From positions 1,960,420-2,024,419 of the forward strand of contig NZ_KI783301.1 of assembly GCF_000510645.1 (NCBI RefSeq): a stretch of 64,000 nt of DNA. The letters are read 5' to 3'. Positions within the stretch are counted from its first letter, which is position 1, and each line of letters opens with the position of its first letter. A program made the position numbers and the translations under genes. Origin of the DNA: Thermicanus aegyptius DSM 12793 (GTDB taxonomy: Bacteria; Bacillota; Bacilli; Thermicanales; Thermicanaceae). The notes beneath the pieces are model-generated. The model was not told where the DNA came from and did not search any database. It worked only from the letters and a program-made list of their open reading frames with translations. Positions 1-64,000 of the stretch are shown in pieces.

Positions 1-1479
1 ACGAGCCTGAATCAAATCCAGATCAACTGGCTCTTCTTTTTCGAAGGTATCTACATAACGTGGGATATTGAGGTTATAATTGTTTTGTCGAATATCCGCT
101 AGCGATACTGCATTGGAGTACTTTTCAATGGTCTGACGTGTCTTATAGGTTTCTACAATCTTCTCAACATCTTCGTCACGCAAGCGGTTCTGGTTCTTCC
201 CTTTCTCAAAATCGTTGGAAGCATCAATGAACAGAATATTATCATTCGCTTCTCGGCATTTTTTGAACACCAAAATGCATGTTGGAATCGTTGTCCCGAA
301 GAAGATATTGGCAGGTAAACCAATCACCGCATCCAAGTAGTTCTTCTCTTCAATCAAGTATTTGCGAATAACCCCTTCAGCCGCGCCGCGAAACAATACC
401 CCGTGAGGAAGGACAACTGCCATTGTTCCATTATCGTCAAGGTGGTGAATCATATGTTGAACAAAGGCGAAATCAGCTTTGGACTTGGGAGCTAGCTTAC
501 CATAAGCACTGAAACGCTCGTCTTGCAGGAACTTCTCATCCGCACTCCATTTAGCAGAGTAGGGGGGATTCGCTACTACAGCTTCGAAGCGCATACCAAG
601 ATGTCGCGGCTCCTCTAAACTATCAGCATTCTGGATGTCAAAATTATGGTAAGACACACCATGCAAAAGCATGTTCATTCGAGCCAAGTTATAAGTAGTT
701 GAGGTTTTCTCTTGCCCGTAAAACTTCCGTACATTCGCTTCTTTGGCAACCCTCAAGAGCAATGACCCCGAACCACAAGTCGGGTCATACACATTTCTCA
801 AATCCTTCTTCCCCAATGTCACTATCTTGGCAATGATTTTTGAAACCTGTGGTGGAGTATAGAACTCACCAGCTTTTTTACCCGCATTAGCTGCAAATTG
901 CCCAATCAAATACTCATATGCGTCTCCCAAAACATCTATGTCCGCATCATTATGCATGAAAGGAATGTCATTAATATTAACCATGACCTTAGCGATCAGC
1001 TTGGAACGAGACTTAACATCACGACCCAATTTTGAGGAACTCAAATCCATATCATCGAACAGATTTTGGAAGTCTTCCTGACTCGCCGCTCCAAGGGTTG
1101 ATTCGGTTACTTTGTTAATTGCTTTCTGTAACATTTCAATGTCAAACTTACCTTGCTCACCTTTACGAATTTCTTCAATCATACTCGAAAACAGGTAATC
1201 GGGCTCGATGACGTAACCTATTTCCTGAATGAGTTGATCTTTTAAGGCGTCACGGTAAGTTTGATCCTTCCAAGCATCCCTGAAAGAAATATTATCTTTT
1301 TCAAGCAGCATGTTAACCCGATCCTCAGTTTTGTCCGATAAGTAACGATAAAAGATCAACCCGAGAATATAGTTTTTGAACTCATAAGCTTCAAGTTGAC
1401 CTCGAAGATCATTCGCCATATCCCAAAGCTTCTTATGTAATTCGGCTTGTTGATGACGCTGCAACTCAGTCGTTGTCAT
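1..1479 (-). CDS. hsdM: Type I restriction-modification methyltransferase subunit HsdM (3' end outside window)
   Basis: N6-adenine methyltransferase subunit of a type I restriction enzyme, which also forms the core on which HsdS and HsdR assemble. The 493 visible residues contain the HsdM N-terminal helical domain, then the SAM-binding motif DPTCGSGS at about 232-239 and the catalytic NPPY at 304-307. The ATG at 1479 overlaps the stop of the upstream half-size HsdS gene in an ATGA arrangement, so the two are probably translationally coupled. The frame is open to the window edge, so the C-terminus is not seen. A full-length HsdS may lie beyond it, because the only S gene in view is half-size. 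Subunit identity is sure; the recognition sequence cannot be read. Confidence 0.95.
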   Translation of the reverse strand, partial: MTTTELQRHQQAELHKKLWDMANDLRGQLEAYEFKNYILGLIFYRYLSDKTEDRVNMLLEKDNISFRDAWKDQTYRDALKDQLIQEIGYVIEPDYLFSSMIEEIRKGEQGKFDIEMLQKAINKVTESTLGAASQEDFQNLFDDMDLSSSKLGRDVKSRSKLIAKVMVNINDIPFMHNDADIDVLGDAYEYLIGQFAANAGKKAGEFYTPPQVSKIIAKIVTLGKKDLRNVYDPTCGSGSLLLRVAKEANVRKFYGQEKTSTTYNLARMNMLLHGVSYHNFDIQNADSLEEPRHLGMRFEAVVANPPYSAKWSADEKFLQDERFSAYGKLAPKSKADFAFVQHMIHHLDDNGTMAVVLPHGVLFRGAAEGVIRKYLIEEKNYLDAVIGLPANIFFGTTIPTCILVFKKCREANDNILFIDASNDFEKGKNQNRLRDEDVEKIVETYKTRQTIEKYSNAVSLADIRQNNYNLNIPRYVDTFEKEEPVDLDLIQAR

Positions 1480-2066
1480 CTGCTTTCCTCCTCTAGATAC
1501 CCCATTAGTAACTGTTTGATATACTGCTGTTCCCATACCATTCTCTCCTGAAGTAGTCGATTTTTTCGGTGTAATAATCTGTGGATAATACCAATCTTCA
1601 TTTGAACGTCCATAGGTGGCAAAATAATATCTAAAGTCCTAAGCATTTGAATTGATAAGGCTGTTACACTCGAGCCTTGCGTGGCGATCTTTAATTGCCT
1701 GCGACAATCTGGATGCTCGTTAATAAACCACTCCAGATAATCAGGGTGCAACTCGCTTGAAGGTTCAATAATCGCAAAGTTTGATGGAATCAGTTTGCCA
1801 ACATGCTCCTGTTGTAACGCCACTGCCCTTTGTCCAGTCAAACTGATTAAGACTAACCCCTCTTTGGCAAGCGGTAAAGACCCTAAACGATCCTTAGCAA
1901 CATGAATATCTTGCTGGTATTCTGACGATATTGGATCAGGACTCAACCACTCATTCATTTCCTTCAACGTGTAGACTGGAAGCTTGACTGCTTCCATTGA
2001 AGGCGATGTCTGGATACGAGATAGAAACACCCCTTGCACTACCGATGCACATTGTTCTAAATTCAA
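1476..2066 (-). CDS. Half-size type I restriction specificity subunit (HsdS-like)
   Basis: A 196-residue protein with one target-recognition-like domain (about 20-150) followed by a C-terminal helix (about 160-190) like the conserved spacer helix of HsdS. Typical HsdS proteins are about 400 residues with two such halves, so this is one half. The motif LPPMDVQMKIGIIHRLLHRKN marks the boundary typical of HsdS domains (conserved hydrophobic, Pro-Pro, then helix). It sits between hsdR and hsdM. A GGGGAGGG ribosome site precedes the ATG. It could dimerise to replace a full HsdS, or work beside another S gene outside the window. Family call is good; whether it is functional alone is inference. Confidence 0.75.
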   Translation of the reverse strand: MNLEQCASVVQGVFLSRIQTSPSMEAVKLPVYTLKEMNEWLSPDPISSEYQQDIHVAKDRLGSLPLAKEGLVLISLTGQRAVALQQEHVGKLIPSNFAIIEPSSELHPDYLEWFINEHPDCRRQLKIATQGSSVTALSIQMLRTLDIILPPMDVQMKIGIIHRLLHRKNRLLQERMVWEQQYIKQLLMGYLEEESR

Positions 2067-2082
2067 ACCAGCCCTCCCCTTT

Positions 2083-2100
2083 GCTATTTAAGTAAATAGC
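2083..2100. promoter_or_regulatory. Palindromic operator-like site, copy 1
   Basis: GCTATTT-N4-AAATAGC, a perfect 7-4-7 inverted repeat between hsdR and the half-size hsdS. It ends just upstream of the hsdS ribosome-binding site. A second copy lies exactly 75 bp away. The pair brackets a possible internal promoter (TATAAT-like sequence near 2119-2126) and a terminator, so a regulator could control hsdS-hsdM separately from hsdR. The binding protein is unknown. Confidence 0.6.
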
Positions 2101-2124
2101 ATCAATTCAAACATCTCCATTATA

Positions 2125-2160
2125 ATAAAAAACAGTAGAAAAGGCAATTCCTTTTCTGCT
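2125..2160 (-). terminator. Intra-operon hairpin with T-run after hsdR
   Basis: Read leftward, an 11-bp stem (arms 2150-2160 and 2134-2144, one G:T pair) is followed by a run of six T residues. It lies between hsdR and the specificity gene, so it could attenuate read-through from hsdR into hsdS-hsdM. Confidence 0.55.
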
Positions 2161-2175
2161 ATTTCTCCAAATAGC
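2158..2175. promoter_or_regulatory. Palindromic operator-like site, copy 2
   Basis: Second GCTATTT-N4-AAATAGC palindrome, with a different 4-base spacer, ending just before the hsdR stop codon. Both copies are followed on the + strand by ATCA, which extends the similarity beyond the palindrome. Confidence 0.6.
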
Positions 2176-2176
2176 A

Positions 2177-4930
2177 TCATGAAAATCGTTTGGTATGTTC
2201 AGTGATGAATTCAATAATCCGTTGAATCATCGCTCGCTTTTGAAGGAAGGGGAGCTTGACTGCATCACTGATCTCTTGTTGATTCACAATCCCACAATAC
2301 TCATATTCCTGCACAAAGCCTTGGATCTCTTCAGGTGATAACCCCACTTCATCAGCGAATGCCTCAATTTCCTTCATACGTTCTTCCTGCTCAAAAGCAT
2401 TATAGTTATCATCGACTGAATCAGCATTGGTTAAGGTCGGTACAACTTTCCTCAAGAAGTCCTTCAGCAAGTTTGCCTTGAGACGGAGTTGCTCATTATC
2501 CGCCCGATCAATCTCAGCCTCAATGTCCTTTATCGACTTGTCTCGCTCTTCCTGATTATCGAAATCGATATTGCGGATCAAATTCATAATATAGCTTACA
2601 TTGATCCGGTCGGTATGCATCAACTCGATCAGGAAGTCCACATTCGCTAAGATTGATTCTTTACCCCCGCCGCGCTTAACTTCGTCATAAATACGAAGAT
2701 ACTTGCTCCTGTAGTCCTGGTACTCCTGTTCGGTAATACCCAGTCGCGCTGGATCGAATTCAAACTCGGTAAACGTTTGTAATCGGGTCAACAGTTTGGT
2801 TAGATCTCGAAAGCTAATAACAAACTCCTGTTTTTCTTCCTCTCGCTCCAAAGTATCTACTATTGCAGGTGTAGAAGCGAGAGCTTTTACTTTCGCCAAC
2901 GCTGCTCTAAACATTTGAAGGTACTCTTCATAACTTTTCATTAAAACGTCATCAACATTGTCTGTCTTCGAGAATAATTTAATCGCTTCATCCGTATCTT
3001 CCTTCAAGTTACGGAAACAGACGATATTACCATAAGGCTTAGTCGCTTTCTCCGTCCGATTGGTACGGGAGAAGGCTTGAATCAAATTATGATACTTCAA
3101 GAAACGATCAATGTAGAGAATATTCAAGGTTTTGCTGTCGAATCCTGTCAAAAAGATGTTGACCACCAACAGAATATCGATTTGAGCAGTTTTGACTCGC
3201 TTCGAAACATCGGCAAAATACCCCTGAAACTTATCTGTAGAGAAATTGGTACCGAACATAGCATTGTAGTCCTTGATAATACGTTCAAGACTATCCCGCG
3301 AATGCTCGTCTTGTCCGTCACCCTCACTATCTTCATTCTGACCATAAGTGAAAATAGCAGCAATCTTGAAATTATGAGACAACGATTTGAAAGTGTCGTA
3401 ATACTTGATCAGCATTGGAATGCTGTCAACAGTAAATAACCCCGTATACCCCTTACTTCGAGACTTCCGATCATGGTGGGTGATGATATGTTCGGCAATC
3501 ATACGGATACGATCATCGTGCATCCAAACTTCATCGGTCAAAATGCCTTTTACACGGGTTTGATCCCTTTCATCAATCGAGACATCAACCGTTTGGATAT
3601 ACTCCACCGAAAACCCCAAGACATTACCATCATGAATAGCATCCTTAATCAAATACGTATGTAAGCACTTCTCGAAAATATCGGCAGTTACCCGACCATC
3701 TTGACTTTTATTCACTTCGAACAGAGGTGTCCCCGTGAAACCAAAGTATTGAGCTTCTTTGAAATGCTTATTGATCAAAGTATGCATCTTACCGAATTGA
3801 CTACGGTGACATTCATCAATGATAAAAACAACCCGTTCATGCTGATACGGCTTCATGATGTGCTCATAACGTGGATTTTTAATAGCGTTCGCCATCTTTT
3901 GAATCGTAGTAACGATCAACGGCTTCGTTAAGTCCGAAATTTGTGCCACCAGTTTGTCCGTATCATCCGTCATATCTACTGAACCGGGTTCAAACTTGTT
4001 AAATTCAGCAAGGGTTTGGCTGTCCAAGTCCTTGCGGTCAACGAGGAAGAAAACCTTCTTGATATGCGGTTCATTAGCAAGAATCTGACTCGCCTTAAAT
4101 GAAGTTAACGTCTTACCGCTACCAGTGGTGTGCCAGATATAACCGTTGTTCTTGGTTTCTAAAGCCCGCTTAATAAGTGCTTCAACAGCATAAACCTGGT
4201 AGGGGCGCATAACCATTAACAACTTTTCGGTCTCATTCAATACCATGTATCGAGCGATCATCTTCGCGATGTGACATCTTTCCAAAAAGCTGGCTGCAAA
4301 ATCACTTAGATTCGTGATGCGATTGTTTTCTGCATCCGACCAAAAGAAGGTATGCGAAAACAGGATGTCACCATCCGAGTTGGCAAAATATTTTGTATCA
4401 ACCCCATTACTGACAACAAATATCTGGAGATAACGATATAACCCCTTAAAGGAATGTTTTCGATACCGTTGGATCTGATTGAACGCTTCTTTAAAGTCTA
4501 AGCCGCGGCGCTTTAATTCAATTTGAACCACAGGTAAGCCGTTTATAAGGATAGTCACATCATAACGATTTTTATATTTGCCTTCAACAGTGGTCTGATT
4601 AGTGACCTGAAAAATATTCTTACACCATTCACGAGTATTCATTAACTCGAGATAAACTTCAGTTCCATCATCTCTTTGGAATACTTGCTTATCCCTAAGA
4701 ATCTTCGCGGACTCAAAAATACTCTTACCGTCAATCTGTGTTAGGAACCGGCTAAACTCCGAGTCGGTTAACGGTTGTCCATTCAGTTTTTTCTCATTGA
4801 ACCTGTTCAATTGCTGTTTAAAGTTTTCGAGAATCGAATCATAGTCATTTAGGGTCACTCGCTCGTATCCTTGACGAACAAGTTGCTCAATTAAATTCTT
4901 CTCCAGTTGGGCTTCCGATTGATAGGACAA
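2177..4930 (-). CDS. hsdR: Type I restriction enzyme motor/endonuclease subunit HsdR
   Basis: ATP-dependent translocase and endonuclease subunit that cuts unmethylated foreign DNA. The 917 residues show the N-terminal PD-(D/E)xK nuclease (D124, then E138-x-K140), a superfamily 2 helicase Walker A TGSGKT at 269-274, DECH at 372-375, a TGTP motif shortly after, and a late helicase motif with SRTNRT. The C-terminal helical region is complete. The start is a TTG: an AAGGAGG site sits eight bases upstream and no better ATG is nearby. It is the first gene of the R-S-M cluster and is divergent from the gene at 5156. I see no frameshift or missing catalytic residue. Confidence 0.95.
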   Translation of the reverse strand: MSYQSEAQLEKNLIEQLVRQGYERVTLNDYDSILENFKQQLNRFNEKKLNGQPLTDSEFSRFLTQIDGKSIFESAKILRDKQVFQRDDGTEVYLELMNTREWCKNIFQVTNQTTVEGKYKNRYDVTILINGLPVVQIELKRRGLDFKEAFNQIQRYRKHSFKGLYRYLQIFVVSNGVDTKYFANSDGDILFSHTFFWSDAENNRITNLSDFAASFLERCHIAKMIARYMVLNETEKLLMVMRPYQVYAVEALIKRALETKNNGYIWHTTGSGKTLTSFKASQILANEPHIKKVFFLVDRKDLDSQTLAEFNKFEPGSVDMTDDTDKLVAQISDLTKPLIVTTIQKMANAIKNPRYEHIMKPYQHERVVFIIDECHRSQFGKMHTLINKHFKEAQYFGFTGTPLFEVNKSQDGRVTADIFEKCLHTYLIKDAIHDGNVLGFSVEYIQTVDVSIDERDQTRVKGILTDEVWMHDDRIRMIAEHIITHHDRKSRSKGYTGLFTVDSIPMLIKYYDTFKSLSHNFKIAAIFTYGQNEDSEGDGQDEHSRDSLERIIKDYNAMFGTNFSTDKFQGYFADVSKRVKTAQIDILLVVNIFLTGFDSKTLNILYIDRFLKYHNLIQAFSRTNRTEKATKPYGNIVCFRNLKEDTDEAIKLFSKTDNVDDVLMKSYEEYLQMFRAALAKVKALASTPAIVDTLEREEEKQEFVISFRDLTKLLTRLQTFTEFEFDPARLGITEQEYQDYRSKYLRIYDEVKRGGGKESILANVDFLIELMHTDRINVSYIMNLIRNIDFDNQEERDKSIKDIEAEIDRADNEQLRLKANLLKDFLRKVVPTLTNADSVDDNYNAFEQEERMKEIEAFADEVGLSPEEIQGFVQEYEYCGIVNQQEISDAVKLPFLQKRAMIQRIIEFITEHTKRFS

Positions 4931-5089
4931 TTACAGAACCTCCTTATATGATCTATGTCCCTCTTACACAGGTTTCTTACATTATTCTACAAACGCTTCC
5001 CGGTATCCTTCAAAAGCCCAAGATTAAAGGTTATATCAGTATCCTCGCAAGCAAAAAATCGCGTTCAAATCGACCTTTCATGACACCAG

Positions 5090-5118
5090 TCTCCACTTTT
5101 CTGAAAATGTGATACAAT
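5090..5118 (+). promoter_or_regulatory. Extended -10 promoter for the gene at 5156
   Basis: TGATACAAT (5110-5118) fits an extended -10 (TG-n-TAnAAT). No good -35 is seen at the expected spacing. It lies about 37 bases upstream of the ATG in the divergent hsdR spacer. Confidence 0.45.
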
Positions 5119-5155
5119 GGTCTTACTATTCAAAGTTATTTTGAGGGTGATAACA

Positions 5156-7339
5156 ATGTCTGATAAACATGCGGATAAACTACTTCATGTTCAAAACGGG
5201 GCAATTCGCCATCTGCTATATTCTAAAGTAGACGAAAAAGACTTGATCAATCGCTACCGCACAGTTGTAAAGCGGGAAGTTAAAAAAGATCTGAAAGCTG
5301 CCATTGAGCGATTAGATAAACAAAAACTGGTGGAGCTCATAAACATCTCCCCTGAAATATCTGCATCAGATATCGAAACCTGTTTTGAAGATAATAGATA
5401 TAGCCGTCGACCAAATTTTCGGCTGTTTATTCTGCGTCCGCATAACCCTCAAGTAAACTCAGCATCTTTTATCTCCGATCATAAAAATAATTTAGGCGTT
5501 TCCAAAATGAATGAATTGCTTAAGCCAATCGTATATCCCAATGATAACGTATTTGGACTTGTCGCGATTGATCAAAACGTTATCAATCATGAAACCCTGG
5601 AAATCGCATTACAATATCAAGAGAGATACAATTATATCAACCCCGAAACAGAACAGTCCGATTTTATTTACGAATTGAAGTTCGGTTTCTTCTGGATTAA
5701 CTTTGACCAACGCTTTGTAAGCATAAGTATACCTACCGAATCCCTAGTTGGGATAATATCCAGAACCATTCAAGAAGCTTTTAACTGCTATGTATCAGCA
5801 GTGAATATTACCAAAAAGATTGTCGACAGTGTATTTAGTAAAGAAGCTATGAAACGAACCACTTTAAGCAACCCTAACCCCGATTCAAGTAAGCCAAGCA
5901 AAGTTACCTTGGCAGATAGTAATCTGGGCATTAAAGTTAGGCAATTGACTGAATTTGACGGGTATGATTCACCAAGTTCAGTTTATCAGGAAGCCATCAA
6001 CAAAGACGGTGACTTCTTCTCAACTCTTGGGGTCAATAACGACAAAGGTAAAATTTATTTAACCCGTCATTTGAAAGCCTCCGAAATGAGACATTGGGGA
6101 ATTTGGCGGATTGGTCAAATTATGAACCACCTTAACTCCATACAGGACAATGGTGAGATCGACGAAAAGTTTGAATCTTTTGATCTTAATGAAGACCCGG
6201 ATCTTGTCGCCTTCACCACCTCAAATGACGAGAAAAAAGTCATTTTGGAAGTGATTAAGGCAGTCGTTACCTGTAAGGTCAAAAAGATCGAGAGCTTCAA
6301 ACTCCACGACTTAAATGTAGATAAAATCGTAGGCTCTCTGAAGAAACATACTATTGCTCGGTTTTACCCCTATTGCGAAAGCTGCGACCACTATGCAGAT
6401 ATTACCTGTAATCACTGCGGAAACACCGATTTGTTAATGGTTTCTGTAAAGAGAGGACAAGCTCCGCAGGTCGTATGTTCATTCTGTTACACTGAACTTC
6501 AAAAAGATAACGTCCGCTGCATTATGAATCATAAGATTAGAATCGATTCCTGGTATGATGGAGTAGTGATCAACCCAAAATTAGCATTAGTCGCGCTAGC
6601 TGAAAAGATAATTAACAAATATTTTCCGGATGAAGGATTTTCACATGAAGAAGAATCCTTCTATCTTCAAAACAATGTCGTTCACTATTCTTCCAAAGTC
6701 GCATCAAAAGTCATGTTCAAAGTTAGAGAACTGCAACAGTTTAAGCCAGTTTGGGATCGGAGAATTACCCAAAAGCGCCGCGAAGAACTACATGAAGTAC
6801 TTAGTCTGCTTACTGAAAAATGTTCTAGACATAGTGTGGATGCTTGCCAAGCCTGTCAGCACGAAAAAAGTGTCCGCTGCATCATGAAGCCATTTGTAAC
6901 TTTTACAGATCATAAGTTACATCCACATCATGGACAAGAATATGGCGATATCAGCTTTACAATTCAAATGCTTGGTATGGACGATGCAGTCTTTGTTGGC
7001 ATCGCCAAAAGTTTTGAGAAAAGACCGATAAAGTCAACAGATAATAAAGGTCATGAAATACTTCAACAGTTTGTTTATAAGTGCAAAGATTCTACGGTCA
7101 ATGTTTTAGGAATTGTGGTAGCAGGGGAACTCGAGCAGGACTTTTCCGCCATATTGCAAGATCTTGCCGGAAGGTACAGAAAGAAAATCGTAATGTGGAC
7201 TTACGAGGAATTGATGTTAGTGGTCGATTTCGCAATAAGGAGCTACAGTCTATCAATCTCAGAAGTTGTAGAAGACTTGAAGGCTGATCTTGAAAAAAGG
7301 AAAAAGAAATCTTCAGAAAAGCGTAAATCTGCAAGTTAG
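5156..7339 (+). CDS. Unrecognised Cys-rich protein, possible nuclease-like C-terminus
   Basis: I do not recognise the family. The start is taken as the ATG at 5156 (GAGGGTG upstream) rather than the upstream in-frame codon at 5117, giving 727 residues. Around residues 407-445 three CxxC pairs (YCESC, CNHC, CSFC) suggest a zinc ribbon. A second Cys cluster (ACQAC, then RC) lies near 565-580. The segment after it (about 595-700) runs HGQEYGDIS, a strand, then GIAKS, then alternating strands and helices. This resembles the D...xK core of PD-(D/E)xK folds, but the usual E/Q before x-K is absent. It is divergent from hsdR and is the only large rightward gene of the element. A defence role is inferred from position only. 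Confidence 0.8.
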   Translation: MSDKHADKLLHVQNGAIRHLLYSKVDEKDLINRYRTVVKREVKKDLKAAIERLDKQKLVELINISPEISASDIETCFEDNRYSRRPNFRLFILRPHNPQVNSASFISDHKNNLGVSKMNELLKPIVYPNDNVFGLVAIDQNVINHETLEIALQYQERYNYINPETEQSDFIYELKFGFFWINFDQRFVSISIPTESLVGIISRTIQEAFNCYVSAVNITKKIVDSVFSKEAMKRTTLSNPNPDSSKPSKVTLADSNLGIKVRQLTEFDGYDSPSSVYQEAINKDGDFFSTLGVNNDKGKIYLTRHLKASEMRHWGIWRIGQIMNHLNSIQDNGEIDEKFESFDLNEDPDLVAFTTSNDEKKVILEVIKAVVTCKVKKIESFKLHDLNVDKIVGSLKKHTIARFYPYCESCDHYADITCNHCGNTDLLMVSVKRGQAPQVVCSFCYTELQKDNVRCIMNHKIRIDSWYDGVVINPKLALVALAEKIINKYFPDEGFSHEEESFYLQNNVVHYSSKVASKVMFKVRELQQFKPVWDRRITQKRREELHEVLSLLTEKCSRHSVDACQACQHEKSVRCIMKPFVTFTDHKLHPHHGQEYGDISFTIQMLGMDDAVFVGIAKSFEKRPIKSTDNKGHEILQQFVYKCKDSTVNVLGIVVAGELEQDFSAILQDLAGRYRKKIVMWTYEELMLVVDFAIRSYSLSISEVVEDLKADLEKRKKKSSEKRKSAS

Positions 7340-7358
7340 AAACTCTGTACAATGGAAT

Positions 7359-7391
7359 TGGGTCTGCAAAAGAGGATTATTTGCAGACCCA
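7359..7391. terminator. Perfect 12-bp hairpin after the 5156 gene
   Basis: Arms 7359-7370 and 7380-7391 (TGGGTCTGCAAA and its complement) with a 9-base loop. It begins 20 bases after the stop codon. There is no T-run, so termination is likely but not certain. It may serve both directions, since the WG-repeat remnant ends 43 bases further on. Confidence 0.5.
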
Positions 7392-7433
7392 AAGTTTAAA
7401 GCCCTAACCCCCCAATACTATCAATGAAAAATA

Positions 7434-8041
7434 TTACATTCTCATAAATCTCTTTGTCGGCTCCAGCCTAACATACTCTCTGTATCCCGTACCAAATACT
7501 CTTTTATTTCTAACCAGTACATAACCACTCTTTCTCAAATCCGTTATCTCCTCACCATACTTGAAGGGAGTCAATTGCTTGCCCGTTCGGTCAATGAACC
7601 CCCCACTTTCCATCGAAATTCTGCACCGCCGCTATACCATTACGAAAGTAACCTGCATTGACGTACTGGAGTGGGATGACCTCGTTCCCTTGGCGGTCGA
7701 TGAAGCCATATCTCAACGGCAGGTATGCCCCTCTGACCAATGCACGACCGTCTTGGAAAAAGCTAATCGATTAATACCCCCTTGAGAAGGGAACAACGAG
7801 ATTACCAGCTTGATCGAGGATACCGACTAAACCGAACTTGTTCTCGGTACGAATTAGACCATGTTCGATTGGGATGAAGTACTGACACTCGCAGGGGGCG
7901 ATCTCTTTTCCTTGATCATCGATCAGTCCGAAGAAATCCTGACCAAATCCGAACTCGTTGATCTGGAGTTGCTTGATGACCGTTAAGCCTTCCCTAAACT
8001 GAACAGTCGAATTGGAAAAATACTGCTGATTAGTCTTACTG
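7434..8041 (-). pseudogene. WG-repeat (KWG) protein remnant
   Basis: Read leftward, the frames encode typical WG/KWG repeats: GLIDDQGKEIAP, GLVGILDQAGNLVVPF, YGFIDRQGNEVIPL, KWG(G)FIDRTGKQLTPF. The gene is broken. A ribosome-like GGGGAGGAAG near 8045 is not followed by a start codon. An in-frame TAA occurs after LVVPFSRGY (near 7784). A frameshift at a run of six G (near 7601-7606) is needed to continue into the last repeat, which ends at the TAA at 7434. WG-repeat proteins are beta-propeller-like binding modules of unclear function. The remnant suggests decay of an older cargo gene. Confidence 0.75.
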
Positions 8042-8178
8042 TTCTTCCTCCCCGAAATGAATTATTGGATTGAGGTGCTATTTCTATTGCTATATCGATT
8101 AATTCAAGTCCCTCAATTGCATCAACTTCGCGTGAATGTCTCAAATTCCATCAAAACAACCAAATCCGGTTACACCTT

Positions 8179-8219
8179 AGTCAACAATCACACCTCAGAA
8201 TAGTGTGTGATTGTTGACT
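8179..8219. repeat. Perfect 15-bp inverted repeat in intergenic DNA
   Basis: Arms 8179-8193 and 8205-8219 (AGTCAACAATCACAC and its complement) around an 11-base loop, in the 8042-8323 spacer. No T-run follows on either strand. It could be an operator, a processing site or a weak terminator for the gene that ends at 8324. Nothing else was seen in this spacer. Confidence 0.5.
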
Positions 8220-8323
8220 TCGATCAATTTCTACTCACGTTATTTACCGATATTTTCTTGTTTAAGCTTTACCGACAATTAGACAATGATAACAAAGTAA
8301 GTTAGGTGCTAAATTTCCGTCAT

Positions 8324-8905
8324 TTAACGCTTGGAGTCTTTAAGGAAATCCATCAAATTTGAACTCATCACTGAATGTTTAAGGATCTTACCCTTGCAAG
8401 CATCGGTTAGGATCTTATAAAAGTAAGCGATGATTTGCTGACTATTTATCCGAAACTTACCTTTCGGATTTTCAAACTGCATAATGTTGGTCGGAAGGTA
8501 ATAATAGGTCAACATATCGAAATAGACATCATTAATCTGGAAAAGAGTGCTGCTGGAAACAAAGTATACCCGACAACCTGATTTTGAAAATTTCTCAACC
8601 ACCATTTTATCTTGTTCAGAAAGAAAGTCATGATCAACCCCATATTCATCAACATGCAATTTGCCCGGCATACCTTTCTTAAAACCTTCAACGAAAAAGT
8701 CATCCAGACCCATGACCTTCATAATGCCTACTGCCAGTTCTTTACTAAGATTTTCTCCAATTTTCTTTAACTGTGCCTTGGACGGGTATTGTGGTACAGT
8801 GTCCAGATAGTCGATCAGATTAAGTAACACTTGATACATCCGCTTGTACTCTGGCTGTAACTTCTCGGCATTGATATTTCTCAAATCGTTAAAAATAGCT
8901 TCCAT
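8324..8905 (-). CDS. Hypothetical protein, 193 aa
   Basis: Family not recognised. The ATG has a strong AGGAGG seven to eight bases upstream. The protein is soluble, helical at the N-terminus (about 1-70) and rich in aromatic residues in the second half, with a YFDMLTYYYLP stretch near 130-140. No signal peptide or membrane segment is present. It is leftward like the rest of the element and is isolated from its neighbours by spacers of more than 100 bases. Codon use looks coding throughout. Confidence 0.75.
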   Translation of the reverse strand: MEAIFNDLRNINAEKLQPEYKRMYQVLLNLIDYLDTVPQYPSKAQLKKIGENLSKELAVGIMKVMGLDDFFVEGFKKGMPGKLHVDEYGVDHDFLSEQDKMVVEKFSKSGCRVYFVSSSTLFQINDVYFDMLTYYYLPTNIMQFENPKGKFRINSQQIIAYFYKILTDACKGKILKHSVMSSNLMDFLKDSKR

Positions 8906-8996
8906 TTGTTTTCCTCCTCGGGATAGTAGTTGCCGTTACAGGCACATCTTTATATCTCGACCTCTTAAAACAACTCAATCCGGCACTTTCAGGTGA

Positions 8997-9024
8997 GCTA
9001 ACTGCCTCGAAAAAGGCAGTTAGC
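8997..9024 (-). terminator. Hairpin after the 9037 gene
   Basis: GCTAACTGCCT paired with its complement AGGCAGTTAGC around a 6-base loop, 12 bases beyond the stop codon at 9037. An 11-bp perfect stem without a downstream T-run, placed as a terminator would be. Confidence 0.5.
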
Positions 9025-9036
9025 CCCTAACCCTAG

Positions 9037-9621
9037 TTACTTGCCAAGCGTTACCTCCAGTCCAATCTTCAAGGAAGGCGGCTTTGCATACATACCCCAC
9101 ATTTCCGGTAGGGGAGGGAGGATGTTCATGGCAATAGCCTTCGCTCCATCAAACTCAGCCATCGTCCAAGGCTTGACGTTTGCAAGAACTTTTAGATAGT
9201 CCTTAAAACCATACCGAACTGAATTCTTGGCTTCATAGGCTGCTGCAATATCGGTTCCTTCATCGAGTAATATTACCGGGATGTACAGGTGGCTTGCTAA
9301 ACCTTCAAAGAAATCTTTTCCGATACCCCCTTCTGCATGGTAATTCAACCATGATTCTAAATAAGAATTGCGTCCAATCTTCACCATCAGGGAAAAGAGA
9401 TACACATCATTCAGGGCAAAGGTAGCTACTCGAATACCGATTTGTGGGTTTGAACCAAAGCTGTCACGCATGCTCTTCGTAGTCTTAACAAAGGCGGCTG
9501 GTCTCCAATTGATGCCTCCATCAGTCGATACCATGTCCAACCCCATTGAGCCGGGCGGCACTTGCTTGTACAAGTCAATCATGTTAGTACCTTCGCCTTG
9601 CATAACCTCAATCTTTACCAT
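9037..9621 (-). CDS. Hypothetical protein, 194 aa
   Basis: Family not recognised. The start is taken at the second ATG (9621), because GGAGGT touches the first ATG and is six bases from the second. The protein is soluble, mixed alpha/beta, without Cys clusters or signal peptide. Gly/Asp-rich segments (VSTDGGINWRP; YHAEGGIGKDFFEG) are the most distinctive parts. A terminator-like hairpin follows directly. It stands alone between two other leftward genes and has its own strong ribosome site. Confidence 0.75.
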   Translation of the reverse strand: MVKIEVMQGEGTNMIDLYKQVPPGSMGLDMVSTDGGINWRPAAFVKTTKSMRDSFGSNPQIGIRVATFALNDVYLFSLMVKIGRNSYLESWLNYHAEGGIGKDFFEGLASHLYIPVILLDEGTDIAAAYEAKNSVRYGFKDYLKVLANVKPWTMAEFDGAKAIAMNILPPLPEMWGMYAKPPSLKIGLEVTLGK

Positions 9622-9917
9622 TGTCATACCTCCAATTTGAAATTTTCCTATATCGCCGCGCCTCTTCGTTCTACTGATTTTTCATACTGATCTTCCTCCT
9701 TGAAATTGGTTGTTGTATTTTGAATCTACATATATTTTTCAGCATCTCTTAATTCAGATCCGTAAGTGGTTTTCAACTCCATCACGGTTCAAAAATCTGC
9801 CGTTCATTTCAAATAAACAGACCATAAACAATGAACCGATCATGAAATAATCATCCGATCTTCTGTAAGTGCAAAAAATATTTCCATCTCCAATCGATAC
9901 CCCGAATGAAGGCAAAT

Positions 9918-9944
9918 AAAAAGATGGTGCCATTGGACACCATC
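9918..9944 (-). terminator. Terminator of the EAL gene (GGTG...CACC family)
   Basis: Read leftward: GATGGTG, a short loop, CACCATC, then TTTTT. It lies 20 bases after the stop at 9965. One of several terminators in the element sharing a GGTG/CACC hairpin core. Confidence 0.75.
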
Positions 9945-9964
9945 TCCTTTGATAAAAAACCTCA

Positions 9965-10642
9965 TTATTTAAGCTTAGAGGTCGCCAATCTCCTTGGGTG
10001 AGCAATCCAATACCCCTGGAAGGCATCGGCAATGGACTGCATCTGTTCAAACTGTTCCCCGGTTTCGATACCTTCTGCGATGATATTAACACCCATCTCC
10101 CTGAATGGTTCGGTGAGTCTTTTCAACACATCCAAGGATTTCTCATTATTGCAGGAATGAACAATTTCTTTAGCCAGTTTAATATAGGTTGGTTGAATGT
10201 TAAGGATAAATGGTAAGGAGAAATGGCCAAATCCAAAATCATCAATGGCGAAATGGACACCTCTGGCTACTAGTTGTTCGACATGGATCGACAAACTCGG
10301 TTCATCGTGCAGAAAAGCTTGCTCGGTAATTTCAATGACCAGATCATGCTGTTTTGGGAATGGCAATGTAGGTGGGAACGGATTAACTGAGTACGGGTGC
10401 GAATTGAGAAACAGGGGAGTATCGCTCGTGTATTGCTCTAATGCCAACTGCTTACATAGCGTGTCCATTGAAACGATCTGATTCATCTTATCCAATGAAG
10501 GAGAAGTGAAGCCTTCTAACACCTGTTTTGCATCGTTACCTCTGATAAAGGACTCGTATCCAATCACTGATAAATCTCGATCCACGATTGGTTGGTAAAC
10601 TGGAAATAGGTTGGGAGTTGATAGAAGTGAAGATGTCTCCAT
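9965..10642 (-). CDS. EAL-domain protein (c-di-GMP phosphodiesterase family)
   Basis: A stand-alone EAL domain of 225 residues; family members hydrolyse cyclic di-GMP to pGpG. The EAL signature itself reads ESF at 30-32, but the metal- and substrate-site positions of the family are present: E30, N80 (LFLN), E104 and E107 (EITE), DDFG at 134-137, K155, AEGIE at 189-193 and Q209. It may therefore be active despite the altered signature. No sensor, GGDEF or membrane part is attached. GGAGG precedes the ATG and a terminator follows. It could lower c-di-GMP in the host, whose PilB at 60.8 kb carries a c-di-GMP-binding type N-terminus; that link is inference. Confidence 0.88.
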   Translation of the reverse strand: METSSLLSTPNLFPVYQPIVDRDLSVIGYESFIRGNDAKQVLEGFTSPSLDKMNQIVSMDTLCKQLALEQYTSDTPLFLNSHPYSVNPFPPTLPFPKQHDLVIEITEQAFLHDEPSLSIHVEQLVARGVHFAIDDFGFGHFSLPFILNIQPTYIKLAKEIVHSCNNEKSLDVLKRLTEPFREMGVNIIAEGIETGEQFEQMQSIADAFQGYWIAHPRRLATSKLK

Positions 10643-11147
10643 TATTCAAAACCTCCGTAACCGATAAGTTTGATTACTGCAGTCGACCACTTGAGAGTGG
10701 GATGAGTGGGTAGAGTGGTCGGGGGTGGAAAAATCTCGATGGGGTGACTTCATATCAAAATTGGTCACAGAGCCACATTACTGCAACTACCTGATTGATT
10801 TCGTCTATCCGTTAACTATATATGAGTACTAGATGTTATCGTCAGTGATTAGACTTCTTCTCCTTTATTATGTATTTGCTCTTTTACCTACTCCAAAAAT
10901 GATTTCTTATTCACCCTTAGAGCAAAAATATCTATTTGACCATCAGCAGTTCAATCCCGAGCTAAACAGAAACACCTAAGCTGGATACAGAACTCCAACT
11001 TAGGTGTTTCATGTTGGCTGCAAAACATAAATTCAACTCCCAATTGACCTAATAGAAATAACGTTTTTCGCCGTTGCAACCGGTAAATTGTCCATCCAAT
11101 GAAAATTAACTGTAAATTACTTAATCTTGTAAAAAGAATCAGAGTGC
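10643..11147. other. Intergenic region, 505 bp
   Basis: Holds no credible gene. It contains a G-rich stretch on the + strand around 10690-10750 and a perfect 12-bp hairpin (listed separately). Short frames here lack ribosome sites. The upstream signals of the EAL gene should lie at its left side, but no clear -35/-10 pair was seen. Confidence 0.5.
10969..11010 (-). terminator. Long perfect hairpin downstream of the 11148 gene
   Basis: GAAACACCTAAG (10969-10980) pairs perfectly with 10999-11010 across an 18-base loop. It lies 138 bases after the stop of the leftward four-gene cluster. No strong T-run, so a weak terminator or an RNA-stabilising end. Confidence 0.45.
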
Positions 11148-11651
11148 TCAGCGACCCCAAACACTTTTTAAGAACCGTCCTAACTCGATAGGAACATAAT
11201 GATTGGGTGAAGTAATACGCTTTATATCGAACTTACGTTCAAATTCCGATAGCTGACACTTTATTTTTAACGCCTCCCATCTAATCCGATGATAGACGTC
11301 TGCATACTTCAATTTACCGTATTCGTTAATACGGGTGTAGGTCTCACAGAGTTGGTACAGATCAAAAAAGATCGACTCCATATTGATGATGATCTTTTCA
11401 TCTACACAGAAGTTGTAAAACTGTTTGAAATCTTTCAATGTCCTTAAGCAATTTTGCAAAAATACCAACCGATGTCCGCCTAAATCCATATAGTTCTGAG
11501 CTATATTCCTTGGATCTAATGTATTGATTTCAGGAAGAAGCTCACTATAATGACCAACAAGCGTTCGAATATGCACCTTATTCCGAAGATCAATGATAAG
11601 TGCCACCAAGAAATGATCAGGACTGCGCAGAGTTGTTGATGCAGTCGACAT
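11148..11651 (-). CDS. Hypothetical protein, last gene of the recombinase cluster
   Basis: Family not recognised; 167 residues from the ATG at 11651. AGGAG abuts the first in-frame ATG and is nine bases from this one, which is why it was chosen. The protein is mostly helical (for example RNIAQNYMDLGG, FYNFCVDEKII), has no signal peptide and no clear catalytic motif. It starts 12 bases after the preceding gene and is the fourth of four tightly spaced leftward genes that begin with the serine recombinase at 12975, so it is probably cotranscribed with it. Confidence 0.75.
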   Translation of the reverse strand: MSTASTTLRSPDHFLVALIIDLRNKVHIRTLVGHYSELLPEINTLDPRNIAQNYMDLGGHRLVFLQNCLRTLKDFKQFYNFCVDEKIIINMESIFFDLYQLCETYTRINEYGKLKYADVYHRIRWEALKIKCQLSEFERKFDIKRITSPNHYVPIELGRFLKSVWGR

Positions 11652-11663
11652 AATACTCATCTC

Positions 11664-11987
11664 CTATTCATCATCATTTAGAAAAGCTTCTTCATACTCC
11701 AAAATCGGGCATGAGCTACATTGAAAAAACATCATCAGCGAATTGGGCTGAACAACCTTCTTACAACAAATTGAGCCACAGGAACGCATTAGTTCCGATA
11801 ATTTATGAAAATGACCGTTAGCTTTGAAGGTCATAAGATCAAGTGATTTATGAATCTTATCGATCTCTGTTTTAAGCTCCGATAAATCCTGGGGAGCGCA
11901 TAAGCCATGCTCAACCCCGATGGCTTGTAATGACTCCACTTTCGCTAATGCCTTTTGAAAGGATTGCCTTACTTCCTTAATTTCCAT
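11664..11987 (-). CDS. Small Cys-containing protein, possible zinc-binding
   Basis: About 107 residues from the ATG at 11987, which follows AAGGGG. The N-terminal half is a predicted coiled or helical segment (EVRQSFQKALAKVESL). The C-terminal half has Cys residues in the order CGSICC ... CSSCP, consistent with a small zinc site, and ends in an acidic tail. Family not recognised. It lies 46 bases after the recombinase-like fragment and 12 bases before the next gene, inside the same cluster. Confidence 0.65.
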   Translation of the reverse strand: MEIKEVRQSFQKALAKVESLQAIGVEHGLCAPQDLSELKTEIDKIHKSLDLMTFKANGHFHKLSELMRSCGSICCKKVVQPNSLMMFFQCSSCPILEYEEAFLNDDE

Positions 11988-12033
11988 GTTACCCCTTGCC
12001 AATGTCTACACCACCCTTAAGGACACATCTACT

Positions 12034-12354
12034 TCACCGCCTAACATCGATGAGTAGTAACCCCTTACTTCGGAGATCAATTGATGACTCCAGATCTCCG
12101 TAATGCATCACCCCTTGAAAACGACCTGAATCAGCGTCATGAATTAGGTGACCCCATTCTAATCTTGATCCGGCTCGGTCAATATAGGAATCGATGATTA
12201 CGATGTTACTTGTGGAGTACTTGAACTCGAACACCTTGTTGAGCATCATCGCGATTTCTCGGTCAGAATCAGCTTTATTGGTTGAAGCAGAACACAGATA
12301 GACCGCCGCGGCGAAGATATCTCCGTATTTTTCAAGTTCCTCGTAAACATCCAC
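12034..12354 (-). CDS. Degenerate serine-recombinase-like N-terminal domain
   Basis: About 107 residues; the GTG at 12354 is chosen because GGAG lies nine bases upstream. The order of segments (AAVYLCSAST, a helix, IVIIDSYIDRAG, then HLIHDADSGRFQGVMHYGDLESS) follows the resolvase fold, in which the parallel blocks read YxRVSTxxQ, a helix, YxDxxxSG and a block with xxDRxxR. The arginines of the last block are missing and the serine position is uncertain. There is no HTH. It sits directly after the complete recombinase and could modulate it. The relationship is read by eye and is tentative. Confidence 0.5.
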   Translation of the reverse strand: MDVYEELEKYGDIFAAAVYLCSASTNKADSDREIAMMLNKVFEFKYSTSNIVIIDSYIDRAGSRLEWGHLIHDADSGRFQGVMHYGDLESSIDLRSKGLLLIDVRR

Positions 12355-12387
12355 TTCAATCAACTCCGATTTATCAGACTTGCTCCC

Positions 12388-12975
12388 TTATGAACTTCCG
12401 TATCTTCTCTTGCGAATCTCGCGTTTAATGGTACTTTCACTGATGCGAGTAATACTTACGACTTCCTTCATACTGTGGGTTTGGAGCAAGCTAATCGCAT
12501 GATCCAGTTGTAACTTTGTAAACTTAGGTGGGCGTCCTTCTCGAAAACCGGATTTCTGCTTAGCGATGGCTTTACCTTCAGCGGTACGCTCAATAATCAA
12601 ATCGCGCTCGAACTCCGCAAAGGCAAAGAAAATATTTCTGATCAATTTGCTCGTTGGTGTGTTATCCAAAATACCGATGTTCAAGATATGAATCCGAACA
12701 CCACGTTCGATTAACTGATTGACGATCTTTACTCCCTCGATCATCGAACGAGCAAACCGATCCAGCTTCGTTACGACCAAGGTATCGCCAGCTTTCAGCA
12801 AACGAAACAGTTTGGAGAATTCAGGGCGATCCATTTTTGAACCAGTGAAACTATCGACAAATATAAAGGATTGGTCAACCCCTTCAGCGAGCAGTAAATT
12901 GACCTGATGTTCAAGGCTATTACCGTGCTTAGACTGTCCAACCGTACTTACTCGGGCATAGCCATATTTAGGCAT
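12388..12975 (-). CDS. Serine recombinase, resolvase/invertase family
   Basis: A 195-residue site-specific recombinase of the Hin/Tn3-resolvase type. It shows the catalytic YARVSTxxQ block with Ser10, the [15 protein letters not shown] block, TKLDRFARS, and the E helix with [13 protein letters not shown], then GRPPKF leading into a C-terminal HTH. All key residues are present, so it should be active, for example as a resolvase or invertase of the element. It is the small form, not a large serine integrase. Leader of a four-gene cluster. The ribosome site (AGGTGG) is moderate. No inverted crossover sites were identified nearby. Confidence 0.92.
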
Positions 12976-13444
12976 TTATTAGACCACCACCTACAATTTT
13001 CGGATTCACTTATGACCCCCAGTTTTGACACTGGGCAAACCCGCATTCTACCGTTCCGAAATCGAACGGACTTGAGAGGGGCAATACTTAAGAGATATGA
13101 ACCCTTGGACAACCGTTTCAGAACCGACTCAGCTGAAAAGAAGGATAAGTGTGCTTTACACCTCCTGTTTGCAGATGCTTCAATCGTGTTGCCATGTGGG
13201 GATGCAGTATGGTTCTAATATCGAAAGGAGAAGGAGATTGATTTGAAAGCTATACCCCCAATAAGGGGGATTATTACCAGCCACCATACCGCATCCTTAC
13301 TTGGTGTATTATTAATCCAAAACTGACTGCCAAAGTAGAATAAGATCACCTACATTCGAGTAACTATTTTTCAAAATAATAAATAATCGGGATAAAAAAA
13401 GCGGGTAGTAAAGAACTCGATCAGCGAATTCGATACTGCCAAAA
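12976..13444. other. Intergenic region upstream of the recombinase, 469 bp
   Basis: A rightward frame from 12907 overlaps the recombinase start antisense and lacks a ribosome site, so it is not called. The region holds a near-copy of the GTGTGCTTTTA motif (near 13149, one T short) and, at 13272-13360, sequence similar to 13785-13870 on the other side of the next gene. A terminator is at its right end. Confidence 0.5.
13394..13440 (-). terminator. Terminator of the 13445 gene
   Basis: Read leftward, GGCAGTAT...CGAGTTC... pairs imperfectly with ACTACCCGC and is followed by seven T residues. It starts directly after the stop codon at 13445. A related hairpin occurs at 14818-14855. Confidence 0.55.
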
Positions 13445-13777
13445 TTAAGCTGCTATTTGATCAGGCAAATTATTCTTGAAACCACCCTCCAAAAAAGGAT
13501 ATTTGAGATCAATCGCAGACCCCATAAAGGCGAAGATATAATCTATTGTGCGTAATCTTGCTTCTGCAACCTCTAAGTCATATCGGTCATAAAGGGTTTC
13601 AATGGTTTTATATCGTTCTCTTCTTTCAGCATGACAATGATTTAAACACCTCTGTAATTTGAAAAAGAACCTCATTTGATCAAATGCGTTCACGCTACCA
13701 ATTTGAAAAGGATACGGTATGCTTACTTCATTTAGAAGGGATGATGAAGAAGTATTACCCCCGATGGGGATGAACAT
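13445..13777 (-). CDS. Hypothetical protein, 110 aa
   Basis: Family not recognised. The N-terminus (MFIPIGGNTSSSSLLNEV) is followed by a helical segment rich in charged residues (CHAERRERYKTIETLYDRYDLEVAEARL). No strong ribosome site precedes the ATG, so the start is uncertain. The gene is flanked by imperfect direct repeats (13272-13360 and 13785-13870) and followed by a terminator, which supports a real transcription unit. Confidence 0.5.
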   Translation of the reverse strand: MFIPIGGNTSSSSLLNEVSIPYPFQIGSVNAFDQMRFFFKLQRCLNHCHAERRERYKTIETLYDRYDLEVAEARLRTIDYIFAFMGSAIDLKYPFLEGGFKNNLPDQIAA

Positions 13778-13900
13778 CAGGCGTATACTGTTACAGCAAT
13801 ACCGTATCCTTATTTATGTATTCTTTGTCTAAAACCGACTGCCAAATTTGATATGAACTTAGTCGATTGAGTAATTATGAAGCCCAGAGAAATCACAAAG

Positions 13901-13957
13901 AAAAAAAGGCGACCCATCGCGGCTTTCGGTGGTATCGCCTAAAACGAGTTTCTACTA
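13901..13957 (-). terminator. Leader/terminator element, copy A
   Basis: Read leftward: TAGTAGAAACTCG, then a hairpin with outer stem GGCGA/TCGCC, then a run of seven or more T. The 13-base segment and the AGGC...GGGTCGCC hairpin ends are shared with copy B at 16751-16808, although the loops differ. It lies downstream of the 14197 gene and about 120 bases upstream of the 13777 start. It may be a plain terminator or the end of a regulated leader. Confidence 0.6.
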
Positions 13958-13984
13958 ATGTAAGCAAAATAGCCAGCATTGGAA

Positions 13985-13995
13985 GTGTGCTTTTA
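13985..13995 (+). repeat. GTGTGCTTTTA motif, outlying copy
   Basis: Same 11-base motif, in the same orientation, as the set at 40.2-41.1 kb. Here it lies in the 13778-14196 spacer, next to copy A of the leader element. Confidence 0.4.
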
Positions 13996-14196
13996 ACGCG
14001 CCAATGGGGAGTTTTTGGGACACGTTACCGGCAGAGCATTTTCGTTCAAGATGAAAGAGAGCTTACCCCATTTAAGTGTGAAACGGCTTGTAATCGATTT
14101 TTCCCTGCAGACCGAACAACTGATACAATAAAATCGATTGTAGAGCCACGTAAGAGCGAAAAGGATGGGGGAGTGGGTGGGGCAGGCAAACCCCCG

Positions 14197-14601
14197 TCAC
14201 CCCCGAAATGTTTCTCTCGCCTGTACTCTTCGTAATTTCGGAATTTCAATACCAGATACATAAACCCCATCTTGGCGAATACGATAAATGTATTCCGCTC
14301 CAATTCTAAACTGATCCCACAAAGCCTTGATTCCGGATTTCTTAGCAACTTCGACTTGCTCGGGTGTAAGGATACCAAACTTATTGTTCATATTCGGCAT
14401 CGGATAACCCGTCTGTGCTACAAGTTGACGGGTACGCTCTGTCCGCATTTGGACAAGTTCATTAAAGATCTGCTCAATGCTCTTGTCTTTAGAGAATAAA
14501 TTCCTCAAGGTTACCCCAAGATCAGCAGGATAACCATCTTCATAAACCCAAAATCCTTTACCATCAACTCTACTATCGATGACAACTGCTCTTGTACTCA
14601 T
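14197..14601 (-). CDS. Hypothetical protein, 134 aa
   Basis: The ATG at 14601 is preceded by GTGAGGCG at good spacing; the longer upstream frame is not needed. The protein begins STRAVVIDSRVDGKGFWVYEDGYPADLG, like a small beta-rich domain, followed by a helical part (LRNLFSKDKSIEQIFNELVQ) and a C-terminal part with GAEYIYRIRQDGVYVSGIEI. It is soluble, with no known motif recognised. Leader element copy A follows 240 bases downstream. Confidence 0.7.
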   Translation of the reverse strand: MSTRAVVIDSRVDGKGFWVYEDGYPADLGVTLRNLFSKDKSIEQIFNELVQMRTERTRQLVAQTGYPMPNMNNKFGILTPEQVEVAKKSGIKALWDQFRIGAEYIYRIRQDGVYVSGIEIPKLRRVQARETFRG

Positions 14602-15006
14602 GCGGTTCGCCTCACTTTTGGAGAATAAAATCTTACAATAAAGGTGTTTTTTCTCACCTACAAAGTGCAATAGTAAAATCAACTCTGGTTATGGAGAATA
14701 TATCCCCTATCGGTTTAGACAATCTACCATTCGGAAAATTAATCAAGATAATCGACCTCGGCAACTGCAAATCATTGTGTATTGAAACGATGAATAATTT
14801 CAATTTCAAACATTAAAGGCAGTATAAAAACTCGATGCACAAGTTCTATACTGCCGATTTTTAGGATATCTCTGCTGATTCCAGTTACCTTGCATTTTCA
14901 GGTTTCACTTCTCAATGGCTCCAACTCTCCTCGGGTAGCCCAAAGTGCCTGACTCTTCTAAGAAACAAAAAAGCCGGATGCCTAAACACCCGGCTTAATA
15001 CCCCAT
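14602..15006. other. Intergenic region, 405 bp, with two hairpins
   Basis: No gene seen. It holds a GGCAGTATA...TATACTGCC hairpin (14818-14855) followed on the + strand by GATTTTT, and the terminator of the CAP/SLH gene (14966-14996). Confidence 0.5.
14966..14996 (-). terminator. Terminator of the CAP/SLH gene
   Basis: Read leftward, AAGCCGGGTG pairs with the complementary CCGGCTT arm, followed by seven T. It lies just after the stop at 15007. Confidence 0.75.
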
Positions 15007-16503
15007 TTACATACCAAATTTGTTTTTCAAGTAATTATCATAGTTGCGCATGAAGGTTACAACATGCTCCCTCAAAAGAATATTTTTTGTACCATATGAC
15101 TCATAAGTCTTCGGCGTGTTACCATTAGCATCGGGGTATCCATTGGATAGCCCCATATCGTACATCATTTGGACAGCTTCACGCTCATTTAAGGCTTTTC
15201 CACCATTATACTTAATATTATAGTAGGAAGCCAAGATAACCGCCATCTCGCCCCTTGTCATAGGAGCATTAGCTTTATTTTTATCCTTCAAAGAACCCTT
15301 GGTTGGAACCCCCAATTTCTCTGCAATCTGATAAGGAACTGAAGCCCACCATTTCGGATCTTTAGGCGTAGTAATCAACATTTCGCTTGACTCACTATAT
15401 CGAAACAAGATCGTTAAAAATTGCGCCTCGCTGAGTTGTCCTTGCGGTTTCAACAACTTCTCGACCTTGCCCGTCTTAGGGTTCTTCTCCTCATACCCCG
15501 CAATTAACCCCTCTTTGATTGCCCAAGCCATATTCTCCGACCAGTACTTATTTTCTTGGAAATCAGCATACCCCTTAGCTATAGTTAAATCAACGGGATC
15601 ATTCTTAGGGTTATCAGGATTGGAACCTACAGGAGCTTTCTTAGTGGTGAAAGACCACGTAAGACTACGACCCTTCGTATACTTAACATTTACCGTGTAC
15701 GTTTCACCATATTTCAAAGGTTCCTTTGGAATAATATATGCATACTTATTAAAATAAAAAGGTACAGCATTACCCTTACTATCAACCAATGAAGGCTCCA
15801 TATCCTCAGAATCTATATAAGGTTCGCCCAACTCTTGATCAGGATTAAAAGTAATAATAAAACCTGAAGTCTTTAGACCAAACTCTTCCACAGGATTCGG
15901 AATTTCACGACCCCAATAGGATATATCAACGTCAGTCTGACCATCATAAGGATAAGTGTATGCTGGAGGATCAGTTGGCTTAAATATATAAGCTACATCA
16001 ATTACAACAATATCACCTACAATAGCAAAACCTATTTTTTCTAAAGAATAATTTAACAATAAATTTCTATGCCCTGGGGCATTAATTAAATAATCTATAC
16101 CATTCTTAATAGAAGATGCACCAAAATGTATTGCCTCCATAATAGAATGTTTCTTATCCAAACCAGCCGAATAAGCCCGATCCCAAGAACGCTCACCAGT
16201 AAATCCATCTCTTTTGGAGTCTTCAAAATGTCCATCTATTAATTTGTACTTACCCTTATTCTTATAAAGATAATTAGCATGATTCTCAGCCGCCTTAGTT
16301 AAGTAAGGATCAAGCTTGACCTCCTGAACCCCTACATTCCTGCGAATTTCATTGTAATACTCTAACGCCTCAAGATGCGTCTTCGGGTACTCAAATCCAT
16401 CCACCATCACCTTATCCGACTCGGCACTTGCTTGGACTGGAACAAATGACATGCTCCCTAATACCAACGTGAGAGCGAAAGCAAAAAGAAAAAACTTACG
16501 CAT
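15007..16503 (-). CDS. Secreted CAP-domain protein with S-layer homology domains
   Basis: Exported cell-surface protein of 498 residues. It has a signal peptide (1-26, cleavage near VQASA), then a CAP/SCP domain (about 40-185) with the LEALEYYNEIRRNVG helix, H-rich core and APGHRNLLL motif. A bacterial Ig-like segment follows (about 190-295, ending YTVNVKYTKGRSLTWSFTTK). SLH repeats (about 305-495) begin with YADFQENKYWSENMAWA and should bind secondary cell-wall polymer. AGGAGG lies seven bases before the ATG and a terminator follows. CAP proteins of bacteria are poorly defined biochemically, so surface attachment is the firm part of this call. Confidence 0.9.
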   Translation of the reverse strand: MRKFFLFAFALTLVLGSMSFVPVQASAESDKVMVDGFEYPKTHLEALEYYNEIRRNVGVQEVKLDPYLTKAAENHANYLYKNKGKYKLIDGHFEDSKRDGFTGERSWDRAYSAGLDKKHSIMEAIHFGASSIKNGIDYLINAPGHRNLLLNYSLEKIGFAIVGDIVVIDVAYIFKPTDPPAYTYPYDGQTDVDISYWGREIPNPVEEFGLKTSGFIITFNPDQELGEPYIDSEDMEPSLVDSKGNAVPFYFNKYAYIIPKEPLKYGETYTVNVKYTKGRSLTWSFTTKKAPVGSNPDNPKNDPVDLTIAKGYADFQENKYWSENMAWAIKEGLIAGYEEKNPKTGKVEKLLKPQGQLSEAQFLTILFRYSESSEMLITTPKDPKWWASVPYQIAEKLGVPTKGSLKDKNKANAPMTRGEMAVILASYYNIKYNGGKALNEREAVQMMYDMGLSNGYPDANGNTPKTYESYGTKNILLREHVVTFMRNYDNYLKNKFGM

Positions 16504-16886
16504 CGAAATTCCTCCTATATCCCTCTACAGACTAAACCATCTTCAAATTAACTTAATATTAGCAAACAATTACTTTGATTGTCTATCGATTATCAGTCAC
16601 ATCGTTGGTATGCAGTTTTACCCGCAAAAGCAACACCTGACCTTTCATTCGATTATAAAAATTCGACAAAAACCTCATTAATCCTGCCTTTTCCAAAGGG
16701 TTGTTATTATTTTAGCGTAACTGAATAAGGAGTTCCAGTCCTGAGGTAATAAAAAAAGGCGACCCCCAAGGGCTACAAGATAGGGGGAGCCTTACCGAGT
16801 TTCTACTATAGTATAGGGGAGATTTCATTCAAAAAACATTTGGTTGAATGGGTGAAACGTTCAAATGGTTGACGATTACCTAATTA
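16504..16886. other. Intergenic region, 383 bp
   Basis: Upstream region of the CAP/SLH gene and downstream region of the Kiwa pair. Contains leader element copy B and no gene. Confidence 0.5.
16751..16808 (-). terminator. Leader/terminator element, copy B
   Basis: Read leftward: TAGTAGAAACTCG, GTAAGGC, a CCCCC/GGGGG hairpin, GTCGCC and seven T. It shares the 13-base segment and hairpin borders with copy A. It lies about 80 bases after the kwaA-like stop and 248 bases before the CAP/SLH start. Confidence 0.65.
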
Positions 16887-17552
16887 TTACTCGTCTATAG
16901 AGTCCTCATTTTTGCTGTTACTTGACAAATAATAAATGTTGCTTATTAGATTCACTGTCCTAAACTTATTGTTCAAATTTAGCGACTTCTCTCGGGTTAT
17001 GATTATAACATCTTTCCTTATCGATGGATCAGTTGCTTCCGCCTCTTTACTCTGGTCTGAAATAGTTGCCTTATAAACTTGTCGACCAGACATAAAGAAC
17101 ACAGGACAAACACTTATAAAATCCGTCTTAACGTATATGACAATCACGATCACTACAATAGTCAATGTCACCATCAAATTTATCGCTGAAGCTTGATCTA
17201 TAGATATCAATGGCAACAGCAAGGTCATTAAAAAAAATGAATAGTCATTTACACTTAAACGTTCATACTTCCTGACCGAGACACTCTTACCTATTTCCTT
17301 ATCCTTTAATTGTCGATCATAGTCACTGAAAAACCACATGGCAACCAAGCGATAGATGAGCAGTGATAAGACGATTATCCCTGCAATAACGATTACGTCA
17401 AAGACCGTCTTATCAATATGCATGGCTAACCATTTCGCCCATTCAGCTTTCTTGAAAAAGTCGTTACTGTCAACAAATCTATAGACCATGATAAGGACTA
17501 AGGGAAGGTATGCTGTCGCCCATAAAATGACCTGTTCTCGCTTGCCCCACAT
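16887..17552 (-). CDS. kwaA: Probable Kiwa membrane protein KwaA
   Basis: A 221-residue membrane protein with about four hydrophobic segments (ATAYLPLVLIMVYRFV; VIVIAGIIVLSLLIYRLVAMW; FFLMTLLLPLISI; MVTLTIVVIVIVIYV) and a cytoplasmic-looking tail. The ATG at 17552 has GGGAGGGAG upstream; earlier in-frame starts are poorer. It follows the KwaB-like gene by 42 bases. In Kiwa, KwaA is a small four-helix membrane sensor that works with the DNA-binding KwaB against phage. The KwaA call rests on topology, size and partnership, not on sequence recall. Confidence 0.6.
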   Translation of the reverse strand: MWGKREQVILWATAYLPLVLIMVYRFVDSNDFFKKAEWAKWLAMHIDKTVFDVIVIAGIIVLSLLIYRLVAMWFFSDYDRQLKDKEIGKSVSVRKYERLSVNDYSFFLMTLLLPLISIDQASAINLMVTLTIVVIVIVIYVKTDFISVCPVFFMSGRQVYKATISDQSKEAEATDPSIRKDVIIITREKSLNLNNKFRTVNLISNIYYLSSNSKNEDSIDE

Positions 17553-17594
17553 TTTACTCTCCCTCCCAGAGAGGACAATCATACCCCCTAACAA

Positions 17595-18638
17595 TTATTG
17601 TTCATAAGCAATCGCTACCTTGTAGTTCTCGGTCACGAAGGACTTTACGATCTTGTCCGCAAAGAAATGTATTAGCGGTTTGGGAGATGAATCCTCAGTA
17701 AAAATAATTTTTCGATTCTCCAAATCAATATATTCAAATAAACCCCACAGTGAACTGTACTTCGCCATGTACTGTTCTTTCGCATCTTGATCTTGTGGTT
17801 CATTAGCTTTAATTTGAGATAACTCATCACATCTTGCATCAAAATTATCCTGAATAGCCGCCATTGTTTCAGGTTTAATTTGCGCCAATGTTCTCGAATA
17901 AATATGCTTCTTACATGACTTTTCAAAAGCTTCTCTATTGGAATCTTTACCATGAAAGAACGGCATCGAAATAATTCGTGCAATGTTTTGATCTCGACGC
18001 TCGGTAATATGATCTTTATATTCAAATGCGTATTCAAAACTCCGAACATTGATGATAAAGATGCAGTTTTCAATTATAAAGAAATCAATGTTACCCCCAA
18101 GATCAATTACAGTATCCTCAGCAAACACAAATTGATTGGCATTCTTTATTACCATCAACTTCTTGGAGGATCGCATACTATTTTTCTTAACCCCTCGATA
18201 ATAGCAGAAATATGCATTTTTTTCGCCCAAAGTTAACTTTACAATTTGAAACTTAGTATGCTTCTCTGGATACTCAGGATCAGGACTTCGCAAGGCTTTG
18301 ATAAGTTTAGTCACTTTATCTATAAGACCTTGATCGTCATCATCTAAAGCAAACTTCGCAATGCGGTCATTTATTTTTATTTCATGATTATAGTCACCAA
18401 CAAGAAACACTTGTCTTTCAGCATCATCAACTTCCTTCAACTCTCGCAAGGAATTAACAATACTTTTCTTGAGCCACTTAATAACATCAGGTGCAAGTTG
18501 AATACGTGTCGATTGGTAGTACGAATCAGATTCCTTTTGTATCCTTACAAGGTGAAATGATAAATCTACCTCGGTTAAAGCATCATCGGGCATATTACTA
18601 AGCTTATAAATTATATTTTCATGGTGGTTTATATCCAT
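17595..18638 (-). CDS. kwaB: Probable Kiwa effector KwaB (DUF4868 family)
   Basis: A 347-residue soluble protein. The central part (about 128-215) has the pattern I associate with DUF4868: a KLTLGEKNAYFCYYR strand, the KKLMVIKNANQFVFAED segment, then DLGGNIDFFII, IFIINVRSFEYAFEY. DUF4868 defines KwaB, the DNA-binding partner of the Kiwa anti-phage system. Directly downstream is a four-helix membrane protein, as expected for KwaA. The order here is B then A, whereas the described systems I know are A then B. GGGAGG precedes the ATG. The element also carries a type I restriction system, which fits a defence island. Confidence 0.65.
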   Translation of the reverse strand: MDINHHENIIYKLSNMPDDALTEVDLSFHLVRIQKESDSYYQSTRIQLAPDVIKWLKKSIVNSLRELKEVDDAERQVFLVGDYNHEIKINDRIAKFALDDDDQGLIDKVTKLIKALRSPDPEYPEKHTKFQIVKLTLGEKNAYFCYYRGVKKNSMRSSKKLMVIKNANQFVFAEDTVIDLGGNIDFFIIENCIFIINVRSFEYAFEYKDHITERRDQNIARIISMPFFHGKDSNREAFEKSCKKHIYSRTLAQIKPETMAAIQDNFDARCDELSQIKANEPQDQDAKEQYMAKYSSLWGLFEYIDLENRKIIFTEDSSPKPLIHFFADKIVKSFVTENYKVAIAYEQ

Positions 18639-18742
18639 TCAATATCGCCTCCCACACATTAATAATTCGACAATAAGAAGGGTTTTCCTCTTTTAATTTA
18701 TCGAATTACACATGCGGGCTGATAAAAGCTTACTTGAGCAAT

Positions 18743-19732
18743 TCAATTATCTTTACCCCTGACTTCGGAGAAAATGTCATTATACAGGGTTACTATGATC
18801 TTCTTGATCGCCTCATAATGTTGTATCGCCATCTCGTAGGGTGAAAGACCAGAGTCGGAATAATGCGCAATTATGATGTAAATACCTACTGTGGCAACAG
18901 TACTGATTAAAACGAATTTCAGTAAACTGCCGATGAAGCCAATGAAGTTAACTATCCCGTTATGCAAGGCTCGGAATAACCCCTTCACTGGCGAAACGAT
19001 GAAGGTATCGGTCAACCAATTGACTGCTTTACCGGCTCGGTCGGCTGCTGTTACCTTATCGACTTCAACTGTAACGATCTTCTCTTTGACTGGCGTGGCA
19101 AGGTCTCGGTACTGCTCATCCAACTTGTCCGCATCATCGATTATTGGAATGTCTGCTTCGACATCAGGTAAGGTCAATAAACCAGACTTCTGACTCTGAG
19201 GATGAGTATTGAAATTGATCTCCGGCAGGTTTACTTGGTGATTCTTCATCCAAGATTTTGTTTCCTCGAGTAGCTTAGCACTTCTTTCGATTATGTCAGC
19301 ATCTATATTGTCAGTGAGCGGAGGTTCAGGTTCAGTATTGGATTGACCATCCTCGATTTGAAGCATCGGTTCTGAGAGAGGAATATCGAGGTTGGTATCC
19401 TCCTTATTTGTTTCGGAATCGGTATTGTCCTCATCAGAAAAAATCCCTGAATCAATAGCAATATCAGGCTCATCGGTACAATCGGCTTCAATCGGCTCAT
19501 CATCTGCAACGGGTTCAAGTGGTGCAACTGGCTCAGGTTGCTCCTGGTCATCATTGTGTGCTGCTGAGGACTCAATCACGACACTTGGGCTAATCTCCGT
19601 GCCGATGCCAATATTAATGGTGTCGCCATTACCATCATTGAAGAAGGAAATGGAGATATCATCAACTTCTAGTGATTGACTAGGTACGTTCGTTTCTCTC
19701 TTTTTTGTTACAGGTTTAGCTGTTGTACTCAT
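18743..19732 (-). CDS. Acidic protein with a C-terminal membrane segment
   Basis: Family not recognised; 329 residues from the ATG at 19732 (an upstream GTG is also in frame). Residues 1-165 are low-complexity, rich in Asp, Glu and Pro and probably disordered. The second half carries a helical region and one hydrophobic segment (about 268-295, FIGFIGSLLKFVLISTVATV then IYIIIAHY). No signal peptide is present, so the acidic part probably stays inside, with a short C-terminus outside or embedded. It lies between the Kiwa pair and the large surface protein and is followed by no obvious terminator. Function unknown. Confidence 0.75.
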   Translation of the reverse strand: MSTTAKPVTKKRETNVPSQSLEVDDISISFFNDGNGDTINIGIGTEISPSVVIESSAAHNDDQEQPEPVAPLEPVADDEPIEADCTDEPDIAIDSGIFSDEDNTDSETNKEDTNLDIPLSEPMLQIEDGQSNTEPEPPLTDNIDADIIERSAKLLEETKSWMKNHQVNLPEINFNTHPQSQKSGLLTLPDVEADIPIIDDADKLDEQYRDLATPVKEKIVTVEVDKVTAADRAGKAVNWLTDTFIVSPVKGLFRALHNGIVNFIGFIGSLLKFVLISTVATVGIYIIIAHYSDSGLSPYEMAIQHYEAIKKIIVTLYNDIFSEVRGKDN

Positions 19733-19842
19733 TAACTCTTCACCCACCTCTCTTGGTATATGTATTAAATCTCAAATTCAAACTGCAAAAGAATTTCCAA
19801 CTCCCTAACGACAGTAAAAATTATCCCTTCTTAGCTAAAATC

Positions 19843-19881
19843 AAAAAAGCACAATTACCCTGATTAAAGGTAATTGTGCTT
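19843..19881 (-). terminator. Strong leftward terminator
   Basis: AGCACAATTACC pairs perfectly with GGTAATTGTGCT, followed leftward by six T. It lies between the BspA-like surface protein gene and the 19732 gene, insulating the two. Confidence 0.8.
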
Positions 19882-20078
19882 AATACATCATACAAAAGAT
19901 ATTGAAACTCTCGACTCCTACTCTGATATTCATAAATTCGACATCATTCAACAGAATCCTTCGTACTCCAAAAAATACTTCATCAAAATTTTAGAGCCAA
20001 GAAAAACTCATCATTGGAAGTTTAAAGTGCCATTTTATCGAACTTCTCATTAACATATCCAGTATTAACCTCATGACA

Positions 20079-20107
20079 GAAGCACCTCGTAATGTACGAG
20101 ATGCTTC
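20079..20107 (-). terminator. Hairpin after the surface protein gene
   Basis: GAAGCACCTCGTA...TACGAGaTGCTTC, with one mismatch and a 3-base loop, directly downstream of the stop at 20125. No T-run, so it may stabilise the 3' end rather than terminate alone. Confidence 0.5.
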
Positions 20108-20124
20108 TTAGTCTTTATTTTTCA

Positions 20125-23100
20125 TTATAATTCAAATTCGATATGACTTTGACCATCCTGCATTTTAACAGGTGTTAAATCATCCCTGTGTTTGACAAAC
20201 AACTTCACTTCTCTGAAGGGGGCTGGATTTTTGAACTGGATGATAAAGGTTGATGCTTCTAAGCTCGTAAGATCAATGACAGTTTCCGGCTTGGCTTTCA
20301 ATCTTAACTTCTTAATTACGAGTCCATCTTCATTCATAATCACAACGTTCTTCCGTCTAAAATATACGATCACTGCAACGATGAAAGGTAAGCTCGTAAC
20401 TGCTATCGGGATGATTGGCAACTTACTTTTCGGTTCAATCGGCTCTGGTTGTTGAGGGATTTGTGGAACAGAGTCTTCTGATTTGATAGGTTCAATAATA
20501 AAGTCGACCCGTCTCGTATTTTCCAATTCATTTAATTCAATTACCGTTCTTATCTCGCTTGCATCCTTTAACGATACGGTCCGGGAATTCTTTTGTTCAA
20601 TGTCCTGATAAACAACAATTTCCACTTTTCCAATTTCTTCTTTGGTGAAAGGATTCTTCAAGATGACGGTATGCTGACCAAGTTCCACATTCTCAAATTT
20701 ATACTCCCCATTGGCATTCGTATACGTGACACGCGGGTCAGAATGCAGTTCAACTTGAATACCTTCCATTGGATTGCCGTCTTTGTCCAAAACAACCCCA
20801 TAAACCGTTCCAAACTGATTCAACTTATGATACCTGAACTCGACAACCAACTGGCGACCTTGAGCTTCAACTGTTACATTTTGCATTGAAGGATCTAGAG
20901 CTTCATACCCCTCTACAGCTGGAGCAGAAATCTCATGCTTGCCGAGTGGTAAATCCCGCAGAATCTCTTCTGTCAAGACTTCATCCGTTTCAACGTCAAT
21001 CGCAACAATACGAACCTGATCCAATTCTGGAGCCTTTTCTACAGGTTGGTCAGCAACTGGAGCTTCGACAACCGGCTTTTCATTGCCAATAGGTTCCTTC
21101 AGCTGCTTAACAACAGGAGGTTCTTCAACCACTGGTGGTGTAGGTGGTTCCTGAACTACGGGCGGATCAGCAGGTTTTTTAACCACTGGTGGTGTAGGTG
21201 GTTCCTGAACTACGGGCGGATCAGCAGGTTTTTCAACCACTGGTGGTGTAGGTGGTTCCTGAACTGCAGGTGGTTCAACTGGATCATCATCTGCAGGTGG
21301 AGTAATAACCTTTTCTTTGTAGAAGTAAGTAATCTTTTGGATTGGCTCGGCTACGGTCAGCACAACCTTTTTCAAAGCTTCACCCACAAGTTCGTATACC
21401 CCGATTTGTGTTTCGGCAATATACGAATGCTCGCCAAGATCTAAATCAGTTAAGACTTCATCTTCCTTAATCTTCTCATTGGTTACCGAATCTCTGAACT
21501 CGACCGTTATTTTGCCCTTAATAACTGGTGGTGGTGTTACCTTTTCAAAATAAGCGGTCGCGGTTTTATCCTTGTCCATTTTAATGGTGATTTCAGCGTC
21601 CGTATATTCTTGACCATCAACAACCCACTTCACAAATTGATATCCATCAGCCGGTTCAGCGTTTAACACAACTTTCTCGTTTTCTTTATACACCAATTTT
21701 CCATCACTCGAACTTGGTGTGATCGTCCCTTCTCCGACCTGGTTTACTGTCAACGTAAACAGGCGAGGTTCTTTCGGAGGTAGCGGTTCAAAATAAGCAA
21801 TCGCCGTAGTATCCTCCACCATCGTGAGAGTAAAGTTAGCGTTCAAAACATCTTTCCCATTAACGACCCATTTTACGAATTTATATCCGTCCGCAGGGTT
21901 AGCAGTCAACTCAACTGTTTCAAACTCATAAAATTTTGATACCCCTGCGGGGGAGACGTTTCCTTCACCGACCTGATTAACACTTAAGGTGAGCTGAGTC
22001 AGCAGCTCGAAGTAAGCAGTTGCAACCGTATCGGTATTCATGGTAATCGTCAGTACTGGATTGTAGAACTCAACACCATTGACCACCCATTTAACAAATT
22101 TGTTACCGGCTGCAGGATTGGCTGTTAATGTTACCAGATCAGCAGGGTTATGATAAGATACCCCTGTAGGAGAGACATTACCATTTCCGATCTGATTAAC
22201 AGTCAGCGTATACTGAGCAGTTAAAATCGGCTTAAAAACCGCTTGAGCCACATGGTCACGATCCATCACAACATCTGGATTAGGATAAAATACATCCTCT
22301 CCATCAATGACCCATTTTTCAAATGCGTATCCTGGAACGGAATCGATGGCTGAATTGATGGCTGATAACGAAACTGTCTCTCCGGCAAGATATTCATGTG
22401 TGCCAACAGTTGGAAAGACGGAGCCTTGTCCAAGTGGCTCAAGAATGGTCAATCTATATTTTGAATCAGGCTCTTCCGGTGTAGGAACTGTTGGAAAACT
22501 AACTAACTCGCCATCTGGTTCTGGGAAGTCTGTTATAGGTACAGGTGTTATCGGTGTTAATGGAAGATCATATTTATCACTTGGATCTGAATCATTCGGC
22601 ATCCTATTAATAAAAAAGTGGGCTTCTGCATATGCCCCTCTATCCCTGAACTCGTAATAAACATCAGGATATGGTTGAGCAATATACGCACCCGGTAAAA
22701 CAATTCGATCACCTTCAACAAGCTGGATTGATGTATCAACAGGATAATCAACCCCGTTGACTGTAAAATGATCTGCGCCAACGACCATTTCTATCCTTAC
22801 TTTCATCTCCGATTCCTGACCTGGGTTTGCAAGACGATCAATTGTCGCTTTTTTACTGTCCTGATCCCACCAAACTTCTGCACCCAATTTTTCATTAACA
22901 AACCTGATTGGGATCATGGCTCTTCCTGTTGTACTTAAGAAGGGTTGTACATCTGGAAATTCAACCAACTCATAATTCACATAAACCTTTATTTCCCTTG
23001 GAGGAAGTGCGACAAACGAATAGTTGTATAGATTGGCATGACGCTCTGCCCACGTTCCTTTATAACCGTAGATGGTTAGGTCACTTGGATTTACCTGATT

Positions 23101-24078
23101 TCCAAGAAACGGGCTATAAAATGGATCAGTTTTAGGATCAAAGTACTCCTCTATATAGACAACAGTTTCAGGTATTGTAACGCTGACTAGCTTGTTATTT
23201 TGAAAAACGCCCATCTTAAGCATATCGACCCCAAAAGGAATATCTATTTCGGTTAACTCATTGTCAGCAAACGCCCAATTTCCTATATCCAAACTTATAT
23301 TAGGTAAATCAATACTTGTTATTTGATTACGTGCAAATGAACTCTCTCCAATATGAAGGTAGTCCGCATTTTGTGGAAAACTCACAGATGTCAGCTGGTT
23401 ATCTGAAAATGCTGATTTTCCTATTTCTGTACTGATATCAGGAAAAGAAACGGTCGTAATTCGATTTCGCGTAAAAGCGTAGTCACCTATACGAAAGGCA
23501 TAATCAGAGGAGTTTATACTGGGTAAGCTGATGGCAGTTAACTGATTATCAGCAAATGCCCATTCTCCAATATACTCTACGCTGTCTGGAATCACAACGG
23601 TTGTTAACATATTATCAGCAAACGCATAGTTACCAATATAAGTAATGCTATTCGGAATAATTACACTCGTAATTCCTTTGCCACCAAAAGCACTATCGAG
23701 ACTTATAATGGTATCCCCACTAATTGTTGCACTTCCATCTTCTATAGCTGTTACTTGATACCCGTCAATGGAATCTGGAATAATTACATCTCCACCTGGA
23801 CCTGTATATCCGGTAATGGTAGCACCGGAACCAGAAATGCGATATGTGAAATGACTCGGATCGGAATCGTATACTGCGCTGGTGACCGAAACTCCTCCAT
23901 AGACACTATCGGTGACACTACTATCACCATATACAGCATCCGCCACGCTGCTGTCGCCATATACAGCATCCGTTACGGTTGCTCCATCAGCGAATACCCC
24001 AAGCGGGAATAAAGATGTCATTAAAGCAATGACTAGTAGTATTGCAATACCGCTAAACAACTTCCTCTTTTTTGACAC
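20125..24078 (-). CDS. Large multidomain surface protein (BspA-like, InlB-like repeats)
   Basis: About 1317 residues. The start is probably the GTG at 24078 (GAGGGGG nine bases upstream), although an in-frame ATG lies at 24087. Order: signal peptide ending near GVFA; four 10-residue repeats of the type DAVYGDSSV; BspA-like leucine-rich repeats (about 85-340, GNYAFADNQLTxxxIP); a copper amine oxidase N-terminal-like stalk domain (VNYELVEFPDVQPFLS, about 345-440); four InlB B-like repeats ending in TAYFE; a MucBP-like segment; a Pro-rich region of 18-residue repeats; a Cna-B-like/carboxypeptidase-regulatory fold; one membrane helix (about 1218-1240) and an 80-residue inner tail. No LPxTG is present. 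It is likely an adhesin or cell-contact protein. A cytoplasmic tail is unusual for such proteins. Confidence 0.88.
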   Translation of the reverse strand: MSKKRKLFSGIAILLVIALMTSLFPLGVFADGATVTDAVYGDSSVADAVYGDSSVTDSVYGGVSVTSAVYDSDPSHFTYRISGSGATITGYTGPGGDVIIPDSIDGYQVTAIEDGSATISGDTIISLDSAFGGKGITSVIIPNSITYIGNYAFADNMLTTVVIPDSVEYIGEWAFADNQLTAISLPSINSSDYAFRIGDYAFTRNRITTVSFPDISTEIGKSAFSDNQLTSVSFPQNADYLHIGESSFARNQITSIDLPNISLDIGNWAFADNELTEIDIPFGVDMLKMGVFQNNKLVSVTIPETVVYIEEYFDPKTDPFYSPFLGNQVNPSDLTIYGYKGTWAERHANLYNYSFVALPPREIKVYVNYELVEFPDVQPFLSTTGRAMIPIRFVNEKLGAEVWWDQDSKKATIDRLANPGQESEMKVRIEMVVGADHFTVNGVDYPVDTSIQLVEGDRIVLPGAYIAQPYPDVYYEFRDRGAYAEAHFFINRMPNDSDPSDKYDLPLTPITPVPITDFPEPDGELVSFPTVPTPEEPDSKYRLTILEPLGQGSVFPTVGTHEYLAGETVSLSAINSAIDSVPGYAFEKWVIDGEDVFYPNPDVVMDRDHVAQAVFKPILTAQYTLTVNQIGNGNVSPTGVSYHNPADLVTLTANPAAGNKFVKWVVNGVEFYNPVLTITMNTDTVATAYFELLTQLTLSVNQVGEGNVSPAGVSKFYEFETVELTANPADGYKFVKWVVNGKDVLNANFTLTMVEDTTAIAYFEPLPPKEPRLFTLTVNQVGEGTITPSSSDGKLVYKENEKVVLNAEPADGYQFVKWVVDGQEYTDAEITIKMDKDKTATAYFEKVTPPPVIKGKITVEFRDSVTNEKIKEDEVLTDLDLGEHSYIAETQIGVYELVGEALKKVVLTVAEPIQKITYFYKEKVITPPADDDPVEPPAVQEPPTPPVVEKPADPPVVQEPPTPPVVKKPADPPVVQEPPTPPVVEEPPVVKQLKEPIGNEKPVVEAPVADQPVEKAPELDQVRIVAIDVETDEVLTEEILRDLPLGKHEISAPAVEGYEALDPSMQNVTVEAQGRQLVVEFRYHKLNQFGTVYGVVLDKDGNPMEGIQVELHSDPRVTYTNANGEYKFENVELGQHTVILKNPFTKEEIGKVEIVVYQDIEQKNSRTVSLKDASEIRTVIELNELENTRRVDFIIEPIKSEDSVPQIPQQPEPIEPKSKLPIIPIAVTSLPFIVAVIVYFRRKNVVIMNEDGLVIKKLRLKAKPETVIDLTSLEASTFIIQFKNPAPFREVKLFVKHRDDLTPVKMQDGQSHIEFEL
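21127..21275 (-). repeat. 54-bp tandem repeat encoding 18-residue Pro-rich units
   Basis: Near-identical units start at 21127, 21181 and 21235 (period exactly 54 bp). They encode PVVQEPPTPPVV-type units in the wall-spanning part of the surface protein. The high DNA identity suggests recent expansion or length variation. Confidence 0.8.
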
Positions 24079-24362
24079 TTCAATCATCCCCCTCACGATA
24101 GAATAAACATTTCACTGGTCTATAAAGGTGTGAAATTTATCAGTTAATAACTGCAAAAAACGTTCTTATTCTCTGGTATAGCTCGGAGCATCAAGGGGAT
24201 CTTTCGATGAGGTTTAGACAATAAAAAAGTGCTGCAACTCCAATAAGAAGTACAGCACATTACTATTATTTTTACTTTTCATGATAATATGAGATGCTTA
24301 CAATCGAAGTCGATCTTTTGTAACATTATAAAGGGATGTATTGTTAGACTAGGTTGTCCATG
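24079..24362. promoter_or_regulatory. Upstream region of the surface protein; terminator 24223-24262
   Basis: A leftward terminator (GTGCTGtACTTC...GCAGCAC then six T, about 24223-24262) ends the amidoligase cluster. The remaining bases are the upstream region of the 24078 gene; no clear promoter hexamers were identified. Confidence 0.55.
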
Positions 24363-24560
24363 CTACTCAACTTCAACGTATTCCATGATGATCCGTAATG
24401 CTTCATCGTAACTGCGTGCTTCGGTAAAGACCTTTTTCTGCATCTCGATTGCTTGCTCATCTAGTCCGGCACTTCTTAAAGCTTTAGAAGCGATACCGAG
24501 TAAGTTGTAGATGTTCCCATTCTCTCCAATTAAACGAGCAACAGGTTTTGTCAAATTCAT
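24363..24560 (-). CDS. Small conserved-looking protein, 65 aa
   Basis: Starts at the ATG at 24560 behind a G-rich site (GGGGGTA). The sequence NLTKPVARLIGENGNIYNLLGIASKALRSAG...SYDEALRIIMEYVEVE resembles a small uncharacterised protein that I associate with mobile elements and phages of Bacillota. It is helical and soluble. It is the last gene of the amidoligase cluster, 17 bases after the previous stop, and is followed by a terminator. Function unknown. Confidence 0.7.
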   Translation of the reverse strand: MNLTKPVARLIGENGNIYNLLGIASKALRSAGLDEQAIEMQKKVFTEARSYDEALRIIMEYVEVE

Positions 24561-24577
24561 TACCCCCACATAAAGAT

Positions 24578-24850
24578 TTAATACTCACTCGGAAGCATGA
24601 TGGTGAAGTATTTGGTCTTCCCATCGTCACCGTAGATCGCCCATACTTTCTCAGAAAATAATTGCTTGTTATCGACAGTAACCAAATGGTTGTCGTCCCC
24701 ATCTGTGATGACCGTGTTGCCATCAACATTTTTGAAAGAGATGAATTCATTACCTTGCTTATATAATTGAAAAATAAGAAATATCACCAAGTCCCAATCG
24801 TTACACCCGATTTCGTTGACCCCTTGGGTCATAAAGATTCTAAAACTCAA
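24578..24850 (-). CDS. Hypothetical protein, 90 aa
   Basis: The start is read as TTG at 24850, because GAGGAGAT lies eight bases upstream; in-frame ATGs further upstream overlap or precede that site. The protein (SFRIFMTQGVNEIGCNDWDLVIFLIFQLYKQGNEF...) has a mixed fold, ending KTKYFTIMLPSEY. Family not recognised. It lies between the cyclotransferase-like gene (146 bases upstream) and the 65-residue gene, probably in the same transcript. Confidence 0.65.
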   Translation of the reverse strand: MSFRIFMTQGVNEIGCNDWDLVIFLIFQLYKQGNEFISFKNVDGNTVITDGDDNHLVTVDNKQLFSEKVWAIYGDDGKTKYFTIMLPSEY

Positions 24851-24996
24851 CTTCTTATCTCCTCTCATACTGAACATATCCAAGATGAGTATTATACTGC
24901 ACCATACAACTCATAAATTTAGACATTTGTAATATTCGGAAAAGAAAAGTAATCCATCCGAAACATATAAACTCAAAAATTTCTCTCAAATGGACA

Positions 24997-25485
24997 CTAG
25001 GTACTAGGATTTGCTTCATCGATGAATTTAGCTCCCGACAAGATCGCTGCAACTGCAAGTGGACGAGGATGTATTCCGTGATGCATGTAACCTTCTCGGA
25101 TGACCTCGTAGTAAAATGGACTCGGTGGTGCGATGGGTCTCGATTCATCAACATTCATGATATAAACCATCGCCGCTACTTTCTTAAACTGTTGACTTGA
25201 CCCTTTCTTTCCAAGTTCCTTAATCACCTCAAGCGTCTCTTTCCGATATAAACCGCTGGCAACCCCTTCATAGCGATCCAATGCTACTTCGTCCTTTTGG
25301 GAGATACTCCATAAAACTACCGGAACTTTTTGACCTGGGCTAGGTTTAATGGTGGCAAAGTCTCGAAATTCCAACTCATAATCATCAATGTAACCTTGTC
25401 CGATAACGTAAGCATCGGGACATCTCCGCCTCATTTGATGGATATGTAAATTCGAACCGTAAGCTGCATAGATCTTCCTTCTCAT
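24997..25485 (-). CDS. Gamma-glutamylcyclotransferase-like (AIG2/BtrG) protein
   Basis: About 162 residues from the ATG at 25485. The N-terminal YAAYGSNL motif (nucleotide-like loop of the GGCT fold), the LEFRDFATI strand, and DRYEG with the acid that is catalytic in this family are all present. GGCT enzymes cleave gamma-glutamyl-amine bonds with release of 5-oxoproline. Here it directly follows an amidoligase gene. Such pairs have been described in phages and mobile elements (Iyer and colleagues' analysis of amidoligases), where one enzyme adds and the other could remove or trim gamma-glutamyl groups. The substrate is unknown. Confidence 0.85.
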   Translation of the reverse strand: MRRKIYAAYGSNLHIHQMRRRCPDAYVIGQGYIDDYELEFRDFATIKPSPGQKVPVVLWSISQKDEVALDRYEGVASGLYRKETLEVIKELGKKGSSQQFKKVAAMVYIMNVDESRPIAPPSPFYYEVIREGYMHHGIHPRPLAVAAILSGAKFIDEANPST

Positions 25486-25552
25486 TTCCAACACCCTTTC
25501 TGGCTTGATATGTTACTTTACCGTACTCTTCGCAAAAAAGTATAGTCCCAAT

Positions 25553-26515
25553 TCAGGTTAAACTCGCCTCTAATTCCGGATCTTCTAATTCCGCACGTCT
25601 TAATGGATCTCTCCAAGCCGAATCACCTTGGAGGAACTTAAGTAGATGGAGCCGCATGGTTTTGAACTCATCCGATATCGCTCCCATCCGCAATAACCAA
25701 ACTCTCATGGTATACTTGTCATTCCCATAACCTGAAACAGTCACTCGACTGGTAGCCTTTCTTTGATTCAAGGCTTGATTAACAATAAGCAAACTCAATT
25801 GGATATAGGACTTGACTTTACCGGCATGCAATGTACTGTTGAAAAGTCTAAATTCTACGGTCTTGAGTCTTCCGCTTAACAATTGGTGTAAATTCAATAC
25901 TTTATACCGGCTTTGGTTATAGCGGTCAGATCTGCTTCCGCTAACCCCGTGATACCAACAATCGGAGAGATGATTCATCGTCTTTGGCTTCTTCTTATTT
26001 AGCCTTCGAATGAAATCTTCAGATAGTTTCTGGCAATACCGCTGACGTTCACTTCTGACTTGTAAGGCTTTGATCAATAAATCTTGCTTAGCGTATACGA
26101 TATTGCATAAGATTCGAAGTTGATTCGGTGTGAACATCTCCGCTCCAATATGAACATGCAATCCACATGATCGATTTACTCTGGCTCCAGCTGTTCTAAG
26201 TTGACGAATAAGCTCTTGAACCATTGGAAGATCAGAATAATTCAATATGGGTGAAACTAGCTCACATTGATAGTTGTCATCAGCGATAACAATTTCACCT
26301 CCGCTCGTTCTCTCGGGTTCAATTGAAGCATCACGAATGATTTTCCATATTCGTCCTGACCGATCTTGAATATCATAGACCTCATATCCCCACATCATTC
26401 GAGAGATCGGACTGGTGTCAAAAAAGTCCGCGATAACTCTAGCGGCAAAATATCTTTGGATACGAGTGAACTCGATCTCCAAGCCAAACGTAAGACTCGA
26501 GAGATCAACTGGCAC
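25553..26515 (-). CDS. Putative amidoligase (COOH-NH2 ligase fold)
   Basis: A 320-residue protein of the 'putative amidoligase' family. The strand FGLEIEFTR at 10-18 supplies two Glu residues. CGLHVHIGA at 117-125 is the family GxHVHxG signature. TVEFRLFNSTLHAGK (219-233) is the EFR-F-x-T block. The family belongs to the glutamine-synthetase/GCS fold and is expected to join a carboxylate to an amine using ATP, probably on a peptide or polyamine. The start is GTG at 26515, with AAAGGAG nine bases upstream. It is the first gene of a leftward cluster with the GGCT-like gene 67 bases on. The residues needed look intact. Confidence 0.88.
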   Translation of the reverse strand: MPVDLSSLTFGLEIEFTRIQRYFAARVIADFFDTSPISRMMWGYEVYDIQDRSGRIWKIIRDASIEPERTSGGEIVIADDNYQCELVSPILNYSDLPMVQELIRQLRTAGARVNRSCGLHVHIGAEMFTPNQLRILCNIVYAKQDLLIKALQVRSERQRYCQKLSEDFIRRLNKKKPKTMNHLSDCWYHGVSGSRSDRYNQSRYKVLNLHQLLSGRLKTVEFRLFNSTLHAGKVKSYIQLSLLIVNQALNQRKATSRVTVSGYGNDKYTMRVWLLRMGAISDEFKTMRLHLLKFLQGDSAWRDPLRRAELEDPELEASLT

Positions 26516-26857
26516 ATTTCAAAGCTCCTTTCATAGAAAATTCCTTCCTATATGTTGTAAAAAAGCTCTGATTTCATATGCCTTTTTTAAGCCATCTCAA
26601 GAGGATTTTGAAAAAATATCTGAAGAAATAGAGGATTCTTCGTTGAAACAGAATAGAGATCAAGTTAGAGAAATGGTAATGGCGGAAAAAAAAACAATAA
26701 AAAACCGCCCTAAATAAGGCGGTTAACCAACAAAATAATGATATTGACACAATCACTTATCCGATTTCTTTTCACTATCTTTTTACTGACAAGTTTACGC
26801 TTTTCGTTAGATTCCTTCACTACATCACCATAAAGTTTACTGACATATCTTATTCCT
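26516..26857. other. Intergenic region, 342 bp
   Basis: Lies between the giant membrane protein gene and the amidoligase cluster. It holds the duplicated terminator (26699-26741). Frames here are short and lack ribosome sites. Confidence 0.5.
26699..26741 (-). terminator. Terminator, left copy of a 37-bp duplicate
   Basis: Hairpin CCGCC(ctaaata)GGCGG, read leftward into six T. The 37 bp at 26705-26741 are identical to 33020-33056 beyond the giant-protein unit. It lies 117 bases after the stop at 26858. Confidence 0.8.
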
Positions 26858-29800
26858 TTAACCCCGAGATTCAGTATCTAATCTTGATTTACTTCTCAAT
26901 AACTTCGCCTTTTTATCATGTTCAGCCACTTTTTCAGCTAAACTACTAAAACGCAAATCATCCTTTTTGATACGTCTCTCAATCCGCTCACGTTGACGAG
27001 CAGACATAAATGGATTCTCCGCTAATTTCGCTCTCTCACGATCTGCACTTTCAGCCGCTTTCAAAGCAGAATGCTCTCTCCACTTAGAGATCCTGTCATT
27101 AATTCCATATTTGAGAGAGTTTGCCGTATCACGCGCACCCATTTTTACATTATCTACAGAAGTCTTTAAGCTCTCACTAACATATCTTCTAAGACCATCT
27201 TTGGAACGAATATATCCCATCGTGCTTTTTACGCTTCCACCAAACTCCGAAACAGAGTCTCTTACATCACGATACTTATTCCTTAACCCATACTTGAAAT
27301 CAACTACACGTTCACCAATAGAACGCTTTTGTATTGAAGAAAAAGGTTTGCTCTCATTATAAACAGGTTTTGAAGCCAAAGCATCGATATCCTCTTGCCC
27401 GAAACCACCGGAAGATTTAGAAGGTTTCGTAGGTCGAGATTTGAAACCTCCTCCTGGACCTCCTGAACTACCTGCTCCACTCGAACTACCTGAACTACCC
27501 ACAGTAGAAGAACTAGATACCCCTCCAGTACCTAGATTCTCTACTGCGTCCAACATCTGATTAAACTTACCTCTCTTATAACCAAATTTTGCGAGTCCAA
27601 ACGCACCGTTACCTAAGGTTCCTAATACCCTTCCACTCATTTGCTTTAACATTGCTCCTGCACTTGTTAGCAAAGCCCATGAACTTACAAAAGTGGTACT
27701 CAAATGAGCCTTAAAGGAATCAAGTAAAAGCTTGACAATTCTCCAAAGAACATATAGGTAAACCCCATCTACTATAAGCATTAACGACATCATTATTGTC
27801 GGATCAGTCAACCCTAAACTTGGAACCCTTCCTCCAACATAGGCTGTCTGACCTTCCCCCATGAACAACGAAATTACAAAAGCAAAAATCGTGCTTGCTA
27901 CCATAAACAATATCGATGGAAGCCCTAGATTCTTCAAAATAACACTTACTATCTTAGGTGGTGGGGATAATACACACGATACCACAATAACAAAGCTAAG
28001 TAATAACAACAGAAGTAATACCACAACCTTAAACGCTGGTATCACATAAACCGCCATTATATCATCAGCAAGTAACACCAAACCTGTAAAGAAAGACGTC
28101 TTATCCAAAATACGCACATACAAATCCTTATCCGCCATCAAAGGCTCCCCAGTTGCATTGAGCAAAAGCAGGCGCATGAAAGCATCATAGTTGAAATTCT
28201 TCAACTCGAAATTTTGCGGATAGAGAATTGAACTCTCACCCAAAAACTTATACTCCGAAAATTCCCTATTAAAATTAAATGTAGCTGCCATAGCCGCTGC
28301 CGTTACCAAGACCTCATCATCAAAATCTCGATAATTTGTTAAATAAAGAAGATCCTTATAGGTAGACTCCAAAGTAGCTTGAATTCTTCTCTCAACATCA
28401 GTCAAATCTCCATAGTTATAACTCTTAGCTATCATATCCGCAGGGGAAAAAATCATAGAACGACCCAAAAGCTCATAAGCACCGGGATTTAACGTATCAT
28501 CCAGATATACCTTTTTACCCGCAATTTCAATCTCCTCCGAGACTGAATCTAAACCATATAACTGATCCACCCAAGGAGCATACAGATTCCAAACATTCTT
28601 AAGCGTTTGTTTCTTCTTCTGTTGAAACTGGAAATCCGAAGATTGCCCAAGAGAAGCACTATTATTTGCATTATCAAAATCAAACCCCTGAACATCCGCC
28701 CCATAACGAGTTGTCCATCCATCAACATACTCATTACCTTGATGTAAATACGGTATGACATACTTAAACAAACCTTCTAAATCCAAAAAATCTCTAAGCT
28801 TACCATCTACTCTTGGATCACCACTATTTTCTACCTTAAAAACCTCTCTCTTCAACAAAGCCGACTTAAAGTCAGGTACTCCCGATACCCCTGAAGAGTA
28901 CCGCATCTTAAAGACATTATAGAAGTAATAAAATGGGCTCTCTGTAGATAAAACATACGCCTTATAAAAGGGATTACTCAAATCACCTGAAATACCGCTT
29001 ACAGTTGGATCTAACGTAAACTCACTATTAAAGATTGCCTTTGTAACGTTCTCATTCCCTAAAGCCCAAAATCTGTATCTACTAAGCTTATCATCAAAGA
29101 CCCCTGAGAACGAATAAGGAAACACTGAGGCTCGAGTTATTAACTCCTTTTGCTCATCACTGTAAGGCACTAACCCCTCGGGATTATTGAATAGCATAAA
29201 ACGATAGCTTGGCAATCCTAATACCTTTTTAGAATGAGTTGAAATACTAGAAGATACCGTACTGAGTGAAATTACACTCTCATCAAATGCTTCCAAAGAT
29301 TCATAAGAAGTTCTTGCTTCCTCCGCTATCGCATTATACGGTCTATAAAGATAAGTAGCCAAAGGATCATTATAGACATACTCCTGTTGATTTAAGAAAG
29401 AATTAAACAACCAACGGAATATTGTCAAATTAGAAGTCAAACTCGAAGTCGGACTTCCTTTAGTGAACAAACTATCAAATACCCCATCACGCTTGGGAGC
29501 CATCCATTTGACCCTAACACCTACATCTGTCGTATAAACATTTTCCAAACTCATAGCATTTTTGGCAATAATATAGTTCAATTCATCTCCACTGCTTTGA
29601 GCATTCAACAAAGTCTCAAAAGACTGCTGATGCTGAGTTATAGCCCAATAATCAAATCTCGAAGAATAGATCCTATCTCCAAATGAATTCGAAATATTTA
29701 TAACATTACCTACAAGGAATTGAGGAAGAACTAGAATGAAAGCCATTAAGATCAGAATTAAAACGCCTTCTCTCAAAGACCTTATATGAGATATAAGCAT

Positions 29801-32389
29801 CAAAATGACCATGATGAGAATAAGAAGATAGAAGAATAAATAAACATACATGTAATCATCCAACAGCCATGAAGTCAACGGTATATCATGTAAACTTGGA
29901 GAATTAATATAACCCACAATCGAAGCATAGGAGTTATTACCCCCTGCACTTACACTTAGGAAATTACCAACCCATGATCCTGTGATTGCTCTATGAGTTT
30001 GTATGATCCAACTGTCTTGGGTTGCTTTTACCAATTTATCACGGTAATTACTCGGTCCATCTGCTAATAACCCGTAAACCTTCTTGACAATGTCTTTCTG
30101 CATCTCTTCCAGTGTCTTCTCTTCAGATGCAACTACACCCGTAGAGCCATTCAAGGCTTCATTCAAATTAAAACTGCCTCCTAAATTGTTAATAGCCATA
30201 TAAGGAAGCAAAGGATTCGAAAAAGGTTCAGTTTTCCAGACATCTCCGTCTTTACGGATGTTCAATAACTGTACCATATACCCCCAATAGATACCCGGGT
30301 AGTTATTGACTCCATTTACCACAGATGTCTTAACAGTATATTCACCTAATGCACCTGAGACTTTATCACCTGCATACAGTTTGTCACTATCAATTTGTGA
30401 AGCAAAAGCACTATTCATCCCAAAAATTCTGTAAACCATCGCACTGTAAAATAAAGTGGAAATGGCATTTTGTCCATGTTCACCAACCGTCTTGCCATTA
30501 TCGTCATAACCGATGATTTTTCCGCCATTACCTGCACTAAACATACCTGTGCCTTCGAACTCAAAATAACCGCTGGTAGGGAAGCCCTTTGTGAACTTCT
30601 TCCAAAAGCTACTCTCTCGAATTGCCGATGATATATAAGCTAGACGATTATCAAATTCCAATAGTCCGAAACCAGCCGGAGCAACCTTGGTAGCTTTAAA
30701 AAAAGGAAAACCTGACTCTAAAGTGTTCAGATTGACCGATGTGGAAGAAGGTAAAATATTGTATACAAAGTTATGCTCATCAAACTTTAAGAGCTTCATC
30801 GCCTTGTTAATGACTTCTGGATTACCTGTTCCGAAATTTCCCGAATCAAGGAAGCTTTTCAATGCTTGAAACTCATCTGAAGTGGGATCAATGTCTTTGC
30901 TTAACGTATGATTTCTCAAATAATTAATTAAAAACTCAGTACCTTCTTGTGCCCCTTTACTGCTCTCTTCAAAGTAGCGCTTTAAGAAGCGATTAAACGG
31001 TGAAGAAAAGTAGGAGTTGTTATAAAAATGGAAGTTTCCATCAACCTCTTTAGAAAACAATTTTTGTCGTTTAATCAAATCATCATAATTGTCATCATTC
31101 CAATTTCCTTCATCTAAACCACTCGCCCCGTTAATGACATCAAAGTAATACATGTCATCTGCTAACTCAGATAAAGGGAAAATACTTCCATTAAATAGAT
31201 ATTCAAATAAGGTAGCTTTCTGTTCGACAGTTAATGATGATTCATCTTCAAAGTATTTCTTGCCATCAGTAAACTTACTGGCATCAATCGTCAATATGAT
31301 CATTGAATTACTATCCCCAGAAGTGGACATGGTGTTCTCTGAAAGAAAACTCTTCACGTCTTCATAAGGGTTAGATAAAAGAGATTTACTTAATTCGATA
31401 ATGACATCAGTAATCCCAATAGAAGCATTTGAGGAAGGGGATTGTAACCCAAAAATATTCAACATGTTCTTAGTATTCATAATTGCTGCACTTGTCGTTC
31501 CTGTCGTAAAGTAGTCCTTGATATTGTAATATGGGGTCATAAAATGCCTGTTAGCTAGAAAATCCTCAGTAATCTTCACGATACCCCCCATGACAAAAAC
31601 ATTGGCAACTGGAAACTTACCTCCATTCGTGGTTTTAGAAAATACAATTGGATTTAACGCGGCAGGAAGTATTAATACGTACTCTTCAACCGAAACGTTA
31701 TCGTATGCACCCCAAATATTACCTAACCCATCAATATACAAAGAATGAAAAGCTCTAAGCCCTTTCTCCTTATCTAAAATGAGTTCTGGAGCGAAGGAAA
31801 ACAAGACTTGCATCGATGCTCGTGTGGCGTTATCATTTAAATCCATTACGACCCTATCTGGAGATGAAATATTCCCATAGATCTTTCTATCCTCATCAAC
31901 ACCTGCAAGCTTATTATATAAATCCGTCCCTGACATCACCTTTGAATCTTCCGATGGGAGAGAAGCATACAAACTAAAGGAAGATCTTGACGTTTTCAAT
32001 TCCTCAGTGATGGCTTTATACAGCTTATCGTTTATGGCAATGATCTGCTTATAGTTACCTGAAGAACCAAAAAACTTCGTGCTAATTTTCTTAGGTAAGG
32101 TATCTTCCTTATCTTCTGAAGGATCAACCAGATCTTTCAGTTTTGTCTTCCCTGGTATAAAGAAATTAGATAGAAAGACACCGTAAACCATAAAGTCATC
32201 TCTTGAGACTCGCTCAACGTCTATTTCAGTCTGTTCCTTCCGGAAGAACTCTATCATCGAACTGGTCATTGAATTGACTGAGTTGCCTGATTCAACTGCA
32301 TGCACTTCTGGAGAAGGCACTACTGTTAAAAATATTAATAACATGAGCAGACCAATGATCATGCACTTTGTCCACTTTATTCGTTTCAT
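26858..32389 (-). CDS. Giant membrane protein, TrbL/VirB6-like architecture (tentative)
   Basis: An 1843-residue protein. It has a signal peptide or first helix (1-30, ending VHAVESG), a large extracellular region (about 30-840), two or three membrane helices (about 845-905), another extracellular region (about 905-1445), a second cluster of about five helices (1448-1575) and a 265-residue basic inner tail. A Ser/Gly linker (GSSGSSSGAGSSGGPGGG) lies in the tail. Such a layout recalls oversized TrbL/VirB6-like proteins of conjugative elements, but no VirB4, relaxase or coupling protein is in the window, so this is only a guess. AGAGGGG precedes the ATG. The gene is flanked by duplicated terminators. 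Confidence 0.75.
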   Translation of the reverse strand: MKRIKWTKCMIIGLLMLLIFLTVVPSPEVHAVESGNSVNSMTSSMIEFFRKEQTEIDVERVSRDDFMVYGVFLSNFFIPGKTKLKDLVDPSEDKEDTLPKKISTKFFGSSGNYKQIIAINDKLYKAITEELKTSRSSFSLYASLPSEDSKVMSGTDLYNKLAGVDEDRKIYGNISSPDRVVMDLNDNATRASMQVLFSFAPELILDKEKGLRAFHSLYIDGLGNIWGAYDNVSVEEYVLILPAALNPIVFSKTTNGGKFPVANVFVMGGIVKITEDFLANRHFMTPYYNIKDYFTTGTTSAAIMNTKNMLNIFGLQSPSSNASIGITDVIIELSKSLLSNPYEDVKSFLSENTMSTSGDSNSMIILTIDASKFTDGKKYFEDESSLTVEQKATLFEYLFNGSIFPLSELADDMYYFDVINGASGLDEGNWNDDNYDDLIKRQKLFSKEVDGNFHFYNNSYFSSPFNRFLKRYFEESSKGAQEGTEFLINYLRNHTLSKDIDPTSDEFQALKSFLDSGNFGTGNPEVINKAMKLLKFDEHNFVYNILPSSTSVNLNTLESGFPFFKATKVAPAGFGLLEFDNRLAYISSAIRESSFWKKFTKGFPTSGYFEFEGTGMFSAGNGGKIIGYDDNGKTVGEHGQNAISTLFYSAMVYRIFGMNSAFASQIDSDKLYAGDKVSGALGEYTVKTSVVNGVNNYPGIYWGYMVQLLNIRKDGDVWKTEPFSNPLLPYMAINNLGGSFNLNEALNGSTGVVASEEKTLEEMQKDIVKKVYGLLADGPSNYRDKLVKATQDSWIIQTHRAITGSWVGNFLSVSAGGNNSYASIVGYINSPSLHDIPLTSWLLDDYMYVYLFFYLLILIMVILMLISHIRSLREGVLILILMAFILVLPQFLVGNVINISNSFGDRIYSSRFDYWAITQHQQSFETLLNAQSSGDELNYIIAKNAMSLENVYTTDVGVRVKWMAPKRDGVFDSLFTKGSPTSSLTSNLTIFRWLFNSFLNQQEYVYNDPLATYLYRPYNAIAEEARTSYESLEAFDESVISLSTVSSSISTHSKKVLGLPSYRFMLFNNPEGLVPYSDEQKELITRASVFPYSFSGVFDDKLSRYRFWALGNENVTKAIFNSEFTLDPTVSGISGDLSNPFYKAYVLSTESPFYYFYNVFKMRYSSGVSGVPDFKSALLKREVFKVENSGDPRVDGKLRDFLDLEGLFKYVIPYLHQGNEYVDGWTTRYGADVQGFDFDNANNSASLGQSSDFQFQQKKKQTLKNVWNLYAPWVDQLYGLDSVSEEIEIAGKKVYLDDTLNPGAYELLGRSMIFSPADMIAKSYNYGDLTDVERRIQATLESTYKDLLYLTNYRDFDDEVLVTAAAMAATFNFNREFSEYKFLGESSILYPQNFELKNFNYDAFMRLLLLNATGEPLMADKDLYVRILDKTSFFTGLVLLADDIMAVYVIPAFKVVVLLLLLLLSFVIVVSCVLSPPPKIVSVILKNLGLPSILFMVASTIFAFVISLFMGEGQTAYVGGRVPSLGLTDPTIMMSLMLIVDGVYLYVLWRIVKLLLDSFKAHLSTTFVSSWALLTSAGAMLKQMSGRVLGTLGNGAFGLAKFGYKRGKFNQMLDAVENLGTGGVSSSSTVGSSGSSSGAGSSGGPGGGFKSRPTKPSKSSGGFGQEDIDALASKPVYNESKPFSSIQKRSIGERVVDFKYGLRNKYRDVRDSVSEFGGSVKSTMGYIRSKDGLRRYVSESLKTSVDNVKMGARDTANSLKYGINDRISKWREHSALKAAESADRERAKLAENPFMSARQRERIERRIKKDDLRFSSLAEKVAEHDKKAKLLRSKSRLDTESRG

Positions 32390-32431
32390 TTTACCAACCC
32401 CTCTGAGTGATTCAGAAACAGTTATAGATTC

Positions 32432-32833
32432 TCAGTAACCATTTTTTCTTCTCTGTTGCTCCAATTTCTCATTTGCCCATGCCGCCATTTGTTCACATTT
32501 ATCAGACCAAGAGTCTAATAACTCATTCAAGTAATCAATAATTCTAACTACACACTGTTGATATCTAGTCAATTCTTCGAATCTCATAACCCCTGATTTC
32601 TTTTGCCACCAAGTTAGTTCATTACTTGTTTTCAAAGTACCGAACTTAGTCTGATCATTGCTTGGTTTCAAAGCTTCGTACTCAGTCTGATCATTACTTG
32701 ATTTAAAAGCATCGAACTTAAACTGATCATTACATAATTTCAAATCTTCGAACTCAGTCAGATCATTAGATGTATCATCTTGTTCATAGTTTACAATAAT
32801 CGTCACAAACACTTCGACTTTCTCTTTAACCAC
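32432..32833 (-). CDS. Small protein with 12-residue repeats
   Basis: 133 residues from a GTG at 32833 behind GGAGGGGTGAGG. Residues about 20-75 are tandem 12-residue units of the form (D/E)Q-T-x-(F/Y)-x-x-L-K-x-S-N, encoded by 36-bp DNA repeats. A helical segment with WWQKKSG follows. It precedes the giant membrane protein by 42 bases and is probably cotranscribed. The repeats could be a helical spacer or a binding module. Family not recognised. Confidence 0.7.
   Translation of the reverse strand: MVKEKVEVFVTIIVNYEQDDTSNDLTEFEDLKLCNDQFKFDAFKSSNDQTEYEALKPSNDQTKFGTLKTSNELTWWQKKSGVMRFEELTRYQQCVVRIIDYLNELLDSWSDKCEQMAAWANEKLEQQRRKNGY
32620..32770 (-). repeat. 36-bp tandem repeats inside the 32432 gene
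   Basis: Four to five imperfect 36-bp units, each containing a TGATCATT(A/G)C segment, spaced regularly and kept in frame, giving 12-residue units. Confidence 0.75.
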
Positions 32834-33019
32834 TCATCCTCACCCCTCCTCAAAATTTATGACCTTTTACGTAACCTGAATGCGTGAATACCAGACTAAT
32901 TCTTTTTGATACTTATAAATTCGATCCGCAAAAATGTCCAAAACTTAAATTGATATATAAAAATACATCAAGAACTAAAAGTGCCTTTTACTGAAAGTCG
33001 AAAATTTCCAAAAAGAAAG

Positions 33020-33056
33020 CCGCCCTAAATAAGGCGGTTAACCAACAAAATAATGA
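33020..33056 (-). terminator. Terminator-like repeat, right copy of the 37-bp duplicate
   Basis: Identical over 37 bp to 26705-26741, including the CCGCC/GGCGG hairpin and the AACCAACAAAATAATGA flank. Here the leftward T-run is interrupted by C, so termination may be weaker. Together the copies bracket the 26858-32833 unit. Confidence 0.75.
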
Positions 33057-33370
33057 CGTTTCACTTGCGATTGGAGTTAGGTCAACCGCAAGTGAAACGA
33101 ATATAAAGGAGGGAGTAAAAAAGCAAGGGAGGAACAGCTTGCTTTTTACTCACACCTTATAAAATTTCTTAGTCATAAACTCAAAAAGTTAAAAAATATC
33201 CCCTGAACAAAAATTGTTACAGCAAATTGAAATCCGGTCACCCAAAAAAGACAAAGTGCCTTTACCCCCATTAAGGAAAAGCACTTTGCTGAAAACAATT
33301 TGCATTATCGAAAATTCGATACTTTAATGACAAGTCCTTAATTTTTAACAGAAACCGATTCATACGATTG

Positions 33371-33439
33371 TTACTGATGTGACCTAAACACCTGATAAGT
33401 ACAAAATCCTAATAAAAATGACATGAATAGACTTCGCAC
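33371..33439 (-). CDS. Very small hydrophobic frame, 22 aa (tentative)
   Basis: GTG start with TTAGGAG ten bases upstream. The product would be MRSLFMSFLLGFCTYQVFRS plus two residues, a possible single membrane helix. It follows another tiny frame by 17 bases. Coding is unproven. Confidence 0.25.
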   Translation of the reverse strand: MRSLFMSFLLGFCTYQVFRSHQ

Positions 33440-33456
33440 TTGATTAAAACTCCTAA

Positions 33457-33525
33457 TCAAAAATAATAGATTGAAAATTTCGGAACATCTTTAGAAGGTG
33501 AGTAAAAATCAATTTTTAAATTCAA
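33457..33525 (-). CDS. Very small frame, 22 aa (tentative)
   Basis: TTG start with a strong AGGAGGT seven bases upstream; an ATG touching that site opens only a 7-codon frame. The 22-residue product begins NLKIDFYSPSKDV. The ribosome site is unusually good for otherwise empty DNA, which is the main reason for listing it. Confidence 0.25.
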   Translation of the reverse strand: MNLKIDFYSPSKDVPKFSIYYF

Positions 33526-33582
33526 AACTCATACCTCCTGTGCCCTAATTGATTGAAACCTGATAGTTTTTACTCATAAAAA

Positions 33583-33616
33583 AATCCACTCTCGCGGATT
33601 TAACTGCAAGAGTGGA
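33583..33616 (-). terminator. Terminator downstream of the 33847-35777 gene cluster
   Basis: Read leftward, TCCACTCTtGC...GCgAGAGTGGA is followed by seven T. It lies 230 bases beyond the stop at 33847. A TATAAT sequence near 33660 just upstream could instead start a short RNA ending here. Confidence 0.65.
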
Positions 33617-33846
33617 CAAGAGAAGAGAAAGGATGACACCTTCCCAAAGGAAGATGTATTATAATACGATAACTTCTCTCTATTCGTATCGAACCATCAA
33701 GTATTTTCCAATCTTTTATGAAAAACTCCATTAGAAAATCACCATTCTGTTCATCCAAGTTAGCGTCGGTTTCGACAACTGTTTCACCCCAATCCGTTTT
33801 ACCAAGACTCTTGCATTATCAACCACTCTTACTCAACTTAGATCAT

Positions 33847-34557
33847 CTACTTAAAGTGCTGTAAACTTACTGCCACTTTTGTGATTAACCTTAGCTCCTG
33901 ACAGGGAACATCGTTCGGATTTAACTCACCAGAAATCATCTTCACAAAAGAGGTTGGGTCATAAACCCGAATTAACGCACTCACGGGACTACCACCATCT
34001 TTCATAAGAAATGGGGAAATATGCATGTTGACTAACATTAGCTGCCATCTGTTATCGGGTTCGATCAAACCGATAAACAGTCGCTTGTAAGGGTTACAAG
34101 ACTCCAAACTATACTGGACAATTCGAGTCGCCACCATCAGCAATAATTCTTCACTATAGTCAAACTCCCATTGAATAGTATACATTCCATAACAACCAAG
34201 AAAGTACGTTCCTTTGACCCATTTCATTTCCCGTACTTGATAAAGAGGAGATTTTAGGCTTGTAAGTATGGTCAGGCAACGAATTGGTGTCTCGGTAACT
34301 GAACTCGTAAAGTTGCTTGAATCGTGTGGAATCTTCTTGATCAATTCAATAAAATCATCATCAATAAAATGACGAAGTGAGCGATACGAAACAGAATACG
34401 CCAATCTAATAAAATAATCATCTCTATAAGGAAGAGAAGCTAATTGAAGCATTTGATCAGAAGTTAAAGACTCGAACAATACCCCATCAAGAAAATACAC
34501 CTCTTCAGGAGAAGGAAAACGGTATTTCAATAAATCGTTAATCCGCATCTGGCGCAT
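33847..34557 (-). CDS. Hypothetical protein, 236 aa, third gene of the iteron-side cluster
   Basis: Family not recognised. The ATG overlaps the end of the preceding gene by 20 bases; GGAGGATGAGG lies upstream inside that gene. The protein is soluble and mixed alpha/beta, with no Cys cluster. Segments such as YRFPSPEEVYFLDGVLFESL and EPDNRWQLMLVNMHISPFLM suggest beta-rich parts. It is translated with the two upstream genes as one leftward unit whose upstream DNA holds the iteron array. Confidence 0.75.
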   Translation of the reverse strand: MRQMRINDLLKYRFPSPEEVYFLDGVLFESLTSDQMLQLASLPYRDDYFIRLAYSVSYRSLRHFIDDDFIELIKKIPHDSSNFTSSVTETPIRCLTILTSLKSPLYQVREMKWVKGTYFLGCYGMYTIQWEFDYSEELLLMVATRIVQYSLESCNPYKRLFIGLIEPDNRWQLMLVNMHISPFLMKDGGSPVSALIRVYDPTSFVKMISGELNPNDVPCQELRLITKVAVSLQHFK

Positions 34558-35311
34558 TTACCTCATCCTCCTCATTCATATAAGGATTCTGATTTTCGAG
34601 CCATTTAAGCATATGGCTCACCTGTTGCTGGATGGTGCGTTGTTTTCCCGTTTCATTTTGGCTAAACTTACCGCTAAAGAAAAGTTTTAATGCCTCACGA
34701 TCCAAGGCTGATCCGTTACGACTGCTTATTAAAGAGAGAATATGAGCGATTTTTTCTGGATTACAAAACTGGGTGAGCAAAATTTCTGCAAAATGAGCAA
34801 ATACCCCAAGCCATGTTAACTCCTTCTCACAATCCCTAAGCTTATAAATTGAATTGTACTTAGGCGAAGGTAGAAAGCGCGAGAGTCCCGGTAAGAAGTA
34901 TCCGTATGCGTCTGGTTGATCCGTTTTTACTCGAAACATTTGGACAGCTTTATTGATGGCATCTACAGTTTTGGCTTGCATCACATTGTCTAACGGCTGC
35001 TCAATGATTCGTCTAACCTTATCTGAAGCATTTTTGACTGTTTGCTCTACAGCATTTATATTTTCAATCCCAAGTCGGGCTGCAGTTGTTCGACAATTCA
35101 AACCCGTCTTGAAGTATTCCTCAAGTCTCTTCTTCGTATCCTTATGTTTGATATAAGAAAGGGATTTTATATACCGAATCAATTCATCCAATGCATCCAA
35201 TCTACTCTTTTCCAACTCATACTGATCACTGTAAACATCTTCATTCAAACGACTGATTACATCTTGTCGAGCATCTCTTACTTTACGAAAGATATTGGGT
35301 TGGTGTGCCAT
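34538..35311 (-). CDS. HTH-containing hypothetical protein, 257 aa
   Basis: Mostly helical. Residues about 70-105 (CRTTAARLGIENINAVEQTV) look like a helix-turn-helix of the sigma/LuxR-like kind, so DNA binding is likely. A Glu/Asp-rich C-terminus follows. AAGGAGG precedes the ATG. It starts 16 bases after the 149-residue gene, which has a similar HTH-like stretch. The cluster lies directly downstream of a 42-bp iteron-like array, so a replication, copy-control or partition role is possible but is inference. I cannot assign a known Rep family. Confidence 0.7.
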   Translation of the reverse strand: MAHQPNIFRKVRDARQDVISRLNEDVYSDQYELEKSRLDALDELIRYIKSLSYIKHKDTKKRLEEYFKTGLNCRTTAARLGIENINAVEQTVKNASDKVRRIIEQPLDNVMQAKTVDAINKAVQMFRVKTDQPDAYGYFLPGLSRFLPSPKYNSIYKLRDCEKELTWLGVFAHFAEILLTQFCNPEKIAHILSLISSRNGSALDREALKLFFSGKFSQNETGKQRTIQQQVSHMLKWLENQNPYMNEEDEVNAPDAD

Positions 35312-35327
35312 TATGATACCCCCTCCT

Positions 35328-35777
35328 TTAATTCCGTGTGATAAAACGTCTTAATTGGACATTATCAAGAACATTTGCTTTATACCAATCGATAATCTCT
35401 TGAACCTCAGCAATGGAATTCGTCCGAATAAGTAGATTAATGATTCCAGTCTCCAAGACAGACGATGCCAACAAAGTCCGCAACTGATCCCTAACAAAAC
35501 GCATATGACCGATACTGCGAAAGCCTAGTTTTTCCGCTTCTTCACTGCTGCATCTGCCATCAGTCAAACAAATCATTACTAGAGCCTTCAACTTGGGCGA
35601 TTGATCCATGAGTGCCTTTAAAAATCCGGTAATCATCTTTATTACAGAGAGCTTTAGTAAATAGAGTTGGCGTTCATTGTCTGTCAGGTTCGATGAAGTC
35701 AACTTGGCACTAATCTGTGAAGAAACTTCAACTAACAAGTTGAAATCGGTCACAATCTGTGATCTCACATCAGTCAT
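35328..35777 (-). CDS. HTH-containing small protein, 149 aa
   Basis: Helical throughout. Residues about 80-115 (CSSEEAEKLGFRSIGHMRFV) resemble the HTH-like stretch of the next gene, so the two may be distant paralogues or partners. AAGGGAT precedes the ATG at 35777. It is the first gene after the non-coding region with the iteron array. No known family recognised. Confidence 0.7.
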   Translation of the reverse strand: MTDVRSQIVTDFNLLVEVSSQISAKLTSSNLTDNERQLYLLKLSVIKMITGFLKALMDQSPKLKALVMICLTDGRCSSEEAEKLGFRSIGHMRFVRDQLRTLLASSVLETGIINLLIRTNSIAEVQEIIDWYKANVLDNVQLRRFITRN

Positions 35778-37120
35778 GTCCCAACATCCCTTCTGGTGTT
35801 TTTCAAATGGATCTCCAATTTTGCTCGATCAAGTCCTCTGAAAACAACAAAACCAACACTTTACATGTTGAATCGACCCCCAACTTAGGGAAATAATCGT
35901 TTTTTGCCGTACTTTTAGGCTTGTGGAGGTTTAGATTTTCGTGAAATTCCTAGACGCATAAAGGGAAAACCGCCCAAGGGGGGATGAGCTGAATAATTTT
36001 ATACAAGTAGCCAACCCTCAGTAATATAAAATTACTCACTTTCAAACTGTCTAAATCGAACTAACATGCCCTTGAAAATAAAATTTATTGCTCGGGGAAA
36101 GTCGCAATCAAAAGCGGAGTGAAATATGACTAGATGTGACCAATCGAAGATAGGATTCTTGAGGAAGTAAGCAGAAAACAACACAATAAAGCGCATTTGT
36201 TCTTTGCTCCATGTAAAACACCTGAAAAATACTTGAACGAGATCTTAATCTCTGTTGATAGAAGGACTTCGTTTGTGGTAAATCGAGGAAACCGAGAAAA
36301 AGCAACATAAACGAAGGAACAACCATTTTTGAAGAAACATGCAATTCATACCCCAAATTGGAATGCAGTACTCAGCATGACCCATATTTGAAAACCAAAA
36401 TTTTATAAAACATTCCTTCAAAATGAAGCATTACTTGGTCAAAAATAAGACATAACAAAATCTTTTATAAAACTACTCCGCAATTTTATTAGAGAACTCA
36501 GTCTTTTTATAATCGAAGTCGTGCTAATTCTAAAAAGTATTAACATATTATAAATCCACTCATTTGTTGTTATAATGGTAATCTGAATCATTCTAAAATA
36601 CTCACACTTTTTCTAAAAGAAGTCTTTCTTTTTATAAAACCAGTCCTGATTTTTATACAGATACACATTTGTGAGCTAAAACCAGTCCTGATTTTTATAC
36701 AGATACACATTTGTGAGCTAAAACCAGTCCTGATATTTAAATAGATACTCATTGTCGAGCTAAAACCACTCCAGTTTGTAATAAAAATGAATTACCGCCC
36801 GATAATTTCTACTTATACGAATCAAAGGAAAAACTCCGATTAACATTTAAAGAGTTAATATAATTGTCCCCGCGCTGTTTGTTAACTCCGAAAAATCATG
36901 TAAGTTATAATCATTTAGAACTAATGATCGATTTCTAACCAGTTCTCGGTTTGTTTACTAATCAAATCTTGTTTTGCCTTTGAGTTAAAAACCGTAACCT
37001 TACAGCTTTTCATTTATATTTATAAAGCGCAGAATCAACTACCATGATCCTGCGCTTCAAATACTACTCAATTTTACCATTCGCCATATACCTTACCTCT
37101 ATTCTTTTGTTACTATTTAA
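35778..37120. other. AT-rich non-coding region with iteron array, possible replication origin or centromere
   Basis: 1.34 kb without a credible gene, strongly AT-rich. The right half carries the 42-bp-period array. A single leftward frame (36108-36356) has no ribosome site and is rejected. The genes of the 35777 unit read away from this region. The combination of AT-rich DNA, iterons and adjacent DNA-binding proteins is typical of plasmid origins or partition sites. No DnaA box was recognised with confidence. Confidence 0.5.
36405..36776 (+). repeat. Iteron-like array, 42-bp period
   Basis: The core TATAAAACCAGTCCTGAT begins near 36634, and three further starts follow at exactly 42 bp (AAAAC at 36636, 36678, 36720, 36762). 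The first two units are identical and the third and fourth are diverged. Degenerate cores continue upstream in nearly the same register (36469, 36511, 36552, 36595), with one more near 36407. Forty-two bp is four helical turns, so bound proteins would line up on one face. Confidence 0.85.
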
Positions 37121-37864
37121 CTAACTTACAATAGATTGACTCTCATTACCATAAATTTGTTGAATTATACTCACCACTAATCTTGAAAATTCCAACTTTT
37201 TTGCTTCAAGAATTGGTTTCATAGTAAGGTAGTGCTCAGTATTTTCTTCATCTGTACAAAGCTCTAAGTTTTCAGGACGATTATCATGCTTATTTAGATT
37301 CCGATGGTTTACGACTAAACTATGAGACTCTTCAACAGCATATATCGCCTCTTGTCCGAAATATAGAACTGCAATTAGCTGATGATCCTTTATAAAAATT
37401 CTGTCTGCTCTAAAACCATTTTTCCCCCATTCTATTCCATAACGATGTGACCTACTTAATCTTGAACTACTTTTCATCAGCCATTTTTTCGGAGTAGGAT
37501 AGAAGAACTCACCATCATACACAAGTTTGGTTTCACCCGTTATATAATCTCTTAAATAAATATGGTTATTTTGAATTACCAATTCGTACTTTTTATTATT
37601 GAAATAATAAACCCCTCCTGAATCAAAACAAACCAAAAGTGAATATTCATCGTAATAAGTGGTGTAAACCCTATTCATCAACCACGTCTTACGGCTTCTC
37701 ATTAAAGCAAGTGCACGTTGTTTTATCGTAAAGTCATTGTCGATTTCAATATCTGTACTCTTTTCATCCGAAACTGGAATCCATTCTTTACGCCAATGCT
37801 CTTTAACCTCCCAATCTTCTATACGGGGAAGTGTAATTGTATTAATAACATTTATGATATTCAT
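37121..37864 (-). CDS. HNH endonuclease-like protein
   Basis: About 247 residues from the ATG at 37864 (GAGGAG upstream). Near the C-terminus (about 180-215) the sequence LVVNHRNLNKHDNRPENLELCT matches the HNH_3 pattern of homing endonucleases: H, then N...H.N, then RPENLE. The N-terminal region is probably a DNA-binding or structural part and contains a beta-rich YEYSLLVCFDSGGVYYF stretch. It stands beside the iteron region and may act on its own DNA, as many free-standing HNH enzymes of mobile elements do. No intron was found around it. Confidence 0.75.
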   Translation of the reverse strand: MNIINVINTITLPRIEDWEVKEHWRKEWIPVSDEKSTDIEIDNDFTIKQRALALMRSRKTWLMNRVYTTYYDEYSLLVCFDSGGVYYFNNKKYELVIQNNHIYLRDYITGETKLVYDGEFFYPTPKKWLMKSSSRLSRSHRYGIEWGKNGFRADRIFIKDHQLIAVLYFGQEAIYAVEESHSLVVNHRNLNKHDNRPENLELCTDEENTEHYLTMKPILEAKKLEFSRLVVSIIQQIYGNESQSIVS

Positions 37865-37893
37865 AGGATAACACACTCCTCAGGATTTATTTT

Positions 37894-38586
37894 TCAAACC
37901 ACTCTCTTATCCCTCTCATCAACATCAACGATATACTTCCTCTGTCCTATCGTTTCATCCCCGGCTTCGTTTCGATCATCACCTCCTATGTCTGCCCTTA
38001 ATTCATAGTCTTCATCCAATATGTCCAGTGCATCCATTAACTTTCTGCTATTAAGGACTGTCTCAAACAGTTCTTCTTTTTGATATTTTTTAATCAGAAA
38101 GATAATCTGATTGATGTATCTCTTATACCCCGTGGTCAAGGCATTTCTTAGCAGTGTTCGAATGTTCTTACCATCAACAATTGCCACTTCTGATGCAAAT
38201 TCATTGAACTCAGCGATAATCATCGCCTTATCAAGTTGCTCAATTAAAAGATCCACTTCCGTTTTTTTGTTAAATCTTGAACCTTTACTAAAAGTCGATT
38301 CAATGATGCCTTTATATCCCTGTTCCCATTCATCATCATTAATAAAGTTAACCTCACGACTAAACTTTTGAAGGTTCGAATAGTGTTCGCATCTTACCGA
38401 ATAACCTTCTACATTGACATAATCACTGCTATCAAGTCTTCTTTCAAGAAAGGCAAGAATGACCTCGCTTTGCCATTCCTTACCCCGCAAAGACCGATTT
38501 TCCCGATTGTCACCAAGGGCAATCATTGATGCTTCAAATACTTCTTTATCAGTCTTATTGATAGAAAAGCTAATCACCGAACGCAT
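37894..38586 (-). CDS. Hypothetical helical protein, 230 aa
   Basis: Family not recognised. Begins MRSVISFSINKTDKEVFEAS and is helical in the middle (TEVDLLIEQLDKAMIIAEF; KRYINQIIFLIKKY), ending in a charged tail. AGGGGAAGGG precedes the ATG. It is 29 bases downstream of the recombinase-like gene and may be in one unit with it and the small gene at 39411. Confidence 0.7.
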   Translation of the reverse strand: MRSVISFSINKTDKEVFEASMIALGDNRENRSLRGKEWQSEVILAFLERRLDSSDYVNVEGYSVRCEHYSNLQKFSREVNFINDDEWEQGYKGIIESTFSKGSRFNKKTEVDLLIEQLDKAMIIAEFNEFASEVAIVDGKNIRTLLRNALTTGYKRYINQIIFLIKKYQKEELFETVLNSRKLMDALDILDEDYELRADIGGDDRNEAGDETIGQRKYIVDVDERDKRVV

Positions 38587-38615
38587 TCACCCTTCCCCTC
38601 TCTATAAAGCAGAAC

Positions 38616-39170
38616 TTAAACCTTTAATTCGAAAATCTTGACCAACTCGCGGAACTTATTGTAGCTGATCGACAATTTCTTTGCGGCTTCCGGTCCCGAT
38701 AATCCTTTTACTGATTTTGATCCATTAACATTCTTGGTGCGGTAGGCTTCATATACCTCCAGAAAATTTGGTGGATAAGGCTTGGAAGGTCGACCAGCTT
38801 TCATTTGTTTCAATTGTTGACCCTTAGCCTTGTCCTTTTGAAATTCTACAATCATAGAAAGTGTTTCATACCCTTGTGGCGTCAAGATACTCAAATCATT
38901 CGACTCAAGCATTACCAAAGCTACATCCATATCCCTCAAAGTGACTATAAATTTACGTAATTCGATAACATCATCTGCAACATCGCATAAATTACGAATT
39001 ACGACAGTATCCTGAAATTCAAGCTGCTCCAACATTGATTTCAAAGAATCACCATTCGTGAATCCGAACTCGTCCGTCAAGTCTATAAAAATTTTGTCCA
39101 CTTTGGCTTTGTTCTCAAATTCTTCAATTTCCTGTTTCCGTCTTACACGAAGATAACCAACTCTTGCCAT
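38616..39170 (-). CDS. Serine-recombinase-fold protein lacking the catalytic serine
   Basis: A 184-residue relative of the resolvase at 12388. The N-terminus MARVGYLRVRRKQE aligns with [14 protein letters not shown], so the catalytic Ser is Arg here. The block VVIRNLCDVADDVIELRKFI aligns with [19 protein letters not shown], but the conserved Asp-Arg and Arg-Ser are gone. The C-terminal AGRPSKPYPP and HTH (LSGPEAAKKLSISYNKFRELV) remain. It should therefore bind DNA without cutting and could be a regulator or an architectural protein. GTGAGG precedes the ATG. Confidence 0.8.
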   Translation of the reverse strand: MARVGYLRVRRKQEIEEFENKAKVDKIFIDLTDEFGFTNGDSLKSMLEQLEFQDTVVIRNLCDVADDVIELRKFIVTLRDMDVALVMLESNDLSILTPQGYETLSMIVEFQKDKAKGQQLKQMKAGRPSKPYPPNFLEVYEAYRTKNVNGSKSVKGLSGPEAAKKLSISYNKFRELVKIFELKV

Positions 39171-39186
39171 ATTCTCGACCTCACTT

Positions 39187-39411
39187 TTATTTCATGTTCA
39201 CCAGATATCTATTCGATTTCCGAAGGTTAAAACTAACCCCATTAATGATCAGATACCAGTCTCGATCCATCTCAATCCGGCAAGGAATGGCACTCTCGCC
39301 CAAGTAGATCTCGAAACATTCACCACAATGGAGTCCATAACTATCTCCATCTTGTCCAACACACCAGCGATCTGAATCTGGATCGTAGAACATCGGAACC
39401 TTTCTCTGCAC
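39187..39411 (-). CDS. Small protein, DUF5348-like
   Basis: About 74 residues; the GTG at 39411 is chosen because GGAGGT lies ten bases upstream. The sequence FYDPDSDRWCVGQDGDSYGL, HCGECFEIYLG, CRIEMDRDWYLI matches the pattern I remember for DUF5348, a small protein common in mobile elements of Bacillota (function unknown). Three Cys residues are present. It is 16 bases upstream of the Ser-less recombinase-like gene, so the two are probably cotranscribed. Confidence 0.65.
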   Translation of the reverse strand: MQRKVPMFYDPDSDRWCVGQDGDSYGLHCGECFEIYLGESAIPCRIEMDRDWYLIINGVSFNLRKSNRYLVNMK

Positions 39412-39478
39412 CGAACTGCTCACCTCCCTTCAAACCAACTTGCGTTCTTTAACAACAAAGTGCGTTCACTGTTGCAAA

Positions 39479-39661
39479 TCAACCAATGAGAAATTTGGTA
39501 ACAATCATAATAATGAAGAACCCAAATGCCAACACAGCTGAAACGCGTCCTTTAACAGTCTCACCTAAATCATCCATCGCAACGGTGAAGAAATGAAACC
39601 CAAGGAAAAAGCTCAGTAAACCCAAAAACATAATCAACAATTGCTCCATCATTTCAATCAT
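39479..39661 (-). CDS. Small membrane protein, about 60 aa
   Basis: Two hydrophobic segments (LLIMFLGLLSFFLGFHFFTV and VSAVLAFGFFIIMIVTKFLI) joined by a short polar loop with MDDLGETVKGR. The start is uncertain among three in-frame ATGs that follow AAAGG; 39661 gives the best spacing. Function unknown. Confidence 0.55.
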   Translation of the reverse strand: MIEMMEQLLIMFLGLLSFFLGFHFFTVAMDDLGETVKGRVSAVLAFGFFIIMIVTKFLIG

Positions 39662-41152
39662 TTCAATCATCCTTTCATCTCTCAATTTTTTACTTTTTTA
39701 TTATTTTTTACCTATTCCATTTCTATTACGAGTATAACTCTGATTTAACCACTAAGCAAGTAGTTTTTTAACTAATTTTATATTTTTTTTGACTAAACCA
39801 AAGAGCCGAACCCCCTTGATACGACTGGATTTTGGGCGACCGACCATCGACCGAGAAGTGATAACCGCACGTGACGAGCCTGAACGCCCCTATGAGCGAT
39901 TTTCAGAGGGCGGGTAATAGGAGGATAGCCATAAGCGGGGGCAGAGGGGGCAGAGGGCAAATATGGAGGGCAAAGCAAAAGGCGAACAAGAAGCGAACAT
40001 GGGCGACCCCCTAATGGAGGGGGCTGAGATACCATTTTATACCATCGCGGAAAAAAACGAGTTTAGCGTCTGACGAACATTCAAATATCGATTTGGTTTA
40101 AGTTAACTCTCGAAATTTTTATCATCTCAAGTTGATCAGAGTACCTTTTCCTTGTAGTTCGCAGATCTTACTCCACGAAATGGCATTTAACCCTCTGTCC
40201 ATACCTGCTTTCGCAACGACAGGTTGTGCAAAAATCATTTGTCATGGCAACCCCTCCATCAAGAAGTGTGCTTTTAGAACCTGACGTCGTTACTGTGTCC
40301 TGAACTATCGAATACCGTATTGGCGAAAACTGTGCTTTTACCATAGGTTTGCGACAACATGCTGTCAGTAAGATTCAGACTTGGCAGCTCATCTTTTTTC
40401 AATACGACCTATGTGGCTTTAACGACCTTTGAAGCGTTTTTATAAAACCATTTCTGGTCGTTCTAAAAATCTGCAAACCCCCATAAGCATTCCGAGTCCT
40501 CGACATTCCCTCAACCTGATTGAAGCAAACTGCCTTAGAAAGAGCATGTTCAAACCTTTCAAAATAGAGCAGATGTAAAACGAACAGCCGACTACGCATT
40601 GAGCCGCCATTCAAACGAACGGTATGAGCCACCTGTCTGCCGTTTTGTAACGCTTTTGAAGGCAGGATAGACCTATGACAGCCGAGGGGGTTGTAAGGGC
40701 GATTTTGGAGCCTTTGTGAAGGGCGTGGACGACCCCCGATATGGGGAGAAAAATCACCCTGACCTAATACGAAAAAATTCGGTTTACGAAAATGCGAATA
40801 ATAATAACCTCGTTGCAGTGATCCTTAACTCGCATTCTTCGACAAATATCAACAGTGCTCCGCAAGATCACTGACAATTTACCTCCGAATATGTTAATTA
40901 ACCCCGATTTCAAGACGAATTTGCGACAACATGCCGTCAGAATGAGTCCAAGTATACCGGCAGTAGTGTGCTTTTAGCACAGATTGTAGTTCCTGTTGTC
41001 CAACTGTCATCCTCAAAAGTGTGCTTTTAGCGATGCTTATTTAATCTGTCGATCAAGCTCTTATCAAAAGAAATCAACCCCAACTCGACAAAAACAGCCG
41101 AATTGGGATTGATACCTTTGGGTACAGATGACCGGCGCTCCTAAAATCAACC
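39662..41152. other. Repeat-rich non-coding block, 1.5 kb
   Basis: No gene with a ribosome site on either strand. It differs from the surroundings: purine/G-rich on the + strand at 39900-40030; C-run hairpins CGACCCCCTAATGGAGGGGG (40014-40023) and CGACCCCCGATATGGGG (about 40730-40746); four copies of GTGTGCTTTTA; and two copies of TTTGCGACAACATG followed by a GYCGTC/GCTGTC segment. It is a candidate for an origin of transfer, an origin of replication or a packaging/partition locus; nothing in it decides which. Confidence 0.5.
40266..41029 (+). repeat. Dispersed GTGTGCTTTTA and TTTGCGACAACATG motifs
   Basis: GTGTGCTTTTA occurs at 40266, 40966 and 41019, and as TGTGCTTTTA at 40331, all in one orientation. 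TTTGCGACAACATG starts at 40348 and 40920 and extends to 21 bases with one mismatch. At 40355-40368 the sequence GACAACATGCTGTC is nearly palindromic. The two groups sit about 570-700 bp apart, as if a composite unit was duplicated. Confidence 0.65.
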
Positions 41153-42175
41153 TTACCTTTCAGACTCAATCAGCGCATACATCTCGGGCGATAACTTGAA
41201 GTTGATGTAAATGTATTCATCTTGATGGTAACCACTCGCAGAAGATGAGACATGCTTGGATTTTAAGAACACTCTCTGCCATCTTTCAGGGTACTTCTCA
41301 ACCAAAACGTCATAAAGCTCACTTCTATAACCACAAATGATTAAATACGCCTCACAGTCCTTGATTAGTTCTCGAAATTTGATATGATCCCGCTTGTCCC
41401 AAGAATAGTCGTAATGCTTTTTAATCAAACATTCATCGGTGTCGTAAGGAACATCACAGAAAATGATCGTTCGCTTAGGATCATAACCGTTTTGTCTTGA
41501 TTCCACTTCCCTGATCAGTTTCCGGCAGTCCATCCGAAAGACTTTCACTCCCGATAGGATTGAGTTGAACTGATGAAGTTTAAGGACATCTTGATAATAC
41601 TTATCCCTCTTCTTTACGACAGTTAACCAATTGATGGACTTCAGGTTGGCGGCATAACTCATCTTGGCTAAGATATACATGTTTGCCGCGGCGGTCACAT
41701 AGTCGGAAGCTTCCTCAAACTTACCCAATCTGGCTAGTCGATCATCTGCCCATCGAGCTTTTTGAGCTGCCTTAAAAACATACTCGGTGTAATCCAAATA
41801 GGTTAATCGAAGAATCAATTTTCTCGTCATAGATTCATCCGTTAAGACGTGGAACAAGCTCGCCAAAGAGTAATCAACATCCGAATAGACCCTGCGCGTA
41901 AAAATCAATCTATCGGGATCAAGATTCAGTAAAACCCGACATGCCCCGCCTGTCGCTGTGATAAACGTATCAAGCCCGTATTCTCGACCAGCCCACTCGA
42001 TCAAGGGGACGAGTTGCTTGACAAGAGCGCGTTTGCCACCCATATAACTGATTATTGAAAGGATCGCTCCTCTAATCAACATATCCCAAGAAATCGGCTT
42101 GTTATTCGGGTTAAAAGGAGGGGCAACAATCCCCTCCAGACCCTCCTGACCCCCAATAAACATCGAATTACTCAT
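41153..42175 (-). CDS. D12-class adenine-specific DNA methyltransferase
   Basis: A 340-residue Dam/DpnM-type N6-adenine methyltransferase. The SAM-binding YMGGKR block is at about 43-48, followed by FITATGGACRVLLNL in place of the usual F-x-G-S/G-G. The block VYSDVDYSLASLFHVL corresponds to the conserved D/N-N-L-F region. The catalytic motif reads DVPY (240-243), not DPPY. The C-terminal YSWDKRDHIKFRELI also fits the family. AGGAGGAAGG precedes the ATG, which overlaps the upstream gene by 8 bases. It may protect the element against host or resident restriction. No cognate nuclease is adjacent. Confidence 0.88.
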   Translation of the reverse strand: MSNSMFIGGQEGLEGIVAPPFNPNNKPISWDMLIRGAILSIISYMGGKRALVKQLVPLIEWAGREYGLDTFITATGGACRVLLNLDPDRLIFTRRVYSDVDYSLASLFHVLTDESMTRKLILRLTYLDYTEYVFKAAQKARWADDRLARLGKFEEASDYVTAAANMYILAKMSYAANLKSINWLTVVKKRDKYYQDVLKLHQFNSILSGVKVFRMDCRKLIREVESRQNGYDPKRTIIFCDVPYDTDECLIKKHYDYSWDKRDHIKFRELIKDCEAYLIICGYRSELYDVLVEKYPERWQRVFLKSKHVSSSASGYHQDEYIYINFKLSPEMYALIESER

Positions 42176-43121
42176 TGCTCATACCTTCCTCCTTCATGTA
42201 CTCATTCCATGCTTCATACAACTTTTTGCTCTTTACAATATAAAACCGACCAGTTGCTCCTTGACTATTAAGATCCGCAATCTTCTCATTAAAACGACCA
42301 TACTCAGTCAGCTTAATCAAAAACCCTTCTTTTCTCCATGCCGCAAAAACCGAATTGAGAACCGCATTGTTTGCCTTAAGATCGAGTTCATCATCATCAG
42401 TATCATCAATATCATTAAAACCAGCAAAAAGCTTCAGCATAGTCTCTCGACTTACCCCTACTGCATGCTCACCAAACCTACGTTTCATGCGTAGAGTATC
42501 AAGCAAAACTGCGCTATGAAATTTCTTATCGTAATTTTTCAACGCTAATGAAGCAACGCACTCAGGTTCCGCAACCAAACTATTCTCCAACCTAATGAAC
42601 TGCGCGGCGGCTTCATTGCGATTTAAGCTGTTCGATAACAAAGCATTCAGTTCTTCTTCATCGATCTCGATGTACTCATCACGCTTCTTCATTTCAATGG
42701 CATAAGTGATAATGCTCTGAATAATCTCACGATTAATATCTTTTGAGATGGGCTTCAATTTATCCTCGATCTCTTTTTCGAGATGCGGATTGTCCGCCTC
42801 ATGGAGATAAAATGTATGTCCTTTCAGAAGAGAACCACCTTTGCCAAAAGGTTTGATGACCCCCACAAATACTCCGTTCGGATAGCCGTAAATCAAACTT
42901 ACACCGAAGAAAACTTCCACCTCAAAGAACTTCCCGAACACCTTCTTATAACGCTCAAGCTCTTTCTTTGTAGCAAATTCATATGCCGGACGCTTATACC
43001 TATCTTTCTGAGCCTGACTTACCGGGGACTTGTTGACAAATTCATGAGAATACATCGTAGCCAACTCATTTGGAGTCATTTCCGGTTGTTCCAAGGATTG
43101 TTCCTTTTTCGTATCTACCAT
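42168..43121 (-). CDS. Hypothetical protein, 317 aa, coupled to the methyltransferase
   Basis: Family not recognised. Soluble, acidic at the N-terminus, then helical stretches (FVNKSPVSQAQKDRYKR; EIEDKLKPISKDINREII) and a region with VEVFFGVSLIYGYPNGVFVGVIKPFGKGG. The C-terminal part (about 215-300) could be a winged-helix-like DNA-binding region (MLKLFAGFNDIDDTDDDELDL then helices). AAGGAGAAGG precedes the ATG. Its stop overlaps the methyltransferase start, so the pair is translationally coupled. Confidence 0.75.
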   Translation of the reverse strand: MVDTKKEQSLEQPEMTPNELATMYSHEFVNKSPVSQAQKDRYKRPAYEFATKKELERYKKVFGKFFEVEVFFGVSLIYGYPNGVFVGVIKPFGKGGSLLKGHTFYLHEADNPHLEKEIEDKLKPISKDINREIIQSIITYAIEMKKRDEYIEIDEEELNALLSNSLNRNEAAAQFIRLENSLVAEPECVASLALKNYDKKFHSAVLLDTLRMKRRFGEHAVGVSRETMLKLFAGFNDIDDTDDDELDLKANNAVLNSVFAAWRKEGFLIKLTEYGRFNEKIADLNSQGATGRFYIVKSKKLYEAWNEYMKEEGMSNE

Positions 43122-43527
43122 TTCGCCTTCTCCTTCCCAGAAATATTGGAATGTGTTGGAAGCGGATCAAGTCTCTGCGCAGAGTAACCCGTCCGATATC
43201 TGGGTTTAATCTCTTAATCCAGAAGGAAAAGCGTAAAAAATAAACCCCTTCAACTTTTCAAACAACCCTCTCAGACTACAATTCACCTGCTCAAACTGTC
43301 TGAAAGGGTACTTTTATTTCAAAACAAGCAATCTAAACTGAAACACCCATCGAAAATATCAATGAAAGCTTACGAACTATCCAACATGGCGCACTCAACT
43401 CCCATATGGAATTTTTGAGTTACGCCCAACCTAATTTCTGATCCATCAAATTTTTGTTTCAAATGCATTTTTTCATTGTCGAGCGAAAAATTTATGTTGT
43501 TGCCAAGTAACACGTCTTATGAAACTA

Positions 43528-43561
43528 AAAAAGAGCCTCGGACTTGGTTAGTCCTAGCTCT
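43528..43561 (-). terminator. Leftward terminator in the 43 kb spacer
   Basis: AGAGC..GGACT pairs with AGTCC..GCTCT, followed leftward by six T. There is no recognised gene immediately upstream, so it may end read-through or an unknown RNA. Confidence 0.6.
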
Positions 43562-43814
43562 GGGGACGGGAGTGGGAATTGTGGGATAAGTGGTCAGATG
43601 GGATGGGAGGGGAAGGATCTCAACAAATGGATAACCCCGATCAGGTACATACCCGTGTTTTACCTTTGTTTGAATTAACTCAACTAATCGGAATTGCAAT
43701 CGACTTTAAATACTAACGTTTTATCGTCAGCCCTCTTCATTAAGAAATAAATGATATGAAAATTCAGGTGCAAAAGTTGATTTTTATGTTCCTGCACCAC
43801 AGCTTGATTAAGCC

Positions 43815-43845
43815 ACAAAAAAGGTGCCGCTATTCACGACACCCA
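43815..43845 (-). terminator. Terminator of the 43860 gene (GGTG...CACC family)
   Basis: Read leftward, GGTGTCGTGaatagCGGCACC is followed by six T, 15 bases after the stop at 43860. It shares the GGTGTC/GGCACC core with other terminators of the element. Confidence 0.75.
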
Positions 43846-43859
43846 TCAATGAATTGCCT

Positions 43860-44198
43860 TTAATCTTCTTCTTCTGAAAATAAAACCCTCGATAGTCTTT
43901 GGTACTTCTTCACGATCCGATAGACTTTAGGATGAGGACTGTACATTTCAACCTGGAGTTCGCCAAATAATTCATGCATCCCGTAGATCGCAATTTCGAC
44001 AGGCTGATTCTTTTTGGTGAAGTACGCCTCGATCTCTGTAAACATTTGCTCGATTAACCTTAAGACAGGTTCGTCAAAGTTCCAAGGCATCGGATCAGTG
44101 AAGTAACCCTCCAGCTTTTCCTTATCGGTTAAACACGGGACAACCGGCTTTGACCAAGGAAAACGATTATGCAAATCGGCTTCAGTTATGCTGGACAT
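43860..44198 (-). CDS. Hypothetical protein, 112 aa
   Basis: Family not recognised. GCGAGGGG precedes the ATG at proper spacing. Soluble, acidic at the C-terminus (FSEEED), with a helical LIEQMFTEIEAYFTKKNQ segment and a beta-like VEIAIYGMHELFGELQVEMY. It is a single-gene unit with its own terminator, downstream of the huge surface protein gene but separated from it by another terminator. Confidence 0.7.
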   Translation of the reverse strand: MSSITEADLHNRFPWSKPVVPCLTDKEKLEGYFTDPMPWNFDEPVLRLIEQMFTEIEAYFTKKNQPVEIAIYGMHELFGELQVEMYSPHPKVYRIVKKYQRLSRVLFSEEED

Positions 44199-44272
44199 GA
44201 CAACACCCCTCGCAAAATAATAGAAAAATTGGTGTTGTAGTACTATACCGTAAATCGAAACATCATCGCAAG

Positions 44273-44306
44273 AAAAGAAGGTGCCGATTTTTTCGACACC
44301 TTCATT
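44273..44306 (-). terminator. Terminator of the huge surface protein gene (GGTG...CACC family)
   Basis: GAAGGTGtCGA...TCGgCACCTTC, followed leftward by TTTTCTT. Located about 60 bases after the stop at 44365. Confidence 0.75.
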
Positions 44307-44364
44307 TCAAGACTGCTATATCCAAATCAATGCCAAGCCTTTACAACCCCCGAACAGACAACCA

Positions 44365-47300
44365 TTACGGACTGGAGAAACTATCTAAAACACTCGCGTT
44401 GCCGACCACAAACTGCGTGGATTTCTTGACCCCGAAATCACCCTTGGAGGAATCGGCAACCATTTCGACATCCGCCACCTTGTACTGGAGCAAAGTATGA
44501 CCCGTTTTTCCTTTGGAGAAGAACTGGTTCTTATCTACCGGAACTTCCAAACCGTCAATCTCCATCGGAATTTTGTCCGTAGTCATGTAGGATGGCAGGT
44601 TGAAGGTCGTGGTGTACTCTCTTACGACCAAAATTGTCGAGTCTTCGTTGTAGAAGCCTTTACCGACAGCTAGATCGCTCGACCCCCTTATAGCATTACC
44701 AAGAGTCGCTACGATATCCTCGGTCAGTTTGGCTCCAGTGCCGCGCTCGAAAGTGTTAAAGACGTTGTCATCACCGAGGATGTGCATCCGAGTCAAGGCT
44801 TCCTTCAATTCGGTCGGCAGGTTGTTCAAGTTGCGATTGCCATTGACCCCCACCAGCTTACCACTGCGCACTTCCAAAACATAAGTTTTTACCGATTCAT
44901 CCGATTGCTCCGCCACAACTTTTCCTTGTTTACCACCATACTCCTTACCGCCAATCACCGGCTTTCCATCCGCATCGAGCGTCACCTTCCACTTGCCCTT
45001 AGCTTCATCCTTAGTCGCATATTTGGATACGAAAGCTTCATTGATTGCATCGGTCGAGTAGGTTGTGTCCGGATTCCAAGTATTTTTCAATGCGGAGTTA
45101 CCAATGTCCAAAGCGAAGGTCTTCAGTTCAAGCTGACCTTTAACATCGAAGCTCGTGGTTACCGCACTGCCTTTGTAAAGAACCTCTTTGTCTGCTGCAT
45201 TAAGACTCTTTGCTAATTGCTTGGCGTTCGAATCAGTGGCGACCGACATACCTGTTACGGTCGGATTTACATCGACGTTGACGAATTGAGCAACATTGTA
45301 CGAGACAGGTTTGATCGGGCGAAGTCTATCTCCTGCGACAAAAGCGACACTTGTGTTGCCGTTTTGATCGTCATACGCCATCAAGACTTCTGGATTGACC
45401 TTCAAAGTCTCCGTACTTTGATTCGTCTCCCAATGCTTGCCGTTGACTGACTCCGAAGCATTTTCAAAAGTCTTCGGAGCGGCACTATCTTTCGGAATGT
45501 AACGCTGGAAGGTTACGGTCGTATCGTAGTCAGCCGTTGTATATTGGCTTGTAGCGTCAAATGTTCTTGGCTCCCATTTGTAATGCCAGTGACCCCCATC
45601 CTTGGTGTCATGATACCAATCCTTCACCCTGCGATCTTCGGTGTAACGGAACGGATCAACACCGCTATCGACCCCATATTGGAACAAGAAGCTCTTGGTT
45701 ACCGTTGCTTGTCCGGCAGGGGAACCTGCGGTTGCCGAACCGATACGATTATTGAACAAGATCATGTTATTTACCCAAGATGCAAATTTATTGTTGCTGA
45801 TTGTGCCGTTGTCCTTTAGAGCTAACAGGTCTCCGGCAAGGTTGAACTCGGCTGACGTGTTAAAAGGAGAAAAGCTGCGATACAGTGTATCATTGAACAA
45901 CTTAGCTCTACTGATTGCCCAAGGAACTTGGCTCAGATTAGGATTGAGTAACTTAAAGGTCACATCTGATGGCGATACGCTTGGGTTTATGAACGTCTCA
46001 ATCGGAAGTTGGAGACTGAACGTTGCCGGATTCTTAGCCGATGGAGAAATATCTTCCCAATACTTCGACAGTCGCCATTGCGGAACTTCAAGTTTGCTCT
46101 CGACCTTTTCATCTTTAGAAGTAGCTTCTTGTGCTTGAACGAATAAGGTGATTTGAGCATTGGAGAACTCACCAGTGCCTTCATATTTGTTTTCTACCGA
46201 TGATGATCCCGATGATTCGTCTCCGCCCAAATACTTGTTCAGATCGAGCGGCAAGGGAGTATCATACCCCAATCGAATTTCCCAAGTACTCGCCCCCGGA
46301 GAAGGAACAGGAATGGTTAAATCTTCGCCTACAGCTTCCTTTGTTAATACCGCTTTATTAATATTCTCATTGTCCTTCTTATCAACTAATGTGAATCTTG
46401 CGTCTTCGTCAGGAAGAATTGTATAAGTCTTCCCTTTATAAGTTACTTCCATTCCACCCCGAATCACGGAATCCGAATCATTATTGATATCAAGAACACC
46501 TAAATATCTTTCACTATGTTCCGTCCATCCGTTTACTGGAACATTGAAAACCTCGTTCGTAGGATTGCCATCTTTATCGACTACTGTGACATTCAATTGA
46601 GCATCGATTGCTGGCGTATTGGCTTGCTCAGAATCCCCATACCCCCAAGGCTGGAAGCCCCAACCACCAAATGGATTTTTGGAAACCTCTTCCGACAACG
46701 GTACACTGTCGGTTACCGGCTTTAAGGTTCTGGCATAGTAATCTCTTGCATAGGGGCGGAAACTGAACTGCAGGTTACCATTTTCCTTGTACGGAGAAGA
46801 ATCACTTCTTCCACCTTTTGGGGCTCCGCCTTTCACTACAGCTTCATACTCCCGATTTGCAGTCAACCCTTGAACAACCTTATCGGTCGGGCGAGCTTTT
46901 TGTCTTATCCAAAGATACCAATCGGTCGCTTGATGCATTGGGATGAAGGCATAATTTCGGTCATAGGCAGAGCGATTGTCCTTTACACTTACCCCCACCA
47001 CAGTCTGAGCAAAAAAGATCAGCTCACCCTTATTAAATTTATCCAACATCATTTGTTCAAAAGCACTATATTCATCTCCAGTAAGGATGCCTCTGGATTT
47101 AATAAGATCTAGATACCCCCAAACCATTAAACCACCGATGATTTGGGCATCGATTTCACTTTTGTCTTTCCGATTGGTGATATAATCTTCGATCATGGTT
47201 TTCAAAGATTCACCGATAACCCGATCACTCCCTAGTCCAGATAACGATCTATTCGAATTTTTTGGATCTATGTTGTAGAGGGCATCACCAATAATCTGTT

Positions 47301-49311
47301 CGAAGTAGTTGTAGTTGTCAATATTACGAGCAAGGTCGGCATACTTTAAGGTACGTTTCATCAATTCTTCATGACTCTTCCCGACAGGACTATTCGGATA
47401 GAGTGGATTATTTCCGTAGAGGGTCTTCACCCCTTGCCCCCGTTTGAAAGTAATTAAGCCCGAGCCTTGCTTTCTCCACAGGGTATCCGATATCTTACTT
47501 GGAGCCATATAGAACATCAAGTCTTCATAATCAAACTTGAAGGGATCTTCAAGATCAGCAACCCCTGAGGAATTTGATAAGACCTTCTCGCCACTTGGCT
47601 TTACCTTGTTCGGAATGAAACCGAACTGAAGGACTGCAATTTGATTTGATGTCTGAAATTCTCCCGCTGGAGTCGGAGAAGTCGGTGTTCCTGGTGCAGG
47701 ATCAGTTCCTCCGATACTCGCGATACTCGAATCTCCTGATGCGTAGACTGATACAGGCATTACTGCTGAAAAAAGTGAAGTTAAGAGTGTCGTAACCAAT
47801 AAAAGACTCATCAATTTTGTTTTAGCTATCGATTTTTTGCGATTGTTCATATACCCCATGAGACCTCCAAATGCAATTATCACTGATACCCCAAACAAGA
47901 TGACTAAATAAATGATTGGGTCGCCGGTATACGGCGTGCTTGCCGAACCTCCAAATACCACTCCAGCACCTAAAATGACTCTGGTAATCGGGGATTTGGC
48001 GTCAATAGCGACCGTCTCCACTTTGCCCGTATCGTTGTCCTTAATCATGTACGACTCGCCTGGTGCTACGGCAAAGGTTTTGGGTTTCGTTCCTTTGTAC
48101 TGCTTGTCAGCGATCTTGGGGACGTTGATGACTGAGAAGCTGTAAGGGTTGCCATCCTTGCTGATTTCGAGAACATGTTTCGGCTGAATCGTGCCCTTGA
48201 TGCCCCCTTTACCCCCTTGGACGGAGAGAGAAGCGGAAGCAAGCTTAATATCTGCATACTTGGCGTTGGAAACCTCGAGTTTGTACTGTCCGTCAGCTAA
48301 TCCTTGGATGGTCGTGCTGTCAAGATTGAGCGTATGAGTGCTCGTCACCCCATTTGCATCCGTTAGGGTGAGGTCGAACTCCGACCAAGCTTTGCTCAAG
48401 TCAGTATTAGCATTGGTCGACAGAGAAACAGCAATCTTGCTATCGGATTTAGAAGTTGCTGATTTGAAAATGATGGGCAGGATGACCGCAGACTTCTGTA
48501 TTCCTGCAACCACTGGTGCCGGTAGCTCGACCTCGGCTTTGTTGGAGCCATTTATTGCTGTCAACCCCTTTGAGGATACGAGGAACTTCCATGTCAACTT
48601 GTCGGTGTCGAGCCAGATCATACCGTTGTCGTCTGAAGTCGCTTGGAATGAGCCTTTGCCCTCCAACAGCTTGATCTCGACAGGTGTCTTCTTTAACGGA
48701 GTGCCGGACTCCGATTGAAGCGAAAGACCAACCTTCTTCGGGTTGGTTACCAAAGATGCTGTGAGCGGGTTGAGCTTGGTTGCGGTCAGGTCTCGGAAAG
48801 CTCGCTCATCGTTGTCGCCCTCAAAATAAGTGAACTGGTCGATGGTAAACTTGACGTGAGTGTTCAACTTGAGATGGTAGCCATTGAAGTTAATCTCCTC
48901 GATGATGCCATCCGTCTTTCGCAAGATTAAAGCCAATTCATCGCCAAATCGATACCCCGGATGATTAAAGATCAGGCGGTACTTCCCGTCTTGGTAATTC
49001 TGGCTGTTGCCTGTAGCGGAACTGATTAACTTGTCGGTCTGGACATCCCAAAGCTCCAAGGTGAACTCTGGAATGTAGGTACTGGTATCGGTCGGATAGT
49101 AAATGTCCACATACAGACCGTCCGTTACAACCCCTTGACTATTGTCAGTCAACTGCTCGGGTTGAGTGGGTAGACTGGACTCACTAGTCGGAGTGGGATT
49201 GGTGGGAACTGTGGTCTCTGTGTTTCCGGTTGACTCAGCGGCGAAAGCTGAAGCTGAGAACAGCGAGAAACATAGAGCCAGTGAAGCCATGATGGTAAAC
49301 AACTTCCTCAT
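44365..49311 (-). CDS. Huge fused surface protein with internal sorting signal and second signal peptide
   Basis: 1648 residues from the ATG at 49311 (AAGGAGGAGA just upstream; the longer upstream frame has no ribosome site). Part 1 (1-500) has a signal peptide ending SAFAAES, then Thr/Pro-rich and Ig-like regions (about 30-440), then PYTGD near 458 followed by a hydrophobic stretch and NNRKKS, the layout of a sortase C-terminal signal. Part 2 starts at Met501 with MSLLLVTTLLTSLFSAVMPV and SVYASG, a typical signal peptide, but without its own ribosome site. About 1120 extracellular residues follow with no anchor. It looks like two secreted-protein genes fused in frame. Signal peptidase could split the product. 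Specific function unknown. Confidence 0.85.
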   Translation of the reverse strand: MRKLFTIMASLALCFSLFSASAFAAESTGNTETTVPTNPTPTSESSLPTQPEQLTDNSQGVVTDGLYVDIYYPTDTSTYIPEFTLELWDVQTDKLISSATGNSQNYQDGKYRLIFNHPGYRFGDELALILRKTDGIIEEINFNGYHLKLNTHVKFTIDQFTYFEGDNDERAFRDLTATKLNPLTASLVTNPKKVGLSLQSESGTPLKKTPVEIKLLEGKGSFQATSDDNGMIWLDTDKLTWKFLVSSKGLTAINGSNKAEVELPAPVVAGIQKSAVILPIIFKSATSKSDSKIAVSLSTNANTDLSKAWSEFDLTLTDANGVTSTHTLNLDSTTIQGLADGQYKLEVSNAKYADIKLASASLSVQGGKGGIKGTIQPKHVLEISKDGNPYSFSVINVPKIADKQYKGTKPKTFAVAPGESYMIKDNDTGKVETVAIDAKSPITRVILGAGVVFGGSASTPYTGDPIIYLVILFGVSVIIAFGGLMGYMNNRKKSIAKTKLMSLLLVTTLLTSLFSAVMPVSVYASGDSSIASIGGTDPAPGTPTSPTPAGEFQTSNQIAVLQFGFIPNKVKPSGEKVLSNSSGVADLEDPFKFDYEDLMFYMAPSKISDTLWRKQGSGLITFKRGQGVKTLYGNNPLYPNSPVGKSHEELMKRTLKYADLARNIDNYNYFEQIIGDALYNIDPKNSNRSLSGLGSDRVIGESLKTMIEDYITNRKDKSEIDAQIIGGLMVWGYLDLIKSRGILTGDEYSAFEQMMLDKFNKGELIFFAQTVVGVSVKDNRSAYDRNYAFIPMHQATDWYLWIRQKARPTDKVVQGLTANREYEAVVKGGAPKGGRSDSSPYKENGNLQFSFRPYARDYYARTLKPVTDSVPLSEEVSKNPFGGWGFQPWGYGDSEQANTPAIDAQLNVTVVDKDGNPTNEVFNVPVNGWTEHSERYLGVLDINNDSDSVIRGGMEVTYKGKTYTILPDEDARFTLVDKKDNENINKAVLTKEAVGEDLTIPVPSPGASTWEIRLGYDTPLPLDLNKYLGGDESSGSSSVENKYEGTGEFSNAQITLFVQAQEATSKDEKVESKLEVPQWRLSKYWEDISPSAKNPATFSLQLPIETFINPSVSPSDVTFKLLNPNLSQVPWAISRAKLFNDTLYRSFSPFNTSAEFNLAGDLLALKDNGTISNNKFASWVNNMILFNNRIGSATAGSPAGQATVTKSFLFQYGVDSGVDPFRYTEDRRVKDWYHDTKDGGHWHYKWEPRTFDATSQYTTADYDTTVTFQRYIPKDSAAPKTFENASESVNGKHWETNQSTETLKVNPEVLMAYDDQNGNTSVAFVAGDRLRPIKPVSYNVAQFVNVDVNPTVTGMSVATDSNAKQLAKSLNAADKEVLYKGSAVTTSFDVKGQLELKTFALDIGNSALKNTWNPDTTYSTDAINEAFVSKYATKDEAKGKWKVTLDADGKPVIGGKEYGGKQGKVVAEQSDESVKTYVLEVRSGKLVGVNGNRNLNNLPTELKEALTRMHILGDDNVFNTFERGTGAKLTEDIVATLGNAIRGSSDLAVGKGFYNEDSTILVVREYTTTFNLPSYMTTDKIPMEIDGLEVPVDKNQFFSKGKTGHTLLQYKVADVEMVADSSKGDFGVKKSTQFVVGNASVLDSFSSP

Positions 49312-49453
49312 TCTCTCTTCTCCTCCTTGGGAAATCTTAGATTGGATCGGGATGCCTTGATGGTTGGCATTCAATCTCCCTGATAGATGTAAAATTGATT
49401 GGGATTTAGATCGAAAACGTGAATGAACTCCGTAAGAAATGTTGGGAATTGAA

Positions 49454-49482
49454 AAAGACGGTGCCGGGTGGGACACCGTCTC
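49454..49482 (-). terminator. Terminator (GGTG...CACC family)
   Basis: GACGGTGtcccacccggCACCGTC, followed leftward by TTTTTC. It lies 295 bases downstream of the 49777 gene, beyond that gene's own hairpin. Confidence 0.7.
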
Positions 49483-49735
49483 GGGATGCGGAGTAAAGTG
49501 TTTCTTCAGCAATATTCATTTTGCAAAATCCACTGAGTGCAATATCCTAAAATCTGGTGGGTATACCCCCAGTAAATATTGGTTCACGATTACGTTTAAA
49601 GTCTCAACCTGTTTATCAAGTCCGTTGTTCGCACTACTGAATATTAATCAGTCCTATCGTTACTACTTGTATTTTTTCTTAATTTCCATGTCCAAAAGAA
49701 GAAAAGATCTCTGAAAAAAATTTTCGGAAAATACT

Positions 49736-49768
49736 AAGGCGATGTCGCTCAAGACATCGCCTTAGTAC
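49736..49768 (-). terminator. Hairpin at the end of the stalk/transglutaminase-like gene
   Basis: GGCGATGTC(ttgagc)GACATCGCC, a perfect 9-bp stem, directly after the stop at 49777. A weak A/T-rich tail follows. Confidence 0.65.
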
Positions 49769-49776
49769 TCACTATC

Positions 49777-51345
49777 CTATTCAAATAGAGTTCCAAAAGT
49801 GGGCTGCGAAATAACATATGATCCGTTGGATATGGCTTTTTTAGGATCTGCTTTCCTAAATGCCCCCGAACCCGTTTCCCACCATTCTCCGTTGATTTGA
49901 ATCAACACTTCTGCGTGGTTGTTTCCACCAATAATCATGGTGTTAAAGCCTAGACTGTCGAAAACGGCTGAATACGTCTCGGCTATTGGATCACAATCAA
50001 TTCTGTTCAAAATTAGTGCATCATAGAGAGAACGAGGTGTCCCGTCAAGCGGATCAGTCTTACCTTGGAGCAAGTCAATTGCAACTGTTGATGCCTTACT
50101 TACTGTTCTGATCACATCCTTACTGACACCCGCTTTAACAAGTTCACCGATACTTCCTTCAGCAATTTTAAGACCAATATTTCGTTCGGATCGATCCCTC
50201 CGGTCTCCTGACCATCTCTCACCTTCAAGAAATAACTCGTAATACTCGTTGTACATTCCACCAAAGACAACATCGTCAAACCCCTTTAAAGCGTCCTCTA
50301 CAATCGCGAGAGACTGGTCATATTCAGATTGAGTTGATACTCCATACGTATGACGACCATACTTTACCTTAATTCCGTTAATTACCTGTTGTGAAGCTTG
50401 ATCGGTATTTCCTGCACTTTCAATGTAAGCGGTCATTGTTGACCCATCCCATTTTACCGCTGCGCCAAGGGCTTCGCTGACGAAACGTAATGGAACCATC
50501 GTATTCCCGTTGATGGATTGTGCCTTGGCGGTCAGTTTCACCGGACTACCATTGATATAAGCAATGTCTCTATCTAACGTTAATCTTATTACGGTATTGC
50601 CCTTGGTTGCGGTGACTGTTCGGGTTTCCCCGTCCCATTTGATCTCGGCTCCCAATTTCTCAAAGATTGCTCTCATTGGAACCATCGTACTGCCCTCGAT
50701 GATAACTGCAGGTTGGGGGAAGGATTGGATTTGACCGTCCATGACTACGGTGACGTTATTCTCGGCTACGGACGCGATTCGTACTTCAGCCTTTTTATAA
50801 ACTGGCGGTGGGGAAGCATGATTTGAAGGAGTGGACATCCCCATTTTTGCCTCAATGCTTTGTAATGTCTCGTTGATCGAATTCCCTTTTCCCCTAAGCT
50901 CCGTCAAACCATCCCCGCCATATTGAGCAATCACTAACTTAGTGTCCAAAATGGCATCCTTCAATCCAAATGTGAACCTATAGCTGATATCGTCATTCAA
51001 TTTGTCATCAATAGCATGAAGGCTATTCGATATCGCTTGCAGATTCTTGGGACTCCATCCAATGTCCTCGATGGCTTTGATCGCCATTCGTAAATTGATC
51101 ACAAGCTCATCTTCTTGGACTTGGATTTGCTGTGAAGCTTGAACAGAGGTTGGGAAATTGGGTAGATCGGGTGAGGTCGCTGCAAAAGCGGATACCCCTC
51201 CCATAGCGATATTGCTCAGCATGAACGAACTTATCAGGATTCCCTTTATAACGAGATCGAATGAACGTTTCGGCTTACTATGTCGAGTATACGTAGCTTC
51301 CATCTGCAATTTAACATCCTCATTTACATATGGCTTGTTTCTCAT
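49777..51345 (-). CDS. Secreted stalk-domain protein with transglutaminase-like C-terminus
   Basis: 522 residues from the ATG at 51345 (AGGAGG nine bases upstream; the earlier ATG overlaps that site). It has a short basic N-terminus, a signal-anchor-like hydrophobic stretch (about 27-50, ISSFMLSNIAMGGVSAFAA), a helical region (about 60-160), and two copper amine oxidase N-terminal-type stalk motifs (VIIEGSTMVPMRAIFEKLGA; NTMVPLRFVSEALGAAVKW). The C-terminal domain has RIDCDPIAETYSAVF and GGNNHAEVLIQINGEWW, the Cys and His blocks of transglutaminase-like cysteine proteases/peptidases. The third (acid) residue is less clear. It is probably a cell-wall-associated enzyme. The substrate is unknown. 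Confidence 0.82.
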   Translation of the reverse strand: MRNKPYVNEDVKLQMEATYTRHSKPKRSFDLVIKGILISSFMLSNIAMGGVSAFAATSPDLPNFPTSVQASQQIQVQEDELVINLRMAIKAIEDIGWSPKNLQAISNSLHAIDDKLNDDISYRFTFGLKDAILDTKLVIAQYGGDGLTELRGKGNSINETLQSIEAKMGMSTPSNHASPPPVYKKAEVRIASVAENNVTVVMDGQIQSFPQPAVIIEGSTMVPMRAIFEKLGAEIKWDGETRTVTATKGNTVIRLTLDRDIAYINGSPVKLTAKAQSINGNTMVPLRFVSEALGAAVKWDGSTMTAYIESAGNTDQASQQVINGIKVKYGRHTYGVSTQSEYDQSLAIVEDALKGFDDVVFGGMYNEYYELFLEGERWSGDRRDRSERNIGLKIAEGSIGELVKAGVSKDVIRTVSKASTVAIDLLQGKTDPLDGTPRSLYDALILNRIDCDPIAETYSAVFDSLGFNTMIIGGNNHAEVLIQINGEWWETGSGAFRKADPKKAISNGSYVISQPTFGTLFE

Positions 51346-51515
51346 TAGGCTGACCTCCTTCATCGAACGTGTACTTCATGTAATGTAACTTAGATCGATT
51401 TTCTTATCGAAAAATTTAGAAAAAATCCCTATCTAAAAAATATCCGCTCCTATATTACACACTTCACTCAAGATTATCTTCATCCAAGGACTTACGCTTA
51501 ACCAAAAGGCAACAT

Positions 51516-51719
51516 TCAATTATCTTCAATTATCTTCGATGATCTCGCATCGGACACTTCACCGTGATAAAGAATATACTTTTTGATCCCCTTTAAGGAG
51601 AGCAGTCCTTTGTCCATTGACCAAGTAAAGGTATCAAAGGTGGCAACGAATAGATTTGACCAAGTGATAAAACCTGTGCCATCAGAACCGAAATAAATAC
51701 CTTCACCCTCCGTATGCAT
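51516..51719 (-). pseudogene. Possible gene fragment, 67 codons
   Basis: The frame reads MHTEGEGIYFGSDGTGFITW then SNLFVATFDTFTW, which looks like real beta-rich protein. There is no ribosome site and a stop lies 12 codons upstream in frame, so it may be a remnant of a longer gene. Family not recognised. Confidence 0.3.
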
Positions 51720-51901
51720 AAGTAACGATACCGCTTGTCCAGAAACCGATTAGATCGATCAAAAAATCTGACCACCATCAAGTTTTTCTAAAAAGGCGTG
51801 GTATCCTTAACTTACAGAAATTTTGATTATGTTTCAAGTCGGATTTTTGAAATAAATTTTTACTCGTTATAAAAAATAAATCGACCAAAAACTCAACCAA
51901 C

Positions 51902-51935
51902 GAAAAGAAGGTGCCAATTTTTATTGCACCTTCAA
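51902..51935 (-). terminator. Terminator after maf, of the element's GGTG...CACC family
   Basis: GAAGGTGC...GCACCTTC, followed leftward by TTTTCG. Very like the terminator at 44273-44306 inside the element. Its presence directly after the maf 3' end suggests that this end was brought by the element. Confidence 0.75.
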
Positions 51936-51949
51936 ATGCGAACTTCTTT

Positions 51950-52732
51950 TCAATCAGTCTTGAAAGGGCTGACTCCAAACCTTAACAGCATCTGGTAAAG
52001 CAGGTTTAAGGGTAACCCCATAATACTGTAGAAGTCCCCCTCAATTTTTTCAATGAATACCGCCCCAATCCCCTGTACGCCGTACGCGCCCGCCTTATCT
52101 AATGGATCGCCAGTCTTTATGTATGCTTCAATCTCTGCATCGCTCATCGGTCTAAACGTAACCTTGCTAACAGTGTGACCAACAATTATTTCCGGCTCTC
52201 CGCTTGGCGACTCAGATATGATACGATACTGACCAATGTCTCCAAGGTGCATTGTGGTGTCATAGCCCCCCGCCTTGTCCATGGGTTCCCCGGTGGCGAT
52301 GTAATCATCGATCTCCGCCTCGGAGAGAGGCCGCATCTTAACCCGAGTAGAGGAGTGCCGGATCTGCTCCTTGCCGGAAGCCGCATGAACCAATGCGATG
52401 CCGGTATAGACGGTGTGAACTTTGCCCTGTAAGAAGCCCAGCATGCGAAAGGCTTCCGCCTCATCTTTCGGTTTTCCCAGCGCCTTGCCTTCCGCAACCA
52501 CAAGGGTGTCGGAGCCGATCACGAGAGAGTCGGGATGGGAAGAGGCGACCTCCTTTGCCTTCATGAGAGCGAGCCTTTCCACCATCTCGCCGGGAGAAAG
52601 ATGGGGATCGATCTCCTCCTCGACACGACTCGATTGTATGGTAAAATGTAGGCCCAGACCGGCTAACAGCTCCCTTCGCCGGGGCGAAGAGGAGGCGAGA
52701 AGAATGGGCAAAGCATGTGATCTTACTTCCAA
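51950..52732 (-). CDS. maf: Maf-like nucleotide pyrophosphatase with internal duplication at the element junction
   Basis: Maf proteins are house-cleaning nucleoside triphosphate pyrophosphatases of about 190-200 residues; this frame has 260. Residues 1-157 are an ordinary Maf N-terminal part (LLASSSPRRRELL; IGSDTLVV; GKPKDEAEA) up to RPLSEAEIDDY and DKAGGY. A 33-residue spacer (158-190) with AT-richer codons follows. Then a second, diverged copy of the same motif appears (191-217, RPMSDAEIEAY, DKAGAY) and the normal Maf end (GVQGIGAVFIEKIEGDFYSI). The 27-residue copies share 17 residues. TTG start with AAGGA upstream. I read this as an element integrated inside maf that supplies its own 3' end. 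Whether the 60-residue insertion is tolerated is unknown. Confidence 0.85.
   Translation of the reverse strand: MEVRSHALPILLASSSPRRRELLAGLGLHFTIQSSRVEEEIDPHLSPGEMVERLALMKAKEVASSHPDSLVIGSDTLVVAEGKALGKPKDEAEAFRMLGFLQGKVHTVYTGIALVHAASGKEQIRHSSTRVKMRPLSEAEIDDYIATGEPMDKAGGYDTTMHLGDIGQYRIISESPSGEPEIIVGHTVSKVTFRPMSDAEIEAYIKTGDPLDKAGAYGVQGIGAVFIEKIEGDFYSIMGLPLNLLYQMLLRFGVSPFKTD
52240..52280. other. Probable right junction of the integrated element
   Basis: At about 52262 the maf frame switches from GC-rich codons (right side) to AT-richer codons (left side), exactly where the normal Maf sequence after DKAGGY is lost. Base composition, the GGGGT bias and terminator style also change here. The exact crossover cannot be set without the other end. 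Confidence 0.6.
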
Positions 52733-52896
52733 GATTCATTCCTTCTCTCATATAAACCTACGTCTAGTTTGTCCAAACAGTTTCATTATATCGGATTTTG
52801 GCCGATCCACCAAGGAATTCGACATGTTTCGCGCATTTTTGGACAAAAAAAAAGAAGAAAAGGAGAGAATGTTCGTTTCCGGGGATATAGAATGTT

Positions 52897-54549
52897 TTAT
52901 GAAGGGTTTTTATAGGCTACATTCACCCCGGCGCTGGCCAACAGTTTCCTGTACTGGTCGAAATAGGTGAGGAGGGCTTGCTGGGATTGAAGAAGGTAAG
53001 ACATCTCCGGATTTTTCACATATTCCACCATCCCCGTGATGGCCGTGTTCATCTCGGTGGTCATTTTAGAGACGAAACCTTTCTGCTCCTCGGTGAGGAT
53101 GGGCTCGATCTGTTTCGATTCCAGGAGGAAGAGGCGGTGGGTCTCTTTAAACTTCTTCCATTCTTCATCGGAGATGTTCGCCTTCCCGATCACCCCCTGA
53201 CCGCTCCAGGAGGCGGTCTTCTCCAACAGGTAGGTGCCATGGGTGAGGAAGAGATTTAGGGTGTCCATCTCTTCCTTTTTCGCGCCTGGAAAGAGCATCT
53301 TCCCGCCGGGAACGGAATATTCCTTGAGATAGATCTCCACCCCTTTATTTTGGAAATACCCGGCCAAGTTGAGGGCATCCTCCTTCCGATAACTCATCCC
53401 AAGAAAAAGACGGAAGCTCTCGTCATCGAAGAGGAGGGCGGGAAGTCCCTTTTTCTTCGCCTCTTGGAGGGCGGCCTCTCCCGCCTTGGGATCGGTAAAG
53501 ACTCCCCCCTGAATGGCGTAAAAGGTGCGATCCGCCAATTGCAACTCCCCAGCCGCCGCTATGCCGGCCTGGGAGGGATCAAGGGCAACCTGGGACGAAG
53601 GAATCACCTTGGTTCCTTCACCCCCTTGACTGCCTTGTGCCGAGTTGGCCGGGGAAGATGGGGGAATATTGGTGGTTTCCTTTAGCCAGTCCCCGGAGAC
53701 GAGAATCATCAAGAGGAGATAGCCAAAGAGTGAACCGAGGAGGATCGCTCCCATGATGGACGAGACAAACTTCAACCAACCGAGATTTCTCCTCTTCCGG
53801 TAAGGAGGAATCCCCGGCGGCTTTTTCCCAATCCCCGGTTCGTCGAAAATGGGGCCCACTTCGTCGAGATCTACTTCGTTTCGGGGTATGGGATCTTTCG
53901 GGGACCGGGTCTCTTTTTTCGGCGAAAAAATCATCTCCTCTCGGGAATCCATTCCGGGAAAATCGGTGTCCTTATGCTCCGTTTTTGGATCCGCCCTCTC
54001 CTCTTCCGTCACCTTCTTCTGCAGAACCTCCCGGATCAGGGTATCTAAATCCATGTTCTCCTCGATGGGGGGAGGGTCGATGCCGATCCGAAAAGGAGGG
54101 AGCGATCCTTCGTCTCCCTTCGCTGGCTCGCCACTGTCGTTTTCCTTTACCGATGCCGGTTCTTTGAAGGATTCTACGGTCGATTCGTTCATCGATCCAT
54201 GGATGGGCTGATTGGTCCCACGGCGAGGTTTACGGGAGGTTTCACGGACGAAATCGTTTAGGCTTTGATGGGAGTTTTCCCGGGTGGTTTGATGAGGCTT
54301 TTTTTCATGATCCGGATCTTTTGGCCATCTTCGAACCGCCTCTTTTTCGATGGGGCTAGCGGCTTCGTTCCATTGCCGATACGGGACTACGATTAATTTC
54401 TCCTTGGTTACGACGCGGGCATTCTCTTCATTTTGATAACGTTCGAGACGCTGCCGGGCTCCTTCCCGGGATTGGGGAGAAAAGGCAAGTTTATTTCCTG
54501 ATCCGCTTTCCTCTTTTTTCGGCTGCAAAACCAATTTGGGCTTGTTCAT
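52897..54549 (-). CDS. SpoIIB-like SPOR-domain protein
   Basis: 550 residues from the ATG at 54549 (GGGAGGG upstream). A long, charged, low-complexity cytoplasmic part (1-255) is followed by one membrane helix (about 260-284) and an extracytoplasmic SPOR-like domain (about 341-415, starting RTFYAIQGGVFTDPKAGEAAL), then a helical C-terminus. In Bacillus the gene between comC and maf is spoIIB, a septal SPOR protein of engulfment; the same neighbours flank this one (pilD/comC cluster upstream, maf downstream), so spoIIB-like is the best name. SPOR domains bind denuded glycan at division septa. The sequence itself is too divergent to claim identity of function. Confidence 0.75.
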   Translation of the reverse strand: MNKPKLVLQPKKEESGSGNKLAFSPQSREGARQRLERYQNEENARVVTKEKLIVVPYRQWNEAASPIEKEAVRRWPKDPDHEKKPHQTTRENSHQSLNDFVRETSRKPRRGTNQPIHGSMNESTVESFKEPASVKENDSGEPAKGDEGSLPPFRIGIDPPPIEENMDLDTLIREVLQKKVTEEERADPKTEHKDTDFPGMDSREEMIFSPKKETRSPKDPIPRNEVDLDEVGPIFDEPGIGKKPPGIPPYRKRRNLGWLKFVSSIMGAILLGSLFGYLLLMILVSGDWLKETTNIPPSSPANSAQGSQGGEGTKVIPSSQVALDPSQAGIAAAGELQLADRTFYAIQGGVFTDPKAGEAALQEAKKKGLPALLFDDESFRLFLGMSYRKEDALNLAGYFQNKGVEIYLKEYSVPGGKMLFPGAKKEEMDTLNLFLTHGTYLLEKTASWSGQGVIGKANISDEEWKKFKETHRLFLLESKQIEPILTEEQKGFVSKMTTEMNTAITGMVEYVKNPEMSYLLQSQQALLTYFDQYRKLLASAGVNVAYKNPS

Positions 54550-54658
54550 CCTCATCCCTCCCATTGCGAAACCTTACGCCTTGGCAGGACGCAGGTTTTT
54601 TTGTACAAGTATATGGGGAGAAACGAAATTTAGAACAAGCCTGTCCCGGGACCGCCGA

Positions 54659-54692
54659 TTTTGAAAAAAAAAGAGCCTCCATATCCAGGCTC
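54659..54692 (-). terminator. Terminator at the end of the pil operon
   Basis: GAGCCTGgatatGGAGGCTC, followed leftward by nine T. It lies between pilO and the SpoIIB-like gene, separating the two units. Confidence 0.85.
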
Positions 54693-54778
54693 ATTCGTCA
54701 AATGATCTCCATCTTCGTCTTATGATATCCATTGGATCGGTTATAAAAGGTCTCTGTTTATTTTATGCCCGGCTCCAC

Positions 54779-55408
54779 CTACGGCAGAGGATACTCCCGC
54801 CATTTTGGAGAAACCAGATCCCGGTTCGATGGGTCGTAGTAGGCACTTAGTTGGATCGAGGCGGTCAGCTTCGTTCCCTGGAGGAGATTTTCCCCTCCCG
54901 TCGCCGCCGTTCCGAAGTTGACGGAATTGATGATCATGAACCGGGGGGATTTTTCAATCTCCTCCAGAAAAGCGTGAATCGACGTGTAAGTGCCGGTCAC
55001 CATCATGTTAACCTGTACCTCTTTCACGTTGGGGAAGAGGGGTGTTGGGGAGCCGCCGTACTCATTCAAGCGGTTGAGATCGCTGTTTTGGAATTGGACG
55101 TTGGTGAGGCTAACCCCCGTCTTTCCTTCCGATTTCTTAAATTCTAGAATCAATTGCTCCGTATTATCCCAGATCGGGAGGGCCGTCATCTCTTTCTCCA
55201 GATCGTCCTGCTTCGGCTGGGATTCCACTTTTTCCTTCACCAGCCGGTTGAGTTGCAGCACCATATCTCCCTTCTGCTTTATTTCCTGGGTAAGGCTCGC
55301 CAGTTTCTCCTCCTTTCCCTGGAAGAGAAAGAAATAGAGAAGATAAGCCCCTATGAAAAGGAGGAGAAGGAGGAGAATCAGGGGAAAGGTTTTAGTAAAC
55401 CGCTCCAT
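54779..55408 (-). CDS. pilO: Type IV pilus inner-membrane protein PilO
   Basis: 209 residues: an N-terminal membrane helix (about 8-32, FPLILLLLLLFIGAYLLYFF), a coiled coil (about 35-75), then a ferredoxin-like domain with LILEFKKSEGKTGVSLTNVQF and VKEVQVNMMVTGTYTSIHAFLEEIE, as in PilO. PilM, PilN and PilO form the alignment subcomplex of the pilus machine. AGGAGGAG precedes the ATG. The gene overlaps pilN by 17 bases and ends the pil operon. Confidence 0.85.
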   Translation of the reverse strand: MERFTKTFPLILLLLLLFIGAYLLYFFLFQGKEEKLASLTQEIKQKGDMVLQLNRLVKEKVESQPKQDDLEKEMTALPIWDNTEQLILEFKKSEGKTGVSLTNVQFQNSDLNRLNEYGGSPTPLFPNVKEVQVNMMVTGTYTSIHAFLEEIEKSPRFMIINSVNFGTAATGGENLLQGTKLTASIQLSAYYDPSNRDLVSPKWREYPLP

Positions 55409-56180
55409 TGCTCTCTCCTCCTTTCAAGGTGCTCCAATTTTCTGTTTCGGACTTCTCCCCTAACGAAAGATTGCCGAAAGCATTGGGAGCATCGGAGTTC
55501 TCTCCCCCGGCGGGGATTTCTCCCTGGCCGGAACTTCCCCCTTGGACGGGAGCTCCTCCTTGGCCGGGAGTTCCACCTTGGTTGGAGGTTCCTCCCGGAG
55601 CCGCATTTTCACTCTGTGGGAGAGTTTTTGGAGCGATGGGAATCGTATAGACCGCCTGATAAAATCTCTGCCCCCCTCCGGTCGGAGAGGCCGTTCCTTC
55701 CACCCATTTGACCTCACGAAGGGAGATCCCTGACGCTGCAAAGGAGAGGTGGCGAAGTCGGTTCAGATAATAGGCCGCATCCTCCATCCTGGAAAATCCG
55801 ACGGCAAGCTCAATCGCCCCGGGTCGGGCATAGGAGAGGGAAGCAATCCATCCGCCATCCGGAAGGAGGGAGAGGGTTTCGTCCAAAACCTTCGGCACAC
55901 TCAGACGGGCCTTGGCAGCATAGTCAAGCACTTCCCGCGGGGTGGCTCCTTCATGTTTTTTCGCGTTACTCACTTCAATCAGCTGTGCTTTCAACCGCTC
56001 TTCCTGCTGCTTTAGGGCGGCAAGACGCGCGCCCTGATCCTCCAGGCTTCGGTCCAGCTGTTGGGATGCGTACAGGGTGTAGAGAATGAGAAGATTCCAA
56101 ATGAAAAAGGCGATCAGGATGAGAAAGGGAAGAAATCTTTCTTGCCTCCTCTCTCTAGGCAGGAGATTAACGTTTCTCAT
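55392..56180 (-). CDS. pilN: Type IV pilus assembly protein PilN
   Basis: 262 residues. It begins MRNVNLLPRERRQ, the conserved NLLP motif by which PilN binds PilM, followed by a membrane helix (about 17-40, FLILIAFFIWNLLILYTLYA), a coiled coil and a ferredoxin-like domain (about 95-170). The last 90 residues are an unusual Gly/Pro/Gln-rich repeat tail (GGTPGQGGAPVQGGSSGQGE) not needed for PilN and probably disordered. It overlaps pilM by 14 bases and pilO by 17. Confidence 0.88.
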   Translation of the reverse strand: MRNVNLLPRERRQERFLPFLILIAFFIWNLLILYTLYASQQLDRSLEDQGARLAALKQQEERLKAQLIEVSNAKKHEGATPREVLDYAAKARLSVPKVLDETLSLLPDGGWIASLSYARPGAIELAVGFSRMEDAAYYLNRLRHLSFAASGISLREVKWVEGTASPTGGGQRFYQAVYTIPIAPKTLPQSENAAPGGTSNQGGTPGQGGAPVQGGSSGQGEIPAGGENSDAPNAFGNLSLGEKSETENWSTLKGGESNGAVY

Positions 56181-57111
56181 GGATCTTCCCCCTTAGAACA
56201 AGGCCGAGAGGCAGGGCATAATCTTCCAATTCCCCGTCTCCCCCATTTTCCAACGTATAGGAGAGGGGAACTTCCCTCACCGTCACCCCATCAAACTCCT
56301 GACGCAATATCTGAAGAAATTCCTCTTTTCCCGAATGTCTTCCAAAAAAATAGAGATGGGTCACCCTCTTTTCTTCTTCATGCATGTTATATTGGTAGAA
56401 ATTAAACATCCTCCGGATCTCCGTCAGGACATCGTTCCAGCGGAGCGCCGGATTTCCTTGGGCTAGAACGAAATTCTCTTGTTCCAAGGTAAGGCTCCGC
56501 ATAAACTCAGGGATTCCCCGATCGTAGATATAGAGTTCCATTCCCTCCTGGGTGAGATAGAGAATCATCATGCCTTCCCCGGCTTCCTCCGAAGCAAACG
56601 TAAGGAAACGAAGGAGGGAGAGGGAGGGAAGGTCGATCGCGGTGACATGAAGCCCCAATTCCTCCAACACATCCAGGTAATCGTTCAGGATCTTTCCCGG
56701 GGTAATAAAGAGGATCGCCTCATCCTCCTCTCCGTTCTCCCCTTTTTCCAGCGTATAGTCGAAAACAGGGTTTTCAAAGGGAAGATAGAGGGAACCGGCA
56801 ATCTCCAATTCCAGATAACGGTAAAGATCCTTCTCCTTCATGGGCGGTACCTTTAGTTTGCGTATAAAGATATGGGAGGTAGGCAGGGAGAGAATCACCT
56901 GCTTCCCTTTTAGACGCTCTTCTTTCACCCATCCCTTCATCACATCATAAAGGAGAGCGGGATCGGTTATCCCTTCTTCCCGGACCAGTTCCTTCGGGAG
57001 GGAGAGTTTCCCTACCTTTCTTACCATTTTTGTTTTTACATCCTTCAGTTGGCAGTAGCGTATGTCCTGAAGAGTGAAGCTCAGTCCTATTTGTTGCATG
57101 AATGAAAACAT
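56167..57111 (-). CDS. pilM: Type IV pilus assembly ATPase-fold protein PilM
   Basis: About 314 residues from the ATG at 57111 (AAGGGGG upstream; the longer upstream frame is not supported). Actin-like fold: IGLSFTLQDIRYCQL, QVILSLPTSHIFIRKLKVPPM, EKDLYRYLELEI, then LHVTAIDLPSLSLLR and EGMELYIYDRG. PilM binds the PilN N-terminus on the inner face of the membrane. It lies between pilD and pilN in the usual order. The ATP-site glycines of some PilM are not obvious here. Confidence 0.88.
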   Translation of the reverse strand: MFSFMQQIGLSFTLQDIRYCQLKDVKTKMVRKVGKLSLPKELVREEGITDPALLYDVMKGWVKEERLKGKQVILSLPTSHIFIRKLKVPPMKEKDLYRYLELEIAGSLYLPFENPVFDYTLEKGENGEEDEAILFITPGKILNDYLDVLEELGLHVTAIDLPSLSLLRFLTFASEEAGEGMMILYLTQEGMELYIYDRGIPEFMRSLTLEQENFVLAQGNPALRWNDVLTEIRRMFNFYQYNMHEEEKRVTHLYFFGRHSGKEEFLQILRQEFDGVTVREVPLSYTLENGGDGELEDYALPLGLVLRGKIHEKR

Positions 57112-57223
57112 AGGGATCCCCCTTGCGATGTTTGATGGTCTGAGGAAGGCCGAAACTCTTCTTCTCTTTTTTCCACGGAGGGATAGAGTAATTTCTTTCT
57201 CCATTGGTGGAATGAGCGGATTG

Positions 57224-57973
57224 CTATAGGGAGAAGTAGAAGGAAAAGATCGCATCGCCGAACAGTTCCGCCAGCATCGCTCCCAGCGCCAGAAAAGGTC
57301 CGAAGGGGATGGGGTCTTTTCGCTTCATTTTTCCCCTCAGGATGAGGGTCCCCCCCACCAAAGCACCGGCCAGAGAAGCGAGAAAGAGGGCGAGAAAGGC
57401 GGAGAGGGGGCCAAGGGCTAGACCGTACAAGGCGAAGAGCTTCACATCTCCCATCCCCATCCCTCGTCGGCTAATGAGTGCCGCAGAGAGGAGAATTCCT
57501 CCTGCAAGCACCATCCCGAGGAGGTAAGTCCAATAAGATTCCTCCCGGATAAAGAGGCGCAAAAAGGCGAAGAGAGGGAGGAAGAAGAGAAGGACTTTGT
57601 TCGGAATGAGCAGATAGGCCAGGTCGGAGATCGTAATGATAACGGAGAGCCCGGCGAGGGCGGCTGCAACCACCGCCTCCGGGGAAAATCCATAGACCAG
57701 ATAGATGGCCGCAAAAAGTAGACCTGTGCTTAGCTCCCCCAACAGGTAGAGGGGAGAAATGGGCGCTCCACAGTGGCGGCAGCGTCCCCGGCTGATGAGA
57801 AAGCTAAGAACAGGCACCAAATCCCGTACCCCCAGCTGCTTCCGGCAGTGGGGGCAATGGGAGGGTGGATATAGGATCGATTCCCCTTTCGGCACCCGTA
57901 GGGCAACCACGTTAAAGAAGGAGCCCAGGGTGAGGCCGAAGAGGAGGGAAAAGATTATTAAGAGGAAAGTCAT
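57224..57973 (-). CDS. pilD: Prepilin peptidase (PilD/ComC)
   Basis: 249-residue membrane aspartyl protease that cleaves and N-methylates prepilins. It shows GSFFNVVALRVPKGES, two CxxC pairs (CPHC, CRHC) of the cytoplasmic zinc loop, and several membrane helices. The catalytic GMGDVK sequence (Asp) lies near 168-173; the first catalytic Asp is in ITISDLAYLLIPN (about 125). It corresponds to ComC of Bacillus, the gene upstream of spoIIB there. It is followed by pilM in the same direction. Confidence 0.95.
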   Translation of the reverse strand: MTFLLIIFSLLFGLTLGSFFNVVALRVPKGESILYPPSHCPHCRKQLGVRDLVPVLSFLISRGRCRHCGAPISPLYLLGELSTGLLFAAIYLVYGFSPEAVVAAALAGLSVIITISDLAYLLIPNKVLLFFLPLFAFLRLFIREESYWTYLLGMVLAGGILLSAALISRRGMGMGDVKLFALYGLALGPLSAFLALFLASLAGALVGGTLILRGKMKRKDPIPFGPFLALGAMLAELFGDAIFSFYFSL

Positions 57974-58055
57974 AACTGACCCCTTTTCTCAATATCAGAT
58001 TTTCTTCATTTTCAATTTCATGGGCCAATTTCTTGATTTTTAGAGTGTATCTTTC

Positions 58056-58484
58056 TTAAGTACCTGATGTTGATGAACCTGCGGGTTTATTAAAATCTTT
58101 ATCAAAGTTTTTTGTTCCATCCGAGGTAGTGAAACTGACTGATTCTAAAGTACCATCTTTATCAAATGTAACCGTGGCTGCAGTAATTTCTTTTCCATTT
58201 CCATCTTTGATATTTGTTGGGAGATATTTTCCTTCAAGATCCGTAAGTGTAACGGTTGCATTGGAAAAATCACCATTTTTTTCAGCCGTCAGATAGAGCC
58301 TCGCCGCTTCGTAGAGCTGTTGTGCCGTAGCTTTGTCTGCATCATCCTTCGTCTTATTAATCAGCCCCCCAATGCTTGGTACCGCAATGGCAGCAATGAT
58401 CCCAATGATGATGATGACGGCCAAGAGTTCGATGAGAGTAAAACCCTTTTCTTCCTTGCTTACCCGTTTCAAACCATTGAACAT
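58056..58484 (-). CDS. Type IV pilin (major-pilin-like)
   Basis: 142 residues. The class III signal KEEKG/FTLIEL is cleaved after Gly14 and carries the +5 Glu. The hydrophobic helix (15-37, ending AIAVPSIGGLINK) is followed by a small globular domain with LYLTAEKNGDFSNAT and a C-terminus PAGSSTSGT. GGAGG precedes the ATG. The 3' two-thirds of the gene is AT-richer than all neighbouring pil genes, which may mean recombination or fast evolution of the exposed part. It is probably the main or a principal pilin of the adjacent machine. Confidence 0.9.
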   Translation of the reverse strand: MFNGLKRVSKEEKGFTLIELLAVIIIIGIIAAIAVPSIGGLINKTKDDADKATAQQLYEAARLYLTAEKNGDFSNATVTLTDLEGKYLPTNIKDGNGKEITAATVTFDKDGTLESVSFTTSDGTKNFDKDFNKPAGSSTSGT

Positions 58485-58560
58485 TTTTCCATCCTCCTTT
58501 GATTAAACTTGTCATCTGGATCTATGTGAAGGTTGATCCATTCAAGTAGGTCGGTAAAGC

Positions 58561-59775
58561 TCATTGCATATTGCCGATGTTTTGGTAGAGGGTGAACATG
58601 GGCAGAAGAATGGCTGCGACGATGATGCCCACCACGCCGGCGAGAAAGACGATGAGGAGAGGCTCGATGAGAGATTTTAGCCTGTCCACCGTATTCTCCA
58701 CATCCCGCTCGTAGAAATCGGCCACCTTTTCCAGCATTTGGTCCAGGGAGCCGGTCTCCTCTCCCACGGCGATCATCTGGGTCACAAGCGGCGGAAAGAC
58801 CCAGGAGCGCTTCAGCGGCTCCGACAGGGGCCGGCCCTGGCTGAGCGACTCCCTGGCCTTACGCAGAACTTCACCGATGACCCGGTTGTTTACCAGGTTT
58901 TCCACGATGGAGAGAGATTGAAGAACGGGAACAGAGCTGCCGTAGAGAGAGGCAAGCGTCCGGGTGAGCTGGGCGATCGCCCCTTTTTGATTCAACTTCC
59001 CGAAAACAGGAACCTTTAATTTGAGATAGTCAAACCAGTAAGCTCCCTGAGCCGTCCGTTTTAAGGCGATGAAAAGAAAGACGATGAGTGCCATACCCAG
59101 AAGCCACAGATACCATTGCCTTTCCACGCTCTGGCTCAGGGCGAGAACGAAACGGGTGACGGCGGGAAGCTCTGCGTGCATCTGTTCAAACATGCCCACA
59201 AAACGGGGGACCACGAATTTCAGCAGAAAGCCCACCACGATGATGGCGATCAGTCCCACGGCCACCGGATAGGTCATGGCCGATTTCACCTTTTCCCGGG
59301 TATCATGCTCCTTTTCGAAATAATGAGCGATCCGCTCCAACGTCTCATCCATCTTCCCCGATTCTTCCCCGGCACGGATCATATTGATAAAAAACGGAGG
59401 AAAAAATCTCTGTTCGCCTGCCGCCTGGGAGAAGGGAATTCCCTTTTTTAATTTGACGGTAATTTCCATAAGAGCCTTCTTCAAAGCGCGGCTCTCCGTC
59501 TGCTCGGCCAGGATCCGGTTGGCCTCCACGATGGGCACGCCGGCCCGGATGAGGGTGGCAAACTGCCTGCAGTAGATGACGAAATCGACATGCTTGACCG
59601 GACTTCCCAAATAAAACTCCTGATTTAGGAAAGTATTTCTCTTCTCCTCCAGGGAGAGGATGATCACCCCCCTTCGTTTTAATTCCTCCATGGCAACCGC
59701 TTTATCGGAGGCTTCAATTTTCCCTCGATACATCTTGCCGACCCGGTCTTTTGCCCGGTAGGTATACAGGGCCAT
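58561..59775 (-). CDS. pilC: Type IV pilus platform protein PilC
   Basis: 404 residues with two GspF domains. Each has the signature FINMIRAGEESG / VTQMIAVGEETG, with membrane helices near 170-200, 220-245 and 375-395. It anchors PilB and PilT at the inner membrane. It begins 3 bases after pilT and is 76 bases upstream of the pilin gene, in the usual pilB-T-C order. Confidence 0.95.
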   Translation of the reverse strand: MALYTYRAKDRVGKMYRGKIEASDKAVAMEELKRRGVIILSLEEKRNTFLNQEFYLGSPVKHVDFVIYCRQFATLIRAGVPIVEANRILAEQTESRALKKALMEITVKLKKGIPFSQAAGEQRFFPPFFINMIRAGEESGKMDETLERIAHYFEKEHDTREKVKSAMTYPVAVGLIAIIVVGFLLKFVVPRFVGMFEQMHAELPAVTRFVLALSQSVERQWYLWLLGMALIVFLFIALKRTAQGAYWFDYLKLKVPVFGKLNQKGAIAQLTRTLASLYGSSVPVLQSLSIVENLVNNRVIGEVLRKARESLSQGRPLSEPLKRSWVFPPLVTQMIAVGEETGSLDQMLEKVADFYERDVENTVDRLKSLIEPLLIVFLAGVVGIIVAAILLPMFTLYQNIGNMQ

Positions 59776-59778
59776 CGG

Positions 59779-60822
59779 TTATCCCTCCGTCAGATAAAGT
59801 CCTGCCACCGCAGGGGAGATGAGGTGGGCGGCCAGTAGTTCCCGGATGTGCATTTCCATCGTATGCATGCCCATTGCCCTTCCCGTCTGCATGAGACTGC
59901 GCAGTTGATGAGACTTGCTCTGGCGAATCAGATTGGCTGCCGCCGGGGTGTTGATCAGAATCTCCGTCGCCGCCACCCTCCCTTTGCCCGTCGCCAGCGG
60001 CAAAAGGCGCATCGAAAGGATGCCGATCAAAACCTCCGCCACCTGCAGCCGGATCTGCCCCTGCTGTTCGGCGGGGAAGACGTCGATGATCCGGTCAACG
60101 GTCTGGGCCGCATCATTGGTATGCAAGGTGGCCAAAACCAAGTGTCCCGTCTCCGCGGCGGTGATGGCGGTGGAAATGGTCTCCAGATCCCGCATCTCCC
60201 CCACCAGAATCACATCGGGATCCTGCCGCAGGGAGGCCCGAAGACCTGAAGCGAAGCTCATCGTATCGTTTCCGATCTCCCGTTGCTCAACAATGGAACG
60301 CTTATGGGGGCGAAGATACTCGATCGGGTCTTCCAGGGTGATGATGTGCTTCGCCTGGGTTTCGTTAATATGATTAATCATGGCGGCCAGGGTGGTGCTC
60401 TTTCCGCTTCCCGTAGGACCTGTCACCAGGAAGAGGCCGTGGGGCTTCTCCGCCACCTCCCGCAGCACTTTGGGCATCTGCAGTTCCCCGAGGGAGGGGA
60501 TATGGGACGGGATGACCCGGGCGGCAATGCTCACCCCTCCACGCTGGCGAAAAAGATTCACCCGATACCGAGAGATTCCGGGGAGGCTGTAAGAGAAATC
60601 TACCTCTCCGCTTTCTAAAAAGCGACGCTGTTGTAATTCATTCAAGAGAAGAGTAGGGAGTTCCTCCATGAAAGCGGCGGTGATCTTCTCCCCTTCCAGG
60701 GGAGTTAAAGCTCCATCGATTCGGAGAATGGGCGGGGAACCGATGCTGAGATGAAGATCGGAAGCACCAGCCTCAAAAGCCCTGCCCAGCCATTCTTCGA
60801 AGATCTGCTGCGTATTGCTCAT
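59779..60822 (-). CDS. pilT: Twitching motility ATPase PilT
   Basis: 347-residue hexameric retraction ATPase. Walker A GPTGSGKSTT (about 134-143), Asp-box LEDPIEY, Walker B VGEMRDLET, His-box HLVLATLHTNDA are all present, and the C-terminal AIRNLIRE-like motif of retraction ATPases is probably represented by MQTGRAMGMHTMEMHIRELL. Length is normal for PilT. It lies between pilB and pilC. Its presence shows that the pilus can be retracted. Confidence 0.95.
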   Translation of the reverse strand: MSNTQQIFEEWLGRAFEAGASDLHLSIGSPPILRIDGALTPLEGEKITAAFMEELPTLLLNELQQRRFLESGEVDFSYSLPGISRYRVNLFRQRGGVSIAARVIPSHIPSLGELQMPKVLREVAEKPHGLFLVTGPTGSGKSTTLAAMINHINETQAKHIITLEDPIEYLRPHKRSIVEQREIGNDTMSFASGLRASLRQDPDVILVGEMRDLETISTAITAAETGHLVLATLHTNDAAQTVDRIIDVFPAEQQGQIRLQVAEVLIGILSMRLLPLATGKGRVAATEILINTPAAANLIRQSKSHQLRSLMQTGRAMGMHTMEMHIRELLAAHLISPAVAGLYLTEG

Positions 60823-60847
60823 ACTGCCAAAATACTCCTTCCTCTGC

Positions 60848-62509
60848 CTAATCCAGGGTCTCTCGAATCACTTCCTGAAGTGTGGTTAGTCCCATCTCCG
60901 CCTTATATAAACCATCTTCCACCAGGGGAATCATCCCTTTTCGCTTTGCGGCCTTCCGCAATTCTTCCTGGGAGGTCCCATCGGAAATCATCCGCCTAAG
61001 TTCATCGTCGACGGAGAGCACTTCGTGGATGGCAAGACGCCCCCTGTAGCCGGTCTTATTGCATACCCCACAGCCCTTCCCCCGATAGAGGCGCTTAATG
61101 TCCACTCCCCGCCGCTCCAGGTAGATTCGTTCCTGCTCCGTCGGTTCATAACTCTCCTTGCATTCGCTGCAAATGGAGCGGACCAACCGTTGGGAGATAA
61201 CCCCCAAGAGGGAAGAGGCGATCAGATAGGGCTCGATGCCCATGTCTTTCAGGCGGGTGATGGTGCTTACCGCATCATTGGTGTGAATGGTGGAGAGAAC
61301 CAAATGCCCGGTAAGGGAAGCCCGGACGGCGATCTCGGCCGTCTCGTTATCCCGGATTTCTCCCACCATGATGATATTGGGATCCTGCCGCAGGATGGAG
61401 CGAAGCCCCGCTGCAAACGTGAGGCCTGTGGCAGGGTTTACCTGCACCTGGTTAATTCCCTCCAGTTGGTACTCCACCGGATCCTCCACCGTAATGATGT
61501 TTACATTCTCACGGTTTAACCGAAAAAGAGCGGAATAGAGGGTGGTCGTCTTTCCGCTTCCGGTTGGCCCCGTCACCAGGATCATGCCGTAGGGACGCTC
61601 GATCATGGATTTCACGAGGGAGAGATTCGATTCCTGAAAGTGGAGCTTCTCCAGTTCCTTCACGCCGGATTGGAGATCCAGGATCCGAAGAACCACCTTC
61701 TCTCCATGAATGGTGGGCAGCGTAGAGACGCGCAGGTCAATCGTCTTAAAATCGACCTGCATCTTAAAACGGCCATCCTGGGGAAGACGTCGCTCGGCGA
61801 TGTTAAGATCGGCCATGATTTTGATACGAGCCACAATCATTCCCAGCATGGAACGGGCCAGGATCCTCTCCGTCCTCAGCTCACCGTCGATGCGGTACCG
61901 GATCTGCACGCGGCTCTCCTGGGGATCGATATGGATATCGCTTGCCTGAAGCTGAACCGCCTGCTGGAGCATCTGGTTGACGAGGCGGACCACGGGAGAA
62001 TCCTCATTCATGATCTCCTGTTCGACAATCTGCTCCTCATCACCCACCTCCTGCAGCAGATTCTCCATCGATTCCTGCAAGCCGTAATAGCGGGCGATGG
62101 CTCGTCCCATCTCTTCCCGGGTGCAGATAGCCGGTTGGATGGAGAATCCTGTCACCATGCGGAGATCCTCCAGGCAGTAGTAATCCAGGGGGTCAACCAT
62201 GGCGACCAGGAGTTTATTCCCATCTTTGCGAACCGGAATCGCCTGATAGCGTCGAGCCAACGCCTCCGGAATGAGGCGGACGATGGCGGGATCGATAGGA
62301 AGCTTAAAGAGATTGATATGGGGAATCCCCAACTGGAACTCCAGCACTTCAATCAATTGCAGTTCGGTGATGTATCCCTTTTGGATCAGGACATCCCCCA
62401 GTTTCTGGCGGCTTTTTTTCTGCTCCTCCAAGGCTTCCTGCAGCTGCTCCTGGGTGATGAGCCCGCTTTCCGCCAAGAGATCGCCTAACCGTTTTCGCAC
62501 CAGCGACAT
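60848..62509 (-). CDS. pilB: Type IV pilus extension ATPase PilB with MshEN-type N-terminus
   Basis: 553 residues from the ATG at 62509 (GAGGGG upstream). The N-terminus (about 5-65) has the repeating RLGDLLAESGLITQEQLQEAL / LGDVLIQKGYITELQLIEVL pattern of the MshEN domain, which binds cyclic di-GMP in MshE and related PilB proteins. The GspE core has Walker A GPTGSGKTTT, LEDP-like VEDPVEYQL, Walker B VGEIRDNETA, and a tetracysteine zinc motif CSEC...CGVCN. First gene of the leftward pil operon. Regulation by c-di-GMP is a reasonable inference. Confidence 0.95.
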   Translation of the reverse strand: MSLVRKRLGDLLAESGLITQEQLQEALEEQKKSRQKLGDVLIQKGYITELQLIEVLEFQLGIPHINLFKLPIDPAIVRLIPEALARRYQAIPVRKDGNKLLVAMVDPLDYYCLEDLRMVTGFSIQPAICTREEMGRAIARYYGLQESMENLLQEVGDEEQIVEQEIMNEDSPVVRLVNQMLQQAVQLQASDIHIDPQESRVQIRYRIDGELRTERILARSMLGMIVARIKIMADLNIAERRLPQDGRFKMQVDFKTIDLRVSTLPTIHGEKVVLRILDLQSGVKELEKLHFQESNLSLVKSMIERPYGMILVTGPTGSGKTTTLYSALFRLNRENVNIITVEDPVEYQLEGINQVQVNPATGLTFAAGLRSILRQDPNIIMVGEIRDNETAEIAVRASLTGHLVLSTIHTNDAVSTITRLKDMGIEPYLIASSLLGVISQRLVRSICSECKESYEPTEQERIYLERRGVDIKRLYRGKGCGVCNKTGYRGRLAIHEVLSVDDELRRMISDGTSQEELRKAAKRKGMIPLVEDGLYKAEMGLTTLQEVIRETLD

Positions 62510-62841
62510 CGTACCCCTCATCTCCACAATCCTATTTGCACCAAATGTATATGGAAAACAAGAAAAAAGAATAAATTATTTTCATCCACACACCTGGAAT
62601 CCTACTCCAAGTATAAGACAAAAGTCCTATTTTTGCTACAATTTTTTGGTTACGTTTATGGCGATTTCTTGATATAATTTGAGAGAAAGAGGCTTCGTGC
62701 CTGACTTTTTAACATATCGATCAAAGAACACAGAAAACTTTACATTCTATCACATCTTTTTCACAAATTTGCATTTTATTCACCATTATGAAGGGGATTT
62801 TCGTATTTTTCAGAGGAAGACGTGAAAAGGGGAAGGGCTCG
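62510..62841. other. Divergent pil promoter region, 332 bp
   Basis: Between pilB (leftward) and the minor prepilin genes (rightward). Contains the extended -10 at 62650-62678 and AT-rich sequence. No RNA gene recognised. Confidence 0.5.
62650..62678 (+). promoter_or_regulatory. Extended -10 promoter for the rightward prepilin genes
   Basis: TGATATAAT at 62670-62678 is a perfect TG-n-TATAAT; a weak -35 (TTACGT) lies 17 bases upstream. A leader of about 155 bases separates it from the first start codon. Confidence 0.55.
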
Positions 62842-63276
62842 ATGAAGCACACGAAGAAATATCCCATAGGCTTTATCTTGAAATGGAAGAATCACGAGAG
62901 AGGTTTCTCCCTCGTAGAAGTGACCGCTTCCCTCCTGATTATCACGATTATCGGTTTTTCTTTCATGGGAATTCTTTACCAAGCGATGTCCAATTCCAGC
63001 TTCTCCTCGGAGCGGCTCAGCGCAGTCCATTTCGCCAAGCTGGTCCTTGATTATTATAAGGCTAATCCAGCCGAGTTGGACCATATTCCGGCGGGAAATG
63101 AGGTTCCCCCAACCACATTTACCCAAAGCAAGCCTTTGCCCTACAACCCTTCTTCTTATCGAGTCCTGGTTATACCCCAAGAAAAGACTGCAGAAGGCTT
63201 AACTCCTGTCGAAGTAACGGTCCTATGGACAGACCATCAGGTTTCGATGACCGGGTATGTGGAAAAGGGGGAATGA
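62842..63276 (+). CDS. Minor prepilin (PilV/ComG-like)
   Basis: 144 residues from the ATG at 62842 (AAGGG upstream); an in-frame ATG further upstream at 62788 lacks a good site. The class III signal HERG/FSLVEVTASLLIITIIG is processed after Gly with +5 Glu. A short globular part follows, with FAKLVLDYYKANPAELDH and VEVTVLWTDHQVSMTGYVEKG. It is the first of three rightward prepilin genes; minor pilins of this sort prime the pilus tip. It is probably processed by the PilD at 57.2 kb. Confidence 0.85.
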   Translation: MKHTKKYPIGFILKWKNHERGFSLVEVTASLLIITIIGFSFMGILYQAMSNSSFSSERLSAVHFAKLVLDYYKANPAELDHIPAGNEVPPTTFTQSKPLPYNPSSYRVLVIPQEKTAEGLTPVEVTVLWTDHQVSMTGYVEKGE

Positions 63277-63279
63277 GAC

Positions 63280-63801
63280 ATGAAGCGGGAATGGAGCAAA
63301 TGGGAGAATGAAGAAGGGGTAACCCTAGTCGAACTATTGGTCGTACTTGCGATTTCCAGCCTCCTCATCGGCATCGTCACGATGATCCTCCTAAGCAGCC
63401 TGATGGCCTTCGATCGGCTTACCTCCGATACGGAACTTCGGAATGAAACCAATTTTATCACCACGGTTTTAAATCAAACCCTAAAAAATGTGGATAAAGT
63501 AGAAATCCTGGATCAGCCTGCCGATCCAAACCGGATCTATCACTTTCAAGCAACGGAAGTGGTTAAGAAGGTGGATCAGACGGAGGAAGAGCGAAGTCAG
63601 GAGATTCATATAACCGGGGATGACGCGACCGGATATAACCTTTTCATTGGTGGGAAAAGGATTAACAAAGAGGGGTATTCCTTAAAGGGAAGCTACTTCT
63701 GGATTGGGGATGGAGAACTGAAGGGAATGATACAAGTGGAGAAGATTGGAAGCCTGGCAAAGCCCCTCTATGTCTATCTCTCCCATCCCATCTCAGGATG
63801 A
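63280..63801 (+). CDS. Minor prepilin (PilW-like)
   Basis: 173 residues. The signal NEEG/VTLVELLVVLAISSLLIGIVTMI has +5 Glu, followed by an extended helix and an all-beta C-terminal part (about 75-170), as in PilW/ComGF-like minor pilins. GGGGGAATG lies just before the start. It begins 3 bases after the previous prepilin stop and is likely cotranslated. The next prepilin begins 61 bases later. Confidence 0.85.
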   Translation: MKREWSKWENEEGVTLVELLVVLAISSLLIGIVTMILLSSLMAFDRLTSDTELRNETNFITTVLNQTLKNVDKVEILDQPADPNRIYHFQATEVVKKVDQTEEERSQEIHITGDDATGYNLFIGGKRINKEGYSLKGSYFWIGDGELKGMIQVEKIGSLAKPLYVYLSHPISG

Positions 63802-63862
63802 GCGCCTTCACTTCATTGAAGGTGAAGTCTCCTCAATAAATATTGAAAAAGGGGGGAGTAAG

Positions 63863-64000
63863 ATGCTTAGAGAGAAAGAAAGCCGTTTGTTTGCGGGAAA
63901 AGTAAAAGAGAATCGGAATGCCTTAAAAGCTGATTTCACAAAGGAAGAAAAAGGATACACCCTGGTTACGGTCCTGCTCCTTTTCTTAGCGATCAGCTTC
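63863..64000 (+). CDS. Minor prepilin (PilX-like), cut by the window edge
   Basis: 46 codons visible. ATG at 63863 with GGGGGGAG upstream. The N-terminus is long and charged (MLREKESRLFAGKVKENRN) and ends in EEKG/YTLVTVLLLFLAISF, a prepilin-like helix in which position +5 is Thr rather than Glu, as in PilX-type proteins. The rest lies outside the window. Confidence 0.8.
   Translation, partial: MLREKESRLFAGKVKENRNALKADFTKEEKGYTLVTVLLLFLAISF

Follow-up and report, generated by a model that had tools for sequence, protein, structure and literature searches.

An iteron-like array of repeats lies at 36403..36764 of the window, the stretch of 64,000 nucleotides analysed here (bases 1960420-2024419 of the single-contig, 3.66-Mb chromosome of Thermicanus aegyptius DSM 12793), on the strand (-) of the downstream genes for proteins of 149, 257 and 236 aa. 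About sixteen TTATAA-like cores follow one another at intervals of two helical turns inside an integrated element, and a like array occupies the same spot in two related elements, so that a protein docking site, serving copying, retention or control, is its probable role. The tentatively favoured explanation, which falls a little short of an even chance, is an iteron-like cis docking site for an element-encoded protein, a site that would most likely help the excised element to replicate or segregate.

The repeat array and its helical phase

Autocorrelation of the array region peaked at 21, 42, 63, 84, 105, and 125, which together with the core positions gives a true period of 21 bp and about 16 units; the eight units in a 42-bp register proposed by the first-pass annotation were a double-length reading. 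Fifteen cores at 20-22 bp steps occupy the stretch from 36465 to 36764 (36465, 36486, 36507, 36528, 36548, 36570, 36591, 36611, 36632, 36653, 36675, 36695, 36717, 36737, and 36759), with an outlying core at 36403, and they read TTATAA, TTCTAA, TTATAC, TTATTA, GCTAAA and similar. The degenerate cores noticed earlier at 36469, 36511, 36552, and 36595 are present, and among the four unit starts that had been called exact, those at 36636-36677 and 36678-36719 are identical 42-mers, whereas the unit at 36720 is degenerate and that at 36762 keeps AAAACCA without the full unit.

The array consists of a degenerate part (36463..36634, +), where the cores are phased with low unit-to-unit identity, and a recently duplicated 42-bp unit (2 x 21 bp) in 3.3 copies (36635..36772, +; 92% matches in TRF, and recovered by repeat search). 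In the copy-free part at 36390-36634, the summed autocorrelation at 21/42/63 was equalled by 0 of 2000 dinucleotide shuffles, and TTATAA was observed 5 times (shuffles averaged 0.42 and never exceeded 3), an approximately twelvefold excess that falls in phase. Fitting a phase to the cores gave an optimum of 10.47 bp, which is the B-DNA pitch, and a phase vector of 0.96; this fit is partly circular because the variant cores were chosen by eye in the 21-bp register, and the TTATAA-only shuffle test is free of this circularity. The 21-bp step and this phase provide the whole-turn spacing and the direct repeats of ~17-22 bp that characterize iteron origins. An inert tandem duplication would account for the three recent 42-bp copies at 36635-36772, yet it was already disfavoured and is scarcely credible, as core and phase persist in the non-duplicated parts and in the array of a Brevibacillus relative, where the spacers lack identity.

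In agreement with the first description of the region as AT-rich and non-coding, the GC content is 32% per kb and no ORF of at least 80 aa covers the array; an Rfam search found no RNA family there. Unit orientation was assessed with a cross-species motif matrix, by which the flanks weakly favour the gene strand. Between the array and the 149-aa gene, which lies ~630-690 bp downstream, is an AT-rich spacer (35778..36402, no strand) defined by alignment with the relatives. This spacer is of comparable length in the window and the relatives (~430-690 bp), and its sequence is unconserved except for a TTTTGTTGTTTT block near the gene.

The integrated element and its relatives

The array region is part of an integrated element that has relatives in other genera, a context that the earlier reading had missed. 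The element is ~69 kb long and AT-rich, carries genes mostly on one strand, and extends from ~-17.5 kb to 52 kb relative to the window between flanks of ~50-56% GC; its in-window part (1..52100, no strand) was recognized from the GC step, the integrase, synteny, and a split maf gene. Its left end lies ~17.5 kb before the window, where a 617-aa large serine recombinase is encoded at window -17568..-15715, followed beyond the recombinase end by RadC and then MreB (assigned by position), with Maf at the opposite end. As read from the sequence, the 3' end of the host maf now lies cut off next to the recombinase and the Maf ORF at 51950-52732 carries a replacement end, a split gene which indicates that the ~69-kb element was inserted in maf. 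The detached 3' end maps to L009 ~2300-2470 (window ~-17700 to -17530), and within the right-hand Maf ORF a segment is duplicated (DKAGGYD ... DKAGAYG), as would be expected had two elements inserted successively at one codon. No exact-match att repeat longer than 11 bp was found at the element ends.

Relatives of the 257-aa protein were found in three other genomes among 399 Bacilli, namely Geobacillus thermocatenulatus BGSC 93A1 (G246), Brevibacillus sp. S4Y-50-3Z (G392), and G148, and a wider phylum search for this family gave no further member. The array, the 230-aa gene, and the dead resolvase described below are all absent near the 257-like gene of G148, and the number of independent elements compared is three. 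The element of G. thermocatenulatus (~51 kb) has one end close to a tRNA-Ala gene and the other at a 594-aa serine recombinase. That of Brevibacillus starts in the tmRNA gene (ssrA); at its other end, near 52.2 kb, a piece of the tmRNA recurs beside a gene that looks, by sequence, like a tyrosine integrase. BLAST comparison revealed a common gene order of a large surface protein (the Brevibacillus contig ends before this position), 112-aa and 317-aa proteins, a D12 methyltransferase, the dead resolvase, a 230-aa protein, an HNH protein (not in Brevibacillus), the array, two tandem helical proteins, an amidoligase, and a gamma-glutamyl cyclotransferase. The integrases differ across the three elements (two diverged serine types and one apparent tyrosine type beside ssrA) while this core stays, which places the array in the common core rather than with integration.

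In both relatives an array of TTTTATAA cores with whole-turn spacing occupies the corresponding position, upstream of the genes related to those for the 149/257-aa proteins. The array of G. thermocatenulatus comprises 14 TTATAA cores in ~335 bp with alternating spacings of 20 and 32 (a 52-bp unit, equal to five turns), and that of Brevibacillus comprises eight cores spaced by 31, 20, 32, 31, 31, 31, and 29. The Brevibacillus spacers are unrelated, demonstrating that core and phase were kept rather than copied. A strict pattern of three TTTATAA cores with 12-26-bp gaps, from which the array of the window has degenerated too far to be found, matched 20 times in G. thermocatenulatus, 9 times in Brevibacillus, and at most 3 times in any other of the 399 genomes. 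AT-rich TA-step cores within a horizontally acquired element might nucleate a host AT-binding protein (Rok/H-NS-like silencing) or merely represent phased bendable DNA, but this is highly improbable considering that the array sits at one fixed place beside the same genes, is dense only in these elements among the 399 genomes, and was not found in other AT-rich parts of the elements.

Scans of IMG/VR yielded one contig whose array and element are near-identical to those of G. thermocatenulatus; a second match, L059, was rejected as a relative, being a phage that carries an ordinary resolvase. No relative of the queries tried was detected in plasmid and phage records, and therefore no free replicating form is known. 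A literature search for this element found nothing.

The element of the window also carries defence cargo at 1-5000 and 17595-18638, comprising type I restriction-modification genes and a KwaB-like gene, as well as genes for very large secreted or membrane proteins that match no family (1715 aa, 44365-49512; 1843 aa, 26858-32389). The >50% identity of the 1715-aa protein in the Geobacillus element suggests a core function. The pair of amidoligase and gamma-glutamyl cyclotransferase genes is found in all three elements (window 24997-26515; L012 6403-7947; L013 10871-12433).

Genes beside the array and candidate binders

Two proteins beside the array had been credited with HTH-like stretches, a description that applies to the 257-aa protein, where an HTH is likely, and not to the 149-aa protein, which matches no family. 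The latter (35328..35777, -) holds the position of the relatives' first paralogue (~240-260 aa) with marginal similarity and is a weak, positional paralogue, while the first post-array gene of the relatives is a true paralogue of their second gene (E 4e-14). The 257-aa protein (34538..35311, -), the query that led to the related elements, was modelled as all helical with a mean pLDDT of 78 from an alignment of nine sequences, and its likely HTH spans residues ~73-100. It gave a weak PHROG regulator match (E 0.0076), and fold searches with the model returned no significant structure match; it represents a new family, all helical and with a likely HTH. The overlapping gene for a 236-aa protein (33847..34557, -) has a homologue in G. 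thermocatenulatus (BLAST E 1e-11).

Upstream of the array lie an HNH endonuclease-like gene (37121..37876, -; Pfam HNH_3 1.6e-7), which is absent from the Brevibacillus element, and the gene for the 230-aa protein (37894..38586, -), which among the 399 Bacilli genomes occurs only in the three array-bearing elements. They are followed by a gene for a 184-aa serine-resolvase homologue (38616..39170, -) that aligns to invertase and resolvase structures and retains the HTH end without the catalytic serine, since YxRVS is replaced by YLRVR, YIRAK, or YARVL, with R, K, or L at the catalytic position. This dead resolvase is conserved beside the array in the three elements (window 38616-39170; L011 14124-14651; L013 5757-6284). 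Further along the core module are a D12-class adenine DNA methyltransferase (41153..42175, -; Pfam 6.8e-6), 58% identical in Brevibacillus, and its 317-aa partner (42168..43121, -), to which no family was assigned and whose predicted structure was too poor for use.

A platform on which the dead resolvase mediates synapsis, looping, or segregation without strand exchange is an improbable explanation that draws on the presence of the dead resolvase and the 230-aa gene just upstream of the array in all three elements and on the confinement of the 230-aa family to array carriers. Resolvase crossover sites have an AT-rich centre, which the TTATAA core recalls, and are inverted half-sites, ~28-34 bp long; the units of the window, by contrast, are direct and 20-21 bp. 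The array likewise resembles serine resolvase res sites in its AT-rich cores, its multiple phased sites, and the resolvase homologue nearby, and differs from them in the missing catalytic serine and in having many direct units instead of three inverted ones. No catalytically competent resolvase is encoded at the array, the intact-looking one being 24 kb away; this serine resolvase (12388..12975, -; Pfam 3.9e-36) is 88% identical in the Brevibacillus element, and a resolvase is common to all three elements.

Possible function of the array

The phase, number, and fixed position of the cores and their persistence despite spacer divergence indicate cooperative protein binding. The array itself, its phase, position, and conservation, and its place in the element are observed directly; binding by a protein, the identity of the binder, and a role in replication or segregation are inferred. 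The approximately sixteen candidate sites on one helix face would be bound cooperatively by an element-encoded protein, leading to the formation of a nucleoprotein complex on the array, and the likeliest use of this complex would be plasmid-like maintenance of the excised circular element, through the start of replication and/or segregation. The likeliest binder would be the 257-aa family with its tandem neighbour, with the 230-aa protein and the catalytically dead resolvase as alternatives.

Maintenance of an excised form is supported by the integrase, which implies excision in principle, by the shared resolvase, which would suit a circular stage, and, in the window's element, by the presence of a D5_N/DUF5906 helicase-type gene. 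Counting against it, the scanned genes of the shared core include no recognisable initiator or partition NTPase, only scattered one-mismatch DnaA boxes without a cluster occur near the arrays, in a region that is AT-rich throughout, and G148 has a 257-like gene without the array. The small number of independent elements, the lack of plasmid or phage relatives, and the missing fold match of the 257-aa model also weigh against it. Profile searches of the adjacent proteins against Rep and partition families, which the first-pass annotation had suggested, gave no match in Pfam, PHROGs, NCBIfam, or PDB profiles, and no Rep initiator was found among the array-adjacent genes. Regarding the motor NTPase of ParABS, ParMRC, or TubZRC systems, the 149-, 257-, and 236-aa proteins matched no NTPase family. 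The scanned genes showed no similarity to Rep, ParA, ParM, TubZ, relaxase, or T4SS proteins, and Pfam found no relaxase or type IV secretion gene among the larger element ORFs scanned in the window, in the flank to its left, and in a portion of the element of G. thermocatenulatus. A D5_N/DUF5906 helicase-type gene lies in the window's element beside a transposase-like ORF (window -10978 to -9524; L009 9022-10476); its absence from the elements of G. thermocatenulatus and Brevibacillus rules it out as a common initiator. Because a known Rep or motor NTPase was sought and not found, membership in an iteron-origin or partition family is not claimed.

The main rival to a replication or segregation role is long-range gene control, in which the 149/257 proteins or the dead resolvase, bound to the array, would act as repressor or switch for the operon beginning ~600 bp away, or for the upstream genes, as a means of controlling element activation. 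The invariable location of the array upstream of the 149/257 operon, the likely HTH of the 257-aa protein with its weak regulator match, and the absence of a replication gene beside the array are consistent with such control. Nevertheless, the array stands 430-690 bp from the gene start and overlaps no recognisable promoter, the region contains no more promoter-like matches than shuffled sequence does, and sixteen sites are many for an operator, so that regulation is possible but rather unlikely.

Plasmid centromeres bound by small adaptors include parC/ParR, tubC/TubR, and staphylococcal pSK1 par. The array is like these in preceding an operon for small proteins predicted to bind DNA, and unlike them in that the operon contains no actin-, tubulin-, or ParA-type NTPase and its proteins match no adaptor family. 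Theta-plasmid iteron origins of the Rep_3 and RepA_N types share with the array direct, helix-phased repeats of ~20 bp, AT-rich surroundings, and a nearby gene for a likely DNA-binding protein; they typically have 2-7 units compared with ~16 here, where the array lies ~600 bp from the gene, next to proteins without Rep similarity and without a DnaA-box cluster. In known iterons, 17-22 bp in length, helical phase is required and a half turn of added spacing abolishes cooperative Rep binding (PMC4980987). A large serine integrase and an origin that contains repeats also occur in PLE, an integrative phage satellite of Vibrio cholerae (PMC7145576). PLE possesses an initiator of the RepA_N type, whereas none is seen in these 50-70 kb elements, for which no helper phage is known. 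The repeats noticed earlier were confirmed and the observation extended, and the accompanying interpretation is partly supported. Iteron-like suits phased direct repeats kept in relatives beside a family with a likely HTH; an origin or centromere is possible, with nearby genes that give no Rep or partition match and an operon without an NTPase. By sequence, the array is a variant of the phased iteron-like array, for which an origin or centromere is plausible.

The array probably marks the point from which a rare family of 50-70-kb integrative elements is controlled. These elements have a common core, different integrases, and defence genes, and no machinery for replication, partition, or transfer has been recognised that all of them share. 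An array that is conserved, phased, and diverging, and accompanied by new protein families, offers a direct handle on the persistence and movement of such elements. It is unlikely, though conceivable, that the array and its neighbours constitute a replication or segregation locus of a new type, driven by an undescribed family of all-helical DNA-binding proteins, perhaps together with a retired resolvase, within an undescribed family of Bacilli integrative elements without known transfer genes. In unrelated Bacilli contigs, perfect 21-25-bp repeats with TTTATAA cores were also observed (L039, G306:C7:8121; L043, G101:C2:15205; L028, G316:C73:7925), and these are possibly ordinary plasmid iterons.
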